64,000 bases of DNA. Origin: Schoenoplectus triqueter. Its lineage: Eukaryota > Streptophyta > Magnoliopsida > Poales > Cyperaceae. Positions 1-64,000 of this stretch are shown here, in pieces. The stretch spans positions 62,001 to 126,000 of the forward strand of contig CAXKVV010000114.1 in the NCBI GenBank assembly GCA_964058805.1, given 5' to 3'. The position numbers and the translations under genes were made by a program. A model generated the notes under the pieces. It searched no databases. It had not been told where the DNA came from and was given only the letters and a program-made list of their open reading frames with translations. Each line of letters starts with the position of its first letter. Within the stretch, counting starts at the first letter, position 1.

Positions 1-441
1 AAAATCTACATACTGTTGGAAATAACTGTCATATAAAAGCACATTGCTGGGCCATACAAAACAAATATATCAACTAGCCTCTGTAACAACTCAAAATCTA
101 ACGAAAAGGAAACAAGATATAACAATGGTTATAATTCTGTTATTGATCGTAGGTTCAACAAAATTAGCATTATTCTCTCCACACTAATACAATGAACCAA
201 ATCCCTAGAAGTACTGAAAAAATAGCAAAATGTAGAATCAGGGAAAAATTTTCCTTTTGTAGTTCAAACACCCCTCCGATACCCTACCAATCAATAATAA
301 ACTACCATACCAACTGACAAAAGCTAACATAAAATGAGATAATAGAAAGAAAAAGATAATGAAGAACGAATTCCTTACTGGCATGTTAGAAATGCAACTT
401 ATACAAAAAATTGGAAGAAAAATCTAACTCATCTAGTATTT
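1..441. other. 3' flank of the GAE gene
   Basis: AT-rich DNA downstream of the minus-strand epimerase gene. It probably contains that gene's 3' untranslated region and polyadenylation region. No coding frame of note. Confidence 0.5.
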
Positions 442-1800
442 TCACTCAGTTGCAAGACTGCCATGGGCCTTCACCAGCCCCTTCTTACCAGGTGAATAGA
501 AATCCAAATACCACTTAACAAATCGTTTCAACCCAGTTTGAAGATCTATTACCGGCTTGTAACCTAATTCTCTCTCTGCAAGGCTAATGTTTGCATGTGT
601 GTAAGGAACATCTCCATTTCTTGGCATCTTCACCACCTTCCTTATTGCCTTAGCCTTCAAGAGTTTCTCTAGAATGTTAACAAGTTCTGAAACAGGAACA
701 GGTGTGGTGTTACCAAGGTTGTAAACTCTCAATGGGGCAGGCCCACGCTTCTTACCCCCAGACCCCGTACTCTTACCAGCTGTATCAAGAGCTGCAACAC
801 AACCTCTCACCACATCATCTATGTAAGTGAAATCACGCGCAACTGTATGTGTACCATGTCCTTCAAATACTGTAATTGGTTTTCCTTTCAATATATCCCT
901 TGTGAAGAAAAAGTATGCCATATCAGGTCGGCCCCACGGCCCATAAACAGTGAAAAACCGCAATCCTGTGATCGAAAGGCCATAGATATGGTTATAGACG
1001 TGTGTAATTTCCTCACCAGCCTTTTTGGTAGCCGCATAAAGTGAAGCTGGCCGGTCAGTGCGATCAGATTCTGAAAACGGCACCCGCGAGTTGAGACCAT
1101 ATACAGAGGATGAGGAGGCCCAGACAATAGCAGGTTGTGGATTTGCTGATTTCGCCGCTTCAAGGATTGTTACAAGACCAGCTACATTGGACCTGACATA
1201 TGATCCTGGGTTTTGCAAAGCATACCTCACACCAGCTTGTGCAGCCAAATGGGCCACGTGTGTAAATGAGACCACATCAAACAGTTTCTTCAACAATGCC
1301 GCATCATTTATGTCTCCTTCCACAACAAAGACTCCAGCTCTCTCGAGGAATGCTTGTCGGGCCCGCTTCAGAGACGGGTCATAGTAGTCATTGAAAGAAT
1401 CAAGGCCCAGCACACCGTCACCACGTCTCCGCAATGTGGCCGAGAGATGACTGCCAACAAAACCCGCGGCACCAGTTATCAGAACTGTTAACCCATTAGG
1501 TGATCTCCGGACCCGGCAAGAGGAACGAACCTTCTTCTCCCAAGCAGGGCCACCCCAGTTGGTGTTGCGGAGGGAGCGGCGCAGAGATGGGTTGTGCGCC
1601 GGGTCTCCTATTGATTGCGGTTTGGGAGAATTGGGGGTGAGAAGGAAGAATGCTAGGAAGAGCGAGAACACACAGAAAGACCAGAACACTAGCTTGGAAA
1701 AGGGGGAGTAAGGGCTGGCGTGGTGGGGCCACCTTGTCAGGAGGCGTGAGTTGTGGTGATGAAGCGGCTTCTCAGACTTCATGTGTGATATTTTGGGCAA
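442..1800 (-). CDS. GAE: UDP-glucuronate 4-epimerase (GAE family), single exon
   Basis: Intact 452-residue frame. The enzyme interconverts UDP-glucuronate and UDP-galacturonate, the activated sugar for pectin, in the Golgi lumen; family members are type II membrane proteins. Visible here: a short cytosolic N-terminus, one hydrophobic membrane segment at about residues 36-55, then the plant GAE stem ending in WGGPAWEKKVRSS. The NAD-binding glycine loop TGAAGFVG is at 109-116. The short-chain dehydrogenase catalytic set follows, with the SSSVYG serine region at about 230-235 and Y255-A-A-T-K259. The blocks GLRFFTVYGPWGRPDMAYF and ARDFTYIDD are also intact. The length fits the family (about 430-460) and the lack of introns is usual for it. 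I took the first ATG; a second ATG at codon 7 (MKSEKP) is an equally possible start. Which of the several GAE paralogues this is cannot be decided here. Confidence 0.96.
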   Translation of the reverse strand: MPKISHMKSEKPLHHHNSRLLTRWPHHASPYSPFSKLVFWSFCVFSLFLAFFLLTPNSPKPQSIGDPAHNPSLRRSLRNTNWGGPAWEKKVRSSCRVRRSPNGLTVLITGAAGFVGSHLSATLRRRGDGVLGLDSFNDYYDPSLKRARQAFLERAGVFVVEGDINDAALLKKLFDVVSFTHVAHLAAQAGVRYALQNPGSYVRSNVAGLVTILEAAKSANPQPAIVWASSSSVYGLNSRVPFSESDRTDRPASLYAATKKAGEEITHVYNHIYGLSITGLRFFTVYGPWGRPDMAYFFFTRDILKGKPITVFEGHGTHTVARDFTYIDDVVRGCVAALDTAGKSTGSGGKKRGPAPLRVYNLGNTTPVPVSELVNILEKLLKAKAIRKVVKMPRNGDVPYTHANISLAERELGYKPVIDLQTGLKRFVKWYLDFYSPGKKGLVKAHGSLATE

Positions 1801-2300
1801 GTCCGCTTCTGTTTCTCTCTATCCCTCTAATAGATTCGAGGAAGAAGAAGGGGGTAACAGTGGAGCTTCGGTTGGTTTCTACTTCTTCTTCCTTCTTTCT
1901 TGGTTGATTTCAGTTTGTGGAGTGATCGAATGTGGTCGTACTAGTACCTATCACAAGAACGGATCTTGCCAGGTTAATAACTTTGATTTCTTGGGGGGGG
2001 TTTTTAAAAAGAAAAAAATTGGTACCTTGGTTTTTTTATGAGGGGGTCGCTTGGGGTGAGAGGCAAGCTAGCTAGAGGGAGGAGCAATTAGGTTCTAGAA
2101 TAGAGCGAGAGGGAAAGAATGACTGGGAATGGGAATGGGATTCTTCCTTGGAAGCATTTCAGAGGGTTTCTTTGAAAATTCAAGGATAGAGAGTCGGGGA
2201 AGGGAAGAGTGAGAGAGAGGAAGCGACTTAGCGAGCGAAGTCAATTGATTGGAGCCGTACGGTTAATTAATTTATAATTTTTAGTTTTTGACATTTAATC
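1801..2300 (-). promoter_or_regulatory. 5' leader and proximal promoter region of the GAE gene
   Basis: About 500 bases upstream of the epimerase start. They are clearly less AT-rich than the DNA beyond and contain purine-rich stretches on the plus strand (GA-type at about 2085-2225), hence pyrimidine-rich on the coding strand, as in many plant 5' leaders. No TATA box or start site was assigned with certainty. The abrupt drop to AT-rich sequence near 2260 suggests the leader or core promoter ends there. Confidence 0.35.
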
Positions 2301-2385
2301 TTAGGCGATAAAACGGTGAAATTCAGGAGGTTTTGTTTTGTTAAATTTGAGGGATTTTAGAATTGGGTGTGGGATCAGTTAGTTT

Positions 2386-2712
2386 AATAATTTTGACAAT
2401 GAATTTTTAAATAAGTATAAAAAATAAATTAAAAATAAAAAAAATATTATAGATATATTATTCTATTTATAGATTGATATTGATTTAAATTTTATATAAT
2501 TTTATTATCATTTGATATTCTATTAAGAACTATCAAAATTTTATATGATTTGCAACAGTTATAATTTGACGTCCTTTGATAGATTATCAAATGACAAAAA
2601 AAAATATAAAGTTTAAATCACGCTCAATCTATAAGTAGAAAAATATATTTATATAATTTTTTATTTTAAATTTGTTTTATATTTATTTAAAAACTTATTG
2701 TAAGATAACCAT
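2386..2712. mobile_element. AT-rich foldback MITE-like element
   Basis: An imperfect inverted repeat. The left arm at about 2391-2522 (around TTTTTAAATAAGTATAAA and TTTATAGATTGATATTGATT) is matched in reverse complement by about 2572-2706 (AATCACGCTCAATCTATAAG and TTTATTTAAAAACTTATTGT). The loop is about 50 bases. Size and structure fit a non-autonomous foldback DNA element. Target duplications were not clear, so no superfamily is given. Confidence 0.55.
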
Positions 2713-5700
2713 TGTGAAGTTGTCATCCCTTTAGAATTAACGAGTTATTATGATTGATGTTCGTGATATGAGTAGGATTTAATCCGTTGCTTGCATCTGG
2801 CGTGCATTTAATGCAAGCTCCGGTTTAGACAGGTGCCCCACGTGTGGATCTGTTGGGTTGGCTTAGTAACTAAGCACACCAGTCAAAAATGATATTGGGT
2901 CTAGTATATTATAATTTTACTTAATAAAATTTTCGTCGAAAGAGGATTCGATTTTTTTATTATAAGCATTATAAATTCTTCACTCGCACGTTTTTTGAAA
3001 CAAAATCGCAACTTAAGTTGTCATTAATTTAATTTTTAATCTTTGCTATAAAAAAATATGCTACCATTATTAAGTCGCGATATTGACCGCTGAATATATA
3101 TTATACAAATTACGAGAGTAAAAGCAAAATTGACCAAATATAACATGGAGTTTTAGTATATGAGATACAAAATTAATAAAAAAAACTCTCTTTTTTAAGA
3201 AGTGTGACAGTGACTCAAAATACAATATATTTAGATTTTTGTTATGTTATTTTTCTATTAGTATATATACAAACTTATAACGAAAAAGTAAGATATTCAC
3301 TATAGTAAATTTCAAGAATATCATTTCTGTGATTTTATAGATTTGGCAATAATGTTATTTAATAATTTCAACATGATATAAATGAATTAATAATTCAAGT
3401 GGTAGCTAATTAGAATAATTTCTAAAAGATCATACTATGAAAAAAATCTTTCTTTTTTTAAGTAAAGAAAGGAATTTAATATGCTGAAATTTTAGATATC
3501 TATAAAAAAAATCATTTGAATTTCGAACCTGCAAATCTTCATATGAACATTACTTTGACACAAATTAAAATATAAAAGACTAGACTCTTGTCTTTTGATA
3601 AAAATGAGATCAACATGAGTTTTTTTTTTTGTATTTAGTACTACCGTATTTGAACTGTTTTTGTCTTTATCAAACCAGTGACTCAAAATTTGAATATAAG
3701 AAGGTCAAGGATTATTTGGTGATAAAAAAGTAATAATCCATAATATTTTTGTCTTTTATCAAACCAATAACTCAGAAAATCAAAATTATGTTGATAAAAA
3801 AAAGAATTTCCCTAAAAAACATACAAGAGAAACATTATCACAAAATTCGTATTAAAAAGAAGAAAAATATGTTAAATACCATGTGAACGCAGTGATGTTT
3901 GCTTACAAGTGAACCCAAAAGTCAAAATTAAACGGAGTTAACTATATTCCTAGTGCATCATGTATTTATGTTTTCCTCGATGAATTTCTTTTTTCTCTTT
4001 TCGTTCGTTGATAAATAATAACTAATAACCGATACCTGACTTCATGATAAAAAAAAAGTAATATTGTTAAGAGGTGAAGACAGACTATTACTCGATTACA
4101 TACTTAATTTGTTAAAGCAGTGTTGCTGTTACACTGTAGCATTTATTGCTCGGATCCACATTGATGAATTACGCGTGATCACAAAATTATACCCGGAAAA
4201 AATATTTAATTCATATTGAGTTTTGAAAAAAAATTGTCCAAAGATATTAAATAATAGATTTTTCCGAATAAAATAAAGACACCGTCGATGTTGGTTGAGG
4301 AGGCTGAGTTCAAAGTAAGAAAAACACATAAATTGTGCTAAAATACTAGCGTTAGTATGTCAAAAGATATGTTAATGGAATCAAACTTTTTAATTTCCGT
4401 ATATAAACATCAATATAGGTATTTCAGTAAAAAATTTAGAAAACCCACCTGGATTGCTGCCCATCTATATATTTTTTTTTAAAAAAAATATTTTTATACG
4501 ATATTTAATTGATAACTCTAAAATAATGTAAAATGTTATTATTGTTTGTTAAATAAGGTCCTTTTAATAGTCCTTAAAAATAATAAAAAATGAATTATAT
4601 TGGTATTTTATTTCGATATAGATATTTCTTTTTGTTGAACTACTTACATGAATGTTTTCGACAATAAAATTCAAAAATTAACCCATTTATCAACCGATAT
4701 GCTATAATTAAATCAATATAACAAGAACAATATTTTGATTTTATACTTTGAGATATTTATATTGTCTGCAGATATTTTTATTTCATGTTTGGTTTATTTT
4801 TATCCTTCTATTTCTTACAACATTATAATTCCGTAAAAGAATATTTTATTTAAAATATTACCAGCTGGTTTACCATCTAACTTCATAAAAATATATATAT
4901 ATATATATATATAAGTGACAAACTTCACGTGTCCGAAGACATCAAGCGGATTGAAATATCGGTGCATGTACATCAAATTCAATTCAAGAAAGATATTAAA
5001 AGCACGAACGCAAGATAAGAAATGAACGAGTTGCATACTTGGGTCCCCCCGTAAACAAAGGAAGAAAGAAAAAGAAGAAATTGTGATACATGTTTTGAGA
5101 TGGCACCCATTATTAGTTCATGCTAATTTTAGACGTTTAATGATCCGCATACCATAATAATATAATATTATAGCAAATCAAATTTTCATTTTTACTAGGA
5201 GAAAAACAATGATTTTGATACTTTTGGAGTATCAACAACCCACTTTCATCAAATCCTGAAAATAATAAAAAAGTAAAAAGTAGTATAAATCAACCGTTTA
5301 AATCTCAAGATCAAATTTTAGTACTATGTCCGGCCTCAACAAATTATACGCGTCCATGCAGCAAACTTTATCAATGCGATTATTGGAATATTTTTGGAAA
5401 AAGATATGAAATACGTTTTTTTTTTCTTTTTTCACATCATTCTGATTGAAAAGAAAATAAAATTGGTTCTTTTGGATTACAGTTTTTTTCTTGATCTCTA
5501 AAGGCATGGACTGTGATATATGTAGTGACGATGTCAAAAATGAATATTCATAGATTCTGCATTCAGACTTTTGTAAGCACAAGCCATATCATGCAGAACT
5601 CATTCATCGAAATTATAAAAAAAATAACAAAAATAAATAGATAAATCCGAGTTCGCATTCTATGGAGATAATCGAAAAAGCAAAAAAAAATTCCAAGTAT

Positions 5701-6280
5701 TATGCTTAACATAGTTAATTAAGACAAAAATCCTCCAAATAGGAAGATTATATATACAAGTTCGAAATTTAGCACACATCACCGAAACAATTGAATTTGT
5801 TTATCACCATCTTATGCTTAAACTAAAATGATAAAAAGGTAAATCTGCATCCCATGAAAAGGCTAATATTAATCATTCTCCAAAGAATTGTTTATATTTA
5901 ACATCAAAGCTATTTATATAAAAAATGAACGAATATTTAGCTAATATTGAAAGCGTCCACAATTTTCCAGTGAATTATGAAATGTTCAAGTTAATGTTTT
6001 GGTAGATAAGTATTAATAAAAATCTTGATGTTTTTATATTCTTCAAATATATGGCATGTAAACAATTTAATTGATGAATACATTTTTTTTATTTTGAGAA
6101 GAATAAATTTATATGAGACGTAAATAAGAAGACTGATAAGAGATGTAATTATCACTTCCCTAACTTTAATTATAGAATTGATCATTTCACCACCGTCTAG
6201 AAGGCAAAGTGAGAAGAATAAATCAAATATCAAAGAAAAAGTAAAAGTTTTCCATAGTCTTCTTCCGAATAGACATCATT
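2713..6280. other. AT-rich intergenic DNA, no gene seen
   Basis: About 3.6 kb with only short chance frames. It holds an AT dinucleotide run at 4890-4913 and many A/T homopolymers. No frame has codon structure or motifs suggesting a real gene, and no RNA gene was recognised. Confidence 0.6.
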
Positions 6281-6800
6281 CTTAAGGGTCGGATCGAATT
6301 TCTCAAGAATCAGACCTAGCAAGGCTACGAGAGGGTCGGGTAAGAACTGAGTTTGATAAAGAATTATAAAAGGCCGGGTTTAAACGACTTAATTTTTAAG
6401 GGATGAATCCGGCCGTTGAGAAATCAGGTTCTTACCAAACTCTTCAGACTTTAAGGGTCGAATAAGAATTGGGTAAGAGCCGGATAAGATCAGCGGGTAA
6501 GGACCTAATTTTTTTTTTGCCGATTATATATTTTTTAATATTAATTTGTATTTGTATAGTAATATTAAATTATATTTTTCTATTTTTTTATTTTTATTTT
6601 TTAATTTTGTAAGTATAATTAATATATAATATAACATATTAAAAAAATGACCTGAGAAGGGCTGGGTAAGAGCCGGAAAGGACCGGATTAGACGGGTCTG
6701 CTTTTTAAAAATTGAGCCTGATAAGACTTCTGAGTGCCGGATAAAAATCAAATTTTTTAAAGAGCCGGTCAGATCAGATTTAAGGTCGAGCTCTTATGAA
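6281..6800. mobile_element. AGGGTCGG-type non-autonomous element, copy 1
   Basis: Starts with CTTAAGGGTCGGATCG and contains repeated GGGTCGGGTAAG/GGATAAG motifs, an AT-rich core (TTTTTTAATATTAATTTGTA at about 6531) and a terminal GCCGGTCAGATC section. A diverged copy in the same orientation is at about 41986-42430, sharing both the ACGAGAGGGTCG block and the AT core. Two dispersed copies in one window indicate a repeat family, probably a hAT-like MITE; the superfamily is inference. Confidence 0.6.
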
Positions 6801-7290
6801 CTATTACTACTTCCGGAAAAAAAAGGATTAGTACTTTTTTCTTTCTTTTTTTTTTTTGCAACAGGATTAGTACATTAGTTCTTTTCTAGGCTAAAAGTTG
6901 GCCGACCTTTTGCAAACTGCAATTTGGGAAAACCAAAATATATTCAAGTACTAATTATACAAATAAGAAAATTCCATCTTTTCGCAAGGAAAATAGGAAC
7001 AGAACCTACGTATGATGTACTCTTTATTCATTTACCAAAAGCAGCAAAAATGAAATCATCCATTTTACAAAGAAACTCAATCTTCTAATATTTTTCTTTT
7101 CCTTTTTTTTTTTGGGGATTAAATTGGACGTAGCTAATGGAACCTATCAAGCATCAGCTAAGAAAATTAGACAACTCAAATCTAGCTAGGAACTCATCAT
7201 ATATAGGTCTATTATATTTCCAGAAATAGATAGGCTAGATTTCTAGAATAAATCCACGCGTCACAATTTCAATTTGCAGATTTATATTCG
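6801..7290. other. intergenic DNA
   Basis: AT-rich with homopolymer runs of T and A near 6845 and 7100. No coding or RNA gene seen. Confidence 0.5.
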
Positions 7291-7690
7291 AAAAGGGTTA
7301 GGACCGGTGTTAATTTTTGACCCGATCCGATCCGATCCGATCCGACATGACCCGAACATAAATGGATCAGATATGAATTTAATTTTTTTGATCTGAATCG
7401 AGTCGGTTCGGGTTCGGGTCGGTTCGAGTTCGGGTCAACCCGACCCGATTAATTATATTTTTTAAAGTAATTTTATGATTTAGTACTAATTAAAGTTTAA
7501 ATATATACTAATTAAGATTAATTATAAATTAATTAATATTTTATTGCTTAAAATTATATAAAAATAATTAATAAATATTTTTTTTGTTTTACACGGGTCG
7601 GGTCGGGTCGGATATGAGTCAAGATTTTTTGACCCAAATTTAATCAGATTGGGTCAAAAAAATAATAAAATAATATGACGACCCATAGTT
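7291..7690. mobile_element. CCGATCCGA/TCGGGTCGGG low-complexity repeat element
   Basis: A CCGATCCGATCCGATCCGA tract near 7321-7345 and its opposite-strand counterpart TCGGTTCGGGTTCGGGTCGG at 7401-7435, then CGGGTCGGGTCGGGTCGG at 7595-7612, flank an AT-rich core. Inverted arms made of short CCGA/TCGG repeats are typical of decayed plant MITEs. Related tracts occur at about 12810-12960. Boundaries are not exact. Confidence 0.4.
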
Positions 7691-7787
7691 AGGTATCATT
7701 TTCTAGCCAAGAGATGCTCGCATTATTCAGGGATAAAATGGCGGAGATTCGGATATCCGCCCACATCGTTTAAGAATTGAGAGCCTT

Positions 7788-8412
7788 AAGGGTGTGTTAA
7801 TGAATGTTCGAAATCCGAATAATCAAAATCTGAAAATCCAATCCAAATTAGTAATGGATTTATATGGATCTAAATTTTTTTTGATAATTTATTGAATTCA
7901 CATATAAATCATAAAAAAATCATTTTATTTTCTAAATTCGCATTTAGATCTCGTATGATCCAAATCCGAGTCTATTATGAATTCATTAAATAAAATCATT
8001 TAAGTTTTTAATAGCAAAAAGTATTTAAATGGTAATATCTTTTCTATAGCAAACTTTATAATATTAATTATAATAATTAGATTAGTGATTAGTTTCAATA
8101 AAAAATAGATTATATTATTTTTTAAATCATGTAAGTTAGATAATTTAGTAATTTGGTATTAAGTTATTGTTTGTAATATAAATCGTATACACTTTATTAA
8201 TGTCTATGTATTTTATTATTTTAACATTTGAATATAAAATCCGAACATGATTCGTACCTGATCCACTATCCGCTATGGAAATGGATATAGGTTCACATTT
8301 TATTCATTAAGTTTTAATTGAATACGAATTTACATATAAATTTTATATTTTTTTATTGGATTCACATTCGAATCATAAAAGATTGAATCTAATTCAATCC
8401 ACTCACACCCTA
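7788..8412. mobile_element. possible non-autonomous element with GGGTGTG ends
   Basis: Left end AGGGTGTGTTAATGAATG and right end CCACTCACACCCT are inverse complements over about 8-10 bases. The interior carries repeated GGATTT/AAATCC and GATCCAAATCCG-type motifs. Target duplication is not clear. Boundaries are tentative. Confidence 0.35.
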
Positions 8413-9420
8413 TATTATCATTCACAGTTTCACAATCAGACCATGTGATGTTCGGTTGGAAGAGGAAAATTTTAGGTTAAATTCTCTTGCCTGGAAAACA
8501 GAATCAGTATTTTGTCATTGCTTCAATTTTTTTATTGTACTTAGCACCACATGGATGAACAAATTTAATGACGCCAGTGCCAGTCAATGGTTCTCTAGTG
8601 AAAAAACTTAATATAATTTGTTGACATGTTAGAATATTAACATGATGAAGGATTTATGCACACAAAATTATGAGCTAATAACTGTGGATGCGCTGGTAAA
8701 TTCTTGTATAAGACGTCATTGGTAAGTGCTTACTTTACCTATAATTCTTCCTTCCATTTTGGAATATTATTACCTATCAGATGCCAAATTAAGAAGCGAA
8801 TTTATAGTCCATCTCAGAATACATTTTTTAAGGTATAATGAATACTTTTTTTAAATGAAAGTGTGTAACAGCATTAACATTTGTTTATTTTGATTTGAAG
8901 TTACAATGGTTGTTGAAAAATGTTACACATTTTAAATAAATTTTGTAATATTTTTATATCCATTATTAAAGTTCCAGTTCCATTATTCAAACTTTGAAAA
9001 ATGCAAATGTTTTTTATTTATTTTCATTTTAGTAAAGAGCATTGTTTTCAGCTATAAAGCCTGTTTCATTTAACGAGAAAAATGCTTTTTCTATTTATTT
9101 TTCTTTAAAAAAAAACATAAAGTCAATATCAGAAAGTAGATGTGAATTTGAGAGAAATTGCAATATTACTAAATATACAATATTTCGTAGATGCTTTCCT
9201 AAATAAAAGCAAAAAAAATTCAAAATCAGATAGTAGCACTAAAGATTCATCTATCATAAACTCAGATATATATTACTTTTTACATATTTTTCTCAGAATT
9301 TGAAACTACACCACTTTTTAAAGAGAGGAGATCATTTTGTAATACGGATGGTTTGAGTTATGTGCACTTGGTGCGGAGGTGGAGAGAGAGAGAGAATATA
9401 TAAAGCTCAAGATCATAGAA
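8413..9420. other. intergenic DNA, no gene seen
   Basis: AT-rich, no convincing coding frame. A GA run is at about 9380-9395. Confidence 0.5.
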
Positions 9421-9995
9421 GTTAGTATCTTACGATTCAAGATACGAATCTTACGATATGATACGATTTAGAGGCTAATAGATACGAATCTTACGATACG
9501 ATACAATTTCGAGACCAATAAATATAAATCTGCACTTTTGTCTATGGAGAGGGGATTTGCACGAATCCTTAGCGAATTGCTAACAAATCCTGACCAAAAA
9601 ATAAGTGACTCAAAAAACATTGAATAAAATTATAAAATTATTTTTTTTCTAATGTATTAAATAAATATGTATATTAAATTTCTATTTGGTATTTCATTCT
9701 AAAAATATATATTGAATTTATATGTGGTTGATTGGAAGAAAATATTTTTTTGTTAGTACTTATGTTATTTGGATTGTCATAGAATTATAATAAAAGTAGT
9801 GTTCATATCACATAGCATGTATGTTGTGCTAGTGTTCTATATAAATGTGATAAAATATTATATTATAATGATTCTCAAACAGAAAAAATACAATATGTGT
9901 CTAATTAGTTGTTTTAACTCAAATTTAGTTTATCTTAATAATACGATACGATATAAAATATAACGACTCACGATACAAAATACGATTCAACATCT
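9421..9995. mobile_element. GATACGA-motif repeat element
   Basis: ATACGAATCTTACGATA and related motifs recur at 9441-9510. The group TACGATACGATATAAAATA, with CACGATACAAAATACGATTC, recurs at 9938-9985 around an AT-rich middle. This looks like a decayed non-autonomous repeat; ends are approximate and no target duplication was found. Confidence 0.35.
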
Positions 9996-10842
9996 ATACT
10001 CAAGACCATGGCAGCACCTCACCTCTGAATTCTGATTCTTTTCTTTTGCTTTTTTTAAGTATAGAGGGAGCCAGCTCAGGCTTTTTTGGTGGGGGTACTT
10101 TCGTTATAAATTAGATGATTGTGGGCTGCGTTGCCTGCATACATTTGCTAATTGCACATGAGACATGACGCTGATTCTTGAAAGATCCTCTGTGGCACCA
10201 GAAACTTTGTGCCAATTGTAAATGGTATTTGCATGTTTGAGTGAAGTTTGAATTTATTTTACTGGGAATAGTTCAATAAGATTTAATTACATGTTCTGTT
10301 CATAACTAAAAAGCACATAAAGTAAAAGTTATAGATAATTGTCAAATCGACGTTCTTCAACACATAAACAAAGTTTTTTTTTTTGCAAAATGTAATTATT
10401 TTGGACGTTAGGACAAATAAATAAAGCAAATAGAGTTAATAATGAGTATCGTGTTAAACTAATTTTAATTCTTAATAATGTGTCCTATTCCAATACTTCA
10501 AAAAATATTTCTTCTTAATTTTCAAGATAATAATGAAAAAAATGAAAAAAAAAAACATAAGTTTCCTCATGAAAACAGGGGTGGATTCAGGGGCTGTCCC
10601 TCCTAATTTTTCAAAAACGTCCGAAAATCATATATAATTTCGTAAAAAAAATCAAAAATTTATATATTTGATCCATTCTAATATTTTTTCCTCTGTAGTA
10701 AATATCTGACACCTCCAATCTTAGCATCATCCAATCTAAAATTCTGACTATACCATGTCTGAAAATAACAAAACCTCTTATTTGTTAACATAAGCTTCCA
10801 CTCTTTAAAAAATGGATTACTTAAACTCTCATCTTTAATCAA

Positions 10843-10875
<33 letters not shown>

Positions 10876-11077
10876 CATAAGTTTCCACCCTCTAAATACT
10901 CTAGAGTCACTACAGAAACTTCCATGCATCCGATGCACCAAAAAATCAAGACACCATACACCATGACGTGATGACTTATGAAAGGAAGCAAATAGAATCT
11001 GAAATGGTTACACCTTTGTGGTCTTTTATGTTCTTTCGTTTTTTTTTTCTTTTTATTTTTATTTCAATCAGCTTAGT
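9996..11077. other. intergenic DNA with an AAT microsatellite
   Basis: No gene seen. An (AAT)n run lies at 10843-10874. A short GTGGATTCAGGGGCTGTCCC stretch at about 10581 resembles the GGATGCAGG motif at the end of the 51.67-kb element. Confidence 0.5.
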
Positions 11078-11086
11078 GCTTGAACT

Positions 11087-11984
11087 GGGCAATTTTATGT
11101 TTTGTCTTTCTTTCAAAAACTTTGAAACAAAATACCCTTTTCTCCAAATTGTTCAACAAAATGCCCTTGTGGATTCTATTTTTCATTTTTTTTCTCTTTC
11201 ATCTCCATTATTATACTTTGTTTATTTTTTTTCATTTAGTTTCTTTCATTTACACATACATTTTCATATAAAATAATTAACAATATGTCTTGTTTATTTT
11301 TTAATTTAGTCTTCTTCATTTATACACTCAAATTTTCATAAAAATCTTCATTTATGAAAATTTTAATGATATTATAAATTTATTAAAAATACATATAGTT
11401 TGAGTCATCCGAGCCTAATGCTATATGATGAGTGATAAAATAAAAATAAAAACTTATTTAACAAAATTTTTTAACATGTAATGATTTAATGTATATTCTT
11501 CTATTAACTTAATGATTTAATATATATTCCAAATATAATTTTTATATTTGTTATTATTTTGTAAGATTTATAAAGAAGAACATTTAATTTAACATTACTT
11601 TGTTATATTTAGAATAACGGTAATATTATTTATTTTGAAATATATTCAATAATCTAGGGATCATTTTAAAAATATATAATTAATGAATACAAACATACTC
11701 AAACATACTAGAATAAAAAAAAACACAAACTGTAATTATTTTTAAATACATAATATTTTTAAAAATTCCATGAATGTAAATTTATATCATATAATTTTTT
11801 TTACATATGAAAATGTATGTGTAAATGAAAGAAACTAAATGAAAAAAAATAAAGCATAGTAATGGAGATGAAAAAGAAAAAAAACAGAAAAATGAGGTAC
11901 ACAAGGGTATTTTGTTGAACAATTTAGAGAGGAGGGCATTTTGTTTTATTTTTTTTGAAAGAAAGGCAAAACATAAAATTGCCC
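11087..11984. mobile_element. Mutator-like non-autonomous element with long TIRs and 9-bp target duplication
   Basis: Both ends begin GGGCAATTTTATGTTTTG. The terminal inverted repeats run about 190 bases: 11087-11275 and, inverted, about 11797-11984. The element is flanked by the perfect 9-bp direct repeat GCTTGAACT at 11078-11086 and 11985-11993. A 9-bp target duplication with TIRs of this length is the hallmark of Mutator-like elements. The 520-base interior is AT-rich with no transposase, so it is non-autonomous. The two TIRs have visibly diverged, so the insertion is not recent. Confidence 0.85.
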
Positions 11985-11993
11985 GCTTGAACT

Positions 11994-12600
11994 GGTAATA
12001 ATTAGCTAAATACACTAAAAAAACACTGACGTGATAGTCTAATATTTTGTCAAAATATAAATTATGTCGATATATACATACATGTTAGCAACTTTCGGCA
12101 TACAACTATTGCATTAGTTATAACTAAACTGATAAGTGATAAATGAGTTGTATAAAATTTGAGCCTGAAGTAATAAATGCAATTAAACTCAAATTGCGTG
12201 AAATTCAAAACCATGAACTGATCAAATAAAATTAAGAACCATTCATTAAATTTTGAGTTACGCCCTATTGTTAACAAAATATGACCCTTTTTCAACTATA
12301 TATATACTGGCCTCACTAATTTTTAGAAACCAGCATCATATACCACTAGTTAATTTTTTGCACGAAAATTTTTCATATTCCAAAATAATTTTAACTCTCA
12401 ATTTTTTTATCAGCCAATTCCACTAAAATCCTCAACAAATATTAAATTCCAACAAAGGCAAATGTGATGTTTAATTTTCTCGACAATTAAAGTACATAGG
12501 TAGTTCTTTCTTTTAGCTTATGGAATAATGCCATAATGGTCACGTTCTGATAGCACTGGGAGAGAAATGGTGGTAAAGAAGCATAAAATTATGAGCGAAT
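11994..12600. other. intergenic DNA
   Basis: AT-rich, no coding frame or RNA gene recognised. Confidence 0.5.
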
Positions 12601-13060
12601 CACAATAGAGATAGGGATGGCAATTATATTCACATATTCCCAGGCCTGCTCATATCCATCTGCCCCACAGCCTTACCTAGTCGGCCTTGTGTTGTAACAA
12701 GACAGATAAGATCAGATTAAAACACAGATAAGATCAGGCAAAGGATTTGACATTTAAGTTAACCCGATTAGTCAATATAGATCATCTCTAACCTTCATTG
12801 TATGTAGAGGTGACGGAGTTCGACTCGATCCGAGAAATATGTCTGATATGTCCGGATCTGAATCCGATCCGATCTGATTTTTTAAAAAAATTAAATTGAT
12901 CTGATTCGATCCGAACCCGACCTGACCCGACCCGATCCGAACCCGACATGACCCGAAAAAAAATAACAGGTTAAAAAAATATCAATATTAAATGATTACA
13001 TCCATTATATCAAGCTAAAAGTGTTTATACGAATTATTTGTAACTATATCATACTAAAAT
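12601..13060. mobile_element. decayed CCGA/CCGATC-type repeat
   Basis: Begins near GATAGGGATGGCAATT (12613) and carries repeated AGATAAGATCAG units at about 12700-12740. A dense block of CCGATCCGA/ACCCGACC motifs lies at 12810-12960. Composition matches the 7.3-kb repeat. Boundaries uncertain. Confidence 0.35.
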
Positions 13061-13634
13061 GTGTTTATACTGAATGTTTGTATTGATTATAGAGATTTGT
13101 GTGGGACAAAAATAAAAAGAGAGGGAGAGAAAAGCAATGCAAGAGAGATATGCGAGAGAGAAACAAATGTAAGATATAGATATGAGAGAGATGAGAAATA
13201 ATGATAGATGGGAGAGATAATATAAGACATAGGGAGAACATATTTTTTTTGGTAAATAAAATAATGGAAAATAGACAAATGGTATGAGTGTGTCAAAGTT
13301 TTGCGGTACATGTTTGCTCGACTTTGTAACTCGGATCCAGCTCCCTGACCAGAGTTTGCAACTTGGGTCCAAGTATGTTTTTTTTTTATTTCAATTAATT
13401 TAGCTGAAGTATTTATTTTAAATAAAATAAAGTAGTTCATTGATTGTATATTAAAATAAAATGAAATAATTTAGTTATGTTATGTCATTGTATATTTTTA
13501 TTTATTTGATGATTTAAAAAAATTATTATGTTTTATTATTTGAAAGTTTTATAAGAAGTTAGTATCAAACATAAGAAAATAAAGTACAGTCTCTCAAATA
13601 AAATAAATATATAAATTACAAATAAAAAAATACA

Positions 13635-14424
13635 TCAACACCTACGAAACATCCTTCTAATAAGAGACGGGTTGTATGTGTCTCTTGGTCGGATTTCACG
13701 GCGAGGGCGCTCGTGTGTTGCGTCGGGCGGTGTTTGTGTCTCGGGCACTTGGGTGGACGGACCAGGAGTATCTGAATAGTGATTCTCAACATTCAGAAGT
13801 GAATCATCCACACACGACATATCCACCCGCGATACGTTAAAATTAGCAAATTAAATTAATGTACCAATTGAAGTAAATAAAATTTAATTGATTTTAGAAA
13901 TTTATGAATTATTATGCACATGGTACACCTAAGGTAACTTATCGTGATAGGCAATGTACAGCATCCAATTGACGCTTTCATCCCGCAATTTCTCAAAAAT
14001 GATCCCGAAAATGTTCGGGTCCTCCTTATCGCGGGGTGTATTTGAACAAGTGTCTTGTTGCTCATTTGACACCGTACGAAAGCCGCAATCGAGGATCAGG
14101 TTCGCCTAATGGAGGCTCATCATTTCTACACCTACACCGTCAACAAAATATGAAAAATAAATAAAATTATCTCAATTGAGATGAGTGATATTGATTTATC
14201 TCGGTCTCCTGATCAGGAATCATGTCCACGGCCACATCTAAAGCAGAAGCAAAGGACTGACTATGCAATATGCTGGCTCGAGACATGACCGAGAGATATA
14301 GATTTGGATCCATCTGCACGTTATACGGTATCTGGTAGAGACCGAGACGATGTAGATTTGGATTCATCTGTGCGTTGTACGGTATTTTCAGATGATGTGC
14401 GTTCAAACGGAGAGTACTATGCAA
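13635..14424 (-). pseudogene. decayed transposon-borne coding remnants
   Basis: Within the 13.2-15.4 kb element, minus-strand pieces look formerly coding. One is a 63-residue piece (13635-13826) ending in RPRREIRPRDTYNPSLIRR, an Arg-rich tail style I associate with plant transposon proteins (plant mobile domain type). Another lies near 13920-14110 and is broken by several stops (FEKLRDESVNWMLYIAYHDK). A third, at 14167-14424, is an 85-residue piece with an internal tandem of the type PYNAQMNPN/PYNVQMDPN. None is intact. The family assignment is a guess from style, not a match I could test. Confidence 0.35.
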
Positions 14425-15285
14425 CTACACAAATGATTTATTACATACGATATGTTAAAATTAATTATAAAGTAATTTTTTTCACGTTGTACGATTAAAA
14501 ATATTTACATCGATTTTGATCCTCTATGACCTATATTCATTTTGAGGTAGGACAAGCAATTACAGATACTTCATTTTTCACTATAATTATTAAAAAATAC
14601 TAAAATTAAAATTAAATTGCAATTTGGTACAATTAAATTAATTATAAATTTGATACAATTTCATCTAATTTGGTGCAATTTTATACAATTTGGTAAAATT
14701 TGGTGCCATTTGATGTAATTTGGTACAATTTGGTGCAATAATGGGTATAATTTGGTGTAATTTGGTACAATTTGATATAATTTAGTATAATTTAATAATT
14801 TTATATAATTAAACTATTTACATTATAATTAACATTATTTTACCTAATTTAAACTAGCAAATTAATGATAATTATCCTAAATAGTACTATTCTATAATTA
14901 AGCTAATTATAACTATATAATTCAAAATTAACACTATAAATCAATCAAACCAAATTAAATTAACTATATTTCAATTATCACTACAATTGTACTAACTAAA
15001 TCTAACAAAACTAATAATTTTTTTAAATTCAGATTAAAATTAAAAAATAAAATTTACCTTCGAAAATTTAACAAAATTGACAGATCAGCGGGGTTTTTTC
15101 CAACCCTCCTCTGAAAATTAAGAAGTTTTACACAAACAGTTTTCAAAATGGAGTACAAATGAGAGAGATCAATTGAAATTGGAAAAAAAATTGAGTTTTT
15201 TTTCGGTTGAAGATGAACCAGAGAGAGAGTGGGAGAAGAAGGGGGGTGGGGGGTGTGTTGTCGCGTAAATATGCAAACCCAACTG

Positions 15286-15341
15286 GACTCGAGTTTTAAA
15301 ACTCGGTCCAAGGGGATGGGACCGAGTTTAAAACTCGGGTC
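15286..15341. repeat. nested short palindrome
   Basis: Arm 15286-15309 and arm 15319-15341 are inverse complements apart from single differences, with a 9-base loop. Each arm is itself palindromic around GAGTTTTAAAACTC. It lies in the right inverted terminus of the Mutator-like element. Confidence 0.6.
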
Positions 15342-15428
15342 TGGCTCGGAGGGTAAAATTCAGGGTAATCTTACCATATGTTTCTTTTTAATTATTTTCT
15401 TTACTATAAAAAAAATATGTAGGGAGAA

Positions 15429-15596
15429 AGCGAGAGCTAGAGAGAAAGAGAGATGCGAGGAAGAAAGATAAAGCAAAGAGGAGGAGACACGAGAGAAACG
15501 TAATTGAAAAAATATGTAAGCGTGAAAAGAAAGATATAAATGTGAGAGGTGGTTAAGGGATAATTAAAGGGAATCACAATAATTTCTCAATACTAA
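15429..15596. other. purine-rich flank
   Basis: AGAGAGAAAGAGAGATGCGA-type purine-rich sequence on the plus strand. It resembles 13100-13230 on the other side of the Mutator-like element, consistent with insertion into a GA-rich site. Confidence 0.4.
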
Positions 15597-16200
15597 GAGC
15601 ATCTCCAAGCTTGAAACCGTTTCTAAACTCTTAGTTAAGCTAGGTTAAAAAAGTTGCTAGTTACAATTAACTTTCTCTAACGCTAAAATCGTGTGATGAT
15701 ATTTTTCGTGTCAAACGGACAATTATCACTCGCGTCAAGACAACAATTGTGAGAAAAATTTTGTCATGCGCCTGCCCTCCTCCCCTTCAATACTAAATTA
15801 AGTGACTTGATAATCTGACGTGACAATTAGAATTGAGTTAGAGCATTTCAAATGGGAGTTTCTATTGAGTTTTTATTCCTGCATGTCACTACTAATTTTT
15901 TATTTTAGCGTTGGAGAGAGTTTCTAATTTAGAAATTTTAATCACAGTTTTTAATTTAGCAACTCAATTCTAATTTTCACGTCAAATTAGTAACTTGCTT
16001 AATTTAGCATTGTAAGGGGGGAGGGCAGTCACAAGGGCAAATTTTTTTCCACGCAATTGTTGTTTGATACGAGTGACAATTGTCTGTTTTGCACAAAAAT
16101 TATCATCACACAATTTTAGCGTTAGAGAATGTTAATTATAATTAAAAAACTTCTCTGATGCAGTTTAACTATGAGTTTAAAAACAGTTTTGGAGATGCTC
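15597..16200. mobile_element. foldback MITE A with GAGCATCTCC ends and TAA target duplication
   Basis: Starts GAGCATCTCCAAGCTTGAAA and ends TTTTGGAGATGCTC, with TAA on both sides (15594-15596 and 16201-16203). The arms are about 240 bases each (15597-15840 and about 15960-16200). They share CTCTAACGCTAAAAT.GTGTGATGAT and further blocks in inverse order. The TAA duplication suggests a PIF/Harbinger-like origin. The central 120 bases (15841-15960) do not belong to the hairpin but to MITE B. Confidence 0.7.
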
Positions 16201-16363
16201 TAAATTAAAAACTGTGATTAAAATTTCTAAATTAGAAACTGTGATTAAAATTTCTAAATTAGAAATTGTGATTAAAATTTTTAAATTAGAAATCGTCTCT
16301 CTAACGCTAAAATAAAAAATAAATAGGGACACGTAGAAATAGAAATTCTTATTGAAGATGCTC
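15841..16363. mobile_element. foldback MITE B, arms interleaved with MITE A
   Basis: Left arm 15841-15960 (GAGCATTTCAAATGGGAG... through ATTTTAGCGTTGGAGAGAG) is inverse-complementary to 16203-16363, which ends ATTGAAGATGCTC. The right arm also carries three to four tandem units of about 27 bases (GTGATTAAAATTTCTAAATT) where the left arm has one. The left arm sits in the loop of MITE A and the right arm beyond its end, giving arm order A-B-A'-B'. The target duplication is at most TA. Confidence 0.6.
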
Positions 16364-17637
16364 TATTATCTTACAATACCACGCTGTCATATGCTCTGAT
16401 CATATATTATTTAGATTATTTATCCATACTCCAGTGGAACTCCGAGTATCAATTAAGCTAAACAACTTTAGTGACCAAATAATTAAAGTGACTGCAATAA
16501 TGCTTAATTAGCTTTACAGAACGTACATATGCCATACTTTGATAAGTTTTATATCCCTACCAAAACTATTTCATATTATGTACGGAGATTACGTGCTGTT
16601 GTGAAGTTCTACGCATTGCGACACTATCTGATAAATGGCGTGGCTGGAAATCAAACACCTGTGAAGCAATATTCGATAACATCTCTGCTTGTTTTATGTG
16701 TAACATGGCAGGATGGTTGTACTTTTCTCTGAATAATCCAAATTCTAGTTGCTTTATATTTCAGTTGTCCTGTACCAGCACCAGAAGTCATACAGGATAC
16801 AGCTAACAGCTATGATTTCTGCCGAGTTTGTTGTTCAACATTACAATATACATTTCCTGAATCCTGATAATTGTGCTTTGGAACGATTTCATATGCTAGC
16901 AGGTACTTGATCAGTAATCGTTGGGCGATCATCTGCGTCAGGATTCGTGCTTGAATGGGTCTGGATTTTGTTTCAGGCTACTCAGAAACGAACAGCTTGC
17001 CTTGTAAATGCATTCATAAAATTTTATGCATACTTGGAATATCCGATAATTTGCTTAGATTTCTAAACCCATTCCACTGTAATAAGATATATAATTGTTA
17101 ATATCTCATCCATTCTTAATAATAAAGCACGTACAACAGAACAATGTCAAAGATCACAGAATATACACGCCATCCAAACTTGAATATTCTGTAAGCATAT
17201 TGATAGAGGGTTTAGAATTATATAATATGTAAAAGACACAAAACATCATATCTAAATTCCCTATCGAGGATCACAGTTTACAGAGCTGCAAAATATAAGC
17301 AAACCACTAAACTAAAAGCCACATCCTGACATAATGTAAAATGTTTAAATGCCTATCTGTTAACCTTTGGTTTTTGTCATGGAAGTCGTAATTGTACACT
17401 AAATTTAAATTGATAGATAGAAGTTGACATGAAATAAATACATTCTTGACCAGCAGCAAGACCTTTTCCAAGAAAACCACCTCACCAGATTCAAATTTTC
17501 TTTCTTCCCTACAGATGTACCAACCACCATTTACCTACTTGGAAACAAATGACAACAAACTACTCAATTTACAGTTGCAACTCCACATAGTGCAAGCGCA
17601 TTTAGAGTCGCATGTAATGTTGAGTTGCACACAAAGC
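16364..17637. other. intergenic DNA and 3' flank of the ICln gene
   Basis: Moderately AT-rich. Only short frames; none has recognisable motifs. The last few hundred bases probably include the 3' untranslated region of the minus-strand ICln gene. Confidence 0.5.
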
Positions 17638-20368
17638 TTAGTGGCCGTTGCTGCTCTGGGTCCTACGCTCCTCCATTTCCTCTGCATCCTCAAAGCGCTC
17701 ATCATTAATTTGGAGCTGCAATACAGCAATTTCCAGATCAACTTCTGATTTCAGTTGTTTAATGTGTTTTTTTATCCAAAGTTGTTTAATGTGTTAAATT
17801 GTAGGTTATCATTCTTCTTAATTACAAAAAAGATCATCAATAATTGTACTGCAAAAAAAGTTGATCCTACATTTATTGAGGAACATAGCTTGAATCACAA
17901 ATGAGTCAACTTGACAGTTCCTATTTAGTAATTCAGTGTATTAGTTTTTGCAGAGTCAACTGAATGTTGTTGCTTTACATCAAATCTAAATGTAAAGAAT
18001 TTGACTTTCCGATGAAAAAGACTAACAGAGAAGCTCAACCAAAATTCAGTACAGAACTTTCTCAGGAAAAGTACCATGAAAAAGAAGCAAAAATAAACAC
18101 AACAAACTTTGGTAAATAATCAATAATAAGTGGTACCTCAAGAACATTACGAGCAAGGTCATGATCGCCATTGGAGTGGCCAATTGGATTGGCCAAGGTC
18201 TGCCAGTCCATTCCTTCTAAAAATAATGCAGAAAAGTTAACAATAGTTATGATTGTCTACAAGGCAAGTTTTGAAAATATAATACATAGAAAATAAACTT
18301 ATCTACCCTGCATCATCTCATCACTGTAAACCCAGCTGTTCTCTTCCTCTTCTTCTTCAATTTCTACAAACAGAAAAAAGAGATTTATAATCAAATCCCG
18401 CCACATAGTGCAAATTAGAAGATAACATCCACATTTAAAAGAATTTGATAAATTGAACATATTTCATATGCCCCAACAAGATGTGAAAAACTTCACATAT
18501 ATTTATTGTCTCCTTTTTGAAGGACCAAAAGTGTTCCTGCTTTGTTTTTCTTCATTTGCGTAGAGCAAAAAACATACTGATAGTTTTGGCATATCAAGAT
18601 TGAAATATAGAATATTGAGCAAAATTATTTCATACCGGCATTAGGGTCAGGATTTAATTCAGCACACTGACAGAATACCTCAAAGAGTGAATTCACTGAA
18701 AAAGAGAAGTCACAGTTAATTCAATGAACTAATATTTTGGAGATCTAAAAATTCTGAATTTGCAGTTACCACCTAAATTATTTGCAGTAAGAGACATCTG
18801 CAATAAGATTTGTTCTACCAAAACAAAATTGAACAAACCACTTTATAACAAGCTCAAAACCCCAAAAATAGAACAATCAATTTCAGCTTGGTCCAATCAG
18901 GAACTAAGGTAAGAACAATGACCAAAACAATTACCACAATTAAGGACAAATGGAATTTATCTTTTCAATCATACATTCTAAAGCTGCATTCTAATAGCAA
19001 ACAATCTTCAAAAGTGTTCATTCTTATTTGCATTTGGAAGAATGTCATGTCTTGTGAGCATATACTGTCAGATAGTGGATGCTATTAAAAAAAACAAATC
19101 TAAACTAATGTGAGGGAATTAATTATTTGAAGGAATACATTGGCTCGGGTCAGATGGCACAAAGCGCATCTCTGTAATTTTAGATAGTTCTACATCTTCA
19201 CCAGAGTCTGATTCGGAGCCGTCTGATTCCTCCCCTTCATCTTCTATATCAATCTACACCACAAATTCACCGACATGGTCACTGGAAAATGTCAATACAA
19301 ATATTGTCGAATGCTTTTAAAATATTTCTATAAGAGGCTGTCAAATATTTAGAAGAAGCTATTTACCAATGCCCCTGGAAAACATGCATAACCATAAAAA
19401 CAATAAATAACACAAAAGCCCCCATTGTCAATAACATCAATCCCTCACTGCTTCACTCCAGTAAACATGAGGAAAGCAGAGAGCAAATAGGGTAGGCAAA
19501 TAATTAGGATAGGAAGATCAAACAAAGCTTTTTCTGCATTTTATTATTTATTATATAACTTTTAAAGGACAATTATATGTGATTTTATTGTGGAAGAAGC
19601 AACAAAAATGTTCCTGGAAATCAAACTCCACCAGAAGTAAATTAAAAAGGTAATACACAGAACAAGCAAATCACAACTGGAGCCATAAGATGAACAGAGT
19701 ACCTGGGTGTATATACATGGTTGCGGGTACGCTTCTGGGTCCTGGGATACAGCATGAAGAGAGATTGACATGAAATCCGCACTATAACCTTTTCCATTCT
19801 CTGTATCGCTCAGCCAAATCACCCTCCTTCAAATTTTATGATCACAATACGCATCAAAAAAGATCATATAAAACAAAAAATCTCAAGAAAAGTTGTGGAA
19901 AAGAAATGCATTTTAAGCCCACATTTTCTCACATTATGGTGTGTGATATGTTCTGAGAGCATCCATCTAGCATTTTAAATAAACACTTCACTTTACCATT
20001 TTGCAATTCTGCTTCCACTAGACCACTACCACATTTGCACCTTTTAACAAATGCATGTAAGATCAGTGCTCACTGATTTCTGCCCACTACACAAACCAGA
20101 TAACAAGGGCACAACAAGGGCTCAACTTCTCTATGATTTTCGCTAGAACTACAACCAAAGCTTCAGTAACCCCTTGATTTAGTATTTTGAGGTATAAATA
20201 GTTGTACCTTGTGGTGATGTAGAGAGTTCCAGACGATTCCGGCGGACGACGGCCAAGAGCGATGGCAACGCCGCGCTCGACGCGCATCACCTCTTCCTCG
20301 GCGCCGTCGTCGAGACGGGGCCCACCGTCGTCTGTACGGTCGGCGAACGGCTGTACTCCAAGCACCAT
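17638..20368 (-). CDS. ICLN: pICln homologue (chloride conductance regulatory protein ICln), 7 exons
   Basis: Exons in transcription order: 20368-20208, 19826-19703, 19253-19139, 18695-18636, 18363-18307, 18216-18137, 17715-17638; all introns GT-AG, 224 residues, phases consistent throughout. ICln-family proteins chaperone Sm proteins for snRNP assembly with the PRMT5 methylosome. Visible: start MVLGVQPFADRTDDG, PH-like core GTLYITTRRVIWLSD and SISLHAVSQDPEAYPQPCIYTQ, an acidic stretch IDIEDEGEESDGSESDSGED, then ITEMRFVPSDPSQLNSLFEV with CQCAELNPDP, an acidic EIEEEEEENSW patch and a C-terminal LQINDERFEDAEEMEERR ending SSNGH. Order and length match plant ICln from memory. The exon 2 acceptor has a neighbouring alternative AG four bases downstream; the chosen one keeps frame and the family's residue count. 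Confidence 0.95.
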
Positions 20369-20620
20369 CTCTGGAGAAAACTCTGGGTTCTGTTCTCTGG
20401 AAAGGGGTTTTGGTCTAGGGTTTCTCCTGTCTTTGTTACTTGGGAGGGTTTTCTTAAAAGTGATAATAAAGTGATTTTCCTTTTTTTTTCATCTTTTTGG
20501 AGGGGAAGCACGGCAAATGGAAAAGCGGTGCGGTGGCGAATCGACTCTAACAAATTAAACGGGCTCACAATTACGGGCCTTGAAAAGAGTCCACGGCCCA
20601 TTTAAATTTCGGAAATCAAA
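20369..20620 (-). promoter_or_regulatory. ICln proximal promoter with site II (TGGGCC) motifs
   Basis: Upstream of the ICln start the coding strand carries TGGGCC (GGCCCAT on plus at 20595-20601) and a second AAGGCCCG motif near 20574-20583. Such site II elements are typical of plant housekeeping promoters and are bound by TCP factors. Position, about 210-235 bases before the ATG, fits. Assignment is inference from motif and location. Confidence 0.45.
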
Positions 20621-21394
20621 CAGCAGTACCGCACCTATACGGCTTAAAACAAGGATTTTATGTTCTTCCTTTTTGATTTTTTTGGGGTCATTTTTGTTCT
20701 TTTTATCATCATAAACCTTCTGTTGCCAATACACAGAATGTCCAAAGCAAATCAAGTGTAAGCTGAAAAAAAATTTCATGCCTGCTTTAGGTGAAATGAT
20801 AATAATTCAAATACTTTAAGTGAAAATATTTCTATTTTTTTGACAAAATAGAAAATATTAAGAATTCAAGAAATTTGAATATATCAAGCACAGAACAAAC
20901 TCTAAACACCATCTATCTAAAGTGCTCTGGTAAGAAATGCTATAGATGAAGTCACCAGTTTATTGATATAGAAGTATATATAAAAGTTAAAAAGTTATTT
21001 TGATCTTCTCATTCAATACTACAAGTCTACCCCAGTTACTATAGTATTATGAACCACAAATATTTCAAAAGTAATTTAATATTTATTTCGTTTTCAACTT
21101 CACCCACGGGATTCATGAAAGCAGAAAAAATAATCGCAACCACAAGAACAACACTATCATACAACGAAATGACAGAAATTACAAAATTAACATACAGATC
21201 GATACCTCAAAGCCGAAATGTAAAACCAAAGAATTCCTATGCATACGAACAGTATCTAACCATAATTTACAGCAACTCCCCATACTAAGAACCTGAATAC
21301 AACAATTCCCACCAAATAATTCCAAAAGACCTCAAAAGAAGAAGGAAAAAAAAAACAGAAAAGGAGGATGAAGCAAGCAAGTGCAACTGAGCTT
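20621..21394. other. intergenic DNA between ICln and maspardin genes
   Basis: Both neighbours are on the minus strand, so this holds the ICln distal promoter and the maspardin 3' flank. Short chance frames only. Confidence 0.5.
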
Positions 21395-24251
21395 TTATGC
21401 AATTAAACTTGCTTTAGATCGAATCATGCATAAGCAAAAGGCAACACAGAGTTGCTGCAAGAGCAAGTGTGCGTACAATCCCTCAGAGATTGCAAATTTA
21501 AATGTACAAAGTGCAAGGCTGTCATACATTGTGCTTGTTGGTACAGGTCCGTCAGAATCATGCGACTCAGACCCAAAATCCTGCAAGTCATCCCCACCAT
21601 TCTGACCTCCATGAGGGTCACCTCTATTATTGTCAAAGTGGGAGCCACTATTGCTACCGCCACTGTTTGAGCTTCCAGCCCCACCATCATATCTCGGAAT
21701 GCCCTGTAATAGGTCCGGCCTTGCTTCTACCCCGACTCTTCTTAGATGAAGCTGTAAATATCCCAAAGATTTACCATGATTGACAAGCATTGTAAAATAG
21801 CCAGGCATCATAGCAATTCTCATCGCATGCACAAAGATTTTTGAAATAAGAAAAATGGATACCCGTAGCAACATTGACCTGTGGATGTGTTTCAAAATAG
21901 TAGGTACTAGGTACACAATGGGAGTAATGAACCTGACAGTAAAGACAACAGTCTAAAAGTGTACTGGTACCAGACCTCACTATTTGCTCATAAAGTTCAA
22001 CATTACCCAATTTGACCAGAAGGTAACCTGATTGATCTGTACCTACCGACACCACTTCACTTGGAGTTATTGGTAAAATATGGAATAGTAACTGAACAAT
22101 AGACCGGAAAAATAAAAGGCACATATTCCTCAAGTTACATATTAAAATGTTCTAATACCTGAAGGTACAAGTTAACCTCATCAGGCCGGGAGAGAAAAGG
22201 AAAATCACCACCAGTTTTAAGCGCAGCCTTTCTTGCACCAGGATACCTCTCATTCAGTTGCTCCTTCAACTCTTGAGGAACTGCACAATAATCGTTTGTC
22301 TGGTTTTATGAAACAAAGAAAGAAATTAGAAAATGAAGTATTGATACACAAAAAAGGAAAGAAATCATCCCAATTGATAGCAGCGAGTTTGAGGTTTCAA
22401 ATATAAAAGATTAGACATACATCCATGATAGTAATGAGAGAATCAGGTAGTGAGATGGGGCCCACTGATGCAACATTTACATTCAACAATAATCTTGAAG
22501 ATAGATCATCCCTTGATAATGTCTCCACCTAAAATATAAATGGATACTTTAATACCCATGATGCAAACTGTGGAAAAAAAATTTCAATATTACTAACATA
22601 AATTAAACCTGGCCAACAACAAAATCAACTGAGTCAGCTATGAATGGCTCATGCGGCCCATCACGAATTCCTGTCAAGATATACCGCTTCAGCATAAATG
22701 AAGGTGCCCAATTAACACTGCAACAGATTATAATAAGATATCACATAAAAATGGGAAGGGCAGTTTTTATATACTACAAATGGGAGAGATGATTTACTAT
22801 ATCTTTACTCCATGTGACAGTTTGCATGTAAATTCCTAAAAATTTGGAATGCATGTGACTGACCAATGCTCAGTCAATGCTTCATGATTCAAACAAACAG
22901 TACATCCTGTCAAGTTTTTCTTCATTTCATTATGATTCTTAATTTCTTTTCTTCTATTTTCTGTCCCTTTTTGCACTGAAAATAGAAATTCAGAAGTGAA
23001 AAAGCAACTCTTTTCACAAAGAGAAAAAGAGAAGACATACATAGGAGCCCAAGGCATGGCAGCAGCAAATTTATGGGTCTCTAGAAAGGTATTTGAAAGA
23101 ATTAATGATTTTACACGTCTTGGCCGGTGCTGTGCAAATATCTGTGCCAGGAATCCACCAAGAGATGTACCATATATATGCACCTGGTTGTTGAAACCAA
23201 ACAATATTCAACTATCATTTGAAGTTCAAGGCTTGAGAAATGGAAAATAATGTTATAATTAAATTCCTTTTGGAAAATTTTATGGAAGAAATAGAGAAGT
23301 AAAGCACTTCTTACATGGTGAACATTCAGGAAATCCAAGAATTTCTCAAATGCATGAATCCACTCAAGGTGATTCCACACTCGAGGAATATCTATTGATA
23401 TCACTCGGTAGCCCTAAACAATCAAATTTAAGAGCAGAGATCAATACAATTTTATTCATAATAATGCAATGCAGCAGAAGCCAAATCTGCTTCATTATTG
23501 TTATATCACTAAATTTTGTACCTTCAAAGAGAGAGCCATTATCTGTTTGTAGTACACATCAGACGTTCCAGCAATACCTGGTATGCAAATTAGTGGTGGG
23601 ACTGCCTTTGGGCCAAAATCATAATATCTCCATTGTTTTAGCCCAATCTGCAAAAAGGCCACACAATTTCATTTCAACCGTAAAGGAACACTCAGGTTAA
23701 CTAAGAAAAATCAGAAAATAAGTATTGATATCCCTATTATTGTCACCAATTAATTCAATTAAACAAAAAGGTGTTTCTAATTTGTGCTATCTACCAACTG
23801 CACGTACTTAATTGCCATTTTTTCTTGGCTACATTGAATGCAATGGGAATATCTATCTTTCCACTACAAGGAACTATAAATTAGTAGATCAAACACATAT
23901 TCTGGAGATAGGAATCAGCAGTTGATAATTTTGCTGAATTGGTAGTTGACTAAGCTAAATTCATCGAGGATCAAATCAAAGTGACTCAAAATTCCAGATA
24001 AGGGAACTTAATTGTTCTGTCAGCGCAATTCCTCAAATTGAAGGAACATTAAGGGGGCAAATTCGGTGGATTAGTAGTTGACTGAGCTAAAAGAAAAGCA
24101 CCATCCGGATCAAGACTGAAAATTTGACTAGCTATAATGCTTAAATGAGACTTAACAAGTATCTCGAATCTGGACTTACAGAGATCTTGTGCAATGGCAC
24201 CAGCGATTTGAAGTGCACATAATCACCTGGCAAAGAAAACACGGGTTTCAT
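21395..24251 (-). CDS. maspardin (SPG21/ACP33-like) alpha/beta-hydrolase-fold protein, 8 exons
   Basis: Exons in transcription order: 24251-24180, 23647-23522, 23413-23315, 23183-23041, 22717-22609, 22528-22421, 22299-22159, 21751-21395; all GT-AG, 384 residues. Visible: MKPVFSLPGDYVHFKSLVPL at the start, WRYYDFGPKAVPPLICIPG, the block YRVISIDIPRVW, the nucleophile-elbow-like IYGTSLGG with Ser106, HRPRRVKSLILSNTF, and RDGPHEPFIADSVDF. The order matches plant maspardins. In animals the protein binds CD4 and endosomal partners and its hydrolase activity is doubtful; the plant role is unknown to me. Odd: after LHLRRVGVEARPD (about residue 280) comes a Gly/Asn/Ser/Asp-rich tail followed by a hydrophobic, Cys-containing end reaching the stop, all within the last exon; the final 40 residues look non-conserved. 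An upstream in-frame ATG at 24464 is less likely as the start, because the family begins at MK.VFS.PGDY. Confidence 0.94.
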
Positions 24252-27200
24252 CTCTCGCCCTCTTTCTCTCCCTTTAGATACGAAGAGAACAGCTTCTAGA
24301 AAGTTCAAGGGATAAGAGAGATAGCAAGGGAAGCGGCCAGGGAAGGTGGAAGAAAGGAAGAATAACGAACGATTGCTTCTGTAGAGCTTGGCTTGAAGGT
24401 GGAAGGAACGACGCGATTTGTTCGACGGAACTGCTTCGCGCCTATCGTGTTGTGTACCCAGCAAGCGTCCTACACCAATTCGGTTGCTAGTACTGTAAAT
24501 AACAGAATGGGAGCATCGTCAAATAATTAATTATTATAAGGTTAATTAATCAGATTTTGATAGATGATTTCGTTTTTATAATTTAATATATAAAAATATT
24601 ATTATTCAAATAAAAATAAATTATTTATATAATTTATTGTATTTTGTGTCTTAATTTTATTTTAGAAATGATAATATAAAATAAATATCTGAATTTATAT
24701 TTTTCCATTCATTTTAAAAAAATATTATAATTTTGTGAATATCTAATTGAATTTTTAAAATTAATGAAGTCTAGTTTATATAAAATCTTTAATTATTAAA
24801 AATAAAGTTGGATGAAAAATATATGACTTATATATATAATAGTTATAGTCTGAAAAAAATAATCAATCAATATCTATCGATTATGACTAATCGAGCATTG
24901 ATGGTCGTTTTTTTCAACGCTACTTGTAAGTACGGTTGTACATCAAACTTTGGGACTTTGGGCTGCTAGCCTGCTACATATAAGATATTACATATCATAC
25001 AAATACGGCAAGATTTTATTTTTTTGACAATTATATTTATATCATAAATGCCGTTAAGCAGGTAATTTTAAAAAAAAAAGTATCTCTCTTTTCTTTTAAT
25101 TATATTTGACAAAGTGTTCATTTTTGTATAATTTATATACTAAAAAATAGAAATACATAATCTTCCTATACTGGATAAAAAATAGAAATACATAATGTCC
25201 CTATACTGGATAAACGGCTATTTTATGACTGAAGCTTTTTAAAGAAGGAACGGCTTATGAGTTATGGCCGTCATTTGTTATGAAAAGGATTGGTTTTTTG
25301 GAGTATTAGGCGGGTTAATATGTTAATTTTCAGGCCCATTTGGACAGCTTTGCAAATATATTTATAGTTCATAATACATAAAATCTTAATTTTTTTTCTA
25401 GCTAATTTCATTTTATTGGTTTTTCTAGCTATTTCGTTATACTCTTAACCATCGATTTTGTTCTTCTGACAATTTTCTATCTCAAGTGATGACTCACGCC
25501 TCACTCTTACTTCTCCTTATTTTGAAAGAAATATGAATACGAGAAATATCAGTATAATATGTTTGAGAAAAGGGGATGAATTAGCTATATTAAAAAAGGA
25601 TGAATTATAGATAAGTATTCTTAAAGTTATAAATTAACTATATTAAAAATTAATTTCATATAATTTAGATGTAATTTTGATATTTCATAAATATAGTAAA
25701 TTTGATAACAATATTGTAGAGATTTTTATGAATATTAAATGATAATTGAATTACATAAATTTTCAGATCGACGCAATAAAAAGAATTGTGTGTTGCATAC
25801 GATTGTATACATAGAATATGTGGGAGAAAACGTGTAGACGAGTAACAAAATATATCACACCTGTCATTTAGGAGGCACAAAATTAGAGGTCATTATTATT
25901 CCAAGACAAGATGCTCACTATTAAGCCATTAAACTTTATTCTCATCACAATTAATTTTGGCTTTCTTGTTCTGACCTAAGAGGCTGAGACCTAGAGCGAT
26001 AGTAAAGATCTGATCTAAGTTGTACAATCACTGAACAGAGAAGTGTCAATCACAACATGGCCCATGAGCATTGCCATGTAATTGGAATATGTATTACGAC
26101 AAGAGGTTATGGCTAGGAAAGCAAGATGAGATGCATGTAACTCAGACCCCAGCTGCTGGTCATGGTTGTTGGTTTTCAAGTCAGACGAGGTGGTGACTAG
26201 TGCGGTGTTTCTATTGATGGCTTGATGCAATTGTAACTTTGGGAGCTGCTAACTAGCATGTGGGCATGTGGTGGGACCGACTATCGCCATTTTTTTTAGC
26301 ACAATAATTCTTCAAAAAAATTGCAATTATGAGAAAGATTTAATTATCATTATTGTTAGTCTACTTATTTATTTATTTACTTATTTATGTATAAATTTTA
26401 AAATGTAAATCCTTAGATGTAATCTATATTATCTCAATTAGATATAAAAAGATCACATAATTTTAACATAATTTGAATGGTCATCAAGTAACGAGGCTAA
26501 ACTATAAAATTTGATGTGTTAATTTTTATTAATGCTTAATGTATATATAAATTATATTGAAATTATAAGATGATATTTACAAAATATTTTTTTAATTAAT
26601 TTTGTTATTTAAGAATTTAAATAATAGTTATTTGATATTTGATTTTAAGAGCACGATGTGGCACCAAAACCCGGCATCCCTACTCGGAACAAGTTGGTTG
26701 GTATTTTCTAGTTTGGTAGTTGAATAGCAAAGCAACAATGATAATTTGATTCTCCTGAATTATTAGTTTTTGGTTCAATTAGTTTTTTGTGTAATTTTTG
26801 CGCTATTCATTTAATTGCATTCAATTAAAAATTTGAATTTGTTCTAGATCCAAGTACTTTTTAATATATATACTTTATTGGGAATTAATTCACACTGATG
26901 CATTTAATCTGTTGGATGTTAGTTGAATTATATTACAATATATGACTTTCACAACTGATATAAAAAAAATTGCAGGGTTTTCAACTCTTGATTCATGATT
27001 TCACACGGTTTATCAAGCCAAAATGTTCAGAGCCTTGATTGAATGTCTTAACTGAATTTAAATAAGAAAAAACAGGACTTGATTCAGCTAAAATATATGG
27101 TGAGTAACAGAACAAAAAAAATTCCCTCGAACTAGATATTCTCTTATTAGAACTTTTCATAACAATTATGGACCTCTTAAGAGCTATTGCACTTGGTCAT
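24252..27200. other. AT-rich intergenic DNA
   Basis: Includes the maspardin promoter side near 24260-24480. Further out the DNA is strongly AT-rich with no frame or motif suggesting a gene, and no clear transposon ends were found. A direct repeat of about 20 bases (AAAAAATAGAAATACATAAT) occurs at about 25143 and 25178. Confidence 0.55.
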
Positions 27201-28240
27201 TGCCACAAGACTAACATAAAAAACGAAGTACTGAACTTGGTGCAAACAATTCTCACAACATCTTCTTAATTCAATCAGCCTCTGGATTGTCCATATTGGC
27301 TTAATTAATTTCTTCCATTAGCTCGTATTTATTATAATTGTCACAAGTCACAAGAGCACTTTTGTACCAATACCAGAAGCCCAATTTCTCGTCTAGCTTT
27401 TAATGCATTCCAAGTTATTGCAGACGAGCACCACTGAATTGTATTGTACCTGTAACAATACAATCCTTTAACAGAGTTAATTTTAATGAGGTCACAAAAT
27501 AGTACAGAAAATAAAAGTAAAACGAACAAGGAGGAATGAACAATATTTCACAAAAAATGCTTTTATGTTGAACCGTTCCAAGATTAAAGAGGTCGAAGTC
27601 ACAGAAATAAATGAAAATAACAAGCCCTAATCAATGCTAAAACAAGGAAATGGAAGGATTTAAGAACCGTACTTCTAATTATTATTGTACCCAGGAAACG
27701 CGCTAAACAATAAAAAAAATTATATAGTTTCATCATGACTGCCTAACAAAATTTATTGCCATTTACCTTTATTTGCAGACTATAATCCCTAATTCCCAAT
27801 TTATTCCAGCTGGGAAGCAAAGTTTCCATTAGCAATTGAAGTCATTTTGTAGAGCAACTGCATTTGAGAGGAACAAAGCAAAAGGCATTTTAGTTATCAA
27901 TCAAAGCCTTACTACCTCACACCTCATTTTCTTTGAAAATGTCTGAAATACCTTTGCTACTTGTTTTCTCTCTTTTCAAGATCTTCGATCTTCTGTCCAC
28001 CTCAAAGGTTGCAGAGTACAGAACACTGAGTTCTACCTATCAATCAAATAAAATCAAATAACTTTCTGATTACCATACGTCATAGAGGTCAATCCCAACT
28101 TCTACAGTTTCTTCTTAAGTTTTTCTTTTCTGATAGAGCTTTTTCCCTCTCTAATCTCTTTTGTCTTCTTTAGGAGCCCTTTTAACACGAACAAATGCAT
28201 AATTAATCATCTCAAGTTGCACATATAGTTATAATAGAAT
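27201..28240. other. intergenic or 3' region of the unresolved 28-29.6 kb locus
   Basis: Less AT-rich than the DNA to its left. On the minus strand, 28200-28098 gives a Lys-rich stretch (KGLLKKTKEIREGKSS in one frame, MINYAFVRVKRAPKEDKRD in another) that could be a terminal exon. No acceptor with a consistent phase was found, so no CDS is called. Confidence 0.3.
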
Positions 28241-28278
28241 ATGAAGGAATACACTGTCCATTATTTTCTTACAATTTT

Positions 28279-29560
28279 TCAATATTTTTCTTTGTATCCT
28301 GTGGGAGGAGGTGGACATAAGACAGCATCTATAATGGCCTGTCAAAAAAATACTTCATTAGCAAAACCAATTTTTTTAATAAAACAAAATTATTGAAATA
28401 AAAGAAAGAAGGACCTGAAGTTTCTCCAGTGCATCATCTATGTTCCGCTACAAATTGAGGAAATGGCATTTTAGTATTTAGAAAAAAAAATGAGCAACTC
28501 CTCATCATCTCTCTTTGTTTTAAAGAACACACTTAATCAATCATATTGTAAAAAGGTAAGCACCGGAACAGATTTAAATAAGCTAACATTATAAATTACA
28601 AGAATTACCCGTGATTGATGCAAAGAACTGTAACCCAGAGAAAAGCTTAGAAATGATCTTTGAGAGTGTATTTTATTAAACTTGATTTACTTATGAATGT
28701 TGTATCGCAGGGCTGTTAATCACATGTTTCATAAATGAAGGGGATAAAATGAAATTGCTGAAAGTTGGGGAATTTTAGGTGACAAAAACAAAGAATATGC
28801 ACTATATACATGTTGCACAAATTGAGTTAGAAAAATGAAAATATTTACTTCCTGGTTCTCATCCTGGTAGAAGAGATAATAAGTTCACAATGCTTGTTTA
28901 TGTGGTTCTTACTTCTTTTCCTGTAAAGGTTTAGCCAAAGATTGAGCAAGCAATTTCAGTTTATTTTTACAAACAAGGTTCTTTGATAAAATGCATCAAA
29001 GGAATTTGAAATGACATTTGTAAAATCTTTTTTCTGACTCTCTCACTCAGCCATTATGCTTCCTTTACATTGAACCACATATCCACCTTGGTATTTACTG
29101 CAATAATTAGAGATTGAATGAATACAAGAAAAATAAATAAAATATTCACAAAATAAAAAATTCTATCAAACTAAAAGACGTCTACATTTTAAACTAGATT
29201 GCTTGAGATGTGCTAGTCAGGCCCAGCACTCCAGTCCAATGAGCCAAGTAACTGATCAAATTATATGCAACAGACACAATGGATATAGCCAGGAAATGCA
29301 AAACCATATTTCCACGCCATACTTTCTAGACTGATGATTGATGAACCAGTAAAAGATAGCGCCTGACAGTGGCTGTACGCGTGTGAGCCTAATTGGAGTG
29401 ACCACGAAGTGTTGTGTATAATGTACTGAGAGGAGATTGTGGAGGGAAAGAACGGGGATGTTCCAACTTTCAATGGAGGAGAAGCGCTCAAGTGGAAAAC
29501 AGGAATCAGGAAAGAGAGAAAGGGTTTGTATTTTCGTTTGGGCTCGGTGTTGGTCAATTG
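28279..29560 (-). other. unresolved multi-exon locus, possibly a small coiled-coil protein or non-coding transcript
   Basis: Two well-bounded exon candidates join in frame on the minus strand. The first, 28447-28415, lies between TTTGTAG and GTCCTTC and reads RNIDDALEKLQ. The second, 28338-28279, follows TTTGACAG and reads AIIDAVLCPPPPTGYKEKY then stop. A third candidate, 28638-28620, follows GGGTTACAG. A possible first exon near 29310 has the frame MAWKYGFAFPGYIHC. A GGCCCATT site II motif at about 29600-29608 and GC-richer DNA at 29340-29560 resemble a plant promoter and leader. I could not join all pieces in one frame and do not recognise the product. A pseudogene or lncRNA is as likely as a gene. 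Confidence 0.3.
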
Positions 29561-30077
29561 TTATTACTGGTACTGGGCCAGATATATGTTGGGTTTCTTA
29601 AGGCCCATTGGTGCCTATTTAGTAGTCCTAGTCCATTTGATGGATGATTATATATGCACGTATCGTTTCATGTACTGAGGAAATGTGTTGATATGTTTGT
29701 CACGAGTTGCAACTTGCAAGTGAACTTCCAAAGTAATACAATTCTTTTATTTCCCTTTGCAGAAATTTCTCAGCTATTTATTTATTTATTTATTTATTTA
29801 TTTATTATATTATATTTTTATAAATATATATTTAGAACTTTAGAAAAAATATTTCTTGTATTTAATATACTTGAATGCTATGGTGCTGTATATATATTTT
29901 TAACTTTGTTTTCAACGGATATGTTTTATGTCCGAAAAACAAGTAAATGCAAAACAAAAAAAATTGATTTCTTGAAAATAAAAAAGAAGAATAGGATCAC
30001 ACAATGAAATCAACAGGGTATAGCCACAAAAGTCGATTTGCTCAATGACAAGGCAAGACAGTAGGAAGCCCAACAAA
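29561..30077. other. intergenic DNA with TTTA microsatellite
   Basis: Contains the site II motif at about 29600-29608 and a (TTTA)n run at 29774-29805. No gene seen. Confidence 0.5.
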
Positions 30078-30082
30078 CATAG

Positions 30083-31465
30083 GGTCCGTTTGGCAAATTA
30101 AGGAATGACTTTGGAAGAATGATAATTTTGGAAGAGTGATAGAATAGTATTTTTTTGGAAGAGTGGTAGAAGAGTGGTATTCTTGACTATTCGGAAGAGT
30201 GAAAATATCGTTTGACAGTTGTTACTCAGAATAGTTAAAATATGAATAATTATGATACTAATAATGATGATAATAATAATAGTAAAATAATAATCATAAT
30301 AGTAAGATAATAATAATCATAATAAATAATAATATTATAATAGTAATATAATAAAAATATAAACATTATCATAATATAGTAATATAATAATAAAAAATTA
30401 TGATTACAATCATAATTATATAACCATAATCAAAATCATAATAATATAATAATAAAAATATAATCATAATCATCAAAAATAATTATAAATAATAATAATT
30501 ATAATAATATAATAATAAATTAATCATAACTATAATCAACATATAATAATATTATACAACATAATAAAATAATAATAAACTAATAAAAATAATCATAATA
30601 AATAATAATATTATAATAGTAATATAATAAAAATATAAACATAATAATATAGTAATATAATAATAATAAATTATAATTACAATAATAATTATAATAATAT
30701 AATAATAATAAGTAATCATAATTTTAATAATATAATAATCATAATCATGATAATAATACTTATAGTCATAATCATAATAATATAACCATAATCATAATCA
30801 TTATAATATAATAATAAAAATATTATCATAATCATAAAAATAATTATAAATAATTATAATTATAATAATATAATAATAAATTAATCATCACTATAATCAA
30901 CATATAATAATATAATATAACATAATAAAATAATAATAAGTAATAATAATCATAATCATAATCATAATCATCATAATATAATAATATAATAATAAATAAT
31001 CTTGATCATAATAATATAATAATTATATTTATATTCATAATATAATATTAAAATTATATTTATAATAATAATAAATAATATAATAATGCTAATTGTAATG
31101 ATAATATAATAACAATAATGATAATAATAATTTAATAATAATAATAATATAATAATAATAATAATATAATAATAATAATAAATTATAATCATAAATATAA
31201 TATAATAATATAATAATACTAAATCTTAATCATAATATAATAATATATCATAATAATATAATGTAATATAATATAATATAATATAATCAAACAGTAATCG
31301 CTATTCCGACGAGAGCTAATCCAGTATTCCACCTATAAGTTGGTATACCGGATTAGCACTATTCCGCACTCTTCTACTTAGTCTAAAATTTGTTTGGCAA
31401 ATTAATTCGTCGGAATAGCTATTCTATTTCAACTTTTTGCTATTCCATGGAGTGCCAAACACTCC
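30083..31465. mobile_element. non-autonomous DNA element filled with TAA-type low-complexity sequence
   Basis: Left end GGTCCGTTTGGCA and right end TGCCAAACACTCC are inverse complements with small differences. The 5-base direct repeat CATAG flanks both (30078-30082 and 31466-31470). Sub-terminal motifs such as GGAAGAGTG and CTATTCCGACG resemble other plant MITEs with GTTTGGCA ends. About 1 kb of the interior (30235-31290) consists only of TAATAA/TAATCA-type repeats. Superfamily not assigned: hAT would require 8 bp. Confidence 0.6.
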
Positions 31466-31688
31466 CATAGTTAATAGTTAATTTAGAGGTTGTCAGAAGG
31501 TCAAGTCATGGTCTTTTATTGGTCCTTATATCTGACAAAAAATTGCAGGGTTGTCATGACAGATAGGCCCCTCAAAAGCCATGTTTTAAATAAATACGAA
31601 ATAAATTATAATTTTAATAATAAATATTAATTAATTAAATTTTTAATAACAAACATAACAGCTCAGATGAAGTGTATATTTAAAACGC
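31466..31688. other. short spacer between the 30-kb element and the palindrome
   Basis: AT-rich; nothing recognised. Confidence 0.4.
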
Positions 31689-31869
31689 ACTAGTGTTTAC
31701 CCCTGAAAGGTTGAAAGAAGAAATACAAGAGAGAAAGCCAAGATCAAACCCTATGAGCTGAAGCAGTACAATCCCTGTACTACATGGAATAGTATCAATG
31801 CCAAGCCAGTATTTTGATACAACCAATCATGAGAAATCCCAATGTGATTTTTACTTTCAAGGCTGACCT

Positions 31870-32115
31870 GGTGCCAAAGCTGTGAGCAACCACCTAACCA
31901 TGCTTTAATTTGTGTCAATGGCTGATAAGTAGTCAGCTCTATGACCAAATTACCCTCATGTTAAGGGATTGAAAGTCAATTTCACAAGACTGATCAGGTG
32001 CCAAAGCTGGGAGCAACCACCTGATCAAGTCTAGATTTGTATTAATTGCTGATAAGTAGTCAGCATTTGATCAAATCAAACCCTAATAAATATCAATATG
32101 TCTAATTGGTATTTA
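31870..32115 (+). repeat. 127-base imperfect direct repeat in the left arm
   Basis: GGTGCCAAAGCTGTGAGCAA at 31870 recurs as GGTGCCAAAGCTGGGAGCAA at 31997. Both are followed by a CTGATAAGTAGTCAGC block. The mirror copies lie in the right arm. Confidence 0.7.
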
Positions 32116-33744
32116 GTTAGGGTGGTTTCTGCAAGGAGAATTTATTTGGCAGAGACACTGAGCTACAACTGATAAATAGGGATTTTATAAGAATAAAATA
32201 GGGTTTTATTGATCATGGAATTTTTAGCACAAGCAGACAGGGGTAAAATGGGAAAATAAAAATACAGAGATGATTATCATGATTTGAGAGAATTTTGGTG
32301 AAAATTTCATGATTTTTGGATGAAGGGATCTATTAAAATCAATTGGAGAAAGAAAATCAGATCAATCCAAGGGTCAGGATTTGATCAAGGGCTTTTATGG
32401 GTGCAATTTGGAGCTGAAGGGCTATCTGGGTGCAAGATGGGGCTGCCAAACAAGGGGAACACTCATATGGCGCTGGGGAGAATTTTTGAAGAAGAAAAGA
32501 CTGTGTAAACGTGGTGCATGATCCATGTGCCTCATTAAGCCCGACTTGTGGGGCCAGCCCGCGTGCGCCAAGCTCATTCAAACCCAAAGAGAAGAGTATA
32601 GATTTCTGTCTCTCATTAAATCTGACAGAGGGGGCCCACTCTCTACTGTCGCTTACATTTGGACCCCATCTGTCAATAGCCCCTCTCTTCCCGTGTTTCG
32701 GTCTATGCACACCAGGTTCATGCAAGCGAGATAATAAATTCAATTTTCTTCCTCCCCTCCCGGTTTCTTCTCTTCTGCTCGACTCCTCTCTGACATTGAA
32801 GGTGAAAATGGCGCCTAAGAAGATTACATAGGAAAGGCCCCTTACTATATACCAATCAAAGGCTTGCAAGGAGAAGAACACGATGGAGTAATTGCTTTAC
32901 CGAATGGTGCTTCATAATGCACTCGCATTAAAGGTAAAGGGAGCTCGGCCAAAATTCAATTGAGGCAATTTAAAGCTTAATCACTCGAATTAATGGCTCA
33001 TAAGGCATCTCTGAGCCTCCACGACACTGTCTAGACCTTTAAACCTAAGCCTCAACATCTCTAGACCCGACATTCACCAACATGCCAACCGCCCATGAAA
33101 TGGAATGCCCAAAGTCAATGTCAGATTGAGCAAATGGCCAGACAGGTGAGTTGAACTTATCCCTGGGGCTAGTGTGATGCTAATAATGCTTGCAATTGAG
33201 AGAATGTATCAAGAGATAAGGGAAATTGATCCAAAATTTTAAATCGGGTTTTGGATGAAAATAGGGGTCTAGGATGCTTAATTGGATCTTTCTGTCATCC
33301 AAACCCATTAAGAGGAGTGCTGAGGTGATGTATGGATGACTAGAAGGTTCTAGAAAATCCCAGAGGGAGGAGATTACATAGATAGTAGTTGGATGGCAAG
33401 ATTGTAAATTCAACCAAAGTATAACAAACTGAAAACTGCTAATGCTTTCGGTTGAGATAAGTTGATAACTACTTGAGAGTGGTTCAGTAGACCGCAATAG
33501 GCGCCAGAGGAGAATGATTGAACCATAAATTGAAAGACCAAGTGTAAATCAGCAAAAGGAATCCTAGAAGATTAAGGAAGCTGTTAAACTACCAATTCAA
33601 GCTTCAAACTGCTCCCTTCAACAAACACAATTGCATCCCAGTCGTAGAATGAAATGAGGTGGAGGGCCAAGATTAATCCAGATTGGCAATCCAGGTGGAA
33701 GATGATCAGCCAATCAGAATTGATTAAGTAGAAGATTAGAAACC

Positions 33745-33752
33745 TATATAAA
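33745..33752 (+). promoter_or_regulatory. TATA-like box facing the spacer (left arm)
   Basis: CCTATATAAACC in otherwise mixed sequence, oriented toward the centre. Its mirror is at 38546-38553 on the minus strand. An AATAAA lies 485 bases downstream (34237-34242). A promoter role is inference. Confidence 0.35.
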
Positions 33753-34056
33753 CCTAAGGATCAATGAAGGAGGCAGCATCTACTGGCAATCAGAAACAGA
33801 AAAAAAAATCAAGGAGAGCTTAGACTGAGAAGTTTAATAGAGATTACCAGTAAAGGGAGGAAAGGGATCTTTGCTGCAACCACGAATTTGACACTATCAA
33901 AGACAAATTGAATCTTGTGAATTGAGAGTACATAAGCTGCATTACAAGAGAGGTTTGCAGAATCAAGGATATTATTCAATTTCTTTTACTGCTTGAATTC
34001 TAATTTCTTCTCTTTGTCTTTTTCTTTCTTCTCAATTGAAGGCTTGATGCACATAT

Positions 34057-34312
34057 CTTGTGAGCCACTGGCCCAGGGATACCTGGTGAGCCTTTAGGCC
34101 GAGATAAATGTGACATCAACCAAGGAGTGTTGTTGAAAGTTATGAATTTGAGTTGATCTTTGAATTTTATTTCAGTTTTCTTTACTAATCATGCTTATCC
34201 CTTTGAGCTATATTGTTTGAACATTGATTAGGGGTTAATAAAAGTTTCTCAGCATGTCTTGTGAGCCACTGGCCCAGATATAACTGGTGAGCCTTTAGGC
34301 CGAGGCAAATGC
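34057..34312 (+). repeat. paired GAGCC..GGCC hairpin modules
   Basis: Two copies of a 54-base module start at 34057 and 34258. Each contains GTGAGCCACTGGCCCAG followed by GGTGAGCCTTTAGGCCGAG. Each half can form a tiny GGCC/GGCC-type hairpin. Two modules per arm give four in the palindrome. They are the most conserved-looking parts of the arm. Confidence 0.65.
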
Positions 34313-36099
34313 GAGTAAAAAGAACAGATTATTGAACATCTGTTGAGATCCATCATCAATTACAACCTAATTTCAAGAATTCAGATAAAAGGCGGTGAAT
34401 TGGCAATATCAACAAGCATATATCACATTACAAGTTAAGAATCTAGTGTTAATATGGATTTATTTCATCAATTCATCGACATATGAGCATCTGGTAGCAA
34501 ACCGGTACCAAGGTGAGCATCGGTACGGGTGGTGCAGTACTTCTACCGTATCGATCTTCAATCTAGCACTACCAAAGGAATGAGGATATCAAGGCGATGC
34601 TAACCCCGTCGTCTGATCTGCTATTGGCTTCTCCGATCGCCGGAACACCCTCTGTGCGTGAATCTCAAAGCGCGATGAAGAAAAGAATCGAAGAGATCAT
34701 CTGGCGCGACTATTAAAGTGCTCACAAATCTTGAAGTTCATCGGTGCGTGTGATCTGTCCAGAGTTTAAAGGGAGAGAAGATCTGGGTCTTAGATCCATT
34801 AGACGCGCATCTTAACTAAATCTAACGGCCCAAACACATCTAAACATTTAAATAAAATTCTGCACTAATCTTGGTATAATCTGATGGCCCACATTAAATA
34901 ATAGAGTTAACAGAATTTGAATCGGCCCATCCGGGTATTGGGCCCAGTTCACAGGAAATTAACAGAATTTAAAACTTTGCCCAGTATAATAAGCCCAGCT
35001 ATTAGTTAATAACAGAATATTAAAATTAAATAGTAAATAAATCATTTGAAAATACTACTAAACTCCAAATTGACTCAATTTTTTTTTTCTAAAATTTTCT
35101 TATTTTTCATACTATTTTTCTATATGATAATATTCCAGTTTTAAAAATATAATCATAATAAAACAATTTAAAAGCAAAAGATATTACCTATATTGATATG
35201 TTTGACCTAGATTTGACTTGTCATTTTAAATACTATAAAAATTCCAAAAATACAAATAAAAATCATAAATAATAATTAGATATATTTTAGTGATTTTTCA
35301 AGTAATTTTCCATGAAATAATAATGATGATAGTAATATGCTATAATAAATAATGAGATTAGCTATATTCTTTGATAAATAAAAAAAAATAATAGATATTA
35401 TATTGATATTTTCTGTAAAAAGAATAATAAAAAAATAAATAGCATAAAATATACAAAAATATACTACCATGTTAATGAATAGTAAAATACATTTTTCTTT
35501 TATAATAAAGAATGATAATATAGTTTTATAATATGAATTGTATTTCTTTTGTTATTTCTATACAAATAAAAATACTTTTGATGAATAAAATGCAATAAAA
35601 ATAATAGTTGTAATAAAAACATAATGAATTTCATCTCTTATGGCTATTTTCAACTAATAATGAAATTTTATACTTTTCTATAGATAATAAATAGAAATAA
35701 TAAAAATAATAATGAATAGTATAATAAATAAGATAGAATATTAATAATGATTTCTTTTTAGCTATTATAGATCTTAAAAATAAAAATAATAATAATAAAA
35801 AATAATATAGCTAGCTATCTTTTGATTTGTAAATAATTTCTATATAATGAATAGTGTTTCAACATAATAGAATATAATAATAAAATTCTATTACTTTGGC
35901 CATTTTAAACATTTTGAAAATATAAATAAAAATCATAGCCATCTTATTTTCTATTATTTTTGTAAGTGGTTTTCTACAAAATAAATAGAGTTTAGAAATA
36001 ACAAAAATAAAATTCTACTATTTTAGCTATTATAAAAATCCCAAAAATATAAATGAAAATCTAGTTAAATTCTACTATTTGTAGGTTTGTCTTCCATAG

Positions 36100-36197
36100 A
36101 TTGAACCGATCTGTTTGTAGGTTCATCTTCCGTAGACCTCTTTTTATAAACCTGGACGACCACTTGACCATTTTTTAACTATACTATTTGCTTCTCT
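36100..36197. repeat. 98-base central spacer of the palindrome
   Basis: The only sequence between the arms. Its first third contains GTAGGTTCATCTTCCGTAGA (36118-36137), a diverged copy of GTAGGTTTGTCTTCCATAGA from the end of the left arm (36081-36100), at a period of 37 bases. The rest is unique and AT-rich. Confidence 0.85.
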
Positions 36198-39100
36198 CTA
36201 TGGAAGACAAACCTACAAATAGTAGAATTTAACTAGATTTTTATTTATATTTTTGGGATTTTTATAATAGCTAAAATAGTAGAATTTTATTTTTGTTATT
36301 TCTAAACTCTATTTATTTTGTAGAAAACCACTTACAAAAATAATAGAAAATAAGATGGCTATGATTTTTATTTATATTTTCAAAATGTTTAAAATGGCCA
36401 AAGTAATAGAATTTTATTATTATATTCTATTATGTTGAAACACTATTCATTATATAGGAATTATTTACAAATCAAAAGATAGCTAGCTATATTATTTTTT
36501 ATTATTATTATTTTTATTTTTAAGATCTATAATAGCTAAAAAGAAATCATTATTAATATTCTATCTTATTTATTATACTATTCATTATTATTTTTATTAT
36601 TTCTATTTATTATCTATAGAAAAGTATAAAATTTCATTATTAGTTGAAAATAGCCATAAGAGATGAAATTCATTATGTTTTTATTACAACTATTATTTTT
36701 ATTGCATTTTATTCATCAAAAGTATTTTTATTTGTATAGAAATAACAAAAGAAATACAATTCATATTATAAAACTATATTATCATTCTTTATTATAAAAG
36801 AAAAATGTATTTTACTATTCATTAACATGGTAGTATATTTTTGTATATTTTATGCTATTTATTTTTTTATTATTCTTTTTACAGAAAATATCAATATAAT
36901 ATCTATTATTTTTTTTTATTTATCAAAGAATATAGCTAATCTCATTATTTATTATAGCATATTACTATCATCATTATTATTTCATGGAAAATTACTTGAA
37001 AAATCACTAAAATATATCTAATTATTATTTATGATTTTTATTTGTATTTTTGGAATTTTTATAGTATTTAAAATGACAAGTCAAATCTAGGTCAAACATA
37101 TCAATATAGGTAATATCTTTTGCTTTTAAATTGTTTTATTATGATTATATTTTTAAAACTGGAATATTATCATATAGAAAAATAGTATGAAAAATAAGAA
37201 AATTTTAGAAAAAAAAAATTTGAGTCAATTTGGAGTTTAGTAGTATTTTCAAATGATTTATTTACTATTTAATTTTAATATTCTGTTATTAACTAATAGC
37301 TGGGCTTATTATACTGGGCAAAGTTTTAAATTCTGTTAATTTCCTGTGAACTGGGCCCAATACCCGGATGGGCCGATTCAAATTCTGTTAACTCTATTAT
37401 TTAATGTGGGCCATCAGATTATACCAAGATTAGTGCAGAATTTTATTTAAATGTTTAGATGTGTTTGGGCCGTTAGATTTAGTTAAGATGCGCGTCTAAT
37501 GGATCTAAGACCCAGATCTTCTCTCCCTTTAAACTCTGGACAGATCACACGCACCGATGAACTTCAAGATTTGTGAGCACTTTAATAGTCGCGCCAGATG
37601 ATCTCTTCGATTCTTTTCTTCATCGCGCTTTGAGATTCACGCACAGAGGGTGTTCCGGTGATCGGAGAAGCCAATAGCAGATCAGACGACGGGGTTAGCA
37701 TCGCCTTGATATCCTCATTCCTTTGGTAGTGCTAGATTGAAGATCGATACGGTAGAAGTACTGCACCACCCGTACCGATGCTCACCTTGGTACCGGTTTG
37801 CTACCAGATGCTCATATGTCGATGAATTGATGAAATAAATCCATATTAACACTAGATTCTTAACTTGTAATGTGATATATGCTTGTTGATATTGCCAATT
37901 CACCGCCTTTTATCTGAATTCTTGAAATTAGGTTGTAATTGATGATGGATCTCAACAGATGTTCAATAATCTGTTCTTTTTACTCGCATTTGCCTCGGCC
38001 TAAAGGCTCACCAGTTATATCTGGGCCAGTGGCTCACAAGACATGCTGAGAAACTTTTATTAACCCCTAATCAATGTTCAAACAATATAGCTCAAAGGGA
38101 TAAGCATGATTAGTAAAGAAAACTGAAATAAAATTCAAAGATCAACTCAAATTCATAACTTTCAACAACACTCCTTGGTTGATGTCACATTTATCTCGGC
38201 CTAAAGGCTCACCAGGTATCCCTGGGCCAGTGGCTCACAAGATATGTGCATCAAGCCTTCAATTGAGAAGAAAGAAAAAGACAAAGAGAAGAAATTAGAA
38301 TTCAAGCAGTAAAAGAAATTGAATAATATCCTTGATTCTGCAAACCTCTCTTGTAATGCAGCTTATGTACTCTCAATTCACAAGATTCAATCTGTCTTTG
38401 ATAGTGTCAAATTCGTGGTTGCAGCAAAGATCCCTTTCCTCCCTTTACTGGTAATCTCTATTAAACTTCTCAGTCTAAGCTCTCCTTGATTTTTTTTTCT
38501 GTTTCTGATTGCCAGTAGATGCTGCCTCCTTCATTGATCCTTAGGTTTATATAGGTTTCTAATCTTCTACTTAATCAATTCTGATTGGCTGATCATCTTC
38601 CACCTGGATTGCCAATCTGGATTAATCTTGGCCCTCCACCTCATTTCATTCTACGACTGGGATGCAATTGTGTTTGTTGAAGGGAGCAGTTTGAAGCTTG
38701 AATTGGTAGTTTAACAGCTTCCTTAATCTTCTAGGATTCCTTTTGCTGATTTACACTTGGTCTTTCAATTTATGGTTCAATCATTCTCCTCTGGCGCCTA
38801 TTGCGGTCTACTGAACCACTCTCAAGTAGTTATCAACTTATCTCAACCGAAAGCATTAGCAGTTTTCAGTTTGTTATACTTTGGTTGAATTTACAATCTT
38901 GCCATCCAACTACTATCTATGTAATCTCCTCCCTCTGGGATTTTCTAGAACCTTCTAGTCATCCATACATCACCTCAGCACTCCTCTTAATGGGTTTGGA
39001 TGACAGAAAGATCCAATTAAGCATCCTAGACCCCTATTTTCATCCAAAACCCGATTTAAAATTTTGGATCAATTTCCCTTATCTCTTGATACATTCTCTC

Positions 39101-40612
39101 AATTGCAAGCATTATTAGCATCACACTAGCCCCAGGGATAAGTTCAACTCACCTGTCTGGCCATTTGCTCAATCTGACATTGACTTTGGGCATTCCATTT
39201 CATGGGCGGTTGGCATGTTGGTGAATGTCGGGTCTAGAGATGTTGAGGCTTAGGTTTAAAGGTCTAGACAGTGTCGTGGAGGCTCAGAGATGCCTTATGA
39301 GCCATTAATTCGAGTGATTAAGCTTTAAATTGCCTCAATTGAATTTTGGCCGAGCTCCCTTTACCTTTAATGCGAGTGCATTATGAAGCACCATTCGGTA
39401 AAGCAATTACTCCATCGTGTTCTTCTCCTTGCAAGCCTTTGATTGGTATATAGTAAGGGGCCTTTCCTATGTAATCTTCTTAGGCGCCATTTTCACCTTC
39501 AATGTCAGAGAGGAGTCGAGCAGAAGAGAAGAAACCGGGAGGGGAGGAAGAAAATTGAATTTATTATCTCGCTTGCATGAACCTGGTGTGCATAGACCGA
39601 AACACGGGAAGAGAGGGGCTATTGACAGATGGGGTCCAAATGTAAGCGACAGTAGAGAGTGGGCCCCCTCTGTCAGATTTAATGAGAGACAGAAATCTAT
39701 ACTCTTCTCTCTGGGTTTGAATGAGCTTGGCGCACGCGGGCTGGCCCCACAAGTCGGGCTTAATGAGGCACATGGATCATGCACCACGTTTACACAGTCT
39801 TTTCTTCTTCAAAAATTCTCCCCAGCGCCATATGAGTGTTCCCCTTGTTTGGCAGCCCCATCTTGCACCCAGATAGCCCTTCAGCTCCAAATTGCACCCA
39901 TAAAAGCCCTTGATCAAATCCTGACCCTTGGATTGATCTGATTTTCTTTCTCCAATTGATTTTAATAGATCCCTTCATCCAAAAATCATGAAATTTTCAC
40001 CAAAATTCTCTAAAATCATGATAATCATCTCTGTATTTTTATTTTCCCATTTTACCCCTGTCTGCTTGTGCTAAAAATTCCATGATCAATAAAACCCTAT
40101 TTTATTCTTATAAAATCCCTATTTATCAGTTGTAGCTCAGTGTCTCTGCCAAATAAATTCTCCTTGCAGAAACCACCCTAACTAAATACCAATTAGACTT
40201 ATATTGATATTCATTAGGGTTTGATTTGATCAAATGCTGACTACTTATCAGCAATTAATACAAATCTAGACTTGATCAGGTGGTTGCTCCCAGCTTTGGC
40301 ACCTGATCAGTCTTGTGAAATTGACTTTCAATCCCTTTACATGAGGGTAATTTGGTCATAGAGCTGACTACTTATCAGCCATTGACACAAATTAAAGCAT
40401 GGTTAGGTGGTTGCTCACAGCTTTGGCACCAGGTCAGCCTTGAAAGTAAAAATCACATTGGGATTTCTCATGATTGGTTGTATCAAAATACTGACTTGGC
40501 ATTGATACTATTCCATGTAGTACAGGGATTGTACTGCTTCAGCTCATAGGGTTTGATCTTGGCTTTCTCTCTTGTATTTCTTCTTTCAACCTTTCAGGGG
40601 TAAACAACTAGT
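36198..40612 (-). repeat. right arm of the palindrome
   Basis: 4415 bases, the inverse complement of the left arm. It carries mirror copies of all left-arm landmarks, including the TATA-like box at 38546-38553 and the module pair at about 37986-38241. Its outer end has a few extra bases (CAACTAGT instead of ACTAGT). Confidence 0.9.
38546..38553 (-). promoter_or_regulatory. TATA-like box facing the spacer (right arm)
   Basis: Mirror of the 33745-33752 motif. On the minus strand it points into the palindrome centre. Confidence 0.35.
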
Positions 40613-40790
40613 AAGACTAGTGTTTTTCAATAAATGTGTTTTTTCTTTAAATGCGTTAATGGGACTAGCATTTTTCCATCAATGCTCTAGTGATAGTAAT
40701 ATTTTTCTATTAAATGCATCAATAGAACTGATATCTTTCCACTAAATGCACCAGTGAGACTAGTACCTTTCTACTAGGACAGTACTCACA
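40613..40790 (+). repeat. degenerate minisatellite of about 34 bases beside the palindrome
   Basis: Repeated units of the type GACTAGTGTTTTTCAATAAATG, GACTAGCATTTTTCCATCAATG, TAATATTTTTCTATTAAATG and TGATATCTTTCCACTAAATG follow directly after the right arm. The same ACTAGTGTTT string forms the outer end of the left arm (31689-31698). Confidence 0.6.
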
Positions 40791-41985
40791 AACCCTACAA
40801 TTCATAATTCATAATACATAAAGAGAGTTAAACTTTTTAAGCATGTCACGTTATTACTTTTCTCTACCATTGATTTTATTTTTTTATTTTTTTATTTTTT
40901 TGAATCCATAAATTCATATAAAATAGAGAACTCCTCATTTAAAATAATGTGTGTAGTATACTTAAGGTGAAATTTTATTAAATATATTTAACATCTTATA
41001 CAACAACAACAACAATAATGCATTTAATCCCAAATAAATTGAGGTAGGCTAGAAATGAAACCCAATATGAAAGCATAAAATCAGAAATCTCAAATATTAA
41101 TAAAATAAAAATAAATAAATATGATAATGATAATGATGATGATAATATGATAATAATGATAATGATACTGATAATATGCTAATAATAATAATAAAATAAT
41201 ATAATAAACCTACATTATAAAGTATATTTCTAAATCATTAATTCTAAACTCTAAAATTTTAAAATCTAAGAACTGAAAAATTAAAAATCTCAAGTCTATA
41301 ACTCTACTATTAAACTCTAACTCATAAATCATGATCTGATATATGGATCGTGATCTTCTAAGCACTCCTATCTAAAGCAATTACTTTTGATATATTTTAT
41401 TCTTTCAAAAATTTTTTATTGCTTTCTCTCATGTCACTTTTGGTCGACCTTTTCATCTTTTTGTGTTTTCAGGACGGCTTAGAATAACACTACATATTGG
41501 TGCTTCAGGAAGCCCTCATTGGAAATGACCGAATCATCGCAAACAGTGTTGAACCAGATTCTCTTGAATTGGTGTTACCCCAAATTTATCATATATATCA
41601 TCATTTTTGATTTGATCTCTCCTTGTATGACCGCACATCCAATACAACATTTGCATTTCAGCTACATTCATCTTCTTATGACAGAGAATATTAGACGTTT
41701 GTCTTCATTTCACCCATCCGGCTACGGATTGCATATGCAAACATGTATTCTAAAAAGTACTTTAAATATTTGACTTAATCATTTATTTTTAAAGAATTTT
41801 AATATAAAATAAGAAAAATATAATAAGAACAGAATATTAATATAATTTTATTTTTTTTTGCATGAAATATGATATGATTAATTTTGTAGGTTTAATATGA
41901 TAAAATTAAAAAAAATAGCGCATTACTAAATATACAGACGTATATTCTTATACATACGGTTTGCGTTGCATATGCGTAGGTGTCC
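40791..41985. other. intergenic DNA
   Basis: AT-rich, with short CAA and GATAAT microsatellite-like tracts (about 41000-41200). No gene recognised. Confidence 0.5.
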
Positions 41986-42430
41986 TTAAGGGCCGGACCC
42001 TATTTACTACGAGAGGGTCGAGTAAGGGTCGAGTTTGATAAGGGCTTTTAGAGGCCCTCAGGCTTTAAGGGTCGGTAAAGGTCGGATAAGGGTCGACGGG
42101 TAAGGGTTTGATATTTTTTTTATGATTATGTATTTTTTAATATTAATTTATATTTATATATAAACATTAAATTATATTTTTCTATTTTGGTATTTTTTAT
42201 TTTTTTGAATTTTTTTATGTATAATTAATATACAATATAAAATATTAAAGAAAATGATCTAGGAAGGACCGGATAAGAACCAGAATGTGCCGAGTTTGAT
42301 AAGAGTCGAATTAGAAGGGTTTGATTTTTAAAAATTGAATCTGACTCTTAAAAAATTCAGTCCTTATCATTAAAAAAGATTGAAAAGATCAATTTTATCA
42401 GATTCAAAAACCAGGATCTTATATACTATA
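41986..42430. mobile_element. AGGGTCGG-type non-autonomous element, copy 2
   Basis: CCTTAAGGGCCGGACCC start, ACGAGAGGGTCGAGTAAGGG, then an AT-rich core TTTTTTAATATTAATTTATA and a distal GGATAAGAACCAG part. Block order is the same as in copy 1 at 6281-6800. Diverged and slightly shorter. Confidence 0.6.
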
Positions 42431-45400
42431 CCTACATATGCGGCCATGCGCATTTTAAAATAATGATTCTATTACATGATGGAAGTAGCCCAAAAAGCTT
42501 GAAAGTCTGGTTCTCTCTTTATGGGCCAGAACAATAAAAATGTTGATGCAACAAAATAATGAAGAAGCTTTTGGTTATGGGTTTTGAGTTTTGACCCCAA
42601 TTCGCTTTTTTGTTGATTGATATTTTCAGACACAGAAAAGAAAAAAAAGGTAGTTGCTGTGCAGACAGAAAACCAGCAGATATATTGGGGCATATCCATG
42701 TGTGTTGGCAGTGTTGCAATCCATTGTGACATCACATAAGCCTCTAGAGAGTAGAGACCTCATTTTATCTTTTTCATTGACACCCAGGATCTTCTCTTCT
42801 TCTTTTTTTTCCAGTAATGAAAGACAATGAGAAAAATAAAAAGTTAAAATTTCTTTTCTGCGATCTTCAAGCCCTTATATTTGTTTAAGATGAAATGAGC
42901 TTGAAAATTTGTACTTGTGTTGGCACCAAAAGACTGCAAACTTTGGCATTTAATAGTTGAGTTCTTCAGAAAAAGATGTTCATTTTTAAACATTTAGGAC
43001 ATGTTTGGTTAAGATATAAGTAGAAAATAATGTCTTTACCATTTATTCATGGAGCTAAACATGAATACAAGAACAAAGAGGAAGAAATTGATACTGTAGC
43101 TACTTAAACTAAGAAACCTCAAAATTTTCTCAAGTTATATCTCAAATTATTTCACAGTAGAGGCCATAATTTATAGTGATGATGATGAAATTACTATTAT
43201 TAATAATGTCTTGTTATTATAATAATTGATAATGATGATATTAATAATAGTTACTATCACAACAATACTAGTTAAATAAATACTAATACGAATATTTAAA
43301 TAATCATATTAAAAATATAATAAAATAATAATCATACAATAACAATACAATAACAATAATAATATTGTCATCATCATTATTTTTCTTGTTATTAGTTTCA
43401 TTATAATAATTATTATAATTGATATTATTATTTTATATATTTACTAATATAATGATATAACTATATATATTCGTCTTACTTTTTCGTTTGTTCAATCAAA
43501 CAAGAATATTTTATAAAGTCAAACAGTGACAGAACTAGAAATAATTATAAGGAGTGCCAAGAACAAAATAGAGATCAATTATATATATTATACAAATATT
43601 AATACCAATATTGTAATATAAATATGTTTTTTAATTTAATGATACTATATATTTTATATTATATTTTTTATTTTTATAATATTAATATGCAGTAGTTAAA
43701 TATTATTTGAAAATAAAATATTAAACATATTCATAGAAATATCAGTTAAGGGGTATCGGAGCACAGGACCTTAGTTCCGCACTGATGTCATAACTTGTCA
43801 TGAAAATTATGACATCCCTGTCTCTAAGTTAAAATATATGTTAAGCATGCTTGTCCATCCTATTTATCTCTCTTCGGTAATTTTTGTTCAGATGGTTGAT
43901 ATGAGATGCAATATATCCTTCTTCACATCTGAGACTTACTGTTCGATATATATATATATATATATATGATGTAGCAATATAGTATTAAAGGAATACAATA
44001 TTTATATTTCTCTTTCGTGTGCAAAATTTTACGAATGCATAAATTCTATTTATGGAATGAAACATGACCAGTAAAAATTTCTATTAGAATTAACGATTTT
44101 ATGTGCAAATGAGTGAAAAATCTGATTTTGTGTACATAAACACCGCGAAAATTGTTGAAAATAAAAAATAACCTAAAACAAATTTAAATGCATTTAGCTA
44201 GAAATTTATGAAAATTATCTAGGATAATTATATAAACAAAAAGAATTTTGGTGAATTTTGACACTTTTATGTGCAGGAATGTGATCAAAATATAGTAAAA
44301 TACAGAAATATATTGGTTTAAAAACATTTAGGTAGGATTTTAAGCTTAGGTCCGATATTTATATAAATCCATAAAGGACAATATTTCAATAATTTGTATG
44401 AGTTTTGATAATTTTATATTTAAAAATAAAGTGAAATTTGATTAAAATAAGTTTTAAATGCATTTAAGCATATTTTTATGTAAAATGCGCGTCTCAATAG
44501 CTTGTTTTAGCTCAAATTAACATATAAACACATGGAAGAAGACATCCTCAAACCTTAGCCATGAGTTTAGTTATTTTATGAATAGAATTGCAATGAAAAT
44601 CGATTAGAAGTACATGATGTCAAGGGAAGATTTTTTTTAAAAAATACCCTTATAATTATGTATATTTAAAAAAATGCTTATAATAAAGAAAACTTAAAAT
44701 TTTGACTCTTGAGTAAAATCTAATTTTTCAATCCCTACGCCAAAATCTGGTTCGGCCCCTGTAAGAAATTATTTTGTGCTTTTAGTTTTACTGCTTTCAC
44801 GGATTAGATTAGCTTGAAGACATTGTAAGGTCATTGAGAACAAGAGAATAGATTGTGGTTTCTGAGTGACAACGTCCCCCGATCTAATAAAGAATGTTTT
44901 TGAAGACTATAATGTCGAATTTATGCTATTCTCCACATTAAAGTCTCTATGTAGAAAGCAACTCCTAATCTTAAAAAATAATTTTTAGACGAGACGGAAT
45001 AAATGGTGTTTTGAAATGGATGTTTCTATGGACTTTTTTTAACATCAAAGTCCATAGGTAATTAATTTTATTCAAATCAGTGATTACGTCTATAAAATAG
45101 AAAAGAAATTTTTTGATTCAAAATTAGACAACACAAAAATATCAAACTCACTCTAAAATAAATCATTTACTAAAATAATCTAAATTATTTTATCTTTAAT
45201 ATATATAGAGATAAATTTTGAAGAAATCCAAAATTATTTTTCAAATAACTTGTCATGATGAATACTATTGTGTTTGATTTTTATTAGATCATATGAGTTG
45301 TTAAATACGTCACAAAACTTTAAATCTCAAATCAATATATGAATTTATTGAATTTGAAGCAAAACTCTTGTTCTTGAGCATCTCAGAATATAACATCTCA

Positions 45401-47890
45401 AATGAACAAGTTCCTTTTTAAAATAAAAAGAGCAACCAAAAGACATATGAATAAATAATAAATAAAAAAGCAATAAAATCTAGAAATCCGTCAATAAAAT
45501 AAAAGTAGAGAATAAGAAAAATAGTAAGGGAGAGAAAATAATCGTCTCTCCACGAAAAATTTCTTGATGGAGAGACAGTTAGGGTTTTTTTAGAGATGGA
45601 TTTTTCTTTTTTTGTTTGTGATTCCTTAATGTTATTGTCCATGTCATCAGCAAGAAGAGTACACCTCCAGCTGTATCTTGAATGGAGAAACAAAGATATT
45701 CTCTCCAGTCATGTATGTAACAGCAACTCGGACCAACAGTAGATCTTTTCCCACTGCAACTCACTTTGCAGGGAAGTGGCACTGTTTTTAGTTCTTTTAC
45801 TATGCCTTCTTCGTAAAGATCCCTTCTCTTTTTTGTCATCTACATTCCGGGCCTGCTTAGAATTAAATGCGAGTAGTTGTGACTTGATCAGAAGGGACAG
45901 TGACTGCATTTAATGCCATCTGACCACCGATCCATGATCCATTCCATGTTCTATTTTTTTTTTTGAGAGAGAATTCCACGTTCTATCCATCTACAATCCC
46001 ATTTTCTTCTCATACTTGCAGTAACATGCCACTATATTTTTTAATATACATCCTACATGAATCCTACTTTTAAATTATACATACTCTTTCTCATAGTTAG
46101 ATAGATCTAGCATGTATCATATTTGAAATTCAATCCGTCATTCATCATAACATAGAACTCCATTGTTCTTCTTGTTGTTATTTCTTTCTTTCTTTCTTTC
46201 TTTTTTCTTTAATAGAAAGATAAGACCCTAGCTCTCAAATTTCAAGTTCTTCTTGTTATAATAAATTAATAATTCAATTCATTCTCATTTGAAAATTTAA
46301 TCCTTATATTACAAGTTTACAACCTCAGTAGCCAAATAACTCTCTTGTTAATATCCACTGTTCAGCTATGTACTTGCTGACATAAGTATTGTAGTGCAGA
46401 TGACAAATGGTGTCCACCGTCCAAAAAAAAAGGAAAAAAAAATGATCAATACCCATTTCACAGGTTTCAAATTGCCTCTGTACCATTATAAGATCCATAG
46501 GTACAGGTGTAAGGTACAGGTACTTCAAATATACATTTGTCAGTCTTATAAATGCCAGTAACTCGTTATACCTTCAATTGGGTCTGTACCTGGCACAAAC
46601 GCAAAGAACTTATTTCTTACTGTCTTCCCTGTAAATTCCCCTGTTCAGTTTTATTTTATTTTACCAGTTAAGCCCGTGTTGTGCAGTGGTCACTGTTTTT
46701 ATTGCATGCCGAATTGTTTGAATCTGAAACATTGTCAGTGCGTTCAAACTACGGCCTTTATTACCGTCTTGTGTATTTCTACCAAAAATCAGCTTTAATG
46801 TTAAATCCATTAGTTTGTAAATTGTGAAAGAAATGGTGGGTATTTTCACTGTGAAAGATTTAAATGCGAGCCTCCACCTGACGGGACAAATTAAGGCCAG
46901 ATTGCCAAATCTTTTAAAATACATGTTCAGAGAATCATGACATGACTCCTCGAGTCAATATGCAAATCATCGCAATACACACAGGTCATTAAGGTGTGTT
47001 TGGACTTTGGATGAACCAGAAACGACTGAATAGTTGATGTTTTCACAATAAAAATAATAACGGTAAATTAAAAAATATATTATTTCAAAATAATAGTAAT
47101 TATTATTATTTTGATGTGCCGAGTGAAATAGAATAATTATTGTTCTATTATTTTCATTATTTAAAATAATTATTGTTCCGAACATACAATCATAAATCAT
47201 TCCGAATAGTATAATTCTTTCATTATCCTTATAATTATTTAAAGATAACTATTTTTTTACTATTTTTATTTGTTATTCTTAATTTCTCAGTTCTTTACTA
47301 CCCTATCATGTCAAGCCAGCACCTCATGAAAGTTATCATTGCAGGGATTATCTTCAAATTTTCAATAATTGTTGATTTATATTTTAATTAAATATATTAG
47401 TTGGCCTCCCTAATCTCTGCACACTTATTATAGATATTAAGTTTGTGAGTTTTGAGATTTTTGAGTTTTATAATTATTTAGTCCAATTTAAAAATGCACT
47501 TGACTAATCAGATTATGAAACATTCATTTTTTCTATGTTTTCCTCTTACGCATTGAGATTATTTATTTCCTTATACTTTTCTTCTTTATATGATAATTTC
47601 AACGTACTATTTGCTCCATGTTGAATTTTATTATGATTGTATTCCTCCGCTTCTGCTAATTTCTTCTGATCTACGTTACAACACAACATATCTTCGTTTT
47701 TTCTATTTCGAAATTTTAATTTGGTTCATGAAAAGTTACACCTTCGACCCACCAGCATATAACACAGTACCGTGTCAGAACACAATAGGTCTAGGAAGCA
47801 TTTACTTGTAGAACAAATTGCATAAATATTTATGATGGCAAAATTTTCTGACGGCATTTACTTTTTGTGTGCTAATACTCTCTATCTTTG
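42431..47890. other. 5.4 kb AT-rich intergenic DNA
   Basis: No gene recognised. It contains TAA/TAATAA low-complexity DNA at about 43180-43440, an AT run at 43946-43968, a TTTC run near 46180-46200 and several short chance frames (for example at 45418-45909 and 46661-46924) without family features. Confidence 0.55.
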
Positions 47891-47896
47891 AAACTA

Positions 47897-48159
47897 GTAA
47901 TAATAAGTTTTATTAAATTAATATTATTAAAAATAAGAGTGAGAAATGTAAAATTTCAAATATACGAATGGCAGCGCGCCACTGTCAGTGGCGCGTTTGC
48001 TTCTTATATATACAAAACGCGCAGCGCTCTCCATCTCACTTGTGCAGGATTTGGACGAAACGCGCCACTGGCAGTGGCGCGCTGCCATTCATATATTTAA
48101 AATTTTATGGTTCTCACTCTTATTTTTAATAATATTAATTTAATAAAACTTATTATTAC
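47897..48159. mobile_element. MITE hairpin with GC-rich nested palindromes and 6-bp direct repeat
   Basis: Outer arms GTAATAATAAGTTTTATTAA and its complement extend inward over about 95 bases through AAAATAAGAGTGAGAA and GAATGGCAGCGCGCCACTG. Flanks are AAACTA at 47891-47896 and 48160-48165. Inside, GCGCGCCACTGTCAGTGGCGCG and CGCGCCACTGGCAGTGGCGCG are each palindromic, so the arms can fold both with each other and on themselves. No coding capacity. Confidence 0.75.
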
Positions 48160-48165
48160 AAACTA

Positions 48166-48849
48166 ATTTTGAACTTAAAATGTGCCACATTTCTCTAAAG
48201 ACTATGTTGACTTGAATTCCATGTCAAAAGTTGTTCCAAACCAGAATTATCAGAAAAAAGACGCTGCTTATAGCAGCACCATTTGAATCATATCATTAAG
48301 TGCATCCCTGATCAGGGTGGTATTGGCATCATTAACATTTTTTGAATTTATTTTAAACAATAAGGAGAACCCTTCTGCAAGTTTGCACTCAAAATTTGAA
48401 ACCTGAATAACAGAATAACCATGTTTTTCTTTTGCTTAATTTGAACAATTGAGATTAAATTCACGAGGGCAGGCCCAATCTCAATCTGTGGTACCAAACA
48501 ATATTTAAAACATACATTTTTAAAGAGGTGGTGCGTGTAGTCAATTAACAACTTGCGTACTACCATGATATAAGCTTTCAAGAAAGAACAAAGAACTCCA
48601 TTAATGAAAAAGGACAAATCATTCCTCCTGTTATACCAGAAAGAATAAATACTCTTGTATTCTTCGTCTCTCTCACTCTCTCCTTCCATCTCTTTCTCTT
48701 CTCTGCCTCATTTATGATTCAACAACACTTCATGGTTCATGCCATCTCTCTGAGGGAAAGCTAAAACCCCTCTAGTCCCCACACCCACCTCTCTCATCAG
48801 TCTCAGTACCAGAGAGAGAGAGAGACAGAGAGACAGAGAGACAGAGAGA
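48166..48849 (+). promoter_or_regulatory. upstream region and leader of the IRKI-like gene, with GA/GACAGA repeats
   Basis: The last 180 bases before the ATG are CT/GA-rich, with AGAGAGAGAGAGACAGAGAG-type repeats at 48811-48849 running right up to the start codon. This is usual for plant leaders and GAGA-factor targets. No TATA box assigned. Confidence 0.4.
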
Positions 48850-50389
48850 ATGATGAACATAGGCGCCATTACTGCCGCAAAGAGCGAGAAAGCTAATATT
48901 CTCTCTTCCTTCATGACCTCTCCTTCTCCTTCTTCCTCTATACCTTCTCTCCCTTCCTTCTCCCCTTCTCCAGTAAGTTCTCAATTTTCTTATATGCCTC
49001 CAATTTACACGAAGAGCATCAATGCATTTAGCATGTACTGACACCTTGTTTTGATCTTTACAGATCCCAGAGCAGGAAGAGAAATCAAACTCAAACGCGA
49101 AGAACCACCAAAATAACCACCAGCATAATTGTCCCACTGATAGCGGGTCCCACGAGCCGACCCCGCTCCAACCCTCCTCCAAGAAGAAACGAACTCCGAA
49201 GCAAACTCCACCCATCGCATCAGGTTGCGACGATCCTAACACTGTCGTATCAGTCTCCTGCTCCAAGTGTCGCCCCTCCTCCCGCGATGCCAAGAAACCC
49301 TCGGTGGTCCCTATCTCCCCCACCTCCACGTCAGCCTCCCGTCGCATTACACCTCCCTCGCCTCTCTCCCTCCTCAATTCCCTCTTCAACCGCCGCGCCG
49401 GTTCGATCTCGTCCAACACGACCCCTCAATCCACCGTCGCATCAGCTTGCGACGACTCCGATCCACAGTACTGGCGCGCCACCGCCACCGAGCTATCGAA
49501 GAAGCTCATCGTTGCCACTCGCAAGCGCGACGAGGCGCTTCTAGAAACCTCTAAGTTGAAGTATTCCCTCTCCGAGCTGGAACTGAAGCTCGCACGACTG
49601 GAGTCATCTTACCACGACCTAGCGCAGCTGAACCGGACCGGACCGACCGGTCTAGCCTCAACCAGGAGCGATCCCGACCCGTTTGTTCAATCCGTCTCTG
49701 ATTCGCGCGCGGCTTCACGCCTCCTTGCACGCGCGCTCTCTTCGCATCTACGGAAAAACCCGGTGCATAGTTCGTCTGGTTTGCTTCCGGCTCATATGGA
49801 AGCATTTCTGAACCGGATTTTTTATTCCGGGTTTGAACTAGACGTAGAAGAAGAGACCAAGTTAGCCAGCCCAGCAGAGAGATGTGAGCTGAACAGGACT
49901 GCATACGAGTCGATATGCGGCTTGACATGGGACGAGGTGTTATCTAAAGGGACCAAGCATTTTAGCGAAGGGCTGAGCCGATTTTGCGATTCAAAAATGA
50001 GTGACGTGGTCGGTTCGATTGGCTGGCCGAAATCCTGGCAGGAATCATTGCTACAGGTTTTCTTTTTGGCTGCCAAAGCAGCTTGGTCGGTACGGCTTTT
50101 GGCCCGATCGGTTTACCCACCTGTTCCGATAATTCGGGTTGATAGAGGTGCCAAGTATGACAGCCGGTTCATGGAAGACATGGCCTCTGACCGAGCTAGT
50201 ACCGACCGTCTCGATCCGGTCAGTGTGAAAATGTTGGTTGCACCGGGTTTTCATGTGTATTATGCAGGGGACACTGTGGTGAAGTGTAAGGTGCTGTGTT
50301 TGTATAATAGCCGCAGGGATGGCTACAGAGATGCGAGTGTAGGGGATGGGGTGGGGCAGTGTCAGTTAGAGATAACAGATAAGGTGTGA
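48850..50389 (+). CDS. IRK-interacting protein / GIL1-family (DUF641-related) protein, 2 exons
   Basis: Exons 48850-48972 and 49064-50389 with a 91-base GT-AG intron in phase 0; 482 residues. The N-terminal 170 residues are Ser/Pro-rich and disordered-looking. Residues about 177-231 form a coiled coil (YWRATATELSKKLIVATRKR onward). The C-terminal globular part (about 255-456) has blocks known from plant GIL1 and IRKI proteins: LLPAHMEAFLNRIFYSGFE, LTWDEVLSKGTKHFSEGLSR, FCDSKMS, WQESLLQVFFLAAKAAW, RFMEDM, MLVAPGFHV and VVKCKVLCLYN. GIL1 acts in light-dependent gravitropism; IRKI binds a leucine-rich-repeat receptor kinase. Both are cytosolic scaffold-like proteins, so a signalling role is inferred. 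The GC content of the second exon is much higher than its surroundings. The start MMN is the first ATG after the GA-rich leader. Confidence 0.9.
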
Positions 50390-51662
50390 GTGTGAGTCAC
50401 TATTGCTTTTTGTATGTGGGGGAAGAGAGGGACATGGGGGTGTTTGAATTGGTGATACAACAAAGTGTTGCTTTCGTGTCGATGTTATATTTGGACTTAC
50501 AAAAAAGGTAACTTTTTTAGTACATTAGTTTGCAGAGATATGGATGGAATTCTTTTGGATTCTGTTAGGCTTTTGTACTTTGAATCTTGCTAATTCAAAC
50601 CAAGTGCTTCATCAAAAAGGATTCAATCTTTGAGCTTTTGAACATCTTTTTTTTATTACACCTTTGAACATTTACTTCCAAGGAGATATGATGAGCTTGT
50701 CCACTACGCATACTGTTGCTTTAAAGTTTAAACTTTTATCTCAAACGCTTTTCTCCTCTCTCCTTTGAGAAATTTAACGTTTTGTGATGAATACTGGTAT
50801 GAGATAATGTAAGTGGCTGAAAATAAGAAAGGCACAAGCTTGAGTTTACTCGGCCTATTTTCCTACTGAGGTTTCATCAAACATCATAAGTGCTAAAAAT
50901 TGTTTGTAGTAGAACAATAGAAGAGAAGTAACGACACTACAAGACGAATGAACTGATGGCAAGTAACCAAAGACGAAAATCAATACTGCCCAAGAGCTGT
51001 AATACTTGGAAAAAGTGTGCATTCAAATCCCTTCATAATTGATACTTCATTTTTGTTGTGTGAATGCTGAAATCCCCGCTTATATGTATACTAATTACTA
51101 TGATTTTTCCCCTTCCCCGCTAAAGAAAGTAGGAGGCTGCAATATTATATCTTGTTCATTCATCATGTTCATTATACACTTAAAATGAATGATCATATAC
51201 AGCTTCTGTTTCAGAGGAAAATAAGGTGAAAAAAAATTATAGTTTCTAATAGGTGGGCAGGCTAAAACCCTGGTAAATACTGAAATGAGAAATCCCACAT
51301 TTGATACTTGCTACTTGACATATCTGTACTTTCTTCATAAAAGGAAAACGCTACTTGCCTCCTTGCTTAATTTCAGCTAAGAAACGCTTGTTGCTAGATA
51401 ATAAATTTTGATGCATGCAGTCTTACATCAATGGTGATGTTGCAGCACATAAGATTTCAATTTACTGCTCTGTGAACTGTGATGCATGGTTTCTTTGTAA
51501 AAGGAGGAGGAGGCTTTGTATATGATTCCAATTCTACTCATCAGTTTATTAACGTTTTCTTTTCCACTCCTTGAACCTCAGAAGATGAATATTACACGTC
51601 GCTATGTTTGAAGCTGTTAAAGGAGCCAAATGCATAAACTGACATAATGACAAAATTACAAA
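50390..51662. other. 3' flank of IRKI-like gene and intergenic DNA
   Basis: Probable 3' untranslated region in the first few hundred bases. Beyond it no frame or RNA gene is recognised. Confidence 0.5.
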
Positions 51663-51675
51663 TTTTGTGGTGGAG

Positions 51676-52110
51676 ATTAGGGACGGATGCAGGATTTTGA
51701 TCATAGAGGGTCAATTATCGGATTATAATAATTTATCAGATTTAAATTCATTAACTAATCAGATACTAAATAAAAAAATAATAATTCAATGTATATTCTT
51801 ACCTAATAAAAATTATCAAAATAATATCTTTTTATATATTAAAAATAATAAAAATAAAACTCAAAATAATATATAATTATATCAATTACGAAAATTTTCC
51901 TCTACAGGACATAAAATTTTAAAACATTTGCATAATTACTTCATTATTCATAATATTAAATATTTTTTCTCAATAAAAAAATCAGACAATTTAGAAAGAA
52001 TTAAAAATTAAATTCAGAGAGAATTAGATTAATAAAATATTAACTTAAAAACATTACTTTTGAAAATTCAAACCCCCTCATGTCTGTTATTGCATCCGCC
52101 CTTGGTGGGG
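51676..52110. mobile_element. possible MITE with GGATGCAGG ends
   Basis: Left end TTAGGGACGGATGCAGG and right end TGCATCCGCCCTTGG are inverse complements over about 12-15 bases, 435 bases apart. The interior is AT-rich. The GGCGGATGCAG-type terminus is common among plant non-autonomous elements. No target duplication identified. Confidence 0.4.
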
Positions 52111-53895
52111 ATAATCATCCGATTTTGCAATTCCACACTACAGTCGTATTAGTGTCCAGCAAAGATCACAACAGAAATTTCTAAAACCATTAAAACGTTG
52201 GGTGGATTCTGTCCTATAAAACTAAAGAAAAAAGAATTTTGTATGCCACCCTTCAAAATTATATATATATATAAAGGATCTCGCACAAAATAGGGTTTCA
52301 TAATCTCGTTCACTCCATTTTCAATAATCCCAAGTGCCTCTCTCTCGGAGGATAGTATTAAAGCTGTGCTCCAAGTTTGAGGGAAAAGGAAAAGAATGGG
52401 ATGAAAAAGGAAGAAAACAAAGGAGGTTTAAGTTTATAACCTCATCTTCTCACCTCTTGTATTTTTTTTTTCAATTGAACTCGAGAGAAGTTAAAAATTC
52501 TCTTTCTACCCATTCTAAGAGGAATTGTGATTTTTGGTGCTTAAGCAGTATTTAAATAGAAATATATACTCAAAAGCACCCTTTCACGCAAGAATGTATC
52601 GGGCCACATATGCTTTATCTTCATCAAAATTTAGGTCATGATTCCAGCTGTTATTTCTTAACCTTGAAAACAACTATCACATAAAAAAAAAGTGATCATA
52701 AATTTGTTGATTGTCAGTATGTCACGTACTAAAAACTAATGATAGTAAATTAGTAAACTGGGAATTGGGGTTATGTAAAAAAAATGAAAATGAATAAATA
52801 TATACAGCTCAGATGTTCTTTTCCATACAATAAAATATGTATATTGTTTTGTATTCAATGTCGCATAGATCTTTCATGTAATAGTGCATTTTTTACAATT
52901 TGATTGGTCTTTTTTGTTTACCGATCAAATTCGATTGGAAAGATATAGAAAGTTTTCTCTGACTGATAACGTCATGAACGATCAATGGTAATACCCAATA
53001 AATTTTGTTTTATTGTAATAGCATTTACTAAATTTTTTTGTTTTTTAACAACCTGATTTAAGACAGTTAATTAATCAGATCCATACTATTTCAAAAGTCA
53101 AATTTACGGGAACACGATTGGAATTTTTCTGACATGCATTTCTAGAAAAAGAAGTTGGATGACCTGAAACCAACGAGACTCGACCATACTAACTAATTAA
53201 ATTCATATTATTTAAAAAGTCAATTTAACTATAACATAATTAGTCTAGACTTGACAAACATTCCTAAAAAATGTTATTAAGTGAAACGACCTAAGATATG
53301 ACCTGACCCGAAATAAGAACTTAGGAAAAAGAAACGATACGAAAACCTTAAAGCTATCTAAGATCAAACACCTTAAATCTCAACCCAACCCAAATCTAAA
53401 TGACCCAAAATCTGAGATAAATTGAGCTCAGATGAATCCGAAATCTGACTCAACTTGAACAAACTTGAGACCCAAAAAAACCGACACCGATAGATCCGAA
53501 ATTCCGACCCAACCTATGACCTGATAATTATTTTTGGTCAAACTACTCTATTATATGGCTAGAGTTCTAACGGTCATCAATTTCAATTCTAATCGTCACA
53601 TGCAGAGGCTATTAAAGTAGTACAGAAGGGTAGTCAGATGATGTTAAAGAGAGGAGAGATTGGTTAGAGAGAGGCAGGGAGGGGGTTTCTTTTGTTGAAA
53701 GACCGGCGACTGAACCGGTTCAAAACCGGCTGAACTGAAGAGGAGAAAATTCATATCAGCTGTGTGGACATAGCCCATCAAATTCTTAGCTTGTTTTTAA
53801 TATAGCATTTAGAATTTGGACAGAGATAATGTAACATTTCATTTTTTTCTTTATCAAAATACCTCGGCCATTTGAAATTCTGTACATTATACCTG
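52111..53895. other. intergenic DNA
   Basis: No gene recognised. At 53280-53540 is a CCGA/CCCAA-rich stretch resembling the decayed repeats at 7.3 and 12.9 kb. Confidence 0.5.
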
Positions 53896-54490
53896 CAGAT
53901 AGGGCGGTAAACGAATCGAATTCGATCGAACTCATCGATGTTTGAATTTGATGTAAAACTATTTCAAACTAAATCAAATTCAAACTAAATTGAAATTAAA
54001 TCAAACTCAAATTTCAAACTCCAACTAAATCAAACTCTAACTAAAATTGAACTCTAACTAAAATCGAACTCTAAACGAACTCAATTATTATAATTTTTAT
54101 ATTATAATAAATAACTAGAACTAAAATAATTATTATTTTATCAAATTTATATTAAAAATAAAAAAATAACTAATATTTATTAATTTAATAATAAATTAAT
54201 AATATCTTATTAATTTTATAATAAAATAATTATGTTATTGCATATATTATTCTTTCTTTTTTAGATCAATCAAATAGGTCATATAAATGAACTAATAAGA
54301 GAAGCTAAATATATTGACTAAATAGTTAAAAATATATGCAAATAACTAAATCTTGAACTATTACGAATTGAACTAGAACTAATTCATTAAAAAATTATCG
54401 AACCAAACTCGAATCAAACGAACCGAACTTGAATTAAAATCAAATCGAACATCGAACAAATTACGAATTATGAACTTTTTCGGAAACTAC
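53896..54490. mobile_element. AAACTC/CGAAC-motif repeat element
   Basis: Begins near AGGGCGGTAAACGAATCGAA and is built of CAAACTC, CTAACTAAAA and CGAACTC units. It ends near CGAACAAATTACGAATTATG. The GGCGGTAAACGA-type start is typical of a plant hAT-like MITE group. Ends approximate. Confidence 0.4.
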
Positions 54491-54834
54491 TTATCAGCAT
54501 AAATCAGCACAAAAGAGCTATTGTAACACATGTAGTAACCATTACCCATTACCGGAAACTACTTGGTTGACAGCCTGACACGACAACAACATATGCAATT
54601 TAATAGAGTGCTTTTAGATGTATCACCGTCACGGAACTAGACTATTTCCGAATAACCAGTTAATAAGCATCATTTATAATTATTAAACCAGTGACGGAGC
54701 AACTTATTCTGACATTTGACCAAAGATTACAATATAGCAAATACACTGCTATGAACATGATTACATGTTAACACATGGACCGGATTATACTTTCAAATAA
54801 CAATCCAATGTTTCAGTTACAAAATGTTTTTATC

Positions 54835-57800
54835 TCAGTAGTATGATATTCTTGGAGCATACTCTGCTGGGTAGGACCCACCATTTGGATATGGATAGCT
54901 AGGTTGCTGCAATTGCAAACCAAGTTACACGAGCCAAATCAATAATTATATCAAAGCTGTGAGAAGTAATCGAATAAATCAATCAACACAAGGGCCTAGC
55001 TATTTGAACCTACTAACTTCAACAACAGATTAAAATTAAAAAATTGAAACAAAAAACAGTTCAAACCTGATATCTGGGATAAGCGGCATATCCAGGATGG
55101 CTTGTTGGAGGAATTGGCGGTTCTGTAATACCCGATTTAAGTGAAGAATGTAAATATTTACAAAATTGGGTTGGGACTTATTAATAATAGCCAAACTTGA
55201 CAACCTTGACAAGGCTTTCTCAAATCAAGTTAACAAACATGTAAAATGTAACAAAAATTTAGCCATATTATATATTGATTGTGCTTCAATATGCATGCGA
55301 TATGGATTCATTTAGTGTTTACATCAAGTGTCATAAAATATGGATCATTGCAAATTTTGAGTCATTATTTTTAATGTGATGTGGATAAAAAGAATCACAT
55401 TCCAATTGTCAGATTTCAAAATATTAATTATTTTTGAACAATTGTAATGGTTGTCAAGTTAATCCATTCAGTGGATCTCAACCCCGAGGAATTTTGCATC
55501 CTATTGGCAAAAATAAATTCAAAGACACCAAAAACATTTATCAATAGAAAAACTTGACAAGTACATACCTCTGGTGTAAACAACAGCTCTGTCATATGCA
55601 CCATCATATGGAGCAGGAGCACTGATTGGTCCACAAAATTTTACAAATCAGAGCACATTCTTTTTTTAGAAACTCAGTCAAATGTAAATTATGTCTTTGA
55701 GAATCTGACAGAAGAAAGAAAGCTACATCGAGTCTATACCTTGGTTCATAAACATGCCTAGTGCAAGGACCATGGTGGGTAGGTAGTACATACCCTGCAT
55801 GAGGTGCCTATATATACAAGCAATCATTATGAAAGGATTTATATATAACAGCTTCCAAGTAGTATTGGTAAATGTACAAACAAATGAAGTGGAACAAAGA
55901 ATTACTAGATCAGAGCGGTGTGAGTGGTAAGACTGAGATGCATGAGCATGTGGCTCATGTGTCCGACTAATATAAAAGGGCTCATGTGCCCTGCTAGTAT
56001 AAAGGAGATGTTGTCTGCTCGGTTCATGTATCCTACTAGTATATGGAGGCGGTGCATGTATACTATTAGTATACGGAGGTGGTGCATATGCATACACCGC
56101 CGAGAGGCCTCTACCATTTGGAGATCCATAACTGTGATAATCACCTGAATAATTTCGCCAAACAAGAATCACAATCTACCCTTAAAATATTTTTGAACTA
56201 AAATATACACATATGGAAGTGCAAGTTACCATGATGGTCATTGCGAGATCTTTTGGGAGCTCTCTCCTTATTCAGAGAAGGCCCACCCCTCTGACGCTGT
56301 TTATTACCCTTAAATGGTTTTGGCTTTTTTGTCCCCGATTGATGAGGATGGGGTCCACCTCGTATCCCCATTTCATTCTTAACTTTTTTTCCCCTTGGAT
56401 GGTCCTCTTGAAGACTCTGGTGCCTCTTTAAACGGTCTTTTTTTTTACCCTTGAGGGTGCACCGGAACCAGTGCATCCTTTTTGGGTCTTTTCTCTGCTG
56501 CATGTTGGTGTGGTGCTTCCCTAGGCATCTCGACATTTGAGACCTTGTGAACCATTTTCTTCTTTTTAATTGTTTTTTGAGGTAATAGAGCATTCGGTTT
56601 TTGGGTAATGACACCTTTTGATTTGGGTTTCTTGTGCTTCTTTTTAGTCTGCCCAAGTATCTCAATTATTTTAACCTGCACCTTTTCAACATTTTCATCC
56701 TTACTACTTATTTTAGCCTCCTTTTCAACCTTAAAATTGCCACGCATCACATATTTTGTTCCGGTTTTCTTTGCATAAGGCCTTGCAATAGAAGCACTCA
56801 CCTGAAAATCCAGTCCTATTCAGAAATGATCAATAACAAAGTCCTAAGAGTTTGCCAAATGTCCTTTTACCAAATAACCCCAGTTTTTCCAGTGTTTTCA
56901 AATGGCGCCACTATTCCTTCTTATGAAGAATAATAAGACTAGTTGCCTACATTTAACTAGCCTTTATAATAATTAGCATCATACTTTACAATCCTTGGAG
57001 TAATTTACATTGATGGCATCTATCTACTATAACAAACAGAATTACTGGTTACTTGTTATGGTTCATTTTGTATTTTATTTAATGTCCCTGTGAGTGAGTT
57101 ATGGTCTTTTTAGTAGCAGCAGTGCTCATCATAGTCTTTCCAAGGATGCAGATTCTCTTTGCGAATACTGAAAATGTAAGGTGTTTTTTGCCAGTCAAAA
57201 TAAACACTTAAAATTGAGTATTTATGAATTTCTCATCACTGACATACTACAAGGGCATATTTTGGCAAAAAAAAATACACACCTTTGTATCACCATGATC
57301 AACTAATGCCTTGTTCAACCCCTCAACACAATTCAAGGCACTCTCGCGGGATATAAATTCAACAAATGCAAAATCCTTCTTTTTTCCAGTCTTCGATTTT
57401 CGATATAGCTTAATTTTCTTTATAGCCCCATATTCCTTGCAAATCTCCTCTATTTTCTTACCATCCCAATATGTAGGTATTGGCTCAAGATATACTGATT
57501 TCACCTGCCATAAGTGAGAAATAAATAACAATCTATTTGCACAAATTCACATGATACATCAAGTAATAAAAAAGAAAGAAACATCACCCCCCCCCCCAAA
57601 AAAAAAAAAAGCACGCAAGCACAATAAAGAAAAAAAAATTCAGTCATTGCACTTTATCCCTCCATACTTAGTCAGCTCATTCACATGCCATAAAGTAACT
57701 AGAGATGCAAATTTGAAATTATATACTAATAACACTTATACTGGGTTTGATTTCCGAGTAAAGATACCGTGAGCTTAACTCAAAAAGTACATCAAATCAT

Positions 57801-60800
57801 CTCCAAATTTTAATTTATCATGCTCATTAAATTCTTTATATGAAAATCTTGTGGGATGCAAAAATTTGGAGTGTTTTGAGTTTTTTAAGTCACCGTTTTT
57901 AATTTTTAAAAATGATGTTCAAACATTGAATATTTTATTATTATTTTTAGAGCTGATTTTCAAAAAATCAGGACTTAAAAAGCTCAAAACACTCCAAATT
58001 TTTGCAACCCGCAAGATTTTCATATAAAGAATTTAATGAGCAAGATAAATTAAAATTTAGAGATGATTTGAAGTACTTTTTTACTTAAGCTCACCGGAAG
58101 GCCTCCGTGAGCTTAAGCTCACGGTATCTTTACTCTTGATTTATAGTATAAATGCAAATTTGGGATTAAAGGCTTTGTTGTTGTATACTAATTACACTTA
58201 TAATCCCTTAAGCTATTATATGACATGAGATTTGATCAAATAGTTTACACAAATTGACCTTGCATATGAAATAATGGCTGAATAAAAGCTTCAGGAAGCA
58301 AGTGCAGTATGAACTATATGCATGCCATAAAAACCATATATTGCTACAGAAGTTGATATCCCAGAACAAGTGAATTAACAAATATTAAACATAATAAATT
58401 AGAGATGATGAATATAATTTCCACCAGACATCTATACCAACTCCAGGCCCTATAAAGTTATTTATCTAATTAAGAAATTTACCAATATTTGAACTACAAT
58501 TATAGATAAAATTAAATAAAGAAAGGAAATATACAAAATGGTGCCATCTGTTCAAAGTCAATTAATGAAAATTTCAGGGTTGTCATGCATACATACAATA
58601 AAGAATTTCAAACGTGGTTTCTAAACATAGAGAACATTCAGGTGGCTTTTGAGATTTAACCTAAAAAATATAATAAAAATGAGAATTGATTTACCTTGGC
58701 TAGTAGCTCCCCATCATACTTTACTGGGAATTGTGCAAATGAAACCTTGGCACTAAAATCGCAGCCAAGAATGGCATCTGGCTTGCACAAACGATTCAAA
58801 GCAGATTTTGCATCAATATGCGTGTAGAACTCTACAAAAGCAAAACCCTTAATCTTGCCCTCAACTTTCGGATCTTCAGGTAAGGCTATTTGTTCTATGC
58901 TTTCTACCCCAAGGCCTTTTAGTGCATTTAGCACCTGGAGGACAAGATAAAAGAGATAAGATAAGGCAAACGTTTACCTCCTAATTCTTGGTACTTGCTA
59001 ATTCATTAAAAAAAGTGAAATTTGCACATTAACCCCTTTGAAGGAATCAATTTTAAGGGTTATTCACTTATTTGAGATCAGTTAATTATTGAACACACAA
59101 ATGATGCTTGCGATTTTTAGAGGATGTGATGTAAAATTAATTTTATACAAAAAGTTTGTTTCATATGAACCTGATCCTTTGACCAAGACTTGCATATATT
59201 GCCGACAAAGAGCGTGCAGTTCTCCGGGTTGCTGGCTGAGATATGCACTGTCCTTCCCTTAATCTGATAAAATGACACACTACAAGTAAGTGCCAGACTT
59301 AAACTAAATAGATATGGAAACTCTACTGCTATGCAATGTTCCTTTAAACATATAATCCTATCTGACTGAATGAGCTCTAAATTTTAGTTAATTGTCATGT
59401 TCTCTAAACAAACAAAGGAGCAGAATAACTTAACAGGTCCGGTCATACTTGTCCAAAATCCAGATATCACTGGTGCATTTTCATAATTGAACAGACCTAA
59501 CTGAACTGTACGAGCACCTCCTAAAACCAGTAATGGGTTTATGGTTTAGTTAGAAATCTAACCTCTGTACCATCCTTAAACTGAGACAGAGCCTTCTCTA
59601 CCGCCTCAGCAGTAGAAAACTGCAAAAAAGCAAAGCCTTTGCTTTTCTGGGTTAATGAATGCCTGATAACCCTAACAGATTGGATCTCCCCAAACCTGGC
59701 AAAGACCTCAGCAATGTCTTCTTCAACCACGGTTTTCTCCAACTGACTTATAAAAACTTGAGTCTCTTTGACTTTTCCGTTGGGCAATAGAGCTTTCATG
59801 TACATAGTGGGTTCGGGCACATCACCCAACTCCTGAGCTTCTTTTTCTCCTCCTCCTCCGTCTACTGATGCACGTTGCACATCTGGAGAAGATAAATAAA
59901 GGTTTAAAAACCTTTTGGGCGTGGTTTAAAACACAGGTCGGGTTGGATTTCACCCAGCAAAAAGATATTAGAAATGGGTGAAAAACAGCTCCTTTTACAA
60001 CCCAACCTATAAAACAAACCTTAACAGATACAGTGCAAGTCCCAGTGCATACAAACACAGAGATGACACCGGTTTCTGAGGAGGAGACAGAATGCCCCTA
60101 TGAGTAATACAATGTCTTTGGATTCAGAAATTTATGAGCAAAAGCAGAGCTTTTCTGAATCCAGTTCTGTAACGGCCCAACCCAAATTAGGCCAGGGGGG
60201 AAAAGCAGATTGTTATATCCACAACTCGCATAACAAGACTGCCTTTTAAAACTTATAATCTTGAACACAACTTGTCAAACAAGCATAATGTGCTCAAAAC
60301 TAAGTCCAATTGAACTCTAGCAGATCACCAAACAGCCTTTTCTGTACTAGCAAAATGCATACCTTGGCCTATTCTAATACAATGTTTTAGTTGACTGCGC
60401 GAGGATGCACACAAGTTTGGTAGAGAACCAAGTGTGGCTTTACGTTGAACTAATCCCCTAGGATGTATACTGTTATACTTATATCTTGTGATCTGATGCA
60501 AACTATGTGAAACAGCTGACAAGAGAACATAGGCCAACACAATTAAGCATTTATGTCAGCACAAAAATAGGAAAACGTACTTTCTAATTATAGCTTCTAA
60601 CACTCGCAACAAGTTGGAAATGGGAATTGAAAATTATGTAAAATCAAAAGAAGATCAACTTTAGTTTAATATATAATATCACCATCAAATGGAAGGAGAA
60701 ATTAAAGTGCATATACCATAATCCATGTAACACTAACATTTGGGTAAAAGGTATATGGTCATTGAACTCTAAACCTCCTTGCAATATCCAATGGTTTTAG

Positions 60801-62381
60801 ATGTTTATCGCTCTCATACTTCTAATTATGTAAAATCAAAAGAAGATAAGCAGTTCAACTTTAGTTTAACATATAATATCACAATCAAATGGAAGGAGAA
60901 ATTAAAGTGCATATACCATAATCCATGTAACACTAACATTTGGATAAAAGGTATACGGTCATTGAACTCTAAACCTCCTTGCAATATCCAATGGTTTTAG
61001 ATGTTTATCGCTCTCATACTTCTAATCACTGCTAAGAGGTTCTTGAATAACATTTACAAGTTAATCCAACTCTCCTTGCTAATCATATCTCGACCAAAGA
61101 GCAAGAATCTTCAAGGGAATCAACATGACTATAATATATTACTCTAGCAATTTTCTAATACTACTGTATTTGTCAAGAAATTAAAAGGCATGACTGGAAT
61201 TAACAATAACATAATCCAAAAACTTACCTTCAACTGCAATAATACCTCTCTTCTCTTCGTTTCTTTTTCCTTGTGTAAACTCTTCTTTTCCATCTCCCAT
61301 TTCCACCTCTTCTTCCATGGGCTCTTCTTCCTCCTCTTCTTCCCCGTCTTCTTCCTCCTCTTCCTCTTCTTCTCCATCCTTCTTCCCCTCTTCTTCTTGC
61401 TCCTCTTCTATCGGTTCTTCTTCCTCCTCCTCTTCTATTGGTTCTTCCTCCACATCTTCCATTGGTTCTTCTTCCTCCACCTCATCCATTGGTTCTTCTT
61501 CCTCCACATCATCTATTGGTTCTTCTTCCACCGCTTCTTGCTCCATAGGTCCTTCTTCTCCTTCTTCAACAGACACTTCTTCTATCGGTTCTTCTTCGTC
61601 CACTGGCTCTTCTTCTGCTGGTTCTCCTTCAACTGGCTCTTCTTCTTTCAGTTCTTCTTCATATTCCAATGGCTCGTCCTCTATAGGTTCTCCTTCTTCA
61701 TCCTCTTGTTCTTTATTTGCTTCCTTTTCAACAGGTTGTTCCGCAATTTCTCCTCTGTTTGCTGGTTCCTCAGTCTCAAATTTTTCAATCGTCTCACCTT
61801 CATCTTGTGCTTCCTCCTTGTCGGGTCCTTCTTCTATTTCTTTTTTTCCACCAGTCTGCTCTGTGTTCTCCTCTTTTTCTTTCACTGTTTGGACCTCTTC
61901 TTCTCTGTCCATCTCTTTCTCCTCTCCTGCATTCATTTCCAGTACCTCTTCCAATTGTTCTTCTGCTCTACCATCTATCTCGTCCTTTGAAGCCTCTAAT
62001 TTCTCTGTCTCGATCTCTTTCTCAGACAAGGATCCGATCTTTTGTTCAATTTGATCTCTTTTCACCGACGCAACCGCCTCTTTCTTCACCACGGACGCGA
62101 TGACCTACAGCCCTCTTCTTTGCGGGTCGAGCGCGAATTACCGGGTCAGATTGGGACGATGCTCCTTCCTCGGTACTGTTAAGCTTGATTGCAGATTGCG
62201 CAGTCATAATCAGGTCGAATGTTCCGGTTTGGTCATTTTCTAAGATAGAATCGGCCTCGGGAGTGGTGCTTTCTTCGATGGTGGATGGATGCGGCGCCGC
62301 CTCGACATCTGCGGAAGAGGCGGCGGGGGTGGAAACCCTGCGCTTGGCGCCGGTGGTTTTCTTCCCGCGACGAGGAGGCAT
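54835..62381 (-). CDS. acidic three-RRM protein, LIF2-like / hnRNP Q-like, 11 exons, with two frame disruptions
   Basis: Exons in transcription order: 62381-61228, 59882-59563, 59263-59171, 58934-58695, 57504-57283, 56801-56230, 56144-55906, 55807-55740, 55621-55569, 55122-55067, 54906-54835; all GT-AG. If the first and sixth exons each lost one base, all phases agree and the product is about 1028 residues. Layout: basic start MPPRRGKKTTGAKRR, a Glu-rich region of about 250 residues with EEEPIEE/EEEPMDEVE repeats, then RRM1 (RNP2 VFISQL, RNP1 KSKGFAFLQF), RRM2 (LFVGNI, KIKGFAFVEF) and RRM3 (VYLEPI, KKKDFAFVEF). A Lys-rich linker and a Pro/Tyr/His-rich tail end it. Three RRMs in hnRNP Q order match plant LIF2 and its paralogues, nuclear RNA-binding partners of LHP1 chromatin. 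The exact paralogue is not certain. As sequenced, exon 1 shifts frame between 62046 and 62107 and exon 6 between 56445 and 56665. Confidence 0.88.
55906..56144 (-). repeat. tandem Pro-Tyr-His peptide repeats in the three-RRM protein
   Basis: Within exon 7 the tail repeats units such as APPPYTNSIH, APPPYTSRIH, LYTSRAHEP and FYISRTHEP, about 11-16 residues each, with matching DNA repeats (TATACTAGTAGGATACATGA type). Low-complexity tails of this kind are common in hnRNP-like proteins. Confidence 0.6.
57756..58135. mobile_element. MITE hairpin inside the intron between RRM2 and RRM3 exons
   Basis: Ends GAGTAAAGATACCGTGAG and its complement. The arms continue inward through long inverse matches such as AAATTTGGAGTGTTTTGAG. 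TTGATTT lies just outside on the right (58136-58142) and two bases outside on the left (57747-57753), a probable target duplication. The intron is 57505-58694, so the element does not interrupt coding sequence. Confidence 0.7.
60632..61026. repeat. 192-base tandem duplication in the first intron of the three-RRM gene
   Basis: AATTATGTAAAATCAAAAGA starts at 60632 and again at 60824. The copies stay nearly identical through ATGTTTATCGCTCTCATACT; copy 2 has a small insertion (TAAGCAGTTC) and scattered substitutions. It lies in the 1345-base intron 59883-61227. Confidence 0.85.
61320..61690 (-). repeat. coding minisatellite of the acidic region
   Basis: Glu-rich repeat units of about 24-30 bases (plus-strand motif ATTGGTTCTTCTTCCTCCAC and variants) encode EEEPI/MxxVEEE. 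The opposite strand reads as long Ser-only or Leu/Phe-only frames, which are artefacts of this composition. Confidence 0.75.
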
Positions 62382-63080
62382 GGCCTGATCAGGGAAGAAA
62401 AGAAGCAGATTTTTTTTATTTTAGTAAATAAAAAAAACAAGGAAAGTGGCTAAATTGGCAACTTTTACACACATAGCCTGAGTTTCAAACTCGGATTCGA
62501 AATTTTTTTTTTTACGTTTTGAAAATTACAAGTGTCAAATTTTTTTTTATGTTTTTTATATTTCAATTATTCTGGTAAATATAACAACAAAAAACATAAA
62601 CACACTGGTAATCTAAATCATGCTCTGTTGGAACAAGCTCGACTTCGAGTTGGCAGCCTGTTGATACAACCCTCCATTTCATCCATAATCATTAGAATGT
62701 GTATTTTTCTTCTCCTTACTTTGTTGATTTTTGCTGGATCTGGCCTGATGATCGGATCGTTGTACATTGGCCAATCTCGTTTATTACCGTAACTACGCTA
62801 ATGACCAGATCATGTGTTAATGTAGTACTGGATGGTATAATATGGACTAACGTACTGAGTGTAATCCAGCCTCCTGAATGAACAAACAACAAGAAAGTTA
62901 TCGCATGGGATGCCGGTCAATTACGGTTTTTGACACCAACAATTATCAATTCCCGTCATCGCTAATTCAACCTCATATTTCGTTTCACCCCTTTGTCTCT
63001 ATTATTTCAAATAGAAATTACAAATTATTGCTTAAATTTTAAAATTAAATAAAAAATTATATAAGTATAGAATATTACTA
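62382..63080. other. 5' flank of the three-RRM gene and intergenic DNA
   Basis: Leader and promoter side of the minus-strand gene near 62390-62470, with T and A homopolymers. No further gene seen before the transposase remnant. Confidence 0.45.
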
Positions 63081-63099
63081 TCTCGATAAATCCATTTCT

Positions 63100-64000
63100 G
63101 TTGTAAACATCGAAGTTGTTGATACCTCAATCTAGTGGTATGACATCGTAAGTTCTTCCCTTATCACCGCGATGTTTTATCAGTTCGGTGACCTTTTAGG
63201 AAAATATCAGACCTTGGGTTTCCCAAGCTACTGTAATTTGTCGACGCTGATAGAACCACTCAACACATTTGTAAGATGTTGGTCTAATACTGTTAATTTT
63301 TGTATATATTCCTCGCATCTTCATGACTTCTTATGTCTTGCAGCTTGTTTGAAAAGAGTCTTTATTCTTTTTATATGGCAGTTCTTATACACATTTTGCG
63401 CAATATGTTGAGTGCAATAATGGTGAACAACCTCGCCTGCTGATTCCTGTCATTCAAAATCTGGTCTCTCAAATACTGCCCTTATACCTAGGTGTTGATC
63501 TGAGATAACAGTAATTTTACCAGGACCGACAACCTCTTTGCACAACCACTGCATGAACCAACCCCAGTTTGCCACACTTTCCTCGCCTGCTACAATAGCA
63601 AATGCAAGTGGTAGTAGTTGTTGCTCCGCATCATAACCATGTACCATAAATAGTTTACCGACATACCGACCAGATAGAAATTTAGCATCGATAGTTAAGA
63701 CTGGTTGTAAGTAAGGTCATGCTGCAATACACGGACCAAATGCCCGTGCAACACGATCGAAAATTTCAACACCGAATTTTGTTGAGGGCGTTGTCTCTAT
63801 GATGTATTTTGTGTCATATGTGGAATTTTGTATGGCTGCTAGCAGAGACGAAAATATTTCGTATGAGCTCTCCCAACTACCAAATAGGTCTGCAATTGCT
63901 AGTTCTCTTCATCTCCATAATTTATTATAACTCGGTTGTACTGTGAGGGACTTTTATTTAACCAAACCCCTTGCTTCTTTAACTTTTTATTTCTAAGTTG
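63100..64000 (-). pseudogene. decayed Mutator-like (MULE) transposase, running off the window edge
   Basis: Minus-strand fragments in family order: GSWESSYEIFSSLLAAIQ (about 63880), FDRVARAFGPCIAA, PVLTIDAKFLSGRYVGKLF, then DAEQQLLPLAFAIVAGEES with NWGWFMQWL and ITVISDQHLGI at 63647-63450, and past a stop HHYCTQHIAQNVYKNCHIKR (about 63420). The DDE-type core of MuDR/MULE transposases has just this series, with D in LTIDAKF and D in ISDQH. In-frame stops at 63909-63911, 63717-63719 and 63450-63452 show it is dead. The start lies beyond 64000. The left boundary is uncertain; weak similarity may continue to about 63100. Confidence 0.85.

Follow-up and report, generated by a model that had tools for sequence, protein, structure and literature searches.

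A palindromic LTR insertion in Schoenoplectus triqueter, probably formed in the course of reverse transcription and integrated whole

Main finding

An 8.9-kb near-perfect palindrome in the genome of Schoenoplectus triqueter was probably made during reverse transcription, the long terminal repeat (LTR) of a retrotransposon having been copied forwards and then backwards, and was inserted as a unit. More precisely, we regard it with considerable confidence as a palindromic LTR-retrotransposon cDNA that existed before integration and whose two identical U3 ends served integrase for the insertion. Sequence comparison identifies each arm as the outer portion of the approximately 6.2–6.5-kb LTR of a dispersed Tat-type Ty3/gypsy retrotransposon present in the same assembly. 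The window is the whole stretch of 64,000 nucleotides that was analysed, positions 62001–126000 of contig C112 (our numbering) in an assembly of 82.1 Mb and 2086 contigs; coordinates are those of the window unless they are given as LTR positions.

Anatomy of the palindrome

In the assembled contig the element occupies positions 31694–40606. Self-BLAST of the window aligns 31689–36100 with 40612–36197 in inverted orientation, with 99.706% identity; of the 4416 columns 9 are mismatched, and there are 3 gap openings (E 0.0). The outer bases 31689 and 40612, which the first-pass annotation had given as limits, include a 5-bp duplication and one chance base. Re-alignment of the arms proper, 31694–36100 (4407 bases) against 36197–40606 (4410 bases), gave 9 substitutions over 4407 aligned sites and 2 indel events, AA at 32099/40199–40200 and A at 35076/37221, in agreement with the annotation's count of at least nine substitutions and small indels. 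Both comparisons uphold its outline of a near-perfect palindrome with 4.4-kb arms; the spacer, put there at 98 bases, measures 96 nt and is asymmetric. Such long, near-identical arms around a short spacer are also the form of siRNA-producing inverted-repeat loci.

An exact 5-bp direct repeat, ACTAG, abuts both outer ends of the element, and an extra ACTAG is present in the right flank at 40616–40620. Outside the element the flanks are unrelated, with an ungapped identity of 29% over 300 bases (chance level) and no BLAST match between the left and right flanks over the 1 kb compared. The main features are as follows.

31689–31693, plus strand: target-site duplication ACTAG, left copy, 5 bp (from the sequence)
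31694–36100, plus strand: left arm, LTR from the U3 terminus inward (comparison with the LTR of contig C51)
33744–33754, plus strand: TATA box CTATATAAACC, at about LTR 2050, putative promoter toward the centre
36010–36023, plus strand: AAATTCTACTATTT, likely source of the 14-nt filler (sequence comparison)
36067–36080, plus strand: deletion junction and filler, left arm (assembly pattern search)
36101–36196, plus strand: spacer, C51 LTR 6070–6164, single copy within the element (C51 comparison)
36197–36199, plus strand: turn-back point, TCT pairing with AGA at 36098–36100 (comparison with relatives)
36197–40606, minus strand: right arm, the LTR stretch reversed, ending with the inverted U3 terminus GGGGTAAACA (self-BLAST)
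36217–36230, minus strand: deletion junction and filler, right-arm mirror (assembly pattern search)
38544–38554, minus strand: right-arm TATA box, toward the centre (LTR comparison)
40607–40611, plus strand: target-site duplication ACTAG, right copy (from the sequence)

As the first-pass annotation had remarked, no coding gene is recognisable in the arms, whose longest mirrored frame (179 aa) had no match in a Pfam search. Over the whole window, Rfam at its gathering threshold returned no match and ARAGORN (bacterial code) no tRNA. Elsewhere in the window, at 442–1818, lies a UDP-glucuronate 4-epimerase frame; its best match, 93% over 98% of the query, is a protein of Rhynchospora tenuis, the next named match is a Typha protein (78%), and a 330-aa entry matches at 95% over 72%. 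By these matches the window seems to belong to a plant near the sedge Rhynchospora.

The donor family

The search of one arm against the genome, another suggestion of the first-pass annotation, led to an LTR family. The outer 3 kb of the arm gave 44 matches in the assembly among the 40 scored of 683 candidates, and 40 of the 44 begin at query bases 1–6, that is, at the element's end. On contig C51 a direct pair of matches represents two LTRs of about 6417 bases, which differ at 7 of 6415 sites and by 3 indels, and the element is enclosed by the duplication AGACC. Directly behind the left LTR stands the PBS-like site GGATCTGGCACGCCCGGTGGGACC; a same-strand frame of at least 2954 aa comes next. 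The order is 5′ LTR, PBS-like site, one gag-pol frame, 3′ LTR, and from this order and the frame it follows that the outer end of the arm is the U3 terminus. Pieces of the frame match, in order, gag, reverse transcriptase (RT), RNase H, a further RNase H (RVT_3), and the zinc finger and core of integrase, together with a protease match below its cut-off; at locus L010 the third piece has RT_RNaseH at 202–305, RVT_3 at 375–487 and rve at 666–763. In this domain order the additional RNase H comes after the first one and before integrase, as in Tat elements.

Both outer ends of the palindrome are the U3 terminus of the family (TGTTTACCCC), with the U3 start TGTTTACCCCTGAAAGG. Ordinary insertions of the family have one U3 end and one U5 end (...GGTCGCACA). 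The palindrome shares with them the LTR sequence, the TG...CA termini and the 5-bp duplication, but its right end is an inverted U3 end, not U5. It consists wholly of LTR sequence, and is neither accompanied by an internal domain with a PBS nor a whole solo LTR. No single donor copy of the arm was found in the 82-Mb assembly, and the nearest relative changes along the arm (C2065, 96.5% over the first 748 bases; C180, 97% over 1232–3012).

Junctions within the element

On the scale of the C51 LTR, the left arm covers positions 1 to about 4620, then lacks approximately 1.4 kb, and resumes with LTR 6047–6069. At the deletion lies the 14-nt filler AAATTCTACTATTT, which has its second occurrence 57 nt upstream in the arm. 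A pattern across the deletion junction (up to 3 mismatches) has 2 matches in the assembly, and these are the two arms. The shared deletion could also stem from a donor copy that is missing from the 82-Mb assembly.

The spacer is the next collinear LTR sequence, and the LTR continues to 6167 (...TTGCTTCTCTCT). Past this point the relatives on C51, C1500 and C180 read TTCAAAG; the palindrome reads ATGGAAG and retraces the LTR from 6069 to 1 in reverse complement. The strand turns at LTR 6167 and returns all the way to LTR 1, which is why the palindrome has the same U3 terminus on either side. The homology at the turn is 3 nt, TCT against AGA at LTR 6067–6069, a match that is weak by itself. A pattern across the turn junction has 1 match in the assembly.

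Target site and frequency in the assembly

Among the copies on the 10 contigs fetched, all 7 testable ones are flanked by 5-bp duplications: C51 (as above), AAGAT on C810, ATATG on C1038, TAAAT on C291, GTGTC on C1500, ACTAT on C1957 and GCGGT on C618. Testable copies were those with both outer flanks in hand, which left out C2065, C1210 and C180; on C291, C1500 and C1957, where there are several successive LTR ends, the last one was used, which is not followed by a PBS-like site. Five bases is the duplication length of the donor family. By chance alone, a repeat of 5 bp is expected in about 1 case in 1024. Since both ends of the palindrome are U3 and a single duplication fits both, the duplication of the arm, and with it the inversion, most likely preceded integration. 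The inverted duplication that the first-pass annotation listed among its readings therefore survives in a special sense, as one most likely completed before insertion. Searches for the empty site gave no other match either for the left flank (31486–31693, 40 scored of 859 candidates) or for the right flank (40607–40797, 40 scored of 1006 candidates).

A pattern of the opening 22 bases of the LTR, with at most 2 mismatches allowed, has 103 matches in the assembly, 48 forward and 55 reverse. The 100 listed U3 starts are distributed over 76 contigs, 58 of which have one only, and form 24 same-contig neighbour pairs. Direct pairs account for 22 of them, and 18 of these are 12.1–18.5 kb apart, which is the element size; the remaining two are a minus-then-plus pair at 35.5 kb and a plus-then-minus pair, the palindrome locus. 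The LTR 3′ end is commoner than the U3 start, with 779 matches, and further minus-then-plus pairs, 19–27 kb apart, occur among those listed (for example on C42, C174 and C22). The inverted neighbour pairs on C271 and C212, taken as a control from the listed 3′-end matches, are only 75–95% alike, old, and not palindromes; the 99.8% identity over 4.4 kb is thus unlike that of those neighbouring copies. No second palindrome was found among the 40 scored of 1105 candidates, and the turn junction is single in the assembly.

Arm divergence

The divergence between the arms, 0.20% (9/4407), is of the same order as that between the LTRs of other copies, although somewhat above the pairs of four of them: 0.11% for C51, 0.10% (6/6217) for C810, 0.14% (7/5179, partial LTR) for C1210 and 0 (0/762) for C618. 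All these pairs are young.

The state of the relatives was read from alignments of at least 300 bases, both LTRs of some elements being included and the palindrome loci L001 and L002 and the six shorter duplicate loci L003–L008 left out. Three substitutions are private to the right arm, the relatives matching the left one (31806 and 31962, 14/14 rows each; 34639, 1/1), and three are private to the left arm, the relatives matching the right one (32088 and 32286, 15/15 rows each; 33906, 1/1); the assignments of 33906 and 34639 depend on one relative each. The other three of the nine are mixed among the relatives (32587, 2:1; 35839, 9:3; 36055, 6:3). By the same comparison both indels are losses in the left arm (15/15 and 13/13 rows in the right orientation, 4 wrong-strand pattern matches having been set aside).

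Promoters and possible silencing

A TATA box, CTATATAA (once TTATATAA), is found at LTR 1571–2385 in 12 of 13 other LTR rows from the 10 contigs; the exception is C618, with an LTR of only 762 bases. The stretch around the box is unaligned with the arm in most fetched copies. In the palindrome the boxes at 33744 on the plus strand and 38544–38554 on the minus strand both point toward the centre. Transcription from either predicted promoter would lead across the centre, and the resulting RNA could form a hairpin with a stem of about 2.3 kb. As the promoters of the arms face each other, the palindrome is a plausible source of siRNAs against its family, and a mobile element might in this way make a long hairpin locus by itself and silence its own relatives. 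The spacer motif TATAAA had suggested a turn near the U3/R border, an idea that was dropped because the box at about LTR 2050 is present in 12 of 13 rows, against exact matches to the spacer motif in 4 of the 9 rows that extend so far, from 3 insertions; the motif is a possible second promoter.

A wider and rather speculative proposal, which we consider unlikely as it stands, is that aborted plus-strand cDNAs give rise to U3-out palindromes that integrase accepts, so that retrotransposition itself makes silencing loci. It is equally doubtful that such an insertion, having two facing promoters, would be a hairpin-RNA gene from birth and the retrotransposon counterpart of Mu killer.

Origin of the palindrome

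The events leading to the insertion can be proposed in an order deduced from these features. Synthesis would have produced an LTR strand with the U3 terminus as its 5′ end, the plus strand being presumably primed at the polypurine tract. Two short-homology template jumps, whose footprint is seen in the arms and whose enzyme would be the reverse transcriptase, would then have lost the 1.4 kb and left the filler. At the turn, whose junction is directly read, the 3′ end TCT at LTR 6167 would have paired with AGA at 6067–6069 and been extended back to the U3 end. The AGA may have lain on the strand itself (snap-back) or on another plus strand; snap-back is slightly favoured over the two-strand route. 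A duplex with a U3 terminus at each end would thereafter have been integrated with a 5-bp duplication. Private mutations followed in each arm, as observed at 6 of the 9 substitutions and both indels. Centre-crossing transcripts from the facing promoters may finally feed a hairpin from which siRNAs against the family would be made; otherwise the insertion is most likely a dead end.

A simple snap-back hairpin is one-ended, which counts against this explanation, and a two-ended duplex needs an extra step or a second strand. The shortness of the match at the turn, the chance of a 5-bp repeat together with the additional ACTAG, a possible donor outside the assembly and the lack of an empty site among the scored candidates count against it too. 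Two LTR cDNAs (plus strands or broken linear cDNAs), joined at TCT/AGA and then integrated by their U3 ends, would provide such a duplex at once. This is a sub-case of the main claim, in which the joiner could be the reverse transcriptase or host end joining of the polymerase-theta type, which leaves short homology and templated filler of the kind present here. Nonetheless, both molecules would need the complex deletion that is found nowhere else in the assembly, and the 6 of 9 differing sites private to one arm are unlike subfamily variants, so that we hold this route only tentatively.

An inversion after integration, with a chromosomal LTR copied backwards in break repair by fold-back priming, would also account for the short homology and the short spacer, which are typical of such repair. 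It is nevertheless improbable, since the right end coincides to the base with the U3 terminus and the second ACTAG comes directly after it, which would require a stop by chance, and the left flank was not copied along. Palindromes are likewise a known form of assembly or library artefact, produced by an unsplit hairpin read or an amplification chimera; here the different flanks, the exact LTR termini, the target-site duplication and the asymmetric spacer, as well as the differences between the arms (6 substitutions and 2 indels of them private to single arms), make an artefact very improbable. Two independent LTRs inserted head to head are rejected, because separate insertions would not share the duplication, the private deletion and the 99.8% identity. 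A family of DNA transposons of the foldback type, with inverted repeats of giant size, has only the shape in its favour. The arm belongs to an LTR family, 22 of the 24 listed neighbour pairs are direct, and neither a second junction nor, among 100 of the 103 starts, a second copy with the same inverted ends was found; this reading has practically no standing, and the new foldback family entertained by the first-pass annotation is abandoned with it.

If the palindrome is indeed an integrated cDNA, it testifies from nature that the integrase of a plant Ty3/gypsy element can complete integration with two U3 ends and no U5, and it keeps a readable record of three template jumps within a single cDNA. 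Long inverted repeats in plant genomes could then also originate in one step, which matters because hairpin loci can start the silencing of a transposon family, as Mu killer does.

Comparison with known systems

In maize, the Mutator transposons are silenced by Mu killer, a copy of a transposon that has been rearranged and inverted. By analogy, the palindrome would be a family-specific hairpin locus derived from a mobile element; Mu killer, however, comes from a DNA transposon and its silencing has been shown, while here an LTR is involved and the inversion most likely took place in cDNA. The endogenous inverted repeats of the IR71 type in Arabidopsis are of kilobase size and near-perfect, with a short spacer. 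The palindrome resembles them in arms and spacer but originates from a retrotransposon LTR; the facing promoters make a siRNA locus of this type, one of the readings in the first-pass annotation, possible. DIRS-type elements are not known to have a target-site duplication. DIRS-1-type elements are described with inverted LTRs and a tyrosine recombinase, and sense and antisense transcripts are reported for DIRS-1 (PMC5633606). The inverted LTRs are alike in both, but the donor family of the palindrome has an rve integrase and the insertion a target-site duplication, which is not the DIRS combination of tyrosine recombinase and no duplication. Among angiosperm Tat elements, Ogre and Retand carry an additional RNase H that lies between the first one and integrase (PMC6317226, PMC10508981). 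The donor family likewise has gag, RT, RNase H and a second RNase H before integrase; unlike these elements, the palindrome insertion is LTR-only and inverted.

No printed example of a U3-out LTR palindrome insertion was found among the open-access titles listed. Palindromic or snap-back retroviral DNAs are described in older retrovirus work, and retroviral integrases accept two like ends for joining in vitro. The nearest published case is that of Sabot and Schulman (2007), who argued that four complex insertions, each with one more LTR placed internally in direct orientation, resulted from template switching (PMC1950507). In both cases aberrant reverse transcription would have given an odd cDNA, which integrase inserted with a 5-bp duplication round the whole. 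Those complexes have three direct LTRs and two internal domains, whereas the palindrome has no internal domain and no U5 end, and shows a mirrored LTR stretch with U3 at both ends. Their argument for a single event relies on 5-bp duplications and on the similarity of the outer LTRs (PMC1950507); the same duplication argument is applied here to a different product, which is inverted, LTR-only and U3-out.

Tandem Units at the LTR Ends

The 3′ end of the LTR is repeated as tandem units of about 142–146 bp in five other contigs that carry copies of the palindrome's retrotransposon family: C291 (locus L023), C1500 (L025), C1957 (L026), C2065 (L012), and C618 (L016). Each unit comprises the LTR end and the PBS-like sequence, the putative primer-binding site that follows the 5′ LTR in C51. 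In C291, C1500, and C1957, PBS-like copies also lie inside the stretch delimited as LTR by the 5-bp duplications. This organization suggests that LTRs grow through uptake of the primer site. The C618 member (L015, L016) has a pair of identical 762-bp LTRs and the target-site duplication GCGGT, and is surrounded by a tandem-repeat array with a period of about 58 bp.

The C2065 locus (91000–117000; L012–L014) contains two LTR starts separated by 17.8 kb. Since the internal 3′ sequence GGTGGCTCTT precedes both, and a repeat of 99.7–99.9% identity takes in 2.1 kb or more of the sequence ahead of the LTR start, the locus is probably a multi-LTR tandem complex with a shared LTR.

Surroundings of the Palindrome

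Just to the left of the palindrome lies a degenerate AAT-type tandem repeat of about 1 kb (30245–31287), whose right edge has 86–91% matches at many assembly sites. The right flank (40607–40800) shows loose repetition of motifs around GACTAG and AAATGC(A/G)T.

Three likely host genes are found in the window, the last of which had no match in a Pfam search:

442–1818, minus strand, UDP-glucuronate 4-epimerase
49055–50389, plus strand, GIL1/IRKI-type protein
61181–62104, minus strand, glutamate-rich repeat protein

BLAST of the window against itself also returned three short imperfect palindromes:

57769–58094, 326 bp, 85%
2396–2701, 306 bp, 79%
47897–48159, 263 bp, 83%

These are MITE-like, resembling the hairpins of such elements.
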